From: Tetracentron sinense
Taxonomy: Eukaryota > Streptophyta > Magnoliopsida > Trochodendrales > Trochodendraceae
Length of the DNA: 64,000 nt
Direction of reading: 5' to 3'
Assembly (NCBI GenBank): GCA_015143295.1
Contig: CM026573.1
Span: forward strand, 4,499,950-4,563,949
A program made the position numbers and the translations under genes. Positions 1 through 64,000 of this stretch are shown piece by piece; positions within the stretch are counted from its first letter, which is position 1; the number at the start of each line of letters is the position of its first letter. The notes under the pieces are model-generated. The model was not told where the DNA came from. It searched no databases and worked only from the letters and a program-made list of their open reading frames with translations.

Positions 1-193
1 AACCTGCTGGTGCGATTGAACTCTCTCTGAGTTCAATCACGATTGACTGTGATTCTATTCTTTAAATAGATAGTTGATGGTAGTTTGGGAATCAAAGTAA
101 AATTTTAAATTAAAGTTTTGTTTTATATAAGGGTAGTTTAGGAATTTCTAAAAATTCAGGCTACGCCGGCCTCTCCCATTATAATAGTAAAGA
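1..193 (-). mobile_element. Helitron 5'-end segment, minus strand (left end outside window)
   Basis: The stretch resembles 44956-45121, and both finish in a Helitron-type 5' end. Read on the minus strand it begins TCTTTACTATTATAAT, the usual start of plant Helitrons, next to an A on that strand (T194 on +). No coding potential is seen. The 3' end would lie before the window. Confidence 0.45.
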
Positions 194-244
194 TTTGTAA
201 CCGGCTGTAAAAGTAACTAATTAATATAGTGACTTATTTTGTAC

Positions 245-1007
245 TTGCAGAAGCCCCGTGCGATTCACGGAACTGAAGAAGAAAATAAATGAAAACAAAA
301 TTTAAAAATATATATAACATGCGGAGCAAAAAATTAGTTTAAGTTATGTCTGAGTAAATTTAATTTGAAGAGTTAACGTTGAGATACTTGAATGTTGAGA
401 CACTTTATATTTAAATAAAAGTTAACAGAGACTTACTCCTTGTTTTAAAAAAAAGTTAGAAAGTGCTGAACAAATGTTCTAGTAGCCCCATCTCAGCATC
501 AAAGGGTGCACATGGACTGCAATCCTTAAATCATTCAGGTTTCTCAAAACTTTCAGCAAACCTGAAGAAAAAAAAAAAAACAATTTAAAGGGAAGAAATA
601 AAAACCCACCACTGATTATATGCTGAAAGATTCAAAGACGGGTGAAATCCCACTAAAATTTAAATATAAGTGTTTTGAGAAAAAAACAGAAAACATTTCC
701 ATTTTAAAAAAGAACTTTGCTACTAAGACCGAAGAAGGGCCGAGACCACCGCATCCATGCACGGGATCTCAGTAGAACATTTGTTCAGCACTTCCTAACT
801 TTTTTTTAAAAGGAGTAAGTCTCTGTTAACTTTTATTTAAATATTAAATGTCTCAACATTCAAGTATCTCAACGTTAACTCTTCAAATTAAATTTACTCG
901 GACATAACTTAAACTAATTTTTTGCTGGGCATGTTATATATATTTTTAAATTTTGTTTTCATTTGTTTTCTTCTTCAGTTCCGTGCATCGCACGGGGCTT
1001 CTGCTAG
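245..1007. mobile_element. Fold-back made of two inverted Helitron 3' ends
   Basis: Positions 245-482 and about 771-1007 are near-identical inverted repeats of roughly 238 bp around a spacer of about 290 bp. The right arm ends in the hairpin CCGTGCATCGCACGG about 10 bp before CTAG-T (1004-1008), the classic Helitron 3' end. The left arm has the same hairpin in reverse, with the terminus altered (CTAG to CAAG). No ORF of note. It sits inside host repeat copy 1. Confidence 0.6.
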
Positions 1008-1485
1008 TAATTAGGTAATAGATGGGTTAAAGCAATCACTTCATTTCATTATCCTTTAAATTTATTAACTTAACAGAAATCGGTTAAAATAAGCACATGC
1101 GTCGTTTCATTAGTGAGAGTAGGAAAGCTGGAGAGTACGGCTAGCATTCCCTTAAAAAAAATGATTTTGTTAGGGCCCATAAGTGGGTTGAAACAAAAAT
1201 GTTTTGTTTTAAAATAAAGCTTATGAGACCCCCTTAGGCCGAGACAAAATAGTGTAGTTCACTATTGTCCAAAAGTTTTCATCCAACTTTTATTCCATAA
1301 CTACCCACAAATCGTATGAGAATTCCTTCAAAAAGTATGGCTACTGTCTTTTTGGTTTTTGGTTTTTTCTGCTAAACTTCATTATTACTGTCTACTAGTT
1401 GACCCGGCACGTGCAGGTTTAATCTTATTTATTAAATAAAATAATAAATAGGTAATTTCTATGATTGTTCTCAATTGATGGTGAT

Positions 1486-1875
1486 ATTAGCCGAACAAGA
1501 GGCTGAAGCAGCAAGTTCTCATGCTTCATAGATTGACAAGAATGCAAAACAATTGTCATAAGACGCGTGCGAGGATTGAGGATAACAAGCAACCTCATAT
1601 AAATGGTTTCCTCTTGTTAATATCTTATCTAGATAAACAAGTTAGAAAGTACCAGTCTCTACAAGAGAAAATTGAAGCGAACAGTAGGCTCATAAATCCA
1701 CAGTTTGATGAGGTTGAATGAATTGCCCATCTATTTTTCGTAATAGAACAGTGGTTTTCCAGCATGAGAATGGTGTAGATGGCAGTGGTGGAGATTCAAG
1801 TATTGTAAGGCCAAAGGAGGAAACTAAAACACTGGAGCACTTTCTGGAAGAAACATTACAAGGTGCATTGTTGTA
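1486..1875 (+). pseudogene. Captured gene fragment in Helitron L (unidentified)
   Basis: Two consecutive coding-like stretches lie here. One includes the peptide KYQSLQEKIEANSRLINPQF near 1651-1710. The other, about 1745-1875, reads without a stop as a hydrophilic Glu/Thr/Gly-rich peptide containing KEETKTLEHFLEETLQG. They are not in one continuous frame and stop codons separate them, so the fragment is decayed. The same stretch occurs in reverse at about 13050-15370, split by the solo LTR. I do not recognise the source gene. Confidence 0.35.
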
Positions 1876-2298
1876 GCCTAATAGAAATTGATGGGAATTG
1901 CTTCTGAATATGTTAAGGGAGCAAATGATCTCGCTAGATCTGCCAGCTTCTACATGAGGCGGGTTTGCCGATGGTGTCAGAACTTTTTTCAGGGAGGTGC
2001 AAAGTGGTTTCGAAATCCGAATAGGTCAGATTATAGGCGTTCAAAAACAATACATAAAAGAGAACAACACGAGAAAGTTAAAAATTAAAAAAAATTAAAT
2101 TAAATTAAATTAAATAAAGGAAATCAGTAGAACCCTAACCTTCAAGAATCATATTCTGCGATTGGATCGTCAAAACACTAAAATCCATAATGGTAAAAAA
2201 AAAATGGTGTAGAGCGACTACTAATTAGATATATGTGTGTTTGTTCTCAAAACACGATGGTAGATGTTGTATATGTGTGTTTGTTCTCAAAACACGAT

Positions 2299-2333
<35 letters not shown>

Positions 2334-2884
2334 ACATATATTTGGAGGCTTGATGGATCGACACTGCCATTCATGGAGAGCGACTCAGATCGAGTGGACG
2401 CGCGTAGTGGGAAGCTTTGGTGAGGCGGTGGCTGAAGCAAATATATAAGTTTGTTATTCTGAAATATTGGTTAACGTCACCAAAGCTTAGAAATATATGT
2501 ATTTGCTAAGCAAATATACGATGACCAATGTATTTCGACAGGACGCATGGTCAGCTTCAGAGAAGAAGTGTTCGGGGCGGTGGATGAAGCAACAGAGGTT
2601 TGGTAGAAGAGAGTAGAAGTCGGTGTGGGTGAGGGGGAATTTTTTTTTAAAGAAAAGCCACTCAGAAGGAGTGGAGGGTTTGGTAGACCCCTACAGGTTT
2701 TATTAATAAGAAAAAATGGGGGGACATAAAACCTTAGTCCTACAAAGATAAAAAAGGGGGACATAAACCTTACTCCCTACAGATTTAACAAAAGAAAAAA
2801 ATCAATCTAGAGTTTTACCTTTCTAATATTTCCTAACCTTATTTGATCCAAGGGCTTTTATTTTCCGGGATTCGTTTAAGTTGC

Positions 2885-3233
2885 AACTTGAGAGAATCTC
2901 TCGAGTTGGAACTCCTAGAGGTCACCACGTGTCTCCTTTGACACCCCTTAACCATGGGTAAGGTTCACAACCCCTAAGGTTCACCCACCCATCCTTGGTT
3001 TTTTTTTTATATATATTAATTATTATTTTTTAAATTAAAAAAACTGTTTTTAAAGTTTTTTTAATATTAAAAAAAAGTTTTTAATTAAAAAAAGAATTCA
3101 TATTTAAAAAAAATAAAAAACGAAGGATGGATGGGTGAACCTTAAGGGTGGGTGAACCTTACCCATGGTTAAGGGGTGCCAAAGGAGACACGTGGTGGCC
3201 TCTAGGGGTTCCAACTCAAGAGGATCCTGAGCC
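2885..3233. mobile_element. Palindromic MULE-type MITE, copy 1 (in Helitron L)
   Basis: It has long inverted arms (ACACGTGGTGGCCTCTAG against AGAGGTCACCACGTGTCTCC) around an AT-rich centre, and its right end is GGATCCTGAGCC. The right junction equals the left junction of copy 2 at 11908 in reverse. The element was therefore already in the Helitron before it was copied. The left flank is rearranged. Confidence 0.75.
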
Positions 3234-3909
3234 AAGATTTTGAGGGGTAGTTATTGTTTCTCAAATGGGTCCCACCAACAAAAGTTAAAAGAGTGGTTCT
3301 TGGCTTCTTATGGAATTGCTGAGCGGGCTGAAGGTTATCCAGGCAAAAGATTTACCCCGTTACGAGAGTATCCCTCTGTCAGTGGGACATATGGTAAGAA
3401 AAACAAGGAAAAAAAATTTAATAAGAAGAAGTCAAACAATAGGAGGGAAAAAAAAACTTCTGGTGAGTGGCAATTTTTTGTCCGCTGACTCCGTAACAGA
3501 GTAAATCTTTTGCCGTTATCAAATTGTGGCATTTCTAATGGCGGTATTTGATAATGGAAAAAAATTAATAGGCAAATGGGACCCATCAAAGAGAGACAAA
3601 AAAAAAAAAATTAAGTCGGCAGGATGGCAACACCTATTTGCTTAATGAAATGACAATGGCGGCTGATCGGGCCCACCGAAGGACAAAAAAAATTATGCAA
3701 GCAGATGGCAACAGGTGCTTGATTATTCATGAGACGTGGAGTAAGATAGAAGAAGACACGGGATTAAGTGAAACGTGGAGAAGTCATATATAAAGAAAAA
3801 TTTTGACATATAGTTTTTTTTGCAGGGGTATTTCTGATAGTTTTTGTTCGGCAGTTGCTTTCAACATGTTTGCTTAATTTTCTATTTTATTAATAGATAT
3901 AGATATAGA

Positions 3910-5575
3910 TTTGCTTCTTATGCCGTATGCTTAGAACACTTTTGTGCCAGAACACACTCTGCCGTATAATCCAAAAGGGTTAAAAAGATGTGCCACATCC
4001 GGTTATAACTGGAGAGGATTTGCCACCTTAAAAAAGGGATTTCACCTGCTTGTTCAGCAGGTGTCTGTACAACATGGTCGGCCAGGTAATACACATTTCT
4101 TTGTTTTTCTACTACTCAGTTAAGTTGAAAGGGCAATTCACCTGCCTACTCTCATGTCTTGTGAGTCCCACTGAAAGACTAAACTCTTGTGGAATTAGGT
4201 ATTTTATAACCTTCACAAACCTTTAGTTTTGGTTTTTTTCCCGAACTTCCTGTTACCTAAAATATCATTCATTTTTTCTTGCTTCATTCAGATTATCCCC
4301 TCTACAATGTTCCCACTACCCATAGAGTTAACTCGACACTGCCACGCCCTGACTGACGTTCTACGCGTCCACACGATGCCGAGAGTTCACCTGCTTGTGT
4401 AAATATTCCACAAGCAGCTGCCATAGAACTCTTATCTCTCGAGTCGACTGTTTTACCTTATATACTTTACAATGTTCCCACATCAGCATGCTAGTTGTCG
4501 AAACTATCTTCATGAAGAAGATATCCGGCATTGAAAATACCTATGTTTCCTTGCATGTTTGTTTTTCTTTGACTTGGGATATTCTCCGCTGGTTCTGGCG
4601 GTCTACTCCTTTTTTGTCTCACTTCAGCTCTTCACTTTGGGTTCTCTTCTCCATCAAGCAACACACAGACGGCTAGAAGCCACCCCTTACGTCCAAAACT
4701 ATTGATTTTTTTTCAACTTTTATACTTATTACATGCTTTGATGTAATGGAATTTGAGTATCGTATACGGTTTGTCGTCATCAATATAGCGATTGTATTAT
4801 GTGTTTTTGTTGGGAATAGTATTACTGGAAAGGTGCCACAGGCCCACAAGGAGTGGTCTGTATTATAGGGTCCGTCCCTTGACCACAAGCCCTTTCATCC
4901 TTGATAACCTTGATAACTCTTATTGCAAGTAAGTCTCATTCATCTCACTCAAATTCTTCCAATTTTGCGGAATTTTTTTAGGGGGCAATCAACTTGTATG
5001 ACCATTGTAGTGCTTTTTATTTGCAAAACCATTGCAAAAATAGGGTAAAGATTGATCATTATTTTATTTTATTTTATTTTTTGACAGGTAAGGAAGACCT
5101 TCTCCAGTTGCCATCAAACAAGGCTCTTCTAGAGGATCCATCCTTCTCCCTTCTTGTTGAGAAATACAATGCAGCGTGTAACCCCTTTTCTGAGCTGGGG
5201 TTAAGTGGGAAACATTTTCATATTTCCTTCTTATTTTATGTTATTCCTTTGCTTTTATCTTTCCATTTTTGCTATTTTATATTTAATCTTATTATTCCTA
5301 TATGCATAAAGAACTATATTCTTGCAATAATTGTTTATTAACATTGTAGATGTTATTTTCTTGCTTTATAGTGGTGTGGTCATTTCAACTTTTTTATCAT
5401 TCAGATTTTATAATGTTGTTTGTTTCTCTGTTCATCCCGCTATTCATTGATGTTGTCTCGAATCTCTTGCAGCAACTCTCTCTCTCTTCAACAAGATGAG
5501 TTATTGGTCGGGTTTTGTTTTAAAGCTCAACTCTGCAAAGTGGGATGGTGGTACAAACCTCTTTGCCTCATATTA
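3910..5575. other. Diverged Helitron/MITE-like sequence, host of the captured APX fragment
   Basis: There is no intact gene. A MITE-like end resembling that at 47900-47930 (CCGGTTATAACTGGAG) lies near 3999-4014. The AT-rich remainder holds the peroxidase fragment at 5087-5210. The block resumes after 9875 if Helitron C is removed and may end at 10091. Confidence 0.4.
5087..5210 (+). pseudogene. Ascorbate peroxidase exon fragment, probably transposon-captured
   Basis: After a splice-acceptor-like TTTTTTGACAG the + strand encodes GKEDLLQLPSNKALLEDPSF, then SLLVEKYNAACNPFSELG. This follows the C-terminal region of plant class I ascorbate peroxidases (family pattern LLQLPSDKALL-DP-FRPLVEKYA, later SELG). 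The intact enzyme reduces hydrogen peroxide with ascorbate. Here only one exon remains: the expected segment between the -KYA- and -SELG- motifs is shortened and altered (NAACNPF), and the frame runs into AT-rich sequence after SELG. No other peroxidase exons were found nearby. It lies among Helitrons, so capture is the likely origin. It is a relic, not a functional gene. Which isoform was the donor cannot be told by eye. Confidence 0.75.
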
Positions 5576-6839
5576 TCTATACCCTTATAAAAAGAGTATA
5601 GAAGCAACCAGCTGTCGTCGAACACTTCTTGTCTAAAATACCCTCAGTAATAATCTTTATTAACATTCTTACTAATTACTGTAAGACATCTGTTTGAAAA
5701 ACAATCGGTTCTTTCTTTTACCTCACGGGGTTTATCCTGATCATTAATCCTTATCCCATCCTTAACAGCCGTATATAAAAATAAAAAAACCGTCAAAGAT
5801 GTTTAAAAAAAAGTTCACCGACTTTAGAGAACACCTTACGGTAGCATAGTACATCATGGTGGGCCCACCTGTGAAATAAATAGTTTGGATTACAATTATT
5901 TATGTTATAAGTATAAAGTACGGACAAGACATCTCTTGTCGCATTCAGCCTTCATTTTTGTTTTTTAAATTTCCAGATTATTCTCTAATCTCTTAGTCGT
6001 ATATTTGAAAGGACCCAAACCTTTGGTTTTTTGCTTTTATTTCTTCGTGCTCCAAGCCCACCGCCTCAACGAAAGCTCAACGTCTACCTCATCACCTTCA
6101 AACAACCTAACCGATCTGTTTGACACTAGGAATACACATGTCATAATCTCTACTCTTCTCTTCGGTCTAAAATTTTCAATAGGTATGTTTTGTTTCTTTT
6201 GCCCTTTTTTAATTTTTTTGTTACTGAATTCTTGTTTTTGGTCTGAAGTTTCAATCGGTGTTTTGTGTTTCACTTGCCCTTTTAAATTTTTTAGTTTCTT
6301 CGATTTTTTGGTGGCTATGTTTCTCGCTCTGTTTGATTGTAGGGTTTGTTTTTTTTATTTTTTATTTTTTGATGAGTTTTAAAGTAATTGTGTTTTGTCT
6401 AACCCCATTTCCTATTACGTTTCATCCACTCTTTATTAGTTTTTTTTTTTTTTTTTGAGTTTTAAAGTAACTATGTTTTGTCTTAACCCCATTTCCTATT
6501 AAGTTTCAGCCACTTTTAATCCTCTGTTTCTCATCAGTGGACTAATTCGTCTATGGCCTTCAATCTTTATTTCTATTTGTGTATTTTTTTCTATTTTTGT
6601 TAAATGATATTGATTTATCTTTTTTGAGTTCTTCATTATAGGATCCTGCTTTGTTCGTAATAGACTAAATGATTAATAGCTTAATTGGTGGAGGAAGTCC
6701 TTTCTTTTCTTGCTTGATGTTTTCATATTTGTTTGTTTTTCTATTTTGTCCAGATTTAAGTATTTTCTTTGTTTGATTTCTGTAAGGGATAAAATTCGTA
6801 AAAATGAGTAAAAAGAAAGGGTAAAATAAGAATTTCTCA

Positions 6840-7820
6840 TGTTAACAAATTCTAACAATTTAGCGACATAAGCCTACTTGGGCTATGTGCTGGCTCTCTT
6901 GAGTGTTGTCTGACAGGTGACCTCATCATGACTACACAAGTCATGATGACTCCAAATGCCTATAAATAAGCAAGAATCACCAGAAAGAATAGGAGGATGG
7001 TGCGGAAGGCAAGAGAGGAAATAAATGGCAGAAGAAGAAGAGGAAGAAGGAGATCTGAGAAGGTTGAGTCATTCACACCCTTACCCCGAAGGGCTATGCA
7101 GGCGGCCACTCACCTGATTCTTTCATCTTCCTTTGATGTTATCCGGCTACTTGATGCTCTTTATGGTCTCACAATCTATTATGGTCATCGGATTCTCTCA
7201 AATAGGCCATGAATAGTGCCAAATCCGTTGTCGCGTTGTCTGCTGTAAATAGTGCTGAATCCGTTGTCGCGTTGTCTGTTATGAGTAGTGCTAAGCTCGT
7301 TGTCCGTTGTGAGTTGCACAACGTACTCGTTGTCTGATGCACAACGTATACGCTGTTTGTGCCTTATCCGAGTTACGTTGTCAGAGCTACGTTGTCTGTG
7401 CCTTATCTGAGTTACGTTGTCTGTGCCTTATCTGAGCTACATTGTCAGAGTTACGTTGTCTGTACCTTATCTGAGCTACGTTGTCTGTGCCTTGTCCGAG
7501 CTAAGTTGTCTGAGTTACGATGTCAGAGTTACGTTGTCTGTGCCTTGTCAGAGCTACGTTGTCTGAGCCATATTCTTTGTGCCTCCTGAGCTACAATCTC
7601 CAGAGCATAACACCAGAGCTCGTCCTTAAGTGCATATACCCAGTGACCTCACGATAAGTATCTCTATACTATTATGTTCATGTGCTTGTGCCTTATACTG
7701 ACTTTATCATCGGAGCTTATTTCAGGGTGCACACCCGCCCCCTCAGACTCATTCACAGGTGGAGTTTTGCTACCAAAAAAGCAGCTACAGACGTGTGGCA
7801 TGAACGAGATTTTTCCCTTT
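6840..7820 (+). mobile_element. LTR-like block with promoter-like TATA and tandem units
   Basis: It begins TGTTAACAAATTCTAAC, has a TATA-like CCTATAAATAAGCAAG at about 6959, then repeat-rich sequence, and finishes with a CTCAGACTCATTCACAGG segment like those near the ends of plant LTRs. No clean 5-bp target duplication was found, so the limits are approximate. Confidence 0.35.
7205..7590 (+). repeat. Tandem repeats with a shared CGTTGTC core
   Basis: About 2.5 copies of a roughly 49-bp unit (AATCCGTTGTCGCGTTGTCT) occupy 7205-7320. Many copies of a roughly 25-bp unit (GAGCTACGTTGTCTGTGCCT) with small changes follow at about 7359-7585. It translates into repetitive peptide only by chance. Confidence 0.75.
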
Positions 7821-9875
7821 CAATTTCTAAATATCATTGATTTGCAGGAAATACTCTATTTGTTTACATTTTAATGAAATATTTGACCATTTTTCTTCTC
7901 TTAGAGGTACTTCTTTTCTATTTGCTAATGGAATAGAAGCAAATTTAAATTTCTGAAATTTTATTTCATGAAGCAGTGAGATACTGCATTCTCTCACTCA
8001 AATGTTTTTTTTTTTTTTTGACATTTCTTACAGTTCAATTTTTTTTCTTAATTATTTTATGGGCTTTCTAGATGAGTTTTGGGTATTATTTTTACTCCAT
8101 TTCAACTTAATCTCCTTAATTGTTTTTTTAAAAATTTATCTCAACTTTAAAAAAAATCATATTTGATAACGATAATTAATTTATTGTTGACAATTCTTAC
8201 AGTTATTTTTTCCTTATTTGTTATATTTGTATGGGCTTTCTTGATGACCTTTGGATATATATCTATATATATATTCTTTATTTTCTATTTTTTGAATTTT
8301 TATGTAATTTCAATAATTTTATTTATTTGTCTAGCCTGCTGCCTTCTCTCTCTCTCTCTGGTTGTGTTTTTTTAATTTATTTTGTAACATTTTTTGATGA
8401 GTTTTGATACTTGGTTTTGGTTCTGCTTGTGTTCTTCAAACGGTGAGGTACTGTGTTCTCTGCCTCTCAAACGGTTTTTTTTTTACATTTCTTAATGAGT
8501 TTTGGGTATTTGATTTTTTTTCCTTTACAACTTAATCCCTTTTAATTATTTATTTATGTTCAGCTTAAAAAAACATTAGTAGTACTGATACTTGAGTAAC
8601 GAGGCTTTTATGTTTGTTGTGGGTGTCAATGATCGGGAATATAATTTTATGTTTGTTGTGGGTGTCAATGAGCGGGAATATAAGCTGAACATTGACTCAC
8701 TTAATTACTTACATTGAATGTTTTGATAACTTAAATTCTATTACAATATTGAGTTTTACAGCAGTATATTTGGGTTTCTTAAATTGGATTGTGCATCTTA
8801 TATCAGGTTTTTTTTGGAACCTGTCTTCACTTTTGCATCTTTTGACATACATATATATATCTTCCTCCCTCTGTTTCTTAATATTTTTCAAAATTCTTAG
8901 GTCCATGATGTTTCACCATTGTATATCTTAAATCTCGTCAAATCTGTACAATTTATATCTTATAGAACACTTTAAACCACATGTTCGTTGAGTCTCTCTA
9001 AATATGAAAGTTAATGACGATTTGTGTGCTACTTCAGTTTCAACACCACTAAAAGAACCTCAATGAGAAGAACTTAGGTTTTCTCATATTAGTCTTTTAA
9101 TCTTTCAGCTTGTGTTGATCAAGAAGAAAACTCTATACCGTAGTAGGGTGAGTTGATCTTAATCTGAACTATTCATTGGTTTTGTGTCTTAACTACCTAT
9201 GATCGGTAATTTTCTTTGGATGAATTGTGCTTCTTTTTTTTTTCCCTTAATTTATTGGATTCACATTGGGTGTTTGATTATATGCTAGAATGAGGATTGT
9301 GTCTTGGAAATCGATTATTGCAAAGGTCTCGATGCCTTCTATAACACTGAATTCTTCCTTCTTGAACCACCCCACTTCTTCCTTATCGAACCCACCATCC
9401 ACCCACTAAGTTGCACTTTTTGAAGATCATCTTCGTGCTACTTATACGGGAGTTTTGTTGTTAGTGTGGGTCTTGCTGTCATGGAAATTGGCCATGCTGT
9501 GAAGTCTACTTGGCTGGACCTCGATTATATTGATCTTTTTGAAATAAATTTTAGGTTGACCCCTTATTTGGTTGGGTTTTGATTACTTAGATTTGGTAGT
9601 TCTACTGTCCATTTGTTCGTTGGGTTTTGATTAGTTAGATTTTTATAGTTCTACTGTCACAAAGACATAGTAGCTTGGATGGTTAGATCATACAATGGTT
9701 CATACTTTACCCATGAATCATTTTTGAGATCAACATTTTTCATATTGTGCAGAATGATACTCTTCTACCATTTTTTGTTTATATGTTATTATGTATTTCT
9801 TAATTTTTATAGGGTTAATTTTATCATATTCATTATTTAATTGCACACGTGCCTTGCACGTGCAGCCTCCACTAG

Positions 9876-10091
9876 TTTTAAGAAATGTCTCTTTGGTTTT
9901 TTCACGATTTCATTGCTCCAGTCAAAGTTTTATTTGATTTCTTAAGTTTATGAATTTCTATGTTACTTGATTGCAATTGATTATAAGAATTTTTTTTATA
10001 TTTAAATCTGAATTTTGCTAGCATATATCCTTTTTTTAACTAAATCAGAAGATAATTATAAATACAACCCTGCACGTCCCGGGCCAATTAG
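9876..10091 (+). mobile_element. 3' terminal segment of another Helitron
   Basis: It ends CCTGCACGTCCCGGGCCAATTAG, the usual Helitron 3' end with CTAG mutated to TTAG, directly abutting the next Helitron start at 10092. Its beginning is probably upstream of Helitron C, which appears inserted into it. Confidence 0.5.
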
Positions 10092-11226
10092 TCTATATCT
10101 ATATCCTCTAATAAAAGAGAGAGTTAACCAAGTAAGTGTCATCCAACTTCTCCTAAATTTCTAATCCAAAATTATCCTCTTTCCCTTTTCGCTTACCCCG
10201 TCATTAGAAGGAATGTTGATGGGCCGTTTGCGGAACCTATATGATTTTTCACTGTGTTGTGACCATTTGAGCTATTTTAACTATCAAAAAAAAATTTGTT
10301 TGATTCTCTATTTTAACTTTTTTTTCAAAATTAAATTTGTTGGATTCTCTATTTAACTTTTTTTTCAAAATTTGCATATAATCTTTTTGCTGCCAACTCT
10401 TGTTGTTGCTGCCACGTTCCACCATCCTTAATCTACCCTTATTCCAAGAGTTAAACAAGTGTCTATGCCCTCTTAAATTTTATTTGTTTTTCTTCTGTAC
10501 TTTCTTTTATCCTCTCTATGCCCAGAACGTTGTCAACCTGAGATCTCTTCTATCTTGTGCTGCCTGCAACAATGGCATCACCATCTCTACGACCAAAACT
10601 CGAGTCAAGCTAACACGAGACATGGGTTTGAGCTCAAATGAAAGATTTTTTTTTTTATTGAAAAACCTAAACCTCTCTTTCTCTCTCCCTCCCATATGTC
10701 CCAACTCGTGTAATTCTCTCACCACACCCTAACCTCCTCTCACTCTTCCCTCTTTTAATTAAAAACATAAGTCCAGTAATGGAGTTTTTTCAGTTGAGGA
10801 ATCTATTTCTTTCGACAAATCATGTCCTATTCTACAACTATTCTATTGCATCTACCCCTAATTCATCGCTTCATGGTGAATTTCGCTCGATTTGAGAAAC
10901 TATCAAAGACAATGATAAGATCTAAATAGGTTTTTCTCCTTCAAATCTACTGTTTTATTTCCTTTCTCAAGTAGGGTTTTGAATGTATGTGATGACGCTC
11001 TTGTACCTTGCTTTATACTTGCAGATTTTTTCCTTTTTGTAACAACTCAAGCATAAATGGCTTTCTTTATGAAGCTCTTTTACAGAATTTATTATAATAA
11101 TGATTAAATTCACTGCAATGTTTAGCTTACATAATTATTTGTATCTCATTGCCCTCGGAAGGAATTAGTAGTATGTCTTTTCCATTACACACAACCGTGC
11201 ACGTGCCTTGCTAGTGCCGGGCCAAC
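10092..11226 (+). mobile_element. Helitron A (about 1.1 kb)
   Basis: It starts TCTATATCTATATCCTC and ends GTGCCTTGCTAGTGCCGGGC followed by CAACTA. It is head to tail with the elements on both sides. No coding capacity is recognised. Confidence 0.6.
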
Positions 11227-11907
11227 TATTCCTAATAAAAGAGAGAGTTAAGCAAGCATGTTGAAAGCAGCTGCCGAACAAAAACTACCAGAAATACCCC
11301 TACAAAAAATTATATGTCAAAAGTTTTCTTTATACGTGACTTCTCCTTTCACTTAATCCCGTGTCTTCTTCTATCTTACTCTACGTCTCATGAATAAACA
11401 AGCACCTGTTGCCATCCTGCTTGCATAATTTTTTTTGCCCTTCGGTGGGCTCGATCAGCCGCCTTTGTCATTTCATTCGCCCTTTGTTAAGCAAATAGGT
11501 GTTGCCATCCTGCCCACTTAATTTTTTTTTTGTCTTTCTTTGGTGGGTCCCATTTGCCTTTTAATTTTTTACCATTATCAAATACACCATCAGAAATGAC
11601 ACAACTTGATAACGACAAAAGATTTACTCTGTTACGGAATCAGTGGACAAAAAAGTGCCACTCATCATAAGTTTTTTTTTTCCACCTATTTTTTGATTTT
11701 TTTCCATTAAATTTTTTGTTCTTGTTTTTATTACCACATGTCCACTGATCCATTGCTCACCTGAGGGATACTCGGTGGATAACAGAGTAAATCTTTTGCC
11801 TTGGATAACCTTCAGCCCGCTCTGCCATTCCGTAAGAAGTCAAGAACCACTCTTTTAACTTTTGTTGGTGGGACCCATTTGAGAAACAATAACTACCTCA
11901 AAATCTT

Positions 11908-12245
11908 GGCTCAGGATCCTCTCGAGTTCAACTCGAGAGTCTCTCGAGTTGGAACCCCTAGAGGTCACCATGTGTCTCCTTTGACAACCCCTTAACCATG
12001 GGTAAGGTTCACCCACCCCTAGGGTTAACCCATCCATCCTTGTTTTTTTTTTTTTTTTAATATTAATTCTTTTTTTTAATATTAAAAAACTCTAAAAACA
12101 GTTTTTTTAATTTAAAAATAATAATTAATATATAAAAAAAAAATCAAGGATGGGTGGGTGAACCCTAGGAGTGGGTGAACCTTACCCATGGTTAAGGGGT
12201 GTCAAAGGAGACACGTGGCGACCTCTAGGAGTTCCAACTGGAGAT
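11908..12245. mobile_element. Palindromic MULE-type MITE, copy 2
   Basis: It starts GGCTCAGGATCCTCTCGAG and has long inverted arms. The right terminus is shortened. A perfect 9-bp target duplication, CAAAATCTT, flanks it (11899-11907 and 12246-12254), as expected for Mutator-like elements. Confidence 0.85.
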
Positions 12246-13276
12246 CAAAATCTTTTATTAACATTCTTTAATTCCAAGCACGTCCTAAGCTACTGTTCTT
12301 TTAAAGAACAAATTCCCCCCCCCCCCAAAAAAAACCGACTTCTACTCTCTTCTACCACACTTCTGTTGCTTCATCCACCGCCCCACCGAACACTTCTTCT
12401 CTGAAGCTGACCATGTGTCCACCCGAAATACATTGGTCATCGTATATTTGCTTAGCAAATACATATATTTCTAAGCTTTGGTGACGTTAACCAATATCTC
12501 ATAATAACAAACTTATATATTTGCTTCAGCCACTGCCTCACCAAAGCTTCCCACTACGCATATCAACTCGATCTGAGTCGCTCTCCATGAACGGCAGTGT
12601 CGATCCATCAAGCCTCCAAATATATGTCAATATATACCATCGTGTTTTGAGAACAAACACACATATACAACATCTACCATCGTGTTCTGAGAACAAACAC
12701 ACATATATCTAATTAGTAGTCGCTCTACACAATTTTTTTTACCATTATGGATTTTAGTGTTTCGACGATCCAATCGCAGAATATGATTCTTGAAGGTTAG
12801 GGTTCTATTGATTTCCTTTATTAAAATTTTTTTTTTTTTTTAATTTCTAACTTTCTCGTGTTGTTCTCTTCTATATAGTGTTGATGAACGCCTATAATCT
12901 GACCTATTCGGATTTCGAAAACCACTTTGCACCTCCCTAAAAAAAGTTCTGACACCATCGGCAAACCCACCTAATATAGAAGCTAGCAGATCTAGCGAGA
13001 TCATTTGCTCCCTTAACATATTCAAAAGCAATTCCCATCAATTTCTATTAGGCTACAACAATGCACCTTGCAATGTTTCTTCCAGAAAGTGCTCTAGTGT
13101 TTTAGTTTCCTCCTTTGGCCTTGCAATACTTGAATCTCCACCACTTCCATCTACACCATTCTCATGCTGGAAAACCACTGTTCTATTACGAAAAATAGAT
13201 GGGCAATTCATTCAACCTCATCAAACTGTGGATTTATGAGCCTACTATTCGCTTCAATTTTCTCTTGTAGAGACTG

Positions 13277-15172
13277 TGTAGAACCCCGAATCTTCGATTC
13301 ACTAAGTAGTGAATAATGTTCAAGTGTGGTCTTATACACTTGAGGGTTTTATGCTAATGGAAGTGTTTGGATTTATGGCGTACATGATTTAATAGGTCTG
13401 CGTGTCCTTAAGGAGTGTGTTTAAAGCATTAAAGGTGTTGGAAATGGAATTGGAGAAGATCCAAGTAGTAAAAATAAGGTTTTGCAGCAAAACAGGGGTC
13501 ACCGATCGCTTGGTGATAACCACCGATCGATCGGTCAAACACCGATCGCTCGGCATCACCGATCGACCGGTCTTAAACCGATTGCCCGGTAGCTATCGGC
13601 TGGTTAACTAATTTGTATGGGAAAAAATTCTAGAGAGGATGTTTTCAACCGATCGCTCGGTTGAAACCACCGATCACTCGGTCAGTCACCGATCGCTCGG
13701 TCTGTACCACCGATCAATTGGTCATACGCAGATTTCTTCATTAAAGGTTTTTAAGTCTTTAGCCACTACCCATTTGCTTATATAAGGCTGGGTTCGTGCC
13801 TTAGGGATTCATAAACCCTTTGTGCATTATTTTGAGAGGGTTTTGAGAGGAAGAAGAAGGAGGAAGCTAGGGTTACTCAAAGCTTGAAGGGAGATCAAGT
13901 TCCTTCCCTCCTTTTGGTATTTCTCAACAAAGAACTAAAGGGTTTCAAGTGTTCCAAGCTTTTGGAATCAAAATCAATGATTTTACCAAGGTAGATACAC
14001 TCTACTACTAATCTTGTGATAAACACTAGTTACTAAAAGATGTTCTTCTCATTCTATACTATATATCTCTTGATTGTTATGGTGTGAAAGGTTATTTTTA
14101 TACTTGGATGTAAGCTATCACTATTATGCACTCTATGTGTTTGTGTAAATGCCTCTAAGGATTTTTGGGTGTTTAAATGTTTTATTCTCTCATATGTTCG
14201 CCTATCTCGCATGAACCGAGGTTTTTCCTTGGATTTCTCAAAGTTACGAAAAAGGTTTTAAACAATGACTTATATGAATGATTCTAAACAACTCTATGAT
14301 ATCTCTAAGATCGGTTCACAAGCTCAAAAGGATCATGATATACTCACAAAAACTCTATGATAATGTCTAAGATCGTCTCACAAGCTCAAAATGATCATAA
14401 ATGAAATTGCTCTAAGATCTCTATGGTTATACTCTATGGTTATGCTCTACGGTATTGTTCTATGTCTCTAAGGATCATAATTGACTCTAAGGAACTCCAT
14501 AAACTCTATGAACTCTAAGAACTCACAATGCTATGATTATCACTTGACTCACATGGTTTTAGTTTCGGATTTCATCACATGTGTTATTTTACGGTTTCCA
14601 CACTTTGACATGTTTTAAGGATTTCATACTCCATGACTCGCATGCTCTATATTATTATTGTTTTATTGTTAGTAGTTTGTATACACTAAGTATTCCACAC
14701 TCAGCCGATATTTTTTATCATCGGCAGGTGCTCGGGTCTCATTCAACTTATGTGGTACGGAGCCTTGGGTAGAGGAAGAGTACTTCGACCCAGAGCCTTC
14801 TATAGACCACTATCAGGATGACGGATCATTAGATAGGCGTCATGATTTCGACTTTTGTTGATCGACTTAGAAAGATACGGTGTTTTGTTAAGTGAGAGTG
14901 GGACTTGTCCACTCCACATTTTTTGGATACATACAGTTGTATTTTGTTAGTTCAAACTTGGACCAAATAATAGGAGTATTCAGTTATGTTTTTAGCTTCC
15001 GCTATGTTAGTTATATTTTGCTTCCGCTGTGCTTTGTAAATCGTTTCCGCTGTATATGTTTGTGTACTCTGACAGGTTTCTATGCATGCTTTATGTATCA
15101 TATTGAAAGTATAATACGGCGGTCACGAGTCAAAGTATCCCTAACTCATAGGACGTATTTTGGTTCACGATA
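13277..15172 (+). mobile_element. Solo LTR 1 (1.9 kb), inserted in Helitron R
   Basis: It begins TGTAGAACCCCGAATC and ends TTTTGGTTCACGATA. The 5-bp duplication is GACTG/GACTA (13272-13276, 15173-15177). The empty site is readable in Helitron L near 1660. It holds about ten copies of a 14-bp palindrome of type ACCGATCGCTCGGT (13500-13723), a TATA box (TTATATAAGG, 13778), and an array of degenerate ATCGGTTCACAAGCTC units (about 14270-14520). No internal retrotransposon region is present, so this is the product of LTR-LTR recombination. The lineage is probably Ty3/gypsy, but without coding sequence this is inference. Confidence 0.85.
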
Positions 15173-15531
15173 GACTAGTACTTGCTAACTTGTTTAGTTG
15201 TTTATCTAGATAAGATATTAACAAGAGGAAACCATTTATATGAGGTTGCTTGTGATCCTCAATCCTTGCACGCGTCTTATGACAATTGTTTTGCATTCCT
15301 ATCAATCTATGAAGCATGAGAACTTGCTGCTTCAGCCTCTTGTTCGGCTAATATCACCATCAATTGAGAATAATCATAGAAATTACCTATTTATTATTTT
15401 ATTTAATAAATAAGAATAACCCTGCACCTGCCTTGCACGTGCCGGGTCAACTAGTTATCAAAAAAGAGGAGAGTTTGGAAATATTTTTAAATTGTGAGAT
15501 TATGCTTTAAACAAGGAGTCAAATCTTCTAC

Positions 15532-15842
15532 AAATCCGGTTATCACCCCTAGAGGTCGCCACATGTCTCGTTTGACACCCCTGATCCGTGGATAAGATTC
15601 ACCCACCCCTAGGGTTCACCCACTCATTCTTGGTAAATATTAATTCTTTTTGAAAATTAAAAAACTATTTTTAGAGTTTTTTTAATATTAAAAATATTTT
15701 TTTAATTTTAAAAAAAGAATTAATATTTTTATAAAAATAGCCAAGGATGGGTTGGTGAACCCTAGGGGTAGGTGAACCTTACCCACGATTAATGGGTGTC
15801 AAAGGAGACACGTGGAGTCCTCTAGGGGTGATAACCGGATTT
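15532..15842. mobile_element. Palindromic MITE, copy 3 (variant termini)
   Basis: It has inverted ends AAATCCGGTTATCACCCC, and the inner arms CTAGAGGTCGCCACATGTCT are like those of the other copies. The ends lack the GGCTCAGGATCC tip. No clear target duplication was found. Confidence 0.7.
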
Positions 15843-16020
15843 ACCGTAGATGATTTGGCTCCTTATAAAAGAGGGATACATCCATGTAGTATCATCAACT
15901 AAGACTGATTCAAGTCTCACGCTTAGGTCATGGATAAAACTGATGTGGGACCCATGTAAGGGCTAGATTGGACCTCAACCTAGGCAAGTTGGGCGGCTGT
16001 AAGGGCTAGATTTGACCTCA

Positions 16021-16266
16021 GGCCTCGGATTGTTTCTGGCGAAGCCAAAAGAGCTTGTCTCGGGCAACCATAGAATAGGGGACAAGTGGTGGAAAAGTCA
16101 AAATCATGGGCCCATAATTTTGACTTCTCCCCACTTGATACTTCTTCCCAAGTCAAAATCATGGGGAGGAAATGAAATGACTTCTCCATTTTTTTAATGC
16201 CACATGTCCCATATTCTATGGTTGCTCGAGAGCCCTTTCTGGCTTCGCTAGAGACAATCTGAAGCC
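16021..16266. mobile_element. MITE with GGCGAAGCC-rich terminal repeats, copy A
   Basis: It begins GGCCTCGGATTGTTTCTGGC and ends GAGACAATCTGAAGCC. The inner AAGTCAAAATCATGGG arms are palindromic. It is the same family as 20644-20934. Host sequence (TAAGGGCTAGATTGGACCTC) is repeated on both sides, so the site is rearranged. Confidence 0.65.
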
Positions 16267-16326
16267 TTTTAGGACCCATGTAAGGGCTAGATTGGACCTC
16301 AACCTAGGCAAGTGGGTCGGCTGGAG

Positions 16327-16497
16327 GAGTTCGGATGGGCAACAACACTTGTTGTTGCGCTCTTGCCCCTTGTGTCTGAAAAAATAAGGGCCCCACTCAT
16401 TGTTGATGTGGGGGCCACCCTTTATAGAATACGACTCATTTTTTCAGATATAAGGGGGCAACAGTGCAACAGCTAGCGTTGTTGCTCATCCGAACTC
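16327..16497. mobile_element. 171-bp MITE (TIR GAGTTCGGATGGGCAACAAC)
   Basis: The inverted ends are GAGTTCGGATG and CATCCGAACTC. The 9-bp duplication is CGGCTGGAG/CGGCCGGAG (8 of 9). The uninterrupted site is present in the paralogue at about 46061 (CGGCTGGAATG), which confirms the insertion. Confidence 0.8.
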
Positions 16498-16560
16498 CGG
16501 CCGGAGTGTATACATTGTCGAAGGGGCGGGAGAGTCTCAGTCCGTGTTCAACACCTACTT

Positions 16561-17898
16561 TACTTTTTCTTTTGGGTTTTTTTGCAAAAACCCCCTATCT
16601 CTTTAGTTATTTGTGACTACTCCCTTTCCTTTTGTGATTATATATTTTACCCCTACTAAATTTTAAATCATTTGCAAATCCACCCTTCCATCCATAAAGT
16701 TATTAACGGATGTTAAAATTTTGATGAAAGGATCTTTTTAACCTTATTTCAATGAGAAATGTAAAAACTTTTCACAAGTGCTTGGAACCCATTAACTGTG
16801 GTAAAATTCACTCACCCTTAGGATTCCTTTATCTAACCATGGTTTTTAGAGAAAGAAAAATATTAACCTTTGGTTGATTATGCTTAACACAATTAAAGGG
16901 GGCTCTACAAGTTGCCACGTGTTCTTTTTAATACCCACTATTTGTGGTTACGATCCACTAACCCCTAGAGTTCATCCATCTAATATTGGATTTTAGAAAA
17001 AAAATATTAAAAAAATATTAACCTTAGGATGATTGTGCTTAACTATAGCTATTTACAAATAGCTGAAAATAGGATTGTTTTTTTTTTGGTACAAAAAAAC
17101 CCAATATTTTTGTTTTCAGGTTGTGTACCTCGTTCGTGAGAGGGTTGCTGCCAATATGGTCTCTTCGTCCACATACAAAAGCACACCCCAGTCCCCATAG
17201 TTGGCGACAAACTATCATCACAAAAATAAATTGGGGTATATAGTATAGACACGTAGACCCCCTTATAACTGTGGTTAAACATAATCAACTAAAGGTTAAC
17301 ATTTTGTTTAGATTTTTTTCTAAAATCCAAGGTTAGATAGATGAACCCTAGGGATGAGTGAATGTTAACCACAGTTAGTGAGTGTTAAAAGGGACACATG
17401 GCAGCTTGTAAATCCCTCTTTTAACTGTGGTTAAGTATGATCAACCTAAGGTTAATATTTTTCCTTCTCTAAAAACCAAGGTTAGATGGATGAATCCTAG
17501 GGTGAGTGAATCTTAACCACATTTAGTGGGTTCCAAGTACTTGTAAATTTTTTTTACAAATCTCATTGAAATAATGAAAAAAGGTTAAAAAGGTCATTTT
17601 ATCAAAATTTTAACATCCGTTAACTACTTTATGGATGAAAGGGTGGATTTGCAAATGATTTAAAAGTTAGTAGGGTAAAATACAAAATCACAAAAAGGAA
17701 GGAGGAATATACAAATAACTGAAAAGATAGGGGGTTTTTCACCAAATTTTTTTTTTCTTTTTTGGATATATCCCACGTGTTGCACGGCGAATACCCCCAC
17801 CCCATACAACCAATATTAAGGGGAGCTCAAGAATTGACCTCGAGACCTCTGAGTTTACGATTCGTCCTTTGACCATTGGGCTAAGCCCTCGGGGGTTA
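16561..17898 (-). mobile_element. tRNA-derived SINE with a MULE nested in its tail, copy 1
   Basis: The 16-bp direct repeat TGTTCAACACCTACTT (16545-16560 and 17899-17914) flanks the block. On the minus strand, 17898 to 17757 has a tRNA-like A box (GGCTTAGCCCAATGGTCA) and B box (GAGGTCAATTCTTGAGC), and the T-rich side on + is the tail. A MULE-like element interrupts the tail at about 16573-17745. The intact paralogue is at 47334-47494. Confidence 0.7.
16573..17745. mobile_element. Long-TIR MULE-like element (1.17 kb)
   Basis: It is bounded by long inverted arms (GCAAAAACCCCCTATCTC at left, AAAAGATAGGGGGTTTTTC at right) that extend about 200 bp inward. The centre consists of units also found at 33730-34440 (TTAACTGTGGTTAAGTATG and so on). 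No transposase is seen. The paralogue at 47340 is uninterrupted. Confidence 0.65.
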
Positions 17899-18002
17899 TG
17901 TTCAACACCTACTTGACTAGCACTCAAAAGGAGGCAGTTGGAGTGTGTAGATAGGCATTGAATAAGAGTTGGGTGAACCTATTTCCAATCTATGCATGAT
18001 TC

Positions 18003-18131
18003 TCTCCCGTTGTAACTGGAGTCGAGGGAATTCGGTTACACCATTGATGCTGCTACGTGTCCCTTTCAACACCACTTAACTGGTAAAGATTCAACCACCC
18101 CTAGGGTTCACCCACCTATCCTTTTGTTTTT
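18003..18131. mobile_element. Truncated MITE, partner of 47593-47935
   Basis: It begins TCTCCCGTTGTAACTGGAG and shares the CACGTGTCCC arm with the full copy. It stops abruptly after GTTTTTAG, where the rest of the element and about 1.1 kb of host sequence are missing. Confidence 0.6.
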
Positions 18132-18238
18132 AGTCGATCTCCTTCTCCTTGTTGGCCAACCTCATGGATTTTTCCCTTCTTTCTTGGTGCATGTGGATTG
18201 GAGGATTTAGTTGGGTGCTCTGGATACCCTTGTCACTA

Positions 18239-18990
18239 GGGCTGTCAATCTGGTCCTTTGATGAGGGGGTTTGGTCCAACCCGGCCCTTCAAAGCCCGCA
18301 AAATAGAGGGCTTTGTAAGGCCCTAGGTCCGAGATGGGCCTAATTTTGAAAGACCCTCTTATTTGGGGGTAGGGTTTGGTAAGTACTCGGCCCGACTCTC
18401 CATTATATATGTATATATATATATATATAGAATAACTTAATACTTATAGTAACATAAGAGGTTAAGTCTCATTTTGTGTAAGTGTAACATACTAATATTA
18501 TAATGTAGTATCTTTCTATAATCTTTCTAATACGATAACTTGTAACGTTTTTTCTTTTTATTTTTATGAAAAAATCTAATGCTAAGACTTTGTGTACGTA
18601 TGTGTAACAAACTAATAGTGTTGTCTCTTTTTATCATCTTTTATTGTTATTATTTGTTAGTGGTAACCTTTTAAACAATTATATATATAACAATATTAAT
18701 ACTAACAATTTAATGGTAATAATGGGGGGTGCACTAATACTAACAATCTACTGGTAGTAATACTCCGTCGTGTTGATCTTTAAATTGCATTGTTAGTCCC
18801 AAGTCCAAATAAGGGAGAAAAATTGTACATCAGATTAGCAATCAAAGTAAAAAAAAAATTGCTAAATCATAATTTTTTTTTGTTATTTCGACCTGGCCTG
18901 ACACTAGCCCAGCCCTGGTCCTGCCCCTTGAGGGTAGGACTTGGGCCTTGTAAGCCGGCCCTTCAAAGGCAGCATAATTTTTTGTTTTGT
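18239..18990. mobile_element. hAT-like non-autonomous element (degenerate)
   Basis: It starts TAGGGCTGTCAATCTGG, a typical plant hAT end. The right side near 18895-18970 holds a degenerate inverse (GGCCTGACACTAGCCC, CCGGCCCTTCAAAGGC). AT-rich filler lies between. The right limit is uncertain. Confidence 0.45.
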
Positions 18991-20643
18991 TATTTCACCA
19001 TGATTTACTTGTAAGCACCTAATTTTTACACCCTCCCTTTTTTAAGCCATGATTAAGAAATTTAACCATGGTTATCCCCTAGTCTAACCCTAATCCTAGC
19101 CCTAGATCAAACCCTAGTCTAACCCCAGGTCAAGCCCTAGTCTAACCCTAAGCCTAAACTTAGCCCTAACCCTAGGTCCAACCCTAAGTCTAACCCTAGG
19201 TCTAGTCTAAAACCCAAGTCCAAAGCTAGCCCTAGCCCGACCCTAAGCTACAGCCCAAGCTCACAACCCTAGCTCATAAGCTTCAAGGGCCCAAGCCCAT
19301 GATAACAAATCACATCCAAGAACCAAACCCATTGACCCATGCCTAATGCCCATGGACCAAAACCTAAAACCCACTTGCCCCCTTTCATGTTTACCCGAGT
19401 CCAAGGGTTGTTGCTCAGCCTGCATCTTGCGCAAATGAGGAAAGGGAGCAGGTCTGCCCCACTGCTTCCCTTGCTGCCCGTCCAGGTTTGACCCTCCAAT
19501 CCCTTTCCTTTGTCTCGCCCACCTCCCTCTTTCCTCATGGCTCCGTCTCTAAAACCCCAGCTGCCCTTCACGTTTTAGGGGGATCCAAAAAATTCTGCAA
19601 GAGTGAAAATTCAAAAAAAAAAAAAAAAAAGGCAGAGGGAGAGTACCCCCAGAATTCTGTCAAAATTTGAAGTGAGTAATCTTCCCCTCCACCAAGGAAG
19701 GAAGTGTGTCTGGAGGCCTTTGATCCTAAGAGTAACTAGAACCAGACCCTCCTGAGGTTGTACAGTCCCTTGAAGCTTGTTTGAGTAGATATCCAGGGTA
19801 GGCTCTCTTCCACTCTATCTCTCGATTTCCAAATCAAACCAGCCCCTATCTTGCTCCAGCACCAAACACGGACACCCGTAGCCATAGGCGACACCTTCTC
19901 GCACCAACTGCCTGCAACAGCCCACACTGCCACACACCTCTCTTTTGGTAGCATCTTCACACAGGAGAAAGTGCTCCTCTCTCTCATTTTTGCCCCCTGT
20001 TCAGTCCATCAACACAGCCCAAAACGGCCACCTCTTCAGTCCATATTTTCCACCCAAAACAGCCCCGTGCATGCCCAGGTCAACAGCTATCGTTGCCCCT
20101 ACACCACTAGTGCATACTATCAGTCTTCGTCCAGCAACAGCCCACTTCTCTCACAACCAGTGGCGTCTTCCCTCTCTCCACTCGCGGCCACGGCTCCTCC
20201 ACTCACGGTTTTGTAGCTGAGACCTTGCCCACTTTTATCTTGTAAATACAGATTTGTTAGATTAGGCATTGTATGGTTGCCGTATTCAGTTCTAAGGTTT
20301 AGTTAACACTTAGCTTTAGTTTAGTTTACAATTTTGTTACACCCATCTAAGTTTTAGGTGTGATTTAGATTATTGTTAGTGAAATTAGAAAATCTGATTT
20401 GTTGGTTTATTATTAGTTTAGTTATTTGGTTTAAAACTCTAACTTAGTTGATCTTTAGGCTTAAAGCTTGGTTTTTAGATTAGCTCTAATTAAAGCCTTT
20501 CATTTTGGTTAGTCCTTAGGTTAAACTAAAACTGTTTTTGTTTACTTTGAAGTTTAGTTCTAACTTAGATTAAACCATTCATTTGGAAAGATTTTTTTTT
20601 AGATTAGTCAAGATAGAGCCCTTTTCTTCGGTGAGCTTTTAGA

Positions 20644-20934
20644 GGCCTGGGATTGTCTCTGGCGAAGCCAGAAAGGGCTTATCTCGGGTTCCATAGAATA
20701 GGTGACAAGTGGTGGAAAAGTCAAAATCATGGGGCCCACGATTTTGACTTCTCCACCCTTAATAAGACATGTGGCGATAAGTGTGTGAGAATAAAGGGGA
20801 GAGATATCATATGGGGAGAAGTCAAAAAAATGGGGAGAAAATGAAATGACTTCTCCCCATTTTTTGGCCAACTGTCGCACAATGTATGGAACCCCGAGAG
20901 GGGTTTCTGGCTTCGCCAGAGACAAGCCAAAGCC
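20644..20934. mobile_element. MULE-type MITE, copy B (291 bp)
   Basis: It starts GGCCTGGGATTGTCTCTGGC and ends GAGACAAGCCAAAGCCG. The exact 9-bp target duplication GCTTTTAGA (20635-20643 and 20935-20943) marks it as Mutator-like. It is nested in the long LTR. Confidence 0.85.
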
Positions 20935-21402
20935 GCTTTTAGAATATGTTTCTTAGGCTGTAGACTAAATCTGTTTCTAGTTACTTTCTAGGTTAATTTT
21001 GACTTAGGTTAATACTATTTTGTAGTCTTTAAGTAATCCAACTTTAATGTAGTTGTTAGGCTAGTCCCTAAATTAGTCTTAAACTAGTCTTAGGCTATTT
21101 TAAAATTCTGTTTTAGGTTAGTTTTAGATTAATCTTAACCCGTGCTAAATTTCCTTTTTTATTCTTTCTTTTGGTTAGTTAACATAGAATAAGTACACAT
21201 TTGGTTAACTCTGTTTGTAGTTAGTTTCTAGGTCAGGTTCGATTAAGTCCTAGCTTCAAATCTTTCTCGGTTAATTTTCTAGGTTAGTTAGTAAACCCCA
21301 TGCTCCACAACGAGCTTAAACTACTATTCAGAAAATCAAAAAAAAAAAAAAAGATAAACATTTAAAATACAAAAACAAAAAAAAATCAAAAGACAAAAAA
21401 TC

Positions 21403-24298
21403 TATAAAACCCCGGTCTTTGATGTTCATGCACGGTGAATAGTGCTATGAATAGTGTCAGTTCATGAGTTGTGAAGGTTAAAAGCCTTCTTGTATTATTG
21501 TGGTTGTAGAATAAGCTATAATGAGGATTTTTACCTTGATTTTAATTGAGTAGGAGTATGTGTAGCTTAGAAACACTAAGTATAAGAATACTCTAAGTGT
21601 TTTAAAGTCAATGATATGAAATACCCTAAGTGTTATAGTGTTAGGACCACATGGATCTTAATGTTCATAGAGATTTTGTTTTCCATGGATGTGTTAAAAA
21701 TTGTGTTAGGGTCCTAAGGACCTTTATGAATAGCTTAAGGGTGTTAAAACAAGAGTGTGAAACACTCTAAGTGATCAAACTATGATCAAAGTTGAAAAGA
21801 AGAAGGATGTCTTCACATACCCTCAACTTTAGGGAATCATAGTTTTGTCACTGCTGATCAGAATCAATTGATTCTTAAATTTTTAGAAAGATATCGAAAC
21901 CCTCTTCGAAGTTCATGTTTCACACTTTTTCAGATTTTGAGTTGAGCTTAGGTCAAACGTTGGATTTTCAAAAACTAGTCTGCTGAAATTCTGGTCTGCT
22001 ACAATTGTTCAAGGACCAATCAGCTTTAGGACCACTTTGGACCATGAATAAAGAAGAATTAGGAGTTGTATAAAACAATAAAGTTGATCATCTTTGAATG
22101 ACGAGTCCAACGCAAGTTGAATCATCAAAATCCGATGAGTGAGTTAAAAATTATGGTCGAAATACCAAACGGAAAAAATATGGACAGCTCACTAGAGGTT
22201 TGGACGATCGATCATCCCAAGCCAGACGTTCGATCACCCTGAACCCAGAATCTGGGTAGCTCACTGGAGTTCTGGACGATTGATCGCCCAGCCTGACGAT
22301 CGATCGTTAGCACACAACTCTGTTTTTTTAAAGATGCATAAATCAAGGTTTTTAACCCCTTGGGCTATAAATGGAGTGTATTTTTGTGGGTCTTAGGGTC
22401 TCACTAAATCAAAGGGAGATTGTGGGTGGAAAAGAGAGAAAAGTAGGGTTTCCAAATGAGGTTTTTGTTAGAGATCAAGTGGAGCTCAAATCCTTCCTTT
22501 CAAGGCTTGGATCTTCTCCTTCAAGCAAGGATCTTCCCTCTCAAGGTTGGATCTTCTCCATCAAGCTTGGATTTCGTGCTCAAGGGTTTCTTCAAACTAG
22601 GATTGATCTTTAGGAGGTAAGTACACCCTTCTTGCCAACTTAGTGATAACCTAGATCCAAAACCTAAGTTTTATATGGTATGTATGCTTAGATTTGGACA
22701 AAAATATTTTCTATTATTAAATCAATCATGTTTACCTAAATCGCATAGATAAATTAATATTGAGATGAATGGTGTGGGATGAATAGATTGGTTGAAGCTT
22801 TAATTGGATGTCATGGAGAATGGGGATGGTTATTGTATGATGAAAAATGGGGGAAAGACAATGTACACATAAAACATTGTTAATATGTGAGCCATTCTTA
22901 GACATGATCCTTATGAGCATTCATAACCAATCTTAGACTTAAGGTGTTTGATGAAAGGTATGACTATGAGAACATGAGTTAATACTTATTGAAATGTTGA
23001 ATGTCATGTGTTCGATAAAATGCATATGTGGGATTTAAACCTATGAATATGAAAGCATGATTTAAGGTTTTTCCCCAAATTATCAAATTGTTAATATGCC
23101 TCTATAAGTTATATTTAAGTTCTCTCAAATCTATGGAATGATATATGTTACTCTTCTAAGCGCCTTCATGCCAATATGATGCTCACAAGCACCACAAGCA
23201 TTATATGTATTGTATGAGCAATGTTTCTCATAAGCAAAATGTTGGAAAATGCATAAGAAAAGTGTTAAGCAAAACCTCATAAGGAAAAATAGTGAACTTA
23301 TAAGATTTGAAAGGGCCAAACTTTGGATTGGCAAAGTCTAAGATCGAGTACCATATCTCTATGGATCATAAGTCTAAGATTGGTTATGAATGCTCATAAG
23401 GATCATGTCTAAGAATGGCTCACAAGTCTCTAAGGATCACAAGTCTCGCAAGACTCTCGCACGAACTCACAAGAACTCATAAGGCTCACAAGTGGTGCAT
23501 AAGAATTCATAAGAACTCATAAGAACGCATAAGGCTCATAAGAATCATGTCTAAATGGTTCACAAGCTCTAAAGATCAAGTCTAAGGTCGTTTCACAAAT
23601 CTCTACGGATCATAAGTCTAAGATCGGTTACCAAGCTCACAAGACTCATAAGAACTCACAAGCTCAAAGAATTCATAAGATTTATAAGAATTCATAAGGC
23701 ATGTTCTGTTTTCTACGAAAGCTCTTAAGATAGAGTTTTAAAAGTTATGTGCTTATTAAGTTAAGTTTTGAATTAATTGCTATGTTCGGCTCAATGCATA
23801 AATTGTAAACTATTATCTTCAATGCTCACATGATATTGGTTATTGTATAACAATGTTAGCTAGTAGCTTGTACACATTGAGTATTTCATGCTCAGCTATA
23901 CATTTTATGTCGGTAGGTCCCTTTAACAATTGCAACCCAGAGCCATGAGTTGAAGAGGCATACATGAAAGAAAGGGAGCCACCTATCCTGTTACAGCCAC
24001 AGGAGGATAGAGATTTAAATGTGTGGCTATATCTAGACTATTGCTGAGTGGAGTGATAGTGAGATTACATTTTGTCTTTTGATAGGTGAGTATGTCCACC
24101 TTTACTTTTGGTTAGGTATGTATAAACTTAGGAATACAGATCATATGTGTTAAAGAAAATTTTAGTTTATGCTTCCGCTATGATTATCGTTTCTATTATA
24201 TTATGCCTTAGATATTTTACAGGATAGTTTGGTATCGGATATAGCACATCACGAGCCAATGTATCCCTAACTCCTAGGAGATATTTTGGGTCCCAACA
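21403..24298 (+). mobile_element. Solo LTR 2 (2.9 kb)
   Basis: It begins TATAAAACCCCGG, a transition-mutated form of TGTAGAACCCCG, and ends ATATTTTGGGTCCCAACA. The exact 5-bp duplication is AAATC (21398-21402, 24299-24303). The same landmarks as in solo LTR 1 occur in order: palindromes (22203-22312), TATA box (GCTATAAATGG, 22364), a pyrimidine/purine-rich leader, a degenerate CACAAGTCTAAGATCGG array (about 23330-23690), and the terminal CACGAGCCAATGTATCCC block. No internal region is present. Confidence 0.85.
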
Positions 24299-24374
24299 AA
24301 ATCTAACCACTCCGGTGCACACCCTCTAATCACAGTTAACAATCTTAACCACGATTAACTTAACCCTAGGCTTT

Positions 24375-24545
24375 CGAGCCCAATCTGTGGCCTCCAGGCC
24401 CATTCCCTAGCCTTCAGGCTCATTCCTTGGCCTCCGGGCCCATACCCTAGCCTCCGAGCTCATACCCTAGGCCTCCGGGCCCAATCCCTAGCCTCTAGGC
24501 CCAAACCTAGTCTTTAGGGCCCACCCTTACCTCCGGGCTTAAACC
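24375..24545 (+). repeat. Minisatellite of CCCTAGCCTCCGGGCCCAT-like units
   Basis: About eight imperfect units of 20-23 bp, within the 3' part of the long LTR. Not coding. Confidence 0.75.
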
Positions 24546-24964
24546 CTAGCCACTCTGGTGCACTTGACCTCCTCAATCAATTAACCCTAGCCCCCGGACT
24601 AACCCTATGTCACCACGGTGCACACACACACACTCCCCTTAACCCCGGCATGGGTTCATGTGTCAGAACTAGTCTGATCTCACCCCAGTGACTACGTAGG
24701 CAACCCAACCCGGGTTCGACCCTAGTTTAAGATTTTTCATTTCTTGAATTAGCATCACTCTAAATACTTAGGCATTTCATTAATTTCGATTTAACTTGGC
24801 TTAAACCTAGAGAGTAAGTAATCATCTTAGACAGAGGTCCCGAGGTGCCTAACACCTTCCCCGATACTTAATCGAACCACTTACCCTAACTCTAATCGAG
24901 ACCATCGACCTTGATCTAAACACGAGACCTATCCCTTAAAATAAATAGGTGGCGACTCTCAGTC

Positions 24965-26174
24965 AAACCAGTGGATGAATTTCATGCTCACTTTACTAAT
25001 CGCACAACCTTCTTATGGGTGAAGATCAAACCTTATATGTGCAAGAGAATTCCCTCTTGACTTCCACGATCTTCTTCTGGGTGAAGATCCAATCTTATAA
25101 TGAAGCTCCTCACTTAAAGGATAAGAATCCACCAATTCTTGATTTCAAGCACACTTTGTAAAAAGTTATTTTACAATCATAAAATTCTCCTTACACGAGC
25201 TAGATGATCTCTTTAAAGCTCTCTAAAATCTCTCAAAGATTGGAGTTGAATAGCTCAATATATGGGATTTGATATTTCTAGGGTTTACTCAATAGATTTG
25301 GAAATATAAGTTTGTGAGTAATTGATTGAATGATCCAGAATGATAAGAGTTATTATTTAGTTCATAAAACATCACATTTTAAAGCCCAATAAGTTTTATG
25401 GCCGTTGCAGTAGCATTGGTTACAAAAAGAATCGTTGAAAACTAATTATTACAGAGTAAAAACACTGTTATGCACCTTCTGGTCGACTGTCACCAGTCGA
25501 CTAGATGAAGGCAATGGCTAAATAATACTTCTGGGCATTGATCTGGTCGACTAGATGGATGATTCGGTTGACTGGATGTATAATTTTCACTGAAAATCAT
25601 TACTTTAACCAACCTAGATGATGAGAATGATTTGCTAAATCACATGGTTTAACTTTATCAAGATTTTAATCATTCTTTATGATGTCATAGGACCTTAGAA
25701 TGGTAATCAAATATGATCTAAGGTACCTATGGTCGATCTAGGCATTAAAGTTTTCAAACAACTAAACTTTGAGGATTTTTTACATAAGTCCTAGACACAC
25801 TCAAAAGATAAAAATAAAACTTTAAACCTTCTTCAGAGTCTTCATTCTTCTTCAACTTGATCTTGACTTGATTTGTCTTATTCGACTTCATGATCAATCT
25901 TCTTCTTCTTTATGATATGAGTTCGAATTGAATATGATCTTTAACATCTTCAATATGATCTAACTTGATCTAATGACTTGCTTTGACTTGATAATGAATC
26001 TTCTTTATGAATGGAATCATTTTCATGCTTTTGCCTTAAATGGTTTGTTAATGCTCTTGGTAGACTGATTTTCACATAAATTCAATTGAGACACTAGCTA
26101 TGAACACATTATAATTTATTGTGTTATTATCAAAATCATTAAGGAAACCTATGGTAGAAACCTTTAGGCTAACA
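24965..26174 (-). mobile_element. LTR-like sequence, minus orientation, unresolved ends
   Basis: On the minus strand it would start TGTTAGCCTAAAGGTTTC (26174 leftwards). It contains several copies of the palindromic word CTGGTCGACTAG or variants (25480-25575). The other end is not clear and no duplication could be confirmed. Confidence 0.4.
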
Positions 26175-26189
26175 CGTGGCTTGGGCTCA

Positions 26190-27523
26190 ATTTGAACTTC
26201 AATGTTTAAGCTCGATCTTGGATTGAACAAGCTTGAATGAGCTTGAGCTTTGTTTAAGTTTGAACCCCATTCAAGTCAAAGTGAAACTCGAATTGTCTCA
26301 AGCTTGATTCACAGAATTATCTTATTTAAATTTATATTTATTTTAATAAAAATGATTATTAATAAATCATAATACAAAAATCACTTAAAATTAATACAAT
26401 CATATATGAAAATAAGATTTGGGGGTGATATATCCTTCTATGTAAAGAGTATAGAGTTAGATTAGAGTTTCTCCTTTTAACTTCTTAAGATTTTTTTGTG
26501 ATTATTATCTTAAATTTATTTATTAAAATTAATAACTCTTATAATCTATAATAAATTAAAAATATTAGTTATTATTAATATAAAAAACATTACTAAAAAA
26601 TTTTATATATATATATATATATATTAAAAGTGAGAGTAGCTGGTGTCAACCAACTTCTCTACTTCCACAAATAATGCCCTCTATGAAAATCAAAATGTCT
26701 TCTCAACTCCCTCTGGCTGGGCCTCCACCGATCTCACAATCAACCTATGCGTGGATGCCGACAAGCTTTTTCCACCCGAAAAATAGATCAATCTCCTTCT
26801 CTATCAACGTTTCCTTCAACTTTCGGCCACTCCTCGCCTCGCCGAGCTTCAACACCAGGTAGTTCCCCATTTGAATCTCTTTCTTAGGGTTGGAGTTTCA
26901 AATTCCGGGAGAAGCACAGCAAATCCCCGGGGGTAAGGTTTTCTTTCTCTCTTTGTCTATCCTCTGTTTTTCTGTTTTGTTGGTTTCTTGTACTCCACTG
27001 GTTCCTGCGTTGTGCTGGTGATTTCTTTGGACAAGAGTAAGTTTTTATGTTGTAGTTGAACCTATCAATCATAGCATCATTCCATGCAAAATAAGGCTCT
27101 TCATACTCAACTTGCTGTGTTTGGTATTCTCTTGCTTGAGTTTTTTTTTGCTTGCTAAGTGTTGAAGTAATGACAAGTTCCCTGTGAAAAGACTAAACCA
27201 TCCAAGTTTAATGAAGTAGTGATGAGTTAAAGAATTGATGAAATAAAAAGTTTTCCTATAAATAATGGTTAGCTCACTCAACCTCTTTTCTTACATTAAC
27301 AACTGAATTGCACTCTTTGTAAATGTATAAAATAAAAATTCACGGAGGCCTGAGTACACAAATAACCAAGGTCATACTTTGGCCTAGATTAGTATTGTGA
27401 AAATACTTACATGTGGCTTCAATCAGGGGTTGTGCTGGTGATTTCTTTGGTTAGCATCATTCCATGAAAATAACTAATACGATGACTGTGATTTCTATAT
27501 GACCTACACACACACACACACAC

Positions 27524-27581
<58 letters not shown>

Positions 27582-28413
27582 TTTCATGTTTTCTTTGCTA
27601 AGGTTTTTGTGTTTGATAACCACATGTTCATATGTATTTTTTTCTCTTAACCCTTCCACCATTCCACATACTTTCACTGCCTTCCTCTTATTTATCTTCT
27701 CTCACCCTTAGCTCGCCCCGATGCTTCTCACCCTTTGCTCCGGCTATTGCTTGCATCACTTACTCTCATCATTGCTCTTGCACCACTTTACCCTCCTTTT
27801 GCTTGCCCCCCAGCTCCCTCCCTTTACTCCGGTTACTGCTCATGATGCTTGCTTCCACCGCTGCTCGCACCGCTTACTCTCACCATTGCTCCTGTGGCTG
27901 CTTTTGCCGGTAAGTTCCATTTTCTTATTTGTGGGTTTGGAGATGAAATGAGTTCATTTTTCTCAGGGATTAGTCCTGAGTCTCCTGACCCAAAAGGTTG
28001 GGGACACCCCGAGTTCCAAAAAAAAAAAAACTTGCTGAAATCCACCAAGAAACCTTTCCACCCAACTTTGCCAAAAATCCTACATCATTGCTCTACCATG
28101 TGACACTACCTTCACAATGCCATCACAAACTCTAAACAACACTGGGAACAACCTTGCACCCTAGGGTCTTAGCAAGAGAAGTAAGCTAAATTTGTAAGTA
28201 AAATCCTTATCAGTAACAGACCACTAATAAGTGCTTCAGGTGCTCTTCTTCCCTCTTCATGATTATTACTGTGTTTTATAAATGAGAGCCTCCAACCACT
28301 GTTTCGGAGCAGCTAGGTGAATGCTTAAGAGATGAGCCAGGAAACTTTAGGATGCTTACAATGGAGTAATTTCTTGTAACCAAACCCTTTTTTTGCAACT
28401 CATATGGAATTTA
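26190..28413 (+). other. Interval with two exon-like stretches but no recognisable gene
   Basis: A degenerate AAGCTTGAATGAGCTTGAGC repeat lies at 26200-26330. Around 26669-26855 one frame reads as a plausible coding exon (peptide VDADKLFPPEK, one stop, then LLLYQRFLQLSATPRLAEL) ending at a GT. At 27650-27910 a C/T-rich stretch ends at the donor-like CCGGTAAGTTCC. A dinucleotide tract (CA)n(TA)n is at 27505-27572. I cannot assign a function; this may be a decayed gene later split by solo LTR 3. Confidence 0.3.
27505..27572. repeat. Compound microsatellite (AC)n(AT)n
   Basis: An uninterrupted AC tract passes through GAT into a long AT tract. Confidence 0.95.
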
Positions 28414-28418
28414 TATAT

Positions 28419-30864
28419 TGTAACGACCCCAAAATCCCACAAGGCTAAAATAGGACTTTGGGATCGCCACATTACTTAAACCTGCTTAAAACCATGCATA
28501 CAAGGCTACTACACGAGTCTCCAAAAATGAGAGTAATAAAATTTCGGTATATAATCCATAACCCACCTGCTCAAGTCTACAGTCAACATATACAACTCAA
28601 GATAAAATAACAAGTCTGATACACAACTATAAAGAGGTATACTGAGCAACATCAACTCAAGGTCTAATACAAAACTCTCTCTCAACTAAACAAGCATCAA
28701 CTAAGAGGTGTAGCCACCCCAGCCTCCGATTCCATCCTCGAAAGGCTCACCTTCTCCTCCCTCCTCAATGTAAGTCTCCTCAACCCACGGCTCCGCCGGG
28801 TTCTCCTGCTCTAAACCTGCCAAGACAAAGTCCGGCTGAGTACAAAGGTACTCAGTGTATATAAAATCCAACCAACAATAATAATATACCTGCACTTAGT
28901 CAAAAATATATCCAATAGCATAATAACATAATCAGAGTGTGGAAGAACATGTGCGCATATACATCATATCATCACCTTGACTCGTGTACTTGTGAGAACC
29001 TTAGACTTAGAAAACCATATACTTATGAGCTGCTTATGCTTATGAGACCACGTGCTTGTGAGATGCTTATGCTTATGCTTATGCACTTATTCAGATCATA
29101 CAAGGATGAGACATGCCGTTCTTGGCGGATACGGACCATGCCTTAGAAATCATGTGGTTGACATGCCGTTCTTGGAGGATACGGACCATGTCTAAGAATC
29201 AGGTTGACATGCCGTTCTTGGAGGATACGGACCATGTCATACTTATGCTTATTCAGAATGTCATACGTATTCCATGCTCATGCTTGTGGTCCACATGTGT
29301 GACTTGTGAGACTCTTATCTTAACATACACGTGCATATGTGCTTAAGTGTCGAAATTAACATTCGAGTTGGTAATTGCTTAGATTCCGATCTCCCACCAT
29401 GGAAACTCTACTATACTGTCCCATACCAAATAGTTAGAGAATTCCCGGTTTGAGAGATGTTCCTCTAACTTCTTACCTTCCCGACTATCAATTTCCATGC
29501 ATATAATTAGACATACTTAACAAACCACTCACATATACATATCTTATCATAATTCATATCGCAATTCATAATCAATTTACCACCATTTCATAAGAGTATA
29601 ATAGCATTTATCCTTTCAAGCATTTTCACAAACACCTTGTGTACGCATAATATGAATCCATTTCCCTTCTATATTTTTAAGCATTCATTAAACCATAATT
29701 CATCCATACAATCAATTCACTATTCACATCCACATATTAATCTCATCCTCCATATATTCTATCCACATCCAATCCACATTTCCATCCACATTTCCATCAA
29801 TAATTAGCTTACTTCATAGAAAATTTGGGGAAAATGCATTTAATCTCTATTCTATCATTTCTATCAAATTAATATTCACAAAACATTAAAATAGAGTTGA
29901 TTAGGATAGTATATCGACCTTAGGAATCCTTCCCTTGGATTCAAAACGCTCCCGAGACGATTTGGAGAAGCTTCCCAAACTTTTCTTGCAATCTCCTATC
30001 AATCTCCTCCTTCTCCAAGAAAACCCTCTCTCAAAACCCTAGGGTTTCTCCCCCTTTTTGCCAAATTAGGTTAGAAATAGGTGAAGTATTTTAATATTTC
30101 GAGTAGGACCCCCTATTTATAGCCTCAAGGTCTGAGAACAAAAAGATCAAAACGCCCATACTAAAATTCTGTAAAAATCACGAAAGACCGAGCGATCGGT
30201 GGTTATGACCGAGCGATCGGTTGCCTACCGATTGATCGGTGTTTATGACCGGGCGATCGGTCAAAAACACACTCTCTGGAAAATTTCCTCATACAAAATT
30301 ATGGACCAGTCGATAGATACCGATCGATCGGTTTTGGACCGATCGATCCCTACTTCTGACCGAGCGATCGGTTTCCTACAGATTTTTTTACCCGCTTTAC
30401 TGTTTCGGCCATAACTTTTGACTCGTTCGTCGGATTTCGACGATTCAACTTGCGTTGGATTCGTCTTTTGAAAATGAACATTTCTGACGTTTTAGAACTT
30501 CCAATTTCCACTTAATTAATAAACTAAATTGTCTCCAAAGTTGACTGATCTGTAATTCCATTAGACAAAACTCACTATTGACTTGACTTAAACTCAAAAT
30601 GAGGAAAAACACTAAAAATAAACCTCGAAGAGGGTTCCAATACCTTTCTAATGGTTCAATAATCACACAATTCCAGTAAACGGTGCTACAACTAGAGCTT
30701 CCTAAAGTTTAGGGTGTGTTATTGCATCCATCCGTTACAAGTTGATTAAGCCTAGTTTACATCACAATAATTAGATATAAATACACACACCTTAACACCT
30801 TATAAAGACTAAAATACTCTTAATGCAATGCAATAAAAACATGAAAAAGATTCGGGTCTCTACA
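28419..30864 (-). mobile_element. Solo LTR 3 (2.4 kb), minus orientation
   Basis: On the minus strand it begins TGTAGAGACCCGAATC and ends TTTTGGGGTCGTTACA. The exact 5-bp duplication is TATAT (28414-28418, 30865-30869). Palindromes of type ACCGAGCGATCGGT occur at 30186-30380, and the reversed TATA box (TATTTATAGCC) at 30113. The leader and AAGGT-GATA landmark match solo LTR 1. There is a three-copy tandem repeat at 29113-29240. No internal region is present. Confidence 0.87.
29113..29240 (+). repeat. Three tandem copies of a 45-50 bp unit
   Basis: The unit GACATGCCGTTCTTGGAGGA, then TACGGACCATG, is repeated three times inside solo LTR 3. It translates by chance into a repetitive peptide. Confidence 0.85.
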
Positions 30865-30869
30865 TATAT

Positions 30870-32320
30870 GGTCTTGCAGAGAGCATCCTATGTGGAATGA
30901 AAAATATTTGAGATTTTAATTGGCAAAGTTGTTTTGGGTCCAATAATGATCCACCTTGTCTACTAAGAGGTCTACTAAGAGGCATTAAGACTTCATGGAC
31001 CTTATTCCTTCAAAGAAGTAAGCTAAACCATGCTAAATTAATGATACCATTTCGTTCAGTTAGATACATAACGTAGTATAAATAAGACAGAAAATTGACA
31101 AAGAAGAATTGTGCTTAGATTACAGATATTGCTACATGACAATTATAAGAAAAAACATTAAAAGTGACATTGGGGATGGAAGTTACTAATCAATCTGCTT
31201 TGAGAAAGAAAAAGCCTTTTGAATTGACATAAGAGCAAGGATTTGGCAACAAATGGTTCCTCAAATACTCATTGTGATTAATTGATTAACTTGGAAATAG
31301 TCATGTGTTGCTCGTAACATACATACCACCACCAATCTACATTTTAATTTCCAATTACATAATAATAGCACAAAACTACTTTTTTTTTAGGAGGGTAATG
31401 GAAAAGTGCTTTACTATATTACATGAGCCAACTTATAATCAAAGCCTATTCAAATTGCCCAAAGAATAATCAAACTAACTATGTGCAAATGTGGTCAAGT
31501 GAGATCAACTCTGCCAAGCACCAAAGCAGCTTGAACACGACCTTGGTATCTCAACAAGTAGTTAAAGCAGCTAGGCATGTCAGATTACAGTTATCATGCT
31601 TTATTATGGATGTTTTGGAAGTCAATCACCACTCCCCCTCACTATCATCATCAATAATCTTAAAATATCTTTTGCAACCATTATAGTTAGCAGGAAATAT
31701 TATTGGTAGGGCCATCGAATTATTGATCAAATCTCCTTTTTTTTTCTTCACAAATCAACATTTTTTTAACTATTTAAAATGAAGTTCAGATTAACATTGT
31801 CCTATGTCATTTCTATTGATAAAACTCCTCCAATTTGTTGCTATTTATATTGGATTATGGATGTTTAACAAATTTCTATCACCTCCTCATCTATAGGGCA
31901 CTCAAATCTCTTGACTTTCCAAATTTTGGTGGTTGAAGCTCGAGTATCTTGCAAAGTGTGTTGTTGGTAGTATTTCATTATAACTAAATGCAATCTTTTA
32001 ATCAATTAATCATGCTAGGTTACCTTATTGTTTGACCTATAATATTATCTCTCCATTTAAGTAGTACTGATTGGATACAAGTTAAGTGTTCATTATTTTC
32101 CAGGTTCTATTCATTTTAAAATCTTCTCAAGTTTATATGACTAAGTTACCTCATACTTAAAAGCTATACACCATCTTATTATAATTGTACTACTTCTACT
32201 TATGCACATGCTATTACGTTATTACTAATTAATAATTTAGTTATGTTTGTTGCATAGATAAACAAATAGATAAGAAAAAGAGTCAAAGACTCTATTTTAT
32301 AAAATATTATCCTGCATTAA
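30870..32320. other. No feature recognised
   Basis: AT-rich unique-looking sequence continues from before solo LTR 3. An acceptor-like TCTTGCAG occurs at 30881-30888. Several poly-T runs are present, and no convincing frame. Confidence 0.4.
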
Positions 32321-32786
32321 TGTTGGTTGTTATCATGAATTCAATCCGGATTTATGATGACCCGTTTGGCAACCCGGATGACCCGATAAATGGGCGATGT
32401 GTGGGGTTCCCCCACCATTGCCGTGGGGATCCGGGGGCGAAACCCCGGTCGAAATTTTGACCCGAATATTGGCCCGACCCATTTTGGGTATTTTACCCAT
32501 AGTGTCTTCATGTTGTAACCCTAATGATATAAAGAATTTTTAGGGTTTATTTTCGATAGTGATTGTGAGCCGTTTTTGGGTTTATTGGGAAGAGGGTTTT
32601 CGAGTGAGAGCATTGTAAACTCTTCAGTTGAATATAGTGATCGATCACCGCTGCTAGTGGACGTAGGCATATTGCCGAACCACATAAATCGTGTCTCTCC
32701 ATTTTATTTTATTTTCTCCATTTCGTTTGTTTGATTTGCTATTTTTTGTATTCGTTTCACATTTATTTGTTCGCTTTCGCACAACA
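32321..32786 (+). mobile_element. Copia-type LTR remnant
   Basis: It begins TGTTGGTTGTTATC and has a TATA-like GATATAAAGAATTTTTAGGG. It carries the R/U5 landmark GTGGACGTAGGCATATTGCC-GAACCAC, typical of plant Copia LTRs, and ends CTTTCGCACAACA. No target duplication or primer-binding site was found next to it, so it is a remnant or solo LTR with uncertain ends. Confidence 0.55.
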
Positions 32787-32996
32787 AGTGAAGAGAGAAA
32801 TGAAAAAAAATGCGAAAAAAGAGAATGGAGACTTATAGAAGGAAGAAATTACCAAACACGTTACATACAACCACATTGCCCTCAATGAATAATATTTCAC
32901 AAGAAGGCAAGTTTTACTAATATTTACGTCTAGAATAGGAATCTAAAAGTTTTCAAATGTTAATTATGTCCTTATTTTTACTCTCATGTTGTAAAA

Positions 32997-33111
32997 GTGG
33001 CAAACAAGGCTTTTGTTTTGGGTTCGAACGCATCTATCTCGCTAAGTAAGGTATTCAGAAGATTGCTCTCAGACCTCGAGAATGATTCACACCATAATCA
33101 ACAAGAATTAC
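32997..33111 (+). other. Short exon-like stretch (unidentified)
   Basis: The frame encodes LSKVFRRLLSDLENDSHHNQ and ends at a GT. A further frame near 33180-33270 carries NNETLSTICFNAIRDSMERH. It could be a decayed gene fragment. I do not recognise a family, and the sequence between is AT-rich. Confidence 0.2.
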
Positions 33112-33416
33112 AAGGTACAAACACATTTATAATTTTATATATACCCCATCAATTATACTATGAAATATATACACATGTCCACGCAATCTTAAGGACCAAT
33201 AATGAGACTCTATCTACCATTTGCTTCAATGCAATACGTGACTCAATGGAACGTCATTGCGAAATTTGTGAGTATAAACTGTTAATATTACCCATATAAA
33301 AATATTAATAACAAATATTAGTAACATATAAATGATACAGGCATTAACTATATTACAGATTGTACCTCGAAAGCAATTACTCAACCAAATACTGTTGGAA
33401 TGTATAATATTTCGTC

Positions 33417-34652
33417 GGGTAAATTACACTCACCTCTTTTGAGGTTTGGTGATATTTCAGAAACCTCCCCTCTAGTTTCTGAAATTACACTGCCCTCCCC
33501 TCAACTTTGGTTGTCTGTAACTGATACCACATTCCCTTAAGTTTACCATTAGTTTATGGTTGAACTTTAATGATCTCATCATTTAAACATTTTAAAATGT
33601 CTAAATTACCCTTTTTCAACACTAAGGTTAGTCAATTCAATAAAATAAATGATAATTGGTTTCTAACCAAGGTTAGTAATATCAACTTAAAGTTATATAT
33701 ATTTCCAAAATCAAGTATGGAGATCCTTTAACTGTGGTTAAGCATAATTAACCTAAGGTTAATATTTTTATTTTTGTCTTAAAAGCAAGGTTAGATGGAT
33801 TAATCCTAGGGGTGAGTGAATCTTAAGCACAATTAATGGGTGTTAAAGAGGACATGTGGTGGCTTGTAGAACCCCTTTTAATTGTGGTTAAGCATAATCA
33901 ACCTAAGGTTTTTTTTTTTCCTAAAAATCAAAGTTAAATGGATGAATCTTAGGGGTGAGTGAATTTTAACCATTGTTAGTGGGTGTTAAAGGGGACACAT
34001 GGCGGGCTTGTAGAGCTCCCTTTAATTGTGGTTAAGCATAAGCAACCTATGGTTTTTTTTTCTAAAACCCAAGGTTTGATGGATGAACCCTAGGGGTGAG
34101 TGAGTTTTAACCATAGTTAGTAGGTGCTAAAAGGGACACATGGCGACTTATAGAGATCGTTTAACTGTGGTTAAACAGAATTAAGCTACGATTAATATTT
34201 TTTATTTTATTTTTTTATAACCAAGGTTAGATTAATGAATCCTAGGGATGAGTGAATCTTAACCATAGTTAGTGGGTGTTAAAAGGAACACATGGCGGCT
34301 TGTAGAGCCATCTTTGATTGCGGTTAAGCATAACCACCTAAGGTTATTTTTTCCCTAAAACTAAGTTTAGATGGATAAACCCTAGGGTGAGTAAATCTTA
34401 ATCATAGTTAGTGAGTATTAAAAGGGACACATGGCAGCTTGGGAGCTTATGTTTTTCTTAGGTTGAGCTTTCAAACGGTAAAGACATGTTTCCTCCTCAA
34501 TCAAGTAATAGGGGTAAAATGGGAAATGAGTAACTTTAGTTAACAGTGTTAATATTAAGAGTCTGACAGGGGAGGGCAGTGTAATTTCAAAAACTAGAGG
34601 GGAGGTTTCTGAAATTTCACCAAACCTCAGGGGAGGTGAGTGTAATTTACCC
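33417..34652. mobile_element. Long-TIR MULE-like element (1.24 kb)
   Basis: The terminal arms of about 100 bp match: GGGTAAATTACACTCACCTC at left and the reverse GAGGTGAGTGTAATTTACCC at right. Flanks TATTTCGTC and TATTTCATA agree at 7 of 9 positions, suggesting a decayed 9-bp duplication. The centre is a tandem array (33730-34440). No transposase is present. Confidence 0.75.
33730..34440 (+). repeat. Five tandem copies of a ~146-bp MITE-like unit
   Basis: Units start near 33730, 33876, 34020, 34160 and 34313. Each runs from TTAACTGTGGTTAAGCATAA through AAGGTTAGATGGATGAA to GGACACATGGCGGCTTGTAG. Two more units lie at 17260-17530 in the other long-TIR element. Confidence 0.85.
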
Positions 34653-34716
34653 TATTTCATATCAACTTGAACCGAGCCCTAAACAAGTCGAGCCAAATCA
34701 AACAAGGACTAGCTTG

Positions 34717-35480
34717 CACTACAAAATTCAAGGTTTGTTGCGGCGATGAACAACAGCCGCAATAAATATCAAAACCGTCATTATAAACATATAACAACGG
34801 TTTAATAAAACGCTGTGACAGGTCTTGTCGCAAAGGTCTGTTACGGAGGTTATTATAACTGCGTCTATAGATCATATTTATAACGGCGGTTATTTTTTCC
34901 TTGTAACGGCGATTATAAAGGGTAATTACATCATTCTATGTCTCCATGTTACGGCGATTTTAATCGCCGTTATATATTTAATATATAACGGCGTTATAGA
35001 GTCGCCATAATATATGCTTTTTATAACGGCGTTATGAACCACTGTTGCTAATCTATATATTTATAATAATATTATCTCTAATGGCGGTCCAAAACCACAT
35101 CAATTAATTAAAATTTAAAATATACATATTTTTTTATTATAAAAAATTACCTGTATTAATTGTACCTATAAGCAATATAAAATAAATTCAAATTATCTAC
35201 AAAATTTTTGAACACCGAAATATAATCCATCAATATATAAATTCATGCCCATAAAAATGTCATAATAAGCCGTCTAAAATGTAATAATTGCAATATATGC
35301 ATGTCCATAAAAATGTATCAAATGTAAAATAAAAAATATGCTAAAGCTGCCTAGCAACTCCCTCCGATTGGGTCGCTCATGCTGCTCCAAAAGCTGACAG
35401 ATGTGTCATGTGTGTTGCCAACACCTTCCTACAAAAATAATAAAATACAATTTATTATTAGAATAGCGAAATGATAAAAT
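34717..35480 (+). mobile_element. CACTA (En/Spm) transposon end
   Basis: It begins CACTACAAAATTCAAGG and is followed by many direct and inverted copies of TTATAACGGCG up to about 35045. This is the subterminal repeat pattern of CACTA elements. The downstream part is AT-rich. The opposite end was not found, so it is truncated. Confidence 0.75.
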
Positions 35481-35590
35481 TTATGGATTTCATCACAAAT
35501 ATGCAAATAAAAAAAATTTAATCTTAAATATTTAATAGTTATTGAGTTGAATATAAAAATTTAGTTCATTAGCCTAAACCTAGAAACATG

Positions 35591-36110
35591 TTATAAGCAC
35601 CCAATTTTTACACCCCTCCTTAACTTTAGTTAACCTCAGTTAAACCCTATGTCAACCCTAGGACAACCCCAGTTAAAGCCTAGGGAAACCTCAGTTAAAC
35701 CCTAACTAACCCTAGTTAAACCCTAAGTCAACCTTGAGCCAACCTTAGATGCAACCCTAACTATCCCTAGCCTAACCCTAAGGCCCATAAGTGACCTAAC
35801 CAAGGTCCTTAGGGCCTAAACCGGTAGACAAAGAACCCTGGGCCATACAGGGTCCACAGACCCTAGCCAAACCCTGAGAGGGAGGCCCAGACCTTTAAAA
35901 ATTCAAAAATCTCAGAATGTCGATAATCTAATTACCGATATTCATTTTGTGATAAAAACCATACCGCATGTATAAACATTTAACTTTGGACAAATCTTTT
36001 TCTCGAAAAATTCAAAAATGACGGTAATGAGCATTTAACTATGGTAATCCAAGAGAGTGAATCTTCACCAAAGTTAAAAGGGACATAATAAAGGACACTT
36101 GGCAGAAAAA
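35591..36110 (+). mobile_element. 5' fragment of the TGTAAGCACC-type LTR
   Basis: It begins TATAAGCACCCAATTTTTACA and has CCCTAA/TTAACC-like degenerate repeats (35625-35790), as at 19010. It is cut off near 36110, where a MITE end (GAGGAGGTGATTATTTTTC, near 36150) follows. Confidence 0.55.
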
Positions 36111-36718
36111 GAGGCCTGAGACCCTTCTCCTCACATCACTGACACTGACAGAGGAGGTGATTATTTTTCATTGCCAAAACGTCTAGCAATAAATATGTTT
36201 TTTTGCAAACGGGTACGTTGATCTGAGGTTTTAAATACACAACCATCAAAACCAAATCTTTCCAAATAATTTCTAACAAAAAAAACAAAATTTCTAACAA
36301 CAACAGTGGTAGTAGTAGGGGTGGCAGAATGTCGGATATATTTGGTTTCACGCCTCAGATCACTATCTAATTTATAATTGATTAGTTGGTCAATTGTTTT
36401 TTCATTACACTATAAGATGGAAATGTGCACCACCTACTCTTATCCAACTATCAAGATGATTACTTTTGCAGCTTTGAGTTCTATTGTTAGTCAAAATTGA
36501 TTTCAAATAGAATTTAATTTCAGGTTAGGGTTTTTTTTTTTTTTCTGGAAAACTCAGTAACACCACAAGGTGAGTACTGAAGGCAAAGAAGGAAATACAA
36601 ATGGTAGGTTTGTAATAGAAAATTGGGTTTCATTGTATATTAGAGATTATATGCTGAAATTTCATTTAGACTAGTAAGTAGTCAAGAAGAAATTGGCCTC
36701 AAAACGTCTTCAACACTT

Positions 36719-36902
36719 TTTTTTTTTTTTTTTCGGTACGGGACACACGGTTAGGTTGCAACCTCGATTAGCAAGTCAGCATCTATTCTAAGTTAAAGGC
36801 GGGTGGAGAGTGCAACCCACTTTCAACCTCTTGGGAATGGAACCCGGAACCTCGTTCCTAAGGAAGGGATACACCTACTACTAGGCTATTCCCAGATGTG
36901 TT
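36719..36902 (-). mobile_element. tRNA-derived SINE 1
   Basis: The minus strand has a pol III A box (TAGCCTAGTAGTAGG) and a B box (GGTTCCGGGTTCCATTCCC) and ends in an A tail (poly-T at 36719 on +). A perfect 13-bp target duplication, GTCTTCAACACTT, lies at 36706-36718 and 36903-36915. Confidence 0.88.
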
Positions 36903-36959
36903 GTCTTCAACACTTGGGTCTCTTATTATTCTACCTTTTTTATGGTCCATGACATCATT

Positions 36960-37490
36960 TATCTACTTCTAATAGTTAGAATTAGAGTGGTCAATTGAAC
37001 AAATTTGAAACGGATAGTGGTACATCCGAATTTGTATTGATTACAAATCCAACTATCCGAATTTGTATAAATACCCAACGGATAATGAAATATGGTATTG
37101 GTATCCAATTCGATAAAAATATTGGAATGTGGATAATATCCAACTTATCGGATTAATAGAAATTTAGAAGAAATAAAAATGCTAAAAATGTGTGTGTATA
37201 TATATATATAATTAAAAAAATTATCTTCATCAATATTAAAAATAACAATTTAATGTCTTAAACTATGTAAAAAGTACATATTTATAAAATTATTTTAGTT
37301 TTATAAACTTATAATATTTTACTTATAAATATTATAATATATTATATAATCAATCAAATATTTATTGAATCAGATCTATTAATATCTAAATTCGTATCAG
37401 ATTATAAACGGATAGTAAAATTTCTCGTTGAATTTGCTCCATACCTATTTAGATAATTATCCAAATACACGGATTCACCAGTTAGGTTAG
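36960..37490. mobile_element. Degenerate hAT-like AT-rich element
   Basis: Repeated words ATCCGAATTTGTAT and GGATAATATCCAAC appear on both strands, with AT-rich filler between, as in degenerate plant hAT MITEs. The limits are unclear. Confidence 0.35.
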
Positions 37491-37499
37491 TCGGTTAGT

Positions 37500-38070
37500 A
37501 ATTGGTAAAGAAAACCTTCCTTCTCTAAACTTGATCCTAAGACCACATGATAAGGCTAGCACACCTTGTTAAGACTAGCGAACTTAGTAACGGTCTCTGA
37601 TATTTTTATTCTTATATGTATTGAATACTATTCCATTAAATTAAATATTTAGGTATTTTGATATTTTTATATAGAACAATTCAATAAATGTAAGAAACAA
37701 GAATTATAAGAAAAGGTTAAATTGCAACTCATCTCTATTGTATTTAATGATTGGTTCATTAAAAGTATTAAAGTATTCTTAACTTTAGTGATAATTAGTA
37801 TAAGTATAAAATGTTTAATAAAGGTTATCAAGTTCTCAAACATAGTGAATAACATAGTAAACCTTAGCAGCATTTCCTCCATTTAAATACTGGATCAAGA
37901 ATTTTAAATCTTCCTAAAAAATGTTGTATGAAATTAAATGAACAGTGCAGTAATAACACATTTACTTCCCTAATCTCATCATTTTTTTTACTTTGCAATA
38001 ACTCATAAAATCAATTCCTCCTTAAAAATGAAATAGTATATATAACACGTGACAGCACATCAAAAATTAG
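37500..38070. other. No feature recognised
   Basis: AT-rich sequence without a convincing frame or repeat boundary. Confidence 0.4.
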
Positions 38071-38086
38071 GTGAACTGCCCACATT

Positions 38087-38256
38087 TTTTTTTTTTTTGA
38101 TGAGGAATTTCATTTACCTACATTAGTAGAGTCATCGGTCAAAAGTTACTTTGAGCATTGGAGCTCTTGCAACTCATACCTGGTTGGGATTAGATCCCAG
38201 ACCTCTTCCATGGAAGGCACACCCCTACTACTCACACAAGAGGCGGGGGTGTGGTT
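38087..38256 (-). mobile_element. tRNA-derived SINE 2, same family
   Basis: The A-box-like TGTGTGAGTAGTAGG and B-box-like GGTCTGGGATCTAATCCC lie on the minus strand, with a poly-T at the left edge on +. A perfect 13-bp duplication, AACTGCCCACATT, lies at 38074-38086 and 38257-38269. Confidence 0.88.
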
Positions 38257-38374
38257 AACTGCCCACATTAGAGCTTAATTAAATACCCTAAAGAATGAAA
38301 ATGATACCCTTAAATAAACTAATATCAGCTTAAGTCTACACGTCATACCAAACTTTATTCATATTTGAAGAAGA

Positions 38375-38405
38375 AGAAGTCGGCGTCGGCGTCGGCGTCG
38401 GCGTC
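38375..38405 (+). repeat. Hexanucleotide microsatellite (GTCGGC)n
   Basis: About five units of GTCGGC, a GC-rich island in AT-rich surroundings. Confidence 0.9.
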
Positions 38406-38570
38406 GTTATAGCAATATTTAATTTTAAAATATTGGTGCGACACAAGTAGCTGCTAAACATGTCCTAGATAGCAAAATGTGATCTAAATAGCAAGAGCTT
38501 CTATGGTTGCTTTTGTAACTGGGTAGATCTCTAAAGTCACGAGGAGCATGTGACCCATCTTACAGCATAA

Positions 38571-39570
38571 GGGAAATAATCACCTCCTCGGTCCGTGGTG
38601 CGAGGATAGCGTCTCAGCTCCACTTTTCTTGCCACTTGTCCATCTATTAATTCTCTTTAACTGTGATCGAAGTTCACCAACCCTTAGGGTTCACTCCTCT
38701 ACCCCTGGTTTTAGAAAAATAACATAAAAAATTTTAGGCACAGGATTCTCTCGAGTTGGAACCCCCAGAGGTCACCACGTGTCTCCTTTGACACCCCTTA
38801 ACCATGGATAAGGTTCACCCACCCCTAGGGTTCACCCACCCATCTTTGGTTTTTTTTTAATATATTAATTATTATTTTTTAAATTAAAAAAACTGTTTTT
38901 AGAGTTTTTTTAATATTAAAAAAAGTTTTTAATTTAAAAAAAGAAATAATATTTTTTTAAAAAAACCAAGGATGGATGGGTGAACCCTAGGGGTGGGTGA
39001 ACCTTACCCATGGTTAAGGGGTGTCAAAGGAGACACGTGGCGACCTCTAGGGGTTCCAACTCGTGAGATTCTCTCGAGTTCAACTCGAGAGGATCCTGAG
39101 CCAAATTTTTAACCCTGGATTAAAAAAAAAAACAACCCGAATTCATGACAGATGGAAAGGGCAGCTTTGTGTGAACGAGGAGCAATATAGTTCACTCCTC
39201 ACCCGTGGAGTGAACTATTGCTCATAGCATAATCTTAAGAGCATGCGAAGCCTAGCCAGCATTTAGCTCGGGAGCAATAGTTTGCTCCACTAGCGAGGAG
39301 CGAACTCTTGCTTCTCGTTCAACTAAAATCCTAATCCTTAGTGATGGGTTATAAACGGTTAAGATTAGGGAATATATTTGAGAGTATAAATGGGAGTACC
39401 TATAGACGGACTCTTTAAAAATTTTAACCCTTTTCTAAAAACTAAGAGTAGATGGGTGAACCCCAGGGGTGAATGATTCTTAACCAGAGTTAAAAGAGGA
39501 ACATGTGGCAAGTAAAACGGAGCCGAGATGCACCTCCTTGCGTCACCAACCGAGGAGGTGATTATTTTCC
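38571..39570. mobile_element. MITE-like element with GGAAATAATCACCTCCTCGG ends, containing a nested MITE
   Basis: The left end is GGGAAATAATCACCTCCTCGG and the right end is the inverse ACCGAGGAGGTGATTATTTTCC. MITE copy 4 is nested inside (38737-39102), as is a further inverted unit with GAGGAGCGAACTCTTGC words. A half-copy of the same end follows at 39627-39760 and another at about 36150. Confidence 0.65.
38737..39102. mobile_element. Palindromic MULE-type MITE, copy 4
   Basis: The ends are GGCACAGGATTCTCTCGAG and CTCGAGAGGATCCTGAGCC. Flanks AAAATTTTA and AAATTTTTA agree at 8 of 9 positions. The internal arms are nearly perfect inverted repeats with conserved CACGTGTCTCC. Confidence 0.85.
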
Positions 39571-39889
39571 TTACTTCGGACCATCCTGAGTGTTTACCAA
39601 CTAGCATTAAACCGCTAAAAGTTTTAGGAAAATAATCACCTCCTCGGTGACGTGAGGAGGGGCGCCTCGGCTCCCATTTTCTTGCCACATGTCTCCATTT
39701 AATTGTGGTTAAGATTTATGCATACTTAGGGTTCATCCGTCTACACTTGGTTTTTTTTTATTCAAAAAAATTAATTAAAGGGTTAAAAAAACTAACCCAA
39801 GTTAAATGGGAGTTGAAGTGTGCTATGTGAGAGCGAGTAGCGAACTATTGCTTTAAGTTTTATGATTCTTCTCTCTTTAGAGAATTCTG

Positions 39890-40650
39890 CAGTCCAAAAA
39901 GCATTTCAAAGAGGAGGTCTGCATCATCACGTTGTACGCGGAGCTCCTCGTTTTTACAATAAAAGGTGGCAAATGTGTAATTATGGTATGTTACAAAAAT
40001 ATCCCAACCTTCATCAACAATTACAAAGATGCCACACTTTCGGTGTAAAAAGGGTACTCCGCATGATGCAGAGCTCCGGCTCAAAATTATTCTCTTCAAA
40101 ATATTATTAAAAAAATTATTTTTGTCATTTAGTGAATGGACCAATGGCCTGTCTGCGGCAGCCCAATGGATTACAATAGAGGCTGCTACCCTCCCACTTT
40201 GAATATTGCCAGCCATTTTATGTGGATTTTGCTTTGAGACAGTCCAAACAGAGAAGCAAAATCTATTTTGTGTTTAAATATCAAGCGGAGCTCAGCACGG
40301 TGCAGGGATCCCTTTTCACACTACCTGTGGCAAAATATATAATTACACATAATTACATATTTTGCCACGGGTAGTGTGAAAAGGGAGCTCCACACCGTGC
40401 ATGAAAATAAATCCATCTATTTTATATACCCAGCATCCCTACTCTCAGTCAACTCATAATCTCACCCTCTACTAATAGCCTTTTTTTTTTTTTTTTCAAT
40501 TGTGTTTTAATCATTGCAAAATGAACATATTGTGGTGAGAATAGAGATTGACTTAGAATAGGGCTAGCACTTCTCAAAAATTTAAGATACAAACTATTTG
40601 CCAACACTTATCCCTTTTTATTACTCTTTATTAAGATTTACTAGCGGAGC
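39890..40650 (+). repeat. Tandem duplication upstream of the P450, unit 1
   Basis: It matches 40690-41345 closely (for example GAATGGACCAATGGCCTGTC at about 40133 and 40906). It contains a small MITE with GCAGAGCTCCG-like inverted ends (about 39915-40075) and a private inverted-repeat insertion (about 40285-40405) with arms CCTTTTCACACTACC and the reverse. Confidence 0.85.
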
Positions 40651-40689
40651 TCTGCATACAGTTGGAGCTCTGCATACAGTTTAAATAAA

Positions 40690-41345
40690 AAGCGGAGCTC
40701 TGCATCACCATGTTGTGCGCAGAGCTCCCCTTTTACACTATAGGGTGGCAAATGTGTAATTATGGTGTGTTACAAAAATACCCCAATCAATAATTACAAA
40801 CATGCCACACTTACAGTGTAAAAAGGGAGCTCTCCTTGATGCAGATCTCCGGTTCAAAATTATTCTCTTCAAAATATTATTAAAGAAATTATTTTTGTCA
40901 TTTAGTGAATGGACCAATGGCCTGTCTGCGGTAGCCCAATGGATTACAGTAGAAGCTGCTGCCCATCTGCCCTCCCACTTTGAATATTGCCAGCCATTTT
41001 ATATGGATTTTGCTTTGAGACGGTCCAACCAGAGAAGTAAAATCTATTTTGTGTTTAAATATCATGCAGAGCTCCGCACTGTGCAGAGCTCTGCATGAAA
41101 ATAAATCCATCTATTTTATATACTCACCATCCCTACTCTCCGTCCACTCATAATCTCACCCTCTACTAACGACCATTTTTTCTTCTCAGAGTGTTTTAAT
41201 CATTGCAAAATGAACATATAGTTGTGGAGGGTGAGAATAGGGGTTGACTTAGACCAAGGGCTAGCACTTCTCAAAAATTTAAGATACAAACGGTTTGCCA
41301 ACACTTGTCCCTTTTTAATACTCATTATGTGATTGAGATTTACTA
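40690..41345 (+). repeat. Tandem duplication upstream of the P450, unit 2
   Basis: Second copy of 39890-40650, lacking the private insertion at 40285-40405. The MITE with inverted GCGGAGCTCTGCATCA ends spans about 40691-40853. Open frames on both strands are repeat-derived. Confidence 0.85.
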
Positions 41346-41574
41346 GCCCTTAGGATTCAACCATCTAACCTCGTTTTTTTTTTTTTTAGAGGAATTAACT
41401 TTAAAAGTTAAAGTTATTAACTAGAGTTCAACCATCTAATCTTGTTTTTTTTTTTTCTTGGAGAAAAAACTATTATAATTATTTTCTCTAAGAGTTAAAA
41501 GTTGTTAATTTGAGTTAAAAGACACCTTAAAAAGGCTTTTGTACCATAGAGGATTCCAAGACAACTCTAATGCA

Positions 41575-41830
41575 TTGTTTTCATAACTGGACCGGGCATC
41601 GAACCGGTAGAGTGGCCTATTCTCAGTTCAACCAGTCCGGTTCAACCGTGTACTTTTTGCAAACAAAACAATTTTTTTTTTCAATTTTTCCTAATTTTTC
41701 CCAATTTTGACTGATTACAAACGGTTCTGACCGGTTCTACCCCTAGTTCTACCGATTATGGCCGGTTCTCAAATAATTCCGGTTTTAAGGGTTTTGGGAA
41801 CTGGCGAGGGCACGGGCCAGTCGGTCAGTG
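41575..41830. mobile_element. ACCGGTT-rich MITE-like sequence in the P450 promoter region
   Basis: Repeated inverted words ACCGG/CCGGTT (TGGACCGGGCATCGAACCGG near 41587, GACCGGTTCTACC near 41728, inverse words near 41770) are typical of hAT-like MITEs. It stops about 70 bp before the P450 start codon. Confidence 0.5.
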
Positions 41831-41915
41831 CATTGTAAATACTAGTTTTTTCTTTAAAATAAAAATACTAGTATAAGATGCAAGAGGTTGGTTCTTTATG
41901 ATACATTTGGAGGCA

Positions 41916-42856
41916 ATGGATCTAGCACTTCCCTTTTCGCTAATGCAAGAATGGTTGCAAGAGCAACAAGGGACACTGTTCCACCCCTTCTCACTCTCTC
42001 TCCTTTTCTTCTTCTCCCTTCTCTTCCTTCTTAATCTCAGTAGATCTTGGAGACTCAACCTGCCACCTTCTCCTTCCAAACTCCCCATAATCGGAAATCT
42101 CCACCAACTAGGCACGCTTCCCCATCGCTCCCTCCATGCCCTCTCTAAGAAACACGGCCCTCTAATGCTCTTACACTTGGGCCAAGCCCCAACTCTCGTG
42201 GTTTCTTCAGCAGATATGGCTACAGAAATCATGAAAACTCATGATATTGTCTTTGCTAATAGACCCATTACTACTGCTGCCAAGGCGATACTTTACGGAT
42301 GCAGAGACGTGGGGTTTGCTCCCTATGGAGAGTACTGGAGGCAGATGCGTAAGATATGCGTTCTTCAGCTCTTGAGTGTCAAGAGGGTGCAATCCCTTAA
42401 GTATGTAAGGGGAGAAGAAGTTGCTGTTATGATCAAGAAGATTTCGCGTTCTTGTTCGTCGGGAGCTACAATAAATCTAAGCGAGATACTGATGAGTGTC
42501 GCTAACAACATAGTCTATAGATCAGTTATTGGTAGGAAGTATGAGGAAGAAGATGGTAAGAACAAATTTGGAGAAATATCCAAGGAGGTAATGGTGCTCT
42601 TCGGAACTTTTAGTTTTGGGGACTTCTTCCCATCTTTGGGATGGATGGACGTCCTCACTGGCTTTTCTGGTAAGCTTAATAAGGTTTTCCGAGCACTAGA
42701 TGCCTTCTTTGATCAAGTGATTGAAGAACATCTCAATTCCAAAAGAGATAATCAAGATGATGACAAAAAGGACTTTGTAGATATCTTGCTCCATGTTCAG
42801 AAGGATGACATGCTCGACATCAAACTCACCCGAGATGATATCAAAGCAATCATATT

Positions 42857-42904
<48 letters not shown>

Positions 42905-43570
42905 AATGAATAATTAATATTTAGAGGCTAAAGCTCTCATCTTTCTTAATCACAGGACCTGTTTGTTGGAGGAACTGATTCGACATCAACAACCCTTGAA
43001 TGGACGATGGCGGAGCTGATCAAGAATCCGAAAATAATGAAGAAAGCGCAAGAAGAGGTGAGAAGAGTGGTAGGAAAGAAATCAGAAGTAGATGAGAATG
43101 ATGTTAATCAAATGCACTACTTAAAATCCGTGGTGAAGGAGTCTCTAAGATTACATGCTCCTCTTCCGTTGTTGGTTCCGCGAGAGTCATATGCCAATAC
43201 TAAAGTGGATGATTACAATATCCCTCCAAATACAAGAGTTTACATCAATGCATGGGCAATTCAAAGGGATCCCAAATTGTGGGAGAGTCCAGAAGAGTTT
43301 CTACCAGAGAGATTTGGTGACAACCCAATTGATTTTAAGGGCCAAGACTTTAAGTTTTTGACATTTGGGGCCGGAAGAAGGGGTTGTCCTGGAATCTCGT
43401 TTGGCGTCGCAGCCGTTGAGTTAGTCCTGGCAAACCTCTTATACAGGTTTAATTGGGAGTTACCTGGTGGTGCAATCAAGGAGGACTTAGAAATGACTGA
43501 AACTTTTGGACTTACTGTCTGTAAGAAAAACCCTCTTTATGTAGTAGCTCTTCCTTCGTCCAAGAAATAA
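41916..43570 (+). CDS. Cytochrome P450, CYP71 clade (CYP71A-like), two exons
   Basis: A heme-thiolate monooxygenase that would use O2 and electrons from NADPH-P450 reductase on a small lipophilic specialised metabolite at the ER; the substrate cannot be told. CDS is join 41916-42857, 42956-43570 (518 aa). The first ATG in frame is 41898 (524 aa). I prefer 41916 because its context GGCAATGGA is better and MDLALPF fits family N-termini. Order: hydrophobic anchor (aa about 20-40), hinge LPPSPSKLPIIGN, C-helix WRQMRK, I-helix GGTDSTS (about 319-325), ExxR as ESLR (376-379), PERF (431-434), and heme loop FGAGRRGCPG (451-460) with Cys458. All hallmark residues are present. The phase-0 intron sits where CYP71 genes have theirs. 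The gene looks intact and complete. It is flanked upstream by a tandem duplication and a MITE, and downstream by repeat copy 2. Confidence 0.95.
42858..42955 (+). other. P450 intron with a (CT)n(TA)n tract abutting the donor
   Basis: The 98-nt intron begins GTCTCTCTCT directly after codon TTG and ends AATCACAG. The CT tract starts at the donor and runs into a TA tract, filling about 45 of 98 nt. The exon junction IKAIIL/DLFVGGTD matches the family. Confidence 0.88.
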
Positions 43571-43780
43571 ATAAGTACTGTTGGACTTCTTCATTTATGA
43601 TTTAAGAATCAAAATCAAATTACTAGAAGGATGGACCATCTGATAAGATGAAAGGAGACAATTTTCTAAGCATATGGGTATTTCCATACCTTCACCTCAT
43701 TTGTATAACCAAACAAAGAGGAATGCTAGACATACGTTCAAAAATTTTAAATAAAAATCCCTACTCTCGCGAATGAAGGC
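43571..43780 (+). other. P450 3' flank
   Basis: AT-rich sequence after the TAA stop; no clear polyadenylation signal could be singled out. Repeat copy 2 starts by about 43790. Confidence 0.4.
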
Positions 43781-43946
43781 GCATGTGTAGTGTTCTTGCT
43801 TTAAACAGTTATTTTGCATTCGGTTAAAGTAATCATTTTATCATTCTTTAATTTTATTAACTTAACTTGTTGCAAAAATAACTAATTTAATATAGTGACT
43901 TACTTTTGTATAATGTTAAATCAACCCTGCACTTTATTTTTTATTA

Positions 43947-44306
43947 GGCTCAGGATCCTCTCGAGTTGGACCCCCTACAGGTCACCACGTGTCTCCTTTG
44001 ACACCCCTTAACCATGGGTAAGGTTCACCCACCCCTAGGGTTCACTAACCCATCCTCGGTTTTTTTTTATTAATTATTATTTTTTAAATTAAAAAAACTG
44101 TTTTTAGAGTTTTTTAATATTAAAAATATTTTTTTAATTTAAAAAATAATAATTAATAAAAAAAAAAAACCAAGGATGGGTTAGTGAACCCTAGGGGTGG
44201 GTGAACCTTACCCATGGTTAAGGGGTGTCAAAAGAGACACGTGGCGACCTGTAGGGGGTCCAACTCGAGAGATTCTCTCGAGTTGAACTCGAGAGAATCC
44301 TGTGCC
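43947..44306. mobile_element. Palindromic MULE-type MITE, copy 5
   Basis: It starts GGCTCAGGATCCTCTCGAG and ends GAGAGAATCCTGTGCC. The exact 9-bp duplication TTTTTATTA lies at 43938-43946 and 44307-44315. The arms are almost perfectly palindromic, with CACGTG in each. Confidence 0.9.
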
Positions 44307-44513
44307 TTTTTATTAACTTAGCCAGTTTGCAAAGATAACGGTTAAAATAAGCATATGCCTCGTTTCATTAGTGAGAGTAGGAAAGCTGGAGAGTACCAGT
44401 AGCATTTTAAAAAAAAAATGATTTTGTGTGGAGCCCACAAGTGGGTTGAAACAAAAATGTTTTGTTTTATTATCATAAGAGTCGTTTGGAAATATTTTAA
44501 AATTATGAGATTA

Positions 44514-44835
44514 TCTATACTCTCTAATAAAAGAGGGAGTTTACCTCCTTGTGGTATACCCTTCTTTCCAATTTGTTGGTATAACTCTTTTTCTCTTATA
44601 CCCTTTACGTCCCCTTGATCTGCTTGTAGAACAAAGTAGATGTAGGGAACTGCAACTTCGGTGGACCCCACTCTTACATTACACTTATATTCTCATCGTC
44701 ATCTTTTGTTTTGTTTGTTTTTAACTGCTAGAGCTCTACTGTGTTTTCGTTTGATGTTTATGCTTGTAAAATTAGACAATTTTGTATCTATTTATTTATC
44801 CCGGTGACATACCACACACGCACAGCAAAAGCTAG
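44514..44835 (+). mobile_element. Short Helitron (322 bp)
   Basis: It starts TCTATACTCTCTAATAAAAG after A44513 and ends CAAAAGCTAG before T44836. The paralogous site at 15496-15505 (GAGATTATGC) is empty, which supports an A/T insertion without target duplication. Confidence 0.75.
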
Positions 44836-44875
44836 TGCATCCATATACCCTCTCAATTTTGTGTTTATTTTGAAA

Positions 44876-45766
44876 CTAGCAGGTGGCACGATGCACGTGA
44901 GAGCGAAAAGAATGTGTTAACCATAATTAATAGGAGTTAAAAGGGACACATTTTAACCCGCAGGTGCAATGGAATTCTCTCCGAATTCAATCGCAATTGA
45001 CTGATTCTATTCTTAAATAGATAGATGAGGGTAGTTTGGAAATTAAAGTTTTGTTTTATATAAGGTTAGTTTAGAAGTTTCGGAAAATTCATGCTACACC
45101 TGCCTCTCTCATTATAATAATAGTAAAGATGTTAGTCTTAAATATGCTTCGCGATGCACGTGAGTGTACAGTCCAAACAATTATAAGACATTAAATTAAA
45201 TGATAAATAAATTTTTATGTGAACGGGAAGTAACCGGAAACAATGAATTTAACTATTGTAAGATTTAATAGATTATTATTGTAAGAAAAAAATTAGGAGA
45301 GAATAATGGTAAAACCATTTCCTTTGGAACGGAATCCTTATTAGGATAAGATCTAGGAGAGTTACCCTACACATTTAAAACACTCTCATGTCCTCTTATC
45401 CCAATCTCCTAAAATAGCTCCTAATCCCAATCTCCTAAAATAGCTCCTAATTAGTAGAGATGTGGTTAATTATTTTTAAATTAATATAATACCTAGAAAA
45501 AATTTAGGAGAGAATAATGGTAAAACCGTTTCCTTTGGAACGGAATCCTTATTAGGATAAGATCTAGGAGAGTTACCCTACACATTTAAAACACTCTCAT
45601 GTCCTCTTATCCCAATCTCCTAAAATAGCTCCTAATTAGTAGAGATGTGGTTAGTTATTTTTAAATTAATATGATACCCTAAAATACTTATCTAATCTAG
45701 AAATATAATTTAAGGATATATTTTTAGGTAACGCTATCCACCCTTCTTGCATTATAATAGTAGAGA
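44876..45766 (-). mobile_element. Helitron, minus strand, possibly two head-to-tail units
   Basis: On the minus strand it starts TCTCTACTATTATAATGC (45766) and ends ATCGTGCCACCTGCTAG (44876) before T. A second internal 5'-type end (TCTTTACTATTATTATAAT, near 45126) and 3'-type hairpin sequence (near 45150) indicate a tandem pair. The flanking word AAAGATGTTAGTCTTAAATA occurs at both 45125 and 45772. Confidence 0.65.
45290..45680 (+). repeat. Near-identical tandem duplication (about 180-210 bp units)
   Basis: 45290-45500 and 45501-45680 match almost base for base (the first visible change is AACCATTTCC versus AACCGTTTCC). Unit 1 has an extra internal copy of CCCAATCTCCTAAAATAGCT. Confidence 0.88.
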
Positions 45767-46095
45767 TAGTAAAGATGTTAGTCTTAAATATGCTTTGGTG
45801 TTATCATTTGGGACTCCTACAAATTTTCTCTTCAGCTTTATCTACGCATGTTGATAGTCTTTGTTTGAAAAATTCGTAGATAAGAGGATTACGTCCAATT
45901 AGTGCTTAAAAAACAGAGGGACACATCCCTGTAGTCTCAACTAATCCTGATTCCTGATTGAAGTCTCACGCTTTGGTCATGGATAAAACTGATGTGGGAC
46001 CCATGTAAGGGCAAGTTGGAGTGTTGGACTTGGACCTCAACCCACTACGCAAGTGGGGCGGCTGGAATGTATAGATTGTCGAAGGGGCGGGAGAG

Positions 46096-47299
46096 CAGGG
46101 GCGGAGCCAGGTGGGGGCCTGTGGGGGGCAAGTGCCCCCACTCAAATTGTCCAAACAGGTTTTTTTTTTTTTGTTAAATATAGCTATGGGAAGAGATCAA
46201 ATCACAGCCGCGATTGAACTCTCCCCGAGTTCAATCGCACCCATAGGTCAACACTTGTCCAATTTAACCCTTATTAACCATTGTTAATATTCACTAACTC
46301 TTAGAGTTCAACAATCTAACCTTGGGTTTTAGAAAAAAAATATATTATAAAAAATTTAACCTTAGGTTTAAGAAATTATAACCTTAGGGTTAACTATTTT
46401 TTTAAAATCTAAAAACTAAGGTTATATTGTTGAAGTATAAGGGTTAGTGAATCTTAACCACGGTTAATTAGGATTAAAAGGGACACATGTTGACCTATGG
46501 GTGCAATTTAACTCTCCCCGAATTCAATCGCAATTGCCTGGGATTTGATCTTGCCATGGGAATGGAGACGGCTGCCCTTGAGCTTTGAGTCCGAATTTGA
46601 CCAGTTGCGATTAAACTTGGGGCTACATTCAAAATGGGGGGAATTAAAATGGAAGGGTTAATATTTTTTTAATATTTTTTTTCCTAAAAGCAAAGGTTAG
46701 ATTGTTGAACTCTAAGGATTAGTGAATCTTAACCACAGTTAATTGGAGTTAAAAGGGGCATGTGTTGACTTGAGGGTGTGATTAAACTCTTCCAATTGAT
46801 TTTAATTGCAATTGACTATGATCCCAACTCTTGAACTTTAAAAAAATATCTTTTATACTAAGTTGATTAATTATTTAATTTGGCATAGTCATGGACAAGG
46901 GGCAATGGGTTCCTAAAAAAATATACTATATTATTTAATTATTTAATATGACATAACCATGAGTAAGGGGGCAACTATCCCTTGAACATTTTAAAACAAA
47001 ATATATCTTTTATATAATTTTATTTAATTATTTAACATGACATAATAGCTATAAAGCAAGAGGATGGTTATCTCGTAAACAATGAGAAAAATACATGTAA
47101 GATATGTACGAAATATATAGATGAAATGCTCTCAAAAACTTCGTCATTAAAAAAAAAATCGGGGCTACACCCCTGAACCCCTAGACATCGAATATTCCAT
47201 ACCCATCTAATAATTCGTCACAAATCTATTAACAATTATTACCATTTTCAATCATCCATTGTGTGCCTCCACTACTAGAAAATCTTGGCTCCGCCCCTA
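46096..47299. mobile_element. hAT-like element (1.2 kb), TIR CAGGGGCGGAGCCAGG
   Basis: The terminal repeats are CAGGGGCGGAGCC and the inverse TTGGCTCCGCCCCTA. The 8-bp duplication is CGGGAGAG/TGGGAGAG (46088-46095, 47300-47307). The empty site is present in copy 1 near 16528 (GGCGGGAGAGTCTCAG). The interior contains CACAGTTAA-type MITE units and no transposase frame. Confidence 0.82.
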
Positions 47300-47333
47300 T
47301 GGGAGAGTCCCAGTCCGTGTTCAACAACTACTT

Positions 47334-47494
47334 TACTTTCTATTCTTTTCGTTTTTTGGATAAATCAAATGCTATATAGGTAATACCCTCACCCCATACA
47401 ACCGATATTGAGGGAAACTCAGGAATTGACCTCGAGACCTCCGAGTTTACATTTGGTTCGTCCTTCGGCCACTGGGTTACGCCCTCATGGATTA
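47334..47494 (-). mobile_element. tRNA-derived SINE, intact paralogue
   Basis: It is flanked by TGTTCAACAACTACTT (47318-47333) and TGTTCAACACCTACTT (47495-47510). A-box-like (GGCGTAACCCAGTGGCC) and B-box-like (GAGGTCAATTCCTGAG) segments lie on the minus strand. Shared with copy 1, so it predates the duplication. Confidence 0.75.
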
Positions 47495-47592
47495 TGTTCA
47501 ACACCTACTTGACTAGCTCAAAAGGAGGCTAGTTGGAGTGTGTAGATGGGCGTTGAATAAGAGTTGGATGAACCTATGTCAAATCTATTTGT

Positions 47593-47935
47593 GATTCTCT
47601 CCTGTTGTAACTGGAGTCGAGGGAGTCTGGTTATGCCATTGACGCTACCACGTGTCCCTTTTGACACCACTTACCTGTGGTTAAGATTCACCCACCCCTA
47701 CGGTTCACCCACCTATCATTTGTTTTTAGAAAAAAGAAACTAAAATATAAATTTAACCCCAGTTAAAATTCATTAACTCCTAAGATTAATTTTTTTCTAA
47801 AACTAAGAGCAGGTGCGTGAACACTATAACTGGGTAAATTTTAACCACGGTTAGAGGGTCTCAAGAGGGAAACGTGGCAACGTCAGTTGCGTAACGGACT
47901 CTCCGAAGTCCGGTTACAACTGGAGATGATTACGA
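47593..47935. mobile_element. Palindromic MITE with TTGTAACTGGAG ends
   Basis: The left end TCTCTCCTGTTGTAACTGGA is matched by the inverse-type CCGGTTACAACTGGAGATGA at right, with inner arms CCACGTGTCCC and GGGAAACGTGG. Same group as 18003-18131. Confidence 0.6.
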
Positions 47936-49105
47936 GTCTTTCTAATAATGCTAAGATGGATAACATTATGGCCCTTTATTAGCTCAATTCGTAATTTCAC
48001 TCACAATTTGTTGTTTTAACTGTTGTTTAAAAGTAGAAGGGAAGTTATTTAAAAGGGAAGTGATTTAAAACTAATTAAAGGTTATTGCTTTAATAACTTG
48101 TAAAAAATAGTAGGTCAAAACAACATCACATGTCACTTTAATACTAAATTTACAACTACAACAAAAATTAGGTCAACAAAAGAAGAGCAAATCTTCAATT
48201 TGGTACTTAACAACACTTTAAATGATAAGGGTCCACCATGTCTAGTAACAAAGTGTCATATACTATCCTTGTTGTTATTCGTGTTTTAAAAAATCAATAA
48301 TCTACACATTTTTATTGAAGATTTGGGAATCCAAGGGCCGGTTTGGTATCAATTTTACCAATTCTCATGCTCTCAAGATTCTTCTTTGGCAAGTATTTTC
48401 AAGATTGATTTTGTATTCATAAAACTCGTTTGGCAACAATAAGCTAAGATCTGTTCGGAACAAAAATAAGTTTGGATGAAATAAAATTTAAAAATAAAAT
48501 AATAAATAAAAAGAAATTAATGGAAAAAAATTAAAAATTTAAAAGGTATAAAATGAAAAAAAATAAAAAAAAATATTAAAAAATAAAAAACAAAAAAATA
48601 ATATGAAATAAAAAATATAAAAATAAACAAATAAAAAAATTATGTCTAGTGTAAGAGAACCTATTCAAGAAATTGTTTTGAAAAGTGACAAATTTTTGCT
48701 CCTCAATTCTTACTCCCAAATGAGAACATTTTTCGAAATTGTTTCGGATTCTAGGCTAGACAAACACCATTCTTGAGTTTCTATTCCCAAGGAATAGAGA
48801 ATTATTCCTTGGAAGTGATGCCAAACGAGCCCTAAGGTACCTAAGAGATGATTGGGGAGGGGAGTGCTACTGTGCTACACCAATTGGGTCAACTCCTAAT
48901 TTGACACTTCCTTTTTTGGAGCGGTTAGGGGTTGATACAATTTGTTCTAGCATTTTTCTAGAAGACTTGATGCCAAACAACCATGCCTAAGGAAGTGGAG
49001 GTCCTGAATTAATTTGATTCCTTTCTCCTTGTTGGTCAACCTCATGGATTTATCCCTTCTTTTCTGGTGCATGTGGATTGGGGGATTTAGTTCGGTACTC
49101 TAAAA

Positions 49106-50060
49106 AACCCGGACACCTTCGTCACAAAAAAAAAAAACTATAGTCATAGAGAAATCCTCATACACTAATTTCCAAACTCTCATTGTAATAGTGATATGTG
49201 TCACTAATTTTCCTTGTTACCTTTCTAACCTATTGAAACCATAATAACAAAATCCTCTAAATTTTTAAAAAATTCACGAATTATTCGTGAATTTTAGATG
49301 TGTCAACTTATTCTCCGAATTGTTCACGAATTTTAGGTTTTCTGAATTATTCACGGATTTTTAGAATCATTCCCAATTTTCACAATATTTTATTTAGTTC
49401 GATAAAATAAATTACTTATTTTGTATATTATCTAATAAAATTGTTGATTATCTTTTTATAGTTATTATTTTTTTCCCAAATATTTTCCTAATTTTTCGGA
49501 ACTTGACCCTTGTCGAATTATTCACGAAACCCGACTTTGTCACTATGATTGAAACCATAACAACTTCCTTTTGAACAAATCATTCTCTTATTGAAGGGAT
49601 AGCAACTGACAAGTGCCCACAAAATCTCCAAAAAAACTAGTAGGCCACTGTGAGAGTTTGGAAGTCTACCTTTGGGCTAACACTCCTCATAGTGGCTCAC
49701 ATTCCAATCTGAGGCCTAGTTATCAAGGCCATAGCTGTTAAAGGGTAGGCCCACCCCTCTTAAGAGTTGTCTTTATAGGCCTAATAGAGGCCCATTCTCA
49801 AAGCGTATGTTTGAAACAATTTTTGGGCCCATACTGACCCTCTTTCTTGGCCCATCAAGCCCTTTTTTTTATGTAGGTTTAAGGTCATACATTTGGTCCA
49901 TGAGAGACATTTTCGTTTGGCCTACCAAAGGCCCTTCTATAATCTATAAATGTGCAGTTTATTTATCGAATATGTTAATTCACGTGAAATCTTAATAAGT
50001 CGATTCCATTACAACCTACAAGGCTACAATCTTCTCTAGTCTCATGGGTGGGTACTTGTG
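49106..50060. other. Degenerate repeat sequence; no gene recognised
   Basis: 49260-49550 shows repeated ATTATTCACGAA/TTCGTGAATT words. Its end, ACCCGACTTTGTCACTATG, is shared in inverse with 60040-60075 in the phosphatase intron, so a MITE family is likely. The rest is non-descript. Confidence 0.4.
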
Positions 50061-50200
50061 TATACCCTTTTTTTTTTTTAATAGTTGGTAAGGGATAATC
50101 TAAACACACACATAATCAGACTTACGGTAACCGTTGAGGTGCAATGTCATTCATTCATTCCAAAAGGGGCATGACTTAAAAGGAGGAGCTATGGTACCTT
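50060..50200 (+). repeat. Dispersed repeat shared with 62040-62180
   Basis: Both share TAATCTAAACACACACAT, GGTAACCG and CATTCCAAAAGGG in order. At 62180-62275 a 45-bp unit (GAGGTGGACTATAAGT) is tandemly duplicated next to it. Confidence 0.6.
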
Positions 50201-50289
50201 ATGTGATATATAAGCAGCCGCTTAAAGTCCTAGGCGACCATCAAATAGAGGCAAGTTGTACAAGTATACAGTAAAAAGTGGTTCAAATG

Positions 50290-50740
50290 GCATCATCATT
50301 TTTTTGTTTTTTTGGGAGGAATTGGTATACAACACCACAAGGCAAAGTCACCCTTACAGTTAGGGTGTCAATCGGGCCAAATTCGGGCTTCCAAACCTCT
50401 TATAAATGTGTCAGGCTCGGGCTGGACCTATTAAAAAATTACCAAACTTCAAGCCCAAGCCCATTGACACCCCCTACTTAACGTGCACAAAGGAAACACA
50501 CGCACATGAACCAACACACTCACCAACCCTTATAAGCTTCACCCAAACACTCCCAAAATGGGTACCAGCCATAAAGGGCGTGATGGAACTTATAAGGACA
50601 AGTGAGCTCGGAAGCAATTCCGACGTTGGACTAAAGGGCCGATGTTTGATTTTTTTTCGAGGAACTGGTATACAACACCCCAAGGCGAAGTCACCCTTAC
50701 ACTGCACAAAGGAAACACACACACTCAACACAAATGGGAT
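50290..50740 (+). repeat. Direct repeat pair (50290-50510 and 50645-50735)
   Basis: Both units read GGTATACAACACC-CAAGGC, then AAGTCACCCTTACA and GCACAAAGGAAACACAC. Unit 1 is interrupted by a hAT MITE; unit 2 shows the empty site. Confidence 0.8.
50361..50476. mobile_element. hAT MITE (116 bp)
   Basis: The ends are TAGGGTGTCAATCGGGC and the inverse GCCCATTGACACCCCCTA. The 8-bp flanks CTTACAGT and CTTAACGT agree at 6 of 8. The empty site at 50694-50709 confirms insertion. Confidence 0.82.
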
Positions 50741-50844
50741 CATCATTGGAAGCACACTCATTACTCTTTGAGTGACTTTCATTTGCCTGACATTTCATAT
50801 GCCTAGCAGCTATTAGCGAAAATTAATAACTCTCAAACATTAAG

Positions 50845-50845
50845 A

Positions 50846-50882
<37 letters not shown>

Positions 50883-50884
50883 TA
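50845..50884. repeat. (TAA)n microsatellite
   Basis: About a dozen uninterrupted AAT/TAA units. Confidence 0.95.
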
Positions 50885-51113
50885 AGACAAGAGTGTCAAA
50901 CCCTTCTAAGCTTGTTACAGACGGTGAACCATATCCTTTGTGTTCTTCCCTAGGCTTTCTTTGTCTTGAGTGTTTTAAAGGCTCTGGCCTTTAAACATCC
51001 AGGCCACAGGAAGGACACTGACGATTTGGTTTCTTACGGATGAGGTCTTGGACAAGGTGCGTATGACCTTTAGATGAAGAGAGAAATGCATACCCCCACA
51101 TACCCCTAATCGT

Positions 51114-51179
51114 AAATTTTCAAGCTCTCAATTTTTCAAGCTCTTAAATTTTCAAGCTCTCAAATTTTCAAGCTCTCAC
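51114..51179 (+). repeat. Four tandem 17-bp units
   Basis: Unit AATTTTCAAGCTCTCA repeated four times with small changes. Confidence 0.85.
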
Positions 51180-51301
51180 GGTGGGAGCACCAAATGTCGT
51201 TACTTTTACCTGCTACTTTGAAAATCGATATATGTTTCCTTTGAATTTTTTTTTTAAAACCTATTGAATGGGTAACAATGCATCAAGTTGCTCTCACCTT
51301 A

Positions 51302-53195
51302 TGTGACACCCCAAAAACCTACACACAATACATCTCATATCTGTGCAAATTTTAAGGTATGAACCTATAACAAATCCCAAGATAATTGAATTTAATCTAA
51401 ATAAATTATCATTAACAGATACATATCTCTAGCATTAAGTTTAAACTAATAAGAATAAATGAACGTAAAACTGAATTCATTTAAAATTTCACTGACATGA
51501 TACTCTACCTCAACTAAAAAGTATTAACTAAAGTTCTTAACCGTTCCCCCTAGGTCCTTCAGGTACTTTCTAAAAAATCAATAAATATAACAAGAGTGAG
51601 CTTTTGGCTCAGCAAAAAAATACAGCAACATGCAACAATTATGATAAATAAAACAATGAACAACAGATATGAGTATACATTATTTAATTTATTAATTTAC
51701 TCAGTTTTTCTGTCAATAATGTTTACACGTAGTTCATCCTATTGACAACAATATCAATCTTGTATGGTCTTATACAGGGGCCCTTAGATTTACACGTAGC
51801 TCACCTAAGGTAGTCATCCTGAGAGGCACACAACTTTTCAGTGGGATTACACAGCTCTCCCCCAAACTTTAGACCTATAGAATCTCTTCCTCTCTATTTG
51901 TCATCTCATGGTCTTATTCCCTTTAATTCATTAACCACATTCTTTATTATGATATTTCATACCATCATAATAAAGTTGACATAATATAATGCAAAGCTAA
52001 AACAATTACAATTACGCAAGATAATAATTGAACAGATTTCTTTAAACATGCATTTTTAAATAAAGAGGATATCCAATTTATCTAATATGCTCACAGTACA
52101 ACTATTCCCAAATAGTTATTTTACAAAGAATAAAATAAATACATCATTTTATTTTATTTTATTCTCTTTATTTTCTTTTGTTATTCATTATTTAATTTAT
52201 TTAATTATTTTTATTTCATAATTTATTTAATTATTTCTTATCATTTTATTTAATTAATTCAATAAAATACAACTCCCAAAACAACCATCGCGAAACACCC
52301 AAAACGGCACCACCAATCGATCGGTGGTCGCTTGCGATCGATCAGTGTTGGCGATTTGGTTGGGAAACATCAGTCCAAACCCCAGATCTCGATTTTTTAA
52401 CTTTCTAAATCGTTTTTCTTGATTTTCCAACCCTCAAAACCCGTGCTAATTAACCCATCGTTGTTCTTTCAATTTGTAACTTTCATTCTAACATTATTTA
52501 TACATTATTTCCTTACAAAGATCTCAATTAACAATTCTTTAATTTATAAATTTAAATCTTGATTTTATAATCGTTCTTCTTTAAACATTATTATTAAGAT
52601 TTATACTCTTAGTCATAATTCCGCATTATTCTTCAATGTTCATAGATCTCTATCTTAGATATCACACAAATATCAATAAATCTATATAAACCCAAGATAA
52701 AACTTATAATGGAAAACTCTAACTCTAGGGGAGTATTCACTTACCTCAAAGGTTTGAATCTTAGACTTTTAATACTTCAATCCTACCCGAACAGGAAGAA
52801 TAAAACCAGTACAAGGGAGAAAACTCAAATCTCTAGGCCTTGGATCTCGATCTAGGCATTTGAAAACTCTATTAAAGTGTAGTCCTCTTTTCATTTCTCT
52901 CCCACGTTCTATTCTCTAAAATTTCAGTTTAGCAAATTATGAGGATTAGGTTTATCATATTCTATATATATTAATCTTATTTCTTATTTACCAAAACGTC
53001 ATTAGTCGCTTTTGTTTGTTTATAGGTTCTAACTAACCATAATAAAAATTATTCTTATTCTCAAATTCATTCCCACTTCTAAATAATTAATTATTTGAGG
53101 TTAACTGAAAAATAAAATTTCTATCTTACCCTTATTCAAGGAGATTATTGTAATACCCTTAAAAATAGGAAACAAATAATTTCAAAATCATTTCA
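51302..53195 (-). mobile_element. Solo LTR 4 (1.9 kb), minus orientation
   Basis: It begins TGTGACACCCCAAAAACC and ends AAAATCATTTCA. The exact 5-bp duplication CCTTA lies at 51297-51301 and 53196-53200. The start resembles the inverse end of solo LTR 3, and CACTTACCTCAAAGG (52738) resembles the landmark of solo LTR 2. One palindromic pair (CCAATCGATCGGTGG and GCGATCGATCAG) is at 52314-52348, on the other side of that landmark from where the sister LTRs have theirs. No internal region is present. Confidence 0.82.
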
Positions 53196-53220
53196 CCTTA
53201 AGAGTTCGAAAAAAAGTTTA

Positions 53221-53345
53221 AATTGTGCAACTGAGACTAGCACTTAAATTTAACTAAATTAAAATATATATATATCCCCCCCCCCCCCCCCCCACTAAAT
53301 TAAAAAATATATATATATATCCCCCCCCCCCCCCCCCCCCGCCCC
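53221..53345 (+). repeat. Duplicated (TA)n-(C)18 and (TA)n-(C)20 tracts
   Basis: The word ACTAAATTAAAA, a TA run and a C run occur twice in tandem. The C runs are 53276-53293 and 53321-53340. Confidence 0.9.
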
Positions 53346-53478
53346 TAAAAACTAAGGTTTAAATGAATAAACCATGTGTGTGAGTGAATCTTAATCACAA
53401 TTAATGGGTGTTAAAAAAAGGGGGTTCGTGGACCAATGAGGACCCACATTCCCCTACACATTGGAAATGCTTGATCCG

Positions 53479-53606
53479 CCAAACATCTCCCATATTCCTA
53501 TATTTTCCGATATTTAGAGCAACTTGCACTCCCATTCTAAGACCAAACATCTCCCATATTCCTATATTTTCCTATATTTGGAGCAACTTGCACTCCCAGT
53601 CTAAAT
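53479..53606 (+). repeat. 64-bp direct tandem duplication
   Basis: Two copies of CCAAACATCTCCCATATTCC through GAGCAACTTGCACTCCCA, starting at 53479 and 53543, with three visible differences. Confidence 0.9.
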
Positions 53607-53609
53607 TGT

Positions 53610-54085
53610 TGGCACATGGTCAGTAATCGTATCGGGCACTACTCATAACTTTTATTGAAGTATGCATCGGGTGATATGGTAATGCTTGACCGTATCCTTT
53701 ACTCCAGTCCCATCCAAAGAAAAACAAAGGGCAATATTCCAACTTGGGGGCATGGACTAGGATTACTGTTATTTGCAAGACCACCGTTTTTGGTCACTGT
53801 CCTCTGCCAAGTTGGGGGGTGGTTCAAACCAAACGAAGGAAGGCACAGCTTGTGGCCTGAGAAATCCTAGAAAACCCAACCATGAATCCGTGAATGGCGC
53901 CTAATTAAATTTTTTTTAAATTAATTTTAATCATAGTTAAAAATGGATTAAAAAGGACATGTGGACACCACATTCTGCTACATAGGAGAATGCAGGGTCC
54001 CTTAAAACTGCTTTTAGAAACATCTATTCACAGGGCTAGAAAGTAAGTAGGAGGTAGTATTTGTTCCTGGTGGAGTTAATAACTA
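53610..54085. other. No gene recognised
   Basis: MITE-like words (AGGACATGTGGACACC near 53958) are present and no convincing frame. Confidence 0.4.
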
Positions 54086-54088
54086 TTA

Positions 54089-54450
54089 GGGGCAGAGCCG
54101 GGGGGATTTTGTAATTCCCTTTCTTTGCTATGAAATAGTGGGCCCTTAAATTTTTAAATTTTTTTTTATTATACTTGGCCCCCCAAATTCTTTTTGTCTT
54201 AAATATATAGTGCCCCCCAATAAATTGTTTTTAACCTTAGGAGTTAGTGAATTTTAATATGGGTTTGAAAAAAATTTTGATATTTTAAAAAAAAATCATA
54301 TGTGGGTGAATCTTAACCACAGTTAAGGGGTATCAATAGACACGTGCTGACCCAGGGAAAAAAATTCTCAAAATTTAAAATTACCCTAAAAAAAAATTTC
54401 TCGAGGGCTACCCCCCCAAACCCCTAAGTTCCCTAGACGGTTTTTTTTAT
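54089..54450. mobile_element. hAT-like remnant related to 46096-47299
   Basis: The start AGGGGCAGAGCCGGGGGG and the interior GGGCTACCCCCCCAAACCCC resemble the 46-47 kb hAT element (GGGCTACACCCCTGAACCCC). The right end was not resolved. Confidence 0.5.
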
Positions 54451-54867
54451 CCTTATGTATTGAATATTATTTTATTAAATATAAAAATATTTTGGTATTT
54501 TTATAAAAAGTAATATATTAAATAGGAAAGAAATGTACAAAACAAGTGAAATTATATTTTCTCTCATGCATTTAATGAATAGTCTCTATAAAAAGATTAA
54601 ATTATCATTTCATTTTAGTGAGATTAATAATTAATAAAAAAAAGTCAGTTAAAATTACCAACTAAGTCAACGTTAACAAGACCCTTTAAACATACTTATT
54701 AAAATTTATAACCAAAATAGAAAATAGACATATCAAAACTTGGCTATGTAAAAGACTCATTTGAGGAAAAAACTTTTCTTCACAAGTAGAGCCCCACTCA
54801 TGAGGGAAATATAAGGGTTAGTGAATCTTAACCACAATTAATAACAATGAAAAACGACAGTTAATAG

Positions 54868-55386
54868 GGGTGAACAGGAATCCGTTGTGAATCAATCCCA
54901 TTAATCTCTATGCACACTGTGGGTGTATACAAGCCAAGCTAACTCAATTACTCGGCTCGGCTCGACCCCGGCTCGATCAAGCTGAGCTTAAGCTTCATTT
55001 TTAGGTTCCATCAGGCCGAGCCGAGTCTTCAAGCATGAAATATGTTCAAGTTGAGCTCAAGCCAAGGCATGTTTGATTTGGCTCGGCTCAATTGAGGCTC
55101 GAGCTCGACTTAGCTTGAATATTGAATAAAAAAATAAAAAAATATTAATTATACATATAATATAAATTATTATTATTATTATTTAAAAATAAATCAAGTC
55201 AAGCCGAGCTCGGCCCAAGCTTGAATCAATTCGAGCTCGAGCCAAGCTATTTGATTTCGGGCCAACCTCAAGCTGATTTTCCGAACACAATTTTAAGCCA
55301 AGCCAGCTTGAGTCTAGACTTAATCCCTTTCAAGCCAAGCCGAGTAAGCCCAAGCTCGGCTCAGCCCGGCTCGAATGCACCCCTAA
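54868..55386. mobile_element. hAT-like element rich in GAGCTCGAG/AAGCC words
   Basis: The left end TAGGGGTGAACAGG and right end CGAATGCACCCCTA are approximately inverse. The interior is a degenerate array of CTCGGCTCG, AAGCCGAGC and AGCTCGAGC words. It ends about 360 bp before the phosphatase leader. Confidence 0.5.
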
Positions 55387-55389
55387 AAC

Positions 55390-55746
55390 CAGCAGGTGAC
55401 CCGGTCTTTTCTATGCTATAGTAATTAGTACATGTACATGTATTGTAGACGATGCTGGTTACTGGCCAATGGCCATGTAAGTCTTTTTAGTTTTTACATG
55501 ACTTTGACTTGCATGTCCTTAATGTATCCCATGGTGAAGTGGCATTGACAGAGTCCTCATCTCTCCAGTAACCGACCAACCGGGTGGGTTGGTGAACAGA
55601 GTGGTTGATCGACTCAGTCGGCCGCAGCAGCAGCTAATCCGATCCATTCATTCTTTTTTAATTTCTTTTTCTCCGCTTTGAATTTTGAAGTTTGAACGCT
55701 TCTCTTCCTTCTTCTTCCTTGTATTTTGTAGTGTTTGAACTTTCAA
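55390..55746 (+). promoter_or_regulatory. Presumed promoter and leader region of the phosphatase gene
   Basis: Non-repetitive sequence between the hAT-like element and the leader. W-box-like TTGACT occurs at about 55487. A pyrimidine-rich stretch (TTCTCTTCCTTCTTCTTCC) at about 55700-55718 is typical of plant transcription starts. No TATA box is obvious. Confidence 0.35.
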
Positions 55747-56128
55747 ATGTTCGCTGCAATACAACAACGTCTCTCTCCAGCTTCTTCTCAGATTGCCAAG
55801 TAAGTCTCTTCAACAAAACCCCTTTTTTTTATTTTATTAATTCTTTCCAGTTGTTTTGTTGAATATCCCCACGAAAAACTAGGGTTTTACTCAGTCGTGG
55901 CTGTCTTTGATTTCTTCTCCTCTTTCTCTGAGAGAGAATGAGATAAAGGGAGTCAAGGGTCTTAGGTAAGAAAAAGCGCAAACAACGAACAGAAGTGTTT
56001 CAGTTTCAGTTTCAGCTATATATTACAGAAAAAATTGATTTACCCTGATTCGATGAGCTTTCCTCGAACAATCCTTCAATGGGTTTAACCCTATTTGTAG
56101 AATCTTGATAGAATTTTTGAGATGTTAG
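55747..56128 (+). other. Candidate upstream ORF overlapping the phosphatase start
   Basis: ATG at 55747. Unspliced, it encodes 18 aa and stops at TAA (55801-55803). With the 5'-UTR intron removed (55800-56100) it reads through to 26 aa ending FLRC, and its TAG at 56126-56128 lies just past the main ATG at 56122. Whether transcription starts upstream of 55747 is not visible. Confidence 0.45.
55800..56100 (+). other. Apparent 5'-UTR intron
   Basis: The donor GTAAGTCTC follows CCAA, and the acceptor CTATTTGTAG lies 21 nt before the start codon. An alternative acceptor, GTTTTACTCAG, occurs near 55895. The T-rich content fits an intron. Confidence 0.6.
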
Positions 56129-59100
56129 GGCAAGAAGATAAACACCCCATTTCCGGTGGATCCCGGAGGACGTATTTACGGTCTGTTTCATGGTCGGACC
56201 GGTCTCCTTCAAGCCCTAACCCTAGACCACATTCAAACAGTAAAGCGCGGTCCTGTCTACCGCCTCTTCAACCCCTTTCGATCTCCCGGAAGAGCGCTGA
56301 AGAGTGGCCACGGGCTGCGTCGGATGATCTAGAAGAATGGCCTCATCCGCCTACTCCCGGTGCGAGGCGGGGATCATTTAAACCCCTTGACAACTCAAAC
56401 TCGAACTCGGAACGCCCGCCGAGGGATTTCCAGCTTAGGAAGGATAAGCTTGCTTTCTTTGACAAGGAATGCTCGAGAATTGCTGATCATATATATTTAG
56501 GAAGTGATGCGGTCGCCAAGAATCGTGAAATTCTCCGCCAGAATGGGATCACTCATGTGCTCAATTGTGTTGGATTTGTTTGTCCAGAGTACTTCAAGAA
56601 TGATCTTGTGTACAAGACACTTTGGCTGCAAGACAGCCCCTCAGAGGATATCACAAGTATTCTCTATGATGTCTTTGATTACTTCGAAGATGTTCGGGTA
56701 CAGGGTGGACGGGTCCTCGTTCATTGCTGCCAGGGGGTCTCGCGGTCGTCGTCTTTGGTGATTGCCTACTTCATGTGGAGGGATGGGCAGAACTTCGAAG
56801 ATGCATTCCAATATGTGAAGTCAGCACGTGAAGTGACAAACCCAAATATGGGATTTGCGTGCCAACTACTGCAATGCCAAAAGCGAGTTCACGCTCTACC
56901 AGCGAGCCCAAATTCCGTGCTTAGGATTTACAGGATGGCCCCGCACTCCCCATATGCTCCCCTCCATCTCGTTCCAAAAATGTTGAGTCATCCAGGTGCA
57001 CTAGGTCTTGATTCTCGAGGCGCATTCATCGTGCATGTACCATCAGCCATATATGTCTGGATTGGAAGGAATTGCAACCTGGTGATGTCAAATAGTGCAA
57101 GAACATCTGCCTTTCAGGTTGTCCGTTATGAGAGAGCCCAAGGTCCCATCATTAACGTTGACGAGGGGAAAGAGTCTTCTGATTTCTGGGATGCTCTTGC
57201 CAACAGCTCACACTCTGCAGATAATTTCAACAAAATGAGGAAGGTTAGAGAGGAAGCTAGTGGTGTAGGAGGTTGGGCTGTCAGAAATGATCAGATCAAG
57301 GCAGCAATTAACCTTGGGGTTGGTAAAATTGTGCGTGAATATGATGTGGATTTTGAAATTTTCTATAAGGCGCTTTGTGGCGGTGTTGTCCCACCTTTTC
57401 CATTATCAGGAACTGGATCAGAGACTCGGCTTCCTGCTAGAGAAAATGGTTGGGGCAGGCTGAGACGAAAATTCTGTATTGGTATTGTAAAAGAACTTGT
57501 CACTTCATCCAAGTTGGCTTGTAACAGTTCTCAATCCAGTAATGTACCAGATGTGATAATGGAGACTTGTAATGTACCAGATGGGATAATAGAGACTTGT
57601 AAAGAAGTGCAACCCCATGTTTCTTCCAAAGAACCTTTATTTTCACCAAGTGCTCCTTTTGGTTCACCTAATTCCTTCTCTTATTATTCGAATACCAGCT
57701 TAAAGTCTAGTTCCAAGTCTCCTTCACCCTCACCTTCTCCATCAAATTCTTCATGTTCTTTTACCTTTTCACCTGCTTCTTCTAATTGGTCGGACATGTC
57801 ATTTTCATCTTCTCAACCTTCACCTTCTGCCTTGGAATTCACACAACCATTTGTTGCTAAGCATGCTTTTGCAGCGGAAAACATTTGTTTTCCATGTAAA
57901 GAGAATTTCCCCAGCCTTGCAGAGCCATTTTCTGCTAAGCACGCTTCAAGAGCGGAAAAAAATTGTTTGATTTGCAAAGGGACTTCCCCTTCTCTTGCAG
58001 AGCGCAGAGGAAGTCATCCTCCATCTTTAATGTTGATAACATCAATTGATGACCCATGCCGAGTCTCCAGGAGTCTGGTAAGGTCAGGGTCATTTTCCCT
58101 CCTCGGCATAGAAGAAGATAAGATGAAGGTTGATGGATGCGATCAGTTTGACTACAAATGTTTTTATGAATTGAGTAAACAAGGGCCAATATCAGATGCT
58201 GACCATTTTGGTGCTGCACATGAAGTACAAGTTGGGATGGGAGATGAGAAAGAGTATGCTAACTTTCATCTTGCATCAAATGATTCCACTAATAGGGTTG
58301 TAGAACTAATGCACCCAATTTTGTTCCAGTGGCCTACTATGGAAAAGGTCCAAGTGCATCATGTTAGAATCCTTGATTCTAGGTCTGTATTTCTTTTGTT
58401 AGCTCCAGACGTGAATTTGGGCAGAAATAAGCCTAAAAGCTTATATGTGTGGGTTGGACGTGATGTTTCGTTGGAGAAGGAGCAGAGTCCGTTGATCAGC
58501 ACTGGTGGGACAAATGAGGATAGTCATATCTACTGGGAGAAGGTTGGCAGTAACTTCCTTAATCAAATGGGGCTGACAATGGATGTCCTTGTACAGGTAT
58601 TAACAATTTTTCCTTACGTCGGTTCTTTATGGCATGCATTAAATACTTCTAACATGTCAAGGTTGATTTGCATTTTATGTTACATGCTTTTAGTAATTGA
58701 TGTCATTTTATGATTACCATGTAAGATTATAAATTGAAAAATATTTATGTTTGGAAATGATACCATAACAGGCCTTCCAACTGCCATAGAGATTACTAAT
58801 ACTATATAAGATAAGTATTCACTAGCATAGAATAAGTGAATAACTGAATCTGATACTTAGAAACCATAAAGGGCAATATTAAGGATGATCCTAATGGAAA
58901 GAACATTAGTGGATCTCTAGTCTGACTGCAATAAAAACCCATGCAATCACTGTATCCTTGATTGATTAATTGGAGAAACCAAATTTAATTATTCACTGTA
59001 CAAGTTTCCTTCTTTGTCGTGGCGTCTATGACCTTAGATAAATGAGAAGTGCAACTTCGGTACTAGAGAAAAAGGCCAAGAAGGTTCTAAAATTGTATAC

Positions 59101-61086
59101 TTTTGCTGAAATTATGTTGAGAAGCATCACATAAAGGATGATTATGAAGGAAAGCAGACTACCGTAGCTAAGCTGAGCTTTGATCTTCATAATCAACATT
59201 ACAAATTTGATTATTATCACTTAAGGGTCATTCTTGAATCTTGATTGATGTGATCTGTTCTAAGCAACAAGGAAGAGTATCATGTCTATGCCACAAAAAT
59301 ATGATAGGTTTGACACAGTAATGCAAAATCCATTGCAGGAGATTTTAGGTGTATAGCATGATAGAATTGTCAAATGATTTCTTATGTGGAATGGAACCAA
59401 GAAAGAATAGATATGAAGGGAGGATTACAATAATGATATATCACCAGCCATTTGCCTTAAGGTTATTGTGCTCAAATATAAGGTCATCCGGACTGTATAC
59501 TTCTAAGTTATTCAACTCTTGACTAGGATAAAACCTCTTTACATGGTTGATATAATTGTGAGCTTTGGACTGTTCAGGAAGTGAGTAAGTAAGCACAGCA
59601 GACCATTTAGGATGAAATGGAAGGTGGTACCAGATTCCTATCTCTTTCTTATAAAAGTTAAAATAACACTGGAGACATGGTGAGATGGAGGTGGCATAAA
59701 TTCAATAACTAAAAGCCCCTTCTTTTTAAAGAAGGTTTGTTGGTTGCATTATTGAGAATCAAATAAATTAACTCGGACCCCAGGAAATGGCTGTGCAGGG
59801 TTATGGAGGATTAGGCAGAGCTTTGGAGAGGAATTGTTGACAAAAATATGGTAATTTGCGGAAGAGTATAAACCTCATTTTGGCTACAAGTGTAGGTTTG
59901 GGGAGTTGGGATTACATATTGTGTTGGTCCCAATTTAATTGAAGAAATTAGATTTGGGGTGGGTAAAGGCTTTAGAGTAGGTTTTAGAGATGAGTGTTGC
60001 CTTGGGATGTCTCCTTTTGTTGTAAAATATAGTAGCATGCCCGTAGTCACCGAGTTGGAGTTCGGGAATTATTCAGCTAGTGAAAAGTTTGGAAAAAAAT
60101 GGGCAAAAATTGGAAAATTCATATAAAAAAAAATCATTTTGAAAAATGTTGGGAAAGGTAAATAATAATAATAATAAGATTACTGATTTGAGAAAATATA
60201 AAAGAAATAATCCCAAATATTAAATATATATTTCTCGACTTTTCAAAAGGCCATGAATAATTGGCAACTTTTGAAAAGGTCACAAATACTTTGTGAATCA
60301 ATTGCTTCATGTCTTTCCATGCGAATATGGACGATGTGAAGATTCACCACCCAAGACTCCACTAAGTTGTTTGGTATTAATACCACCGCACATGCTCTAT
60401 TAGAACTGACCCAACCACACTAGTCCATGATATTTTCACCATCTTTCTATCTGTGTATTGGATTTGGTTACTGGAAAGAAAAATGGGAAAAATGAAGAAT
60501 TTGAATCTAGGGAAAGAAGGCATGGACAAGTGCAGCAGGCTTCATTTTCCATTAATATGTTCTTTTTTTGGCTAAATATAAGCCAAACGTCATCAATGCA
60601 GACTGTCCATTTAATAGGGCATCCTCTTATTTTAATTCGATCATGCATCTCTTGCTTTTATGAAAGTTCCCTAAATTTTAATTTTCTAGTTACTGTAACT
60701 ATAACTAAAAGGAATGAAGCACTGAAGCGTTAAAATGTACTGTGGTACAGACAAGAATAGCTGATTTCCTTTCCTTCATTTCATTTTCATGTACACTCCT
60801 TTTGTTGCATGATAGGTGAATTTTTTTGGTTTCCTTTTCGGTTTGTTTCATGATGCTCTTTCCATGTTTACCATGATTGGATCATGCATATCTCGTTTTA
60901 ATTAAAGTTCCTTAAAACTTTGTCCACAGTAATTCATTGTTGGTTTTGATTTGATGTGGATGAACATTTATCAACAATCTTTCATGCAATGAACAGATAG
61001 TCAGAGAGGGTGAGGAGCCAAAGCAATTCCTAGACTATCTCAATCATTTCTCCATTAAGCAAGCGGAAGACAGTTGCCACAACTGA
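56122..61086 (+). CDS. MKP1: MAP kinase phosphatase, MKP1 type (dual-specificity phosphatase plus gelsolin-like region)
   Basis: Dephosphorylates Tyr and Thr of activated MAP kinases. The Arabidopsis homologue restrains MPK3/MPK6 in stress and immune signalling in the cytosol. CDS is join 56122-58596, 60997-61086 (825 + 29 = 854 aa; Arabidopsis MKP1 is about 780). Order: Ser/Pro-rich N-terminus with conserved RTYLRSVSWSDRSP, then the phosphatase domain (about 115-260) with catalytic loop VHCCQGVSRSSS (nucleophile Cys202, Arg208) and general acid Asp171 in LQDSPSED. Next is a gelsolin-like region (about 275-360, with YVWIGR), and a Ser-rich linker with two tandem repeats (57540-57600; 57846-58001). 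A second gelsolin-like motif LYVWVGRD lies near the end. Exon 2 encodes IVREGEEPKQFLDYLNHF, matching the family C-terminus, and stops at TGA. All catalytic residues are present and the gene looks intact. Confidence 0.95.
58597..60996 (+). other. Phosphatase intron (2.4 kb)
   Basis: GT at 58597 follows CTTGTACAG, and the acceptor ends CAATGAACAG. It contains a MITE-like remnant at about 60040-60300 and no nested gene. Confidence 0.88.
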
Positions 61087-61912
61087 GAAAGATAAGGAAG
61101 GTGAAGAACCTCCAAGAACAGGTTCTTAATGCTCCTAGCCCCAGTGGATTATTAGCAAGGGATCACTTGAAGCTTTTCTCGGTGAGTTGGCATCCCATGC
61201 GGTAAAAGTGATTTTTATCTGCATGTGTGATGTATGGAGAGGTTCTGAAGTATACTGTTACAAGAAAGCATACAGATAGAAAATTTACCGATAGAAAAAT
61301 ATACATAGATAGAAAATCAATTTGTAAACAAGAGAAATGCTAGGTAACTTTGCATTTGGAAGAAGAGAAGTGCAAGTTCTTTTTTCTTTTGTTTTTTTCT
61401 TTCTATTTGTTTTTTAAGCTTGTGTGCATTGAGGTTACTTTTCAAAAATAGTTACAACCAACACCGAAGGTGTTGCTGTTTGGAACAAAATAAGTGAATT
61501 CATCTTCCAGAACTTGGATTCTTGGATCTCTGGTTTTATTTTTCTGTTATGGGACTTTATGTTATGCATCAACGTGCTTGAATCTTCTTCCACTTCTTTT
61601 TCCTCAATCAGGATGAGATTACAGGAAGAAGGCTTCCCCTTGCCTGTGCTGGGCATATGAATACATGCACGGTCGGTGAGATCTTCAGTTGATCCCACCA
61701 TACATACACCAGGCCAAGAGTGTATTTGATTTGATGATTCTCACTGTTTTATTCTTTGCATTCATTTGGAATAGCAGTGTCATTATCAGTTGGTTATGTC
61801 CAAACAGATAGATCTTTGAACTGAAAGATCTCCAGGGAAGACCCATCTTATGGAAGAGCCAAACCTCTGTGTATGAACAGTGTATGGTAGACGATGTCTT
61901 CACTCTTCAGGT
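61087..61912 (+). other. Phosphatase 3' flank with two exon-like stretches
   Basis: After the TGA, 61611-61680 reads DEITGRRLPLACAGHMNTC, and 61808-61911 reads FELKDLQGRPILWKSQTSVY and continues to TLQ, preceded by ACAG and followed by GTATAT. They look like exons of an unidentified gene or a captured fragment; the frame between them contains stops. A spliced 3' UTR is also possible. Confidence 0.3.
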
Positions 61913-62039
61913 ATATATATATATATATATGCATTAATCACATGGCACAGAAGATTCTTGGACACTTAACCAAATTCACTAACTGAACCGACTTCTTACG
62001 TTCTCCATACATAAAATATCTAAACTTGGCAATTGTTTG

Positions 62040-62275
62040 GTTAGAGATGTAATCTAAACACACACATGGCAGAACTTGGGTAACCGCTAGGGTGCCATTA
62101 GGGTAAAACCACACAACCATTCCAAAAGGGCTTGACTTAAGAAGGGTTTGTGGTCCCTTGTATACACCCTTGCAAAGGCTAGTACCCAACTGAGGTGGAC
62201 TATAAGTGGGAGAGTAACACCCAGCTAGTACCTAACCGAGGTGGACTATAAGTAGGAGAGTAACACCCAGCTGCA
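62040..62275. repeat. Dispersed repeat with 45-bp tandem duplication
   Basis: Related to 50060-50200. The unit CGAGGTGGACTATAAGTAGG appears twice (about 62192 and 62238). Confidence 0.6.
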
Positions 62276-62279
62276 AAGT

Positions 62280-62935
62280 GTAATCCATTTTTTTGGCAAT
62301 TGATTGAATGAACCATAAAAGAACAGTTATATATATATATATATATATATATATGTAGGAATTTGGGAAATCCAAATACATGACAAGTTTCATTGAGGGA
62401 GGAAAAGGCCACTTTTCCATTCTTTTGAATTACTTACTTAATGCCAAAGACACTCTGCTTGTAAGAGAGTTAATAAATGTAGTGACATTTTTATGGATAT
62501 TAAATTGCCAAGTAATTTCTCAGCTACATTTTGCAAGTATTATCTAATACGAAATTAAGGAAAAGAGATGAATATTTCGGTATCACTATTAATTGCTTGG
62601 GTTGAATACAAACTGTAATCTTTACAGATAAGTAACCCCCTTTTTACTAAAAATTACATACAGCAATCCGACGGACAGTATCAATTCCTTCAAACTTCAT
62701 GTCACTCTTCGAACATGGCAAAGTCTTTTTTACATTTGCAATACAAATGTGAGATTAGGCTCATCTCCACTCGTGTCTATCCAAGCAAAACAAAAGAAAA
62801 GGAAGAGAAGAAAATCAAAATATCAGTAGTGGTGTAGGCCAGCCTGATAGGCGGCAGTGTTGCCTACTTTGGGAAGCCTTGACCGGACTCTAGGAGCCCA
62901 AGAGACAGATTGCGGCTGAATCTGACACTACCTAA
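62280..62935. other. No gene recognised
   Basis: A (TA)n microsatellite at 62329-62354; otherwise AT-rich without a convincing frame. Confidence 0.4.
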
Positions 62936-64000
62936 TGTTGACTGTTAGTCTAAAATTATTCACAAATCAGAGCATAATTAGTTACCATTAATAAAGAAAT
63001 AAAATAAATAATTATATAATGAATCACTCGAACTGAGAGGCGCTCGAAGAGTCTTTCTTGAAGATAGTTGAAGCCTCCCATTGTGCAAGGGATAAGGCAA
63101 CTCTATCTCCGAGATTCAACTCAGCTCGGATTCATCCGGTCTTTCCCTACAAGTTTGCATTACTTGGCGGAAGACGACGGTACCCAACCTCCTTTAGAAT
63201 ACCCGAATAAATTAATTTTAAATTAAAATTGAATTTATTCACTTATTTTAAATTTAACCATATATATAAAATTAATCAAATTAATTTTATTGCATCAAAA
63301 TTAATTTCAATAAAATTAATTTAATCTCATGATCAAAACGTCCCATAATATGAGATTTAAAATCGGGTTAAATTATTTTACCGATTAATTGAAAACACTT
63401 CTAAATTTAATTATTTAAATTAAATTATATTAAGTGTTGCAGTTTGTCAAAAAAAAAAATCGACAGAGTCTCCCCTTAGCTTATGCGGTTTCGGGTTGAT
63501 GGATAAGCCCAATTAAGGACCGATCCAAAAAATTGACTATCCGATCGGATGATTTCAAGATACTAGTCAGTTAGGACGGACTCAATAGAGTCTGTCCAAT
63601 TAGTCTAAACAAGAGACGATCCATTTGGATTGTCAAAAATTGATCTCGAGGTCTGTCTAAAAAGACAATCCATTTAGATCAATTAAACGGATCAGAACTA
63701 AATAGTCCGGTCCTAAGAAAGATCAATCCACATAATATGGCTGATCAATCTGGAAGAGAAACTTCGAAGTATATCTAGGACCCACCTTTTGGTATCTCTG
63801 CAATAGGAGATTTTATTTCCTCGGTCTAGAGGTATCTCACCAGAGCTTCAGCGCCAAAGGATGAACTCTCCAAGACTCTCTTACTCATTCTCTATTTATA
63901 GAGTGTGAAGGGACCAAGCATTGAGGCAAACCAATAGTCACATGGTTTGGCTTTAAAGCCCATGACACCATGATCATAATAATGATATTAACTATCACCC
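62936..64000 (-). mobile_element. LTR-like sequence, minus orientation, continues beyond window
   Basis: It begins TGTTGACTGTTAGTC, has repetitive words (GACGGACTCAATAGAGTC, GATCCATTTGGATTG) and a reversed TATA-like CTATTTATAGAGTG at 63892. This fits the LTR layout. No second end lies in the window. Confidence 0.35.

Follow-up and report, generated by a model that had tools for sequence, protein, structure and literature searches.

Introduction

The closest described counterparts of the arrays reported here are the palindromic repeated motif (RM) boxes that were found in the long terminal repeats (LTRs) of 13 Sireviruses (Bousios et al., 2010; PMC2829016). According to the available portion of that study, each 3'LTR holds 3-14 copies of the RM box, most of them in its upper half, and the boxes form CpG islands, with the TATA lying on average 37 bp past the island (PMC2829016). 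The boxes are termed Sirevirus-specific in the same text, which did not find them in the classic Ty1/copia elements used for comparison; a CGG-CCG core is found in 12 of the 13 published RMs, the exception being Tnd-1 (PMC2829016). A regulatory role is suggested for them, and the authors were unable to name the binding factor (PMC2829016). A palindrome-rich cis region (CACCGGACNNNGTCCGGTG), called highly variable, is known from maize Sireviruses, and small RNAs occur in excess over this palindrome-rich LTR region, as recounted in the accessible sections of two further papers (PMC10760457, PMC5311732).

Here we analyse a 64,000-nucleotide stretch of the Tetracentron sinense genome (henceforth the window) in which three LTRs, LTR1, LTR2, and LTR3, carry arrays of palindromic units. 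The arrays are real and well placed, and they are a variant of the published RM architecture. The initial annotation of this DNA had held that no described system fits them, a statement that we revise, since the Sirevirus RM boxes, as far as the available text describes them, have the same anatomy (PMC2829016).

Results

Three solo LTRs with patchy kinship

We delimited the LTRs by their ends and by the target site duplications (TSDs) at their flanks and found three solo elements:

13277-15172, plus strand: LTR1, solo LTR of 1896 bp, starting with TGTAGAACCC and ending with GGTTCACGATA
21403-24298, plus strand: LTR2, solo LTR of 2896 bp, with the TSD AAATC at both sides
30864-28419, minus strand: LTR3, solo LTR of 2446 bp, with the TSD ATATA at both sides, starting with TGTAGAGACC and ending with GGGTCGTTACA

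The features that define a solo LTR, TG..CA ends and a 5-bp TSD, are thus present, with TG..CA itself in LTR3; LTR2 starts with TA instead of TG, one transition away, and LTR1 ends in TA, again one transition from the canonical CA. The TSD of LTR1 reads GACTG (13272-13276) on one side and GACTA (15173-15177) on the other, one transition apart, and an LTR1-free copy of the surrounding repeat resides on the other strand, with the junction near 1653-1658. LTR1 had been called a solo LTR before, and its TSD bears this out, the full block being larger than first annotated; LTR2 and LTR3 are solo LTRs with TSDs as well and likewise exceed their earlier coordinates. The three solo LTRs are old and of the plant retrotransposon type, and the arrays within them are relics, because no internal region is left.

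By BLAST, the kinship of the three LTRs is patchy. LTR1 and LTR3 match best in the stretch that holds the array (73% over 215 columns), LTR2 and LTR3 in the sequence immediately preceding it (65% over 420 columns), where the homology ends right before the arrays; the strongest of several matches between LTR1 and LTR2 joins their 3' ends (86% over 44 columns).

Palindromic units cluster a near-constant distance ahead of the TATA box

Each of the three LTRs harbors one array, followed by a TATA box, which we took to be the first TATAWA after the array (LTR1, LTR2, and LTR3 have two, four, and three TATAWA sites, respectively):

13501-13722, plus strand: LTR1 array, nine units of the ACCGATCGMTCGGT type and one degenerate unit at 13591
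13779-13784, plus strand: LTR1 TATA box TATATAAGG, 56 bp past the last unit
22203-22308, plus strand: LTR2 array, four units of the GACGATCGATCGTC type in two unit pairs, with starts 72 bp apart
22366-22371, plus strand: LTR2 TATA box CTATAAATGG, 57 bp past the last unit
30372-30187, minus strand: LTR3 array, seven units of the ACCGATCGMTCGGT type and one degenerate unit at 30318-30305
30116-30121, minus strand: LTR3 TATA box CTATAAATAGG, 65 bp past the last unit

Units were called with at most three mismatches to ACCGATCGATCGGT (LTR1 and LTR3) or to GACGATCGATCGTC (LTR2). The initial annotation had counted about ten palindromes in LTR1, about seven in LTR3, and four in LTR2, in good agreement with our nine plus one degenerate, seven plus one degenerate, and four units; its estimate that the last palindrome lies 50-65 bp from the TATA box also held in all three LTRs. 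The gap between array and TATA box is nearly fixed although the LTRs differ in length (1896, 2896, and 2446 bp). The degenerate units of LTR1 and LTR3 sit at matching places, and where the dyad is perfect, the units of LTR1-3 center on ATCGAT.

When the U3 regions were dinucleotide-shuffled (300 times per LTR), the same word count had a mean of 0.007-0.04 and never exceeded 2, in a test that is partly circular, since the consensus was derived from the arrays themselves. We therefore also counted dyads independently of the word, as 14-mers with at least five G or C and at least six of seven dyad pairs. This count is six in LTR1 and six in LTR3, reached by none of 300 shuffles in either case, and two in LTR2, reached by 35 of 300 shuffles, so that symmetry alone is not significant there. 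With the degenerate units excluded, the remaining 20 show their best dyad pairing in the central register, with a mean of 5.55 of seven pairs versus no more than 3.85 at shifts of 1 to 6. The sample comprises three LTRs, two of which share one array.

Two further blocks had been grouped with these LTRs:

52312-52325 and 52333-52346, no strand assigned: "LTR4", two ACCRATCGATCGGT-like words; neither strand has a TATAWA 50-65 bp away
25478-25576, minus strand: separate block of four GTCGAC-like units with 4, 6, 5, and 3 of seven dyad pairs

The two words of LTR4 are indeed present, but the block does not fit with LTR1-3: the surroundings have no BLAST relation to LTR1-3 and no common end or hairpin motif, the first TATAWA on the plus strand is about 200 bp further on (52545), and there is none on the minus strand within 51900-52312. 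The block near 25480 does contain a different palindrome, as proposed, in four GTCGAC-like units. Their dyad quality is mixed, the CATAAA 77 bp further on is a poor TATA box, and a search for LTR ends found none. This block may belong to another LTR type.

Units are conserved over spacers and hold the CpGs of the arrays

The LTR1 and LTR3 arrays are alignable unit by unit. In this alignment 97 of 111 unit columns are identical (the total is one column short at the degenerate LTR1 unit) as opposed to 42 of the 71 in spacers (p = 3e-5); when the degenerate unit is dropped, identity holds in 86 of 98 unit columns, with 12 differences (p = 2e-5). Such a pattern bears on whether the arrays could have arisen by neutral minisatellite growth, that is, by tandem duplication of one chance-palindromic word that serves no function. 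Growth of this kind would treat units and spacers alike, yet the spacers of LTR1 and LTR3 have diverged far more than the units, and it is also at odds with the occurrence of a second word, that of LTR2, equally far from its TATA box. By contrast, it would agree with the regular start-to-start spacing of 17-22 bp between neighboring canonical units within clusters, even though the degenerate LTR3 unit is spaced at 14 bp and each array is broken by one longer gap (71, 50, or 57 bp). It would also agree with non-homologous units being almost as alike as homologous ones: mean identity is 0.878 for homologous units of LTR1 and LTR3 (7 pairs) and 0.864 for non-homologous units. With homology adding so little to identity, duplication or homogenisation probably contributed to the likeness of the units. 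We regard neutral growth as unlikely.

CpG dinucleotides are concentrated in the same units. The observed/expected CpG ratio is 1.51, 1.05, and 1.72 in the arrays of LTR1, LTR2, and LTR3, respectively, versus 0.64, 0.35, and 0.67 elsewhere in the same LTRs. With the degenerate LTR3 unit counted, 51 of the 52 array CpGs lie inside units; the last one falls in the degenerate unit of LTR1, and once both degenerate units are counted all 52 of 52 do.

Half-sites show little sign of compensated change

If the symmetric site itself is under selection, as the initial annotation suggested, the two half-sites might be expected to covary. Among the 16 units of LTR1 and LTR3 (the degenerate LTR3 unit is left out of the half-site count) there are 22 deviations, 10 of which are a C at position 9 and six of which are CpG transitions. 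The C disrupts one dyad pair in each of the 10 units (of 16) that carry it, with the same orientation in both LTRs. None of the 22 deviations is a compensated half-site change, a null result of low power with 16 units. Left and right halves deviate at 3/96 and 9/96 positions, respectively (p = 0.13, pair 6/9 left out). The sole symmetric difference, at the outermost positions of the word, is that between the LTR2 word and the word of LTR1 and LTR3, in arrays that need not be homologous. Selection on the symmetric site is only weakly supported, given the asymmetric C and the lack of compensated changes. The C common to 10 of 16 units and the absence of compensation are also what minisatellite growth would leave behind. 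Given the shared orientation of the C in the two LTRs and the near equal unit identities, the conservation of the units could in part be due to tandem duplication or homogenisation.

Array transcripts fold well

The U3 array would stand at the 3' end of the genomic transcript, where it could act as RNA, through hairpins or through pairing between two genomes, and so affect small-RNA production or packaging. Array folds do beat dinucleotide shuffles, with z-scores of -3.79 for LTR1 (0/200 shuffles), -4.97 for LTR3 (0/200), and -2.90 for LTR2 (1/200), and the small-RNA excess over the palindromes of maize Sireviruses, as far as the accessible text recounts it, points in the same direction (PMC10760457, PMC5311732). 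However, palindromic repeats fold well by construction, which makes these z-scores no sign of selection on RNA, and a location directly ahead of the TATA box fits a promoter feature more naturally. An RNA role for the arrays thus appears quite improbable to us.

Superfamily and matches outside the window

The LTR ends at this locus, TGTAGARMCC..GGGTCGTTACA-like, look different from those of Sireviruses. Two Sirevirus signals were searched for in the window. For the polypurine tract (PPT) AGGGGGAG, which precedes AT/TG at the 3'LTR, AGGGGGAGATTG gave nine matches with at most two mismatches, none of them exact, where 4.98 were expected; a count of nine was reached by 7 of 100 shuffles, is not beyond chance, and has little weight for solo LTRs, which are without an adjacent PPT. 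For the primer binding site (PBS) TATCAGAGC, which follows the 5'LTR, GGTATCAGAGC gave eight matches with at most two mismatches, none exact, with 8.56 expected, and solo LTRs lack the internal region. A few reverse transcriptase and integrase patterns had no match in the six frames of the window, and Pfam identified no retroelement domain in 10 of the longer ORFs (the window has 115 ORFs of at least 70 residues). These 10 ORFs comprise two cytochrome P450 matches, one phosphatase-gelsolin protein, and seven without a match.

Retrosat2/RIRE8 of rice is a Ty3/gypsy element. It likewise has long LTRs with the TATA near the 5' end, and its printed termini, 5'TGTCACACCC-GGGCGTGACA3' (TGTCACACCC-GGGCGTGACA), resemble TGTAGAGACCC..GGGTCGTTACA at our locus; the likeness is one of printed termini, and the available part of the source describes no palindrome array (PMC3485330). 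The ends of LTR1-3 thus look more Ty3/gypsy-like, a weak clue that does not establish the superfamily without internal regions.

A two-unit pattern matched one stretch in viral contigs and six in genome contigs (bacterial or archaeal records), and we presume these viral, bacterial, and archaeal matches to be unrelated. For the U3 block common to LTR2 and LTR3, the initial 20 bases had no match in viral contigs, nor did 381 bases of LTR3 in plasmids. A literature search by titles and abstract openings retrieved no palindrome arrays in Ty3/gypsy LTRs, and two papers in which some of the exact words appeared are, by title, on unrelated subjects.

Discussion

What do the arrays do? Their position, CpG richness, and unit-versus-spacer conservation argue for a cis-regulatory array, in line with one part of the initial proposal, which had envisaged either sites for a dimeric factor or an insulator/enhancer array. 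In our view the arrays probably regulate the LTR promoter from upstream and are one in kind with the Sirevirus RM boxes; a host dimeric factor would bind to them. In such a scheme the units would be the binding sites of a host dimeric transcription factor, the factor bound at the dyad would raise transcription of the LTR, and copies of the unit would be gained and lost through tandem duplication. That the array is instead an insulator or boundary element strikes us as highly improbable: clustering is compatible with it, as is the ATCGAT-containing center, which resembles insect boundary motifs, but the sequence offers no feature relevant to insulation.

The regulatory reading draws on the comparison with RM boxes, and the shared traits are those of multi-copy LTR palindromes that are clustered upstream of the TATA, are CpG-rich, and keep their symmetry while the word varies between elements, as the available text describes (PMC2829016). 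Trait by trait, repeated dyad-symmetric words are found in LTR1, LTR2, and LTR3 (9, 4, and 7 units, the dyads of LTR2 taken alone being within shuffles), the cluster stands shortly upstream of the TATA in LTR1-3 but not in LTR4 (the 25480 block has CATAAA only), and the clusters of LTR1-3 are CpG-rich by the observed/expected ratio. The four units of LTR2 compare with the lowest RM numbers published for 3'LTRs in the part of the work at hand, 3 and 4 (Sorghum and Citrus). The maize Sirevirus region, in the accounts available, likewise is a palindrome cluster in the regulatory part of the LTR, with a different word (PMC10760457, PMC5311732).

The core is where the systems part. The CGG-CCG core was found neither in ACCGATCGMTCGGT nor in GACGATCGATCGTC: unlike the RM boxes described in the accessible text, ACCGATCGMTCGGT of LTR1 and LTR3 is ordered CCG..CGG, and GACGATCGATCGTC of LTR2 has neither triplet. 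The Tnd-1 word as printed there, ACAATCGATTGT, does have the ATCGAT center in common with ACCGATCGATCGGT and GACGATCGATCGTC (PMC2829016). What sets the arrays apart from RM boxes is a different core word together with LTR ends of a different look. We see an even chance that RM-like arrays are not confined to Sireviruses but also arose in LTRs of the Ty3/gypsy type, where other words surround the GATCGATC center, and that unrelated plant retrotransposons converge on this promoter architecture, perhaps also on one class of host factor. If Ty3/gypsy LTRs do have the RM architecture, this would point to a solution of general use in the LTR promoters of plants, and the LTRs described here would supply more words for tracing the host factor that the Sirevirus study was unable to name (PMC2829016).

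A candidate leader intron and exon within the solo LTRs

Each of the three solo LTRs carries a candidate splice donor 201-249 bp after its TATA box, and each may therefore contain a leader intron; only the LTR2 donor is near consensus.

13990, +: AAGGTAGATACAC, putative splice donor, LTR1, 210 bp downstream of the TATA box
22616, +: GAGGTAAGTACAC, putative splice donor, LTR2, 249 bp downstream of the TATA box
29919, -: AAGGTCGATATAC, putative splice donor, LTR3, 201 bp downstream of the TATA box

Putative splice acceptors read CGGCAG/GT (LTR1), CGGTAG/GT (LTR2) and TGGCAG/GT (LTR3). A short way upstream of them, all three LTRs share a hairpin-like motif, ACTRAGTA..CTCAGC (14685, + in LTR1; 23876, + in LTR2; 28856, - in LTR3), whose stem is perfect in the LTR3 copy. 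Downstream of the acceptor, and in the same frame relative to it, the three LTRs have in common a short reading frame of the EPWVEExY type.

14730-14858, +: frame with EPWVEExY, LTR1
23919-24044, +: frame with a stop replacing the W of EPWVEExY, LTR2
28814-28704, -: frame with EPWVEExY, LTR3

When the three LTRs are compared, four of the six codons for EPWVEE differ at the third base and keep the residue, a hint that the LTR contains a coding exon. Upstream of the acceptor AG, too, the frame stays open, for 18 (LTR1), 39 (LTR2) and 27 (LTR3) codons, and a Pfam scan of two of the three reading-frame pieces gave no match.

Other features of the LTRs and the window

Upstream of the array of 14-bp palindromic units, a block is conserved between LTR2 and LTR3; its first 20 bases had no match in the viral_contigs collection.

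22107, +: CCAACGCAAGTTGAATCRTCRAAATCCGA block, LTR2
30458, -: CCAACGCAAGTTGAATCRTCRAAATCCGA block, LTR3

ORFs at 56101-58710 and 41877-43567 (+) gave Pfam matches: two ORFs matched cytochrome P450, and there was a match to a dual-specificity phosphatase of the MPK1 type that carries gelsolin domains. The window also holds several related copies of a self-complementary repeat of about 300-350 bp.

2898-3222: self-complementary repeat
11942-12244: self-complementary repeat
15513-15864: self-complementary repeat
38744-39071: self-complementary repeat
43958-44271: self-complementary repeat

These repeats resemble long-hairpin MITEs.
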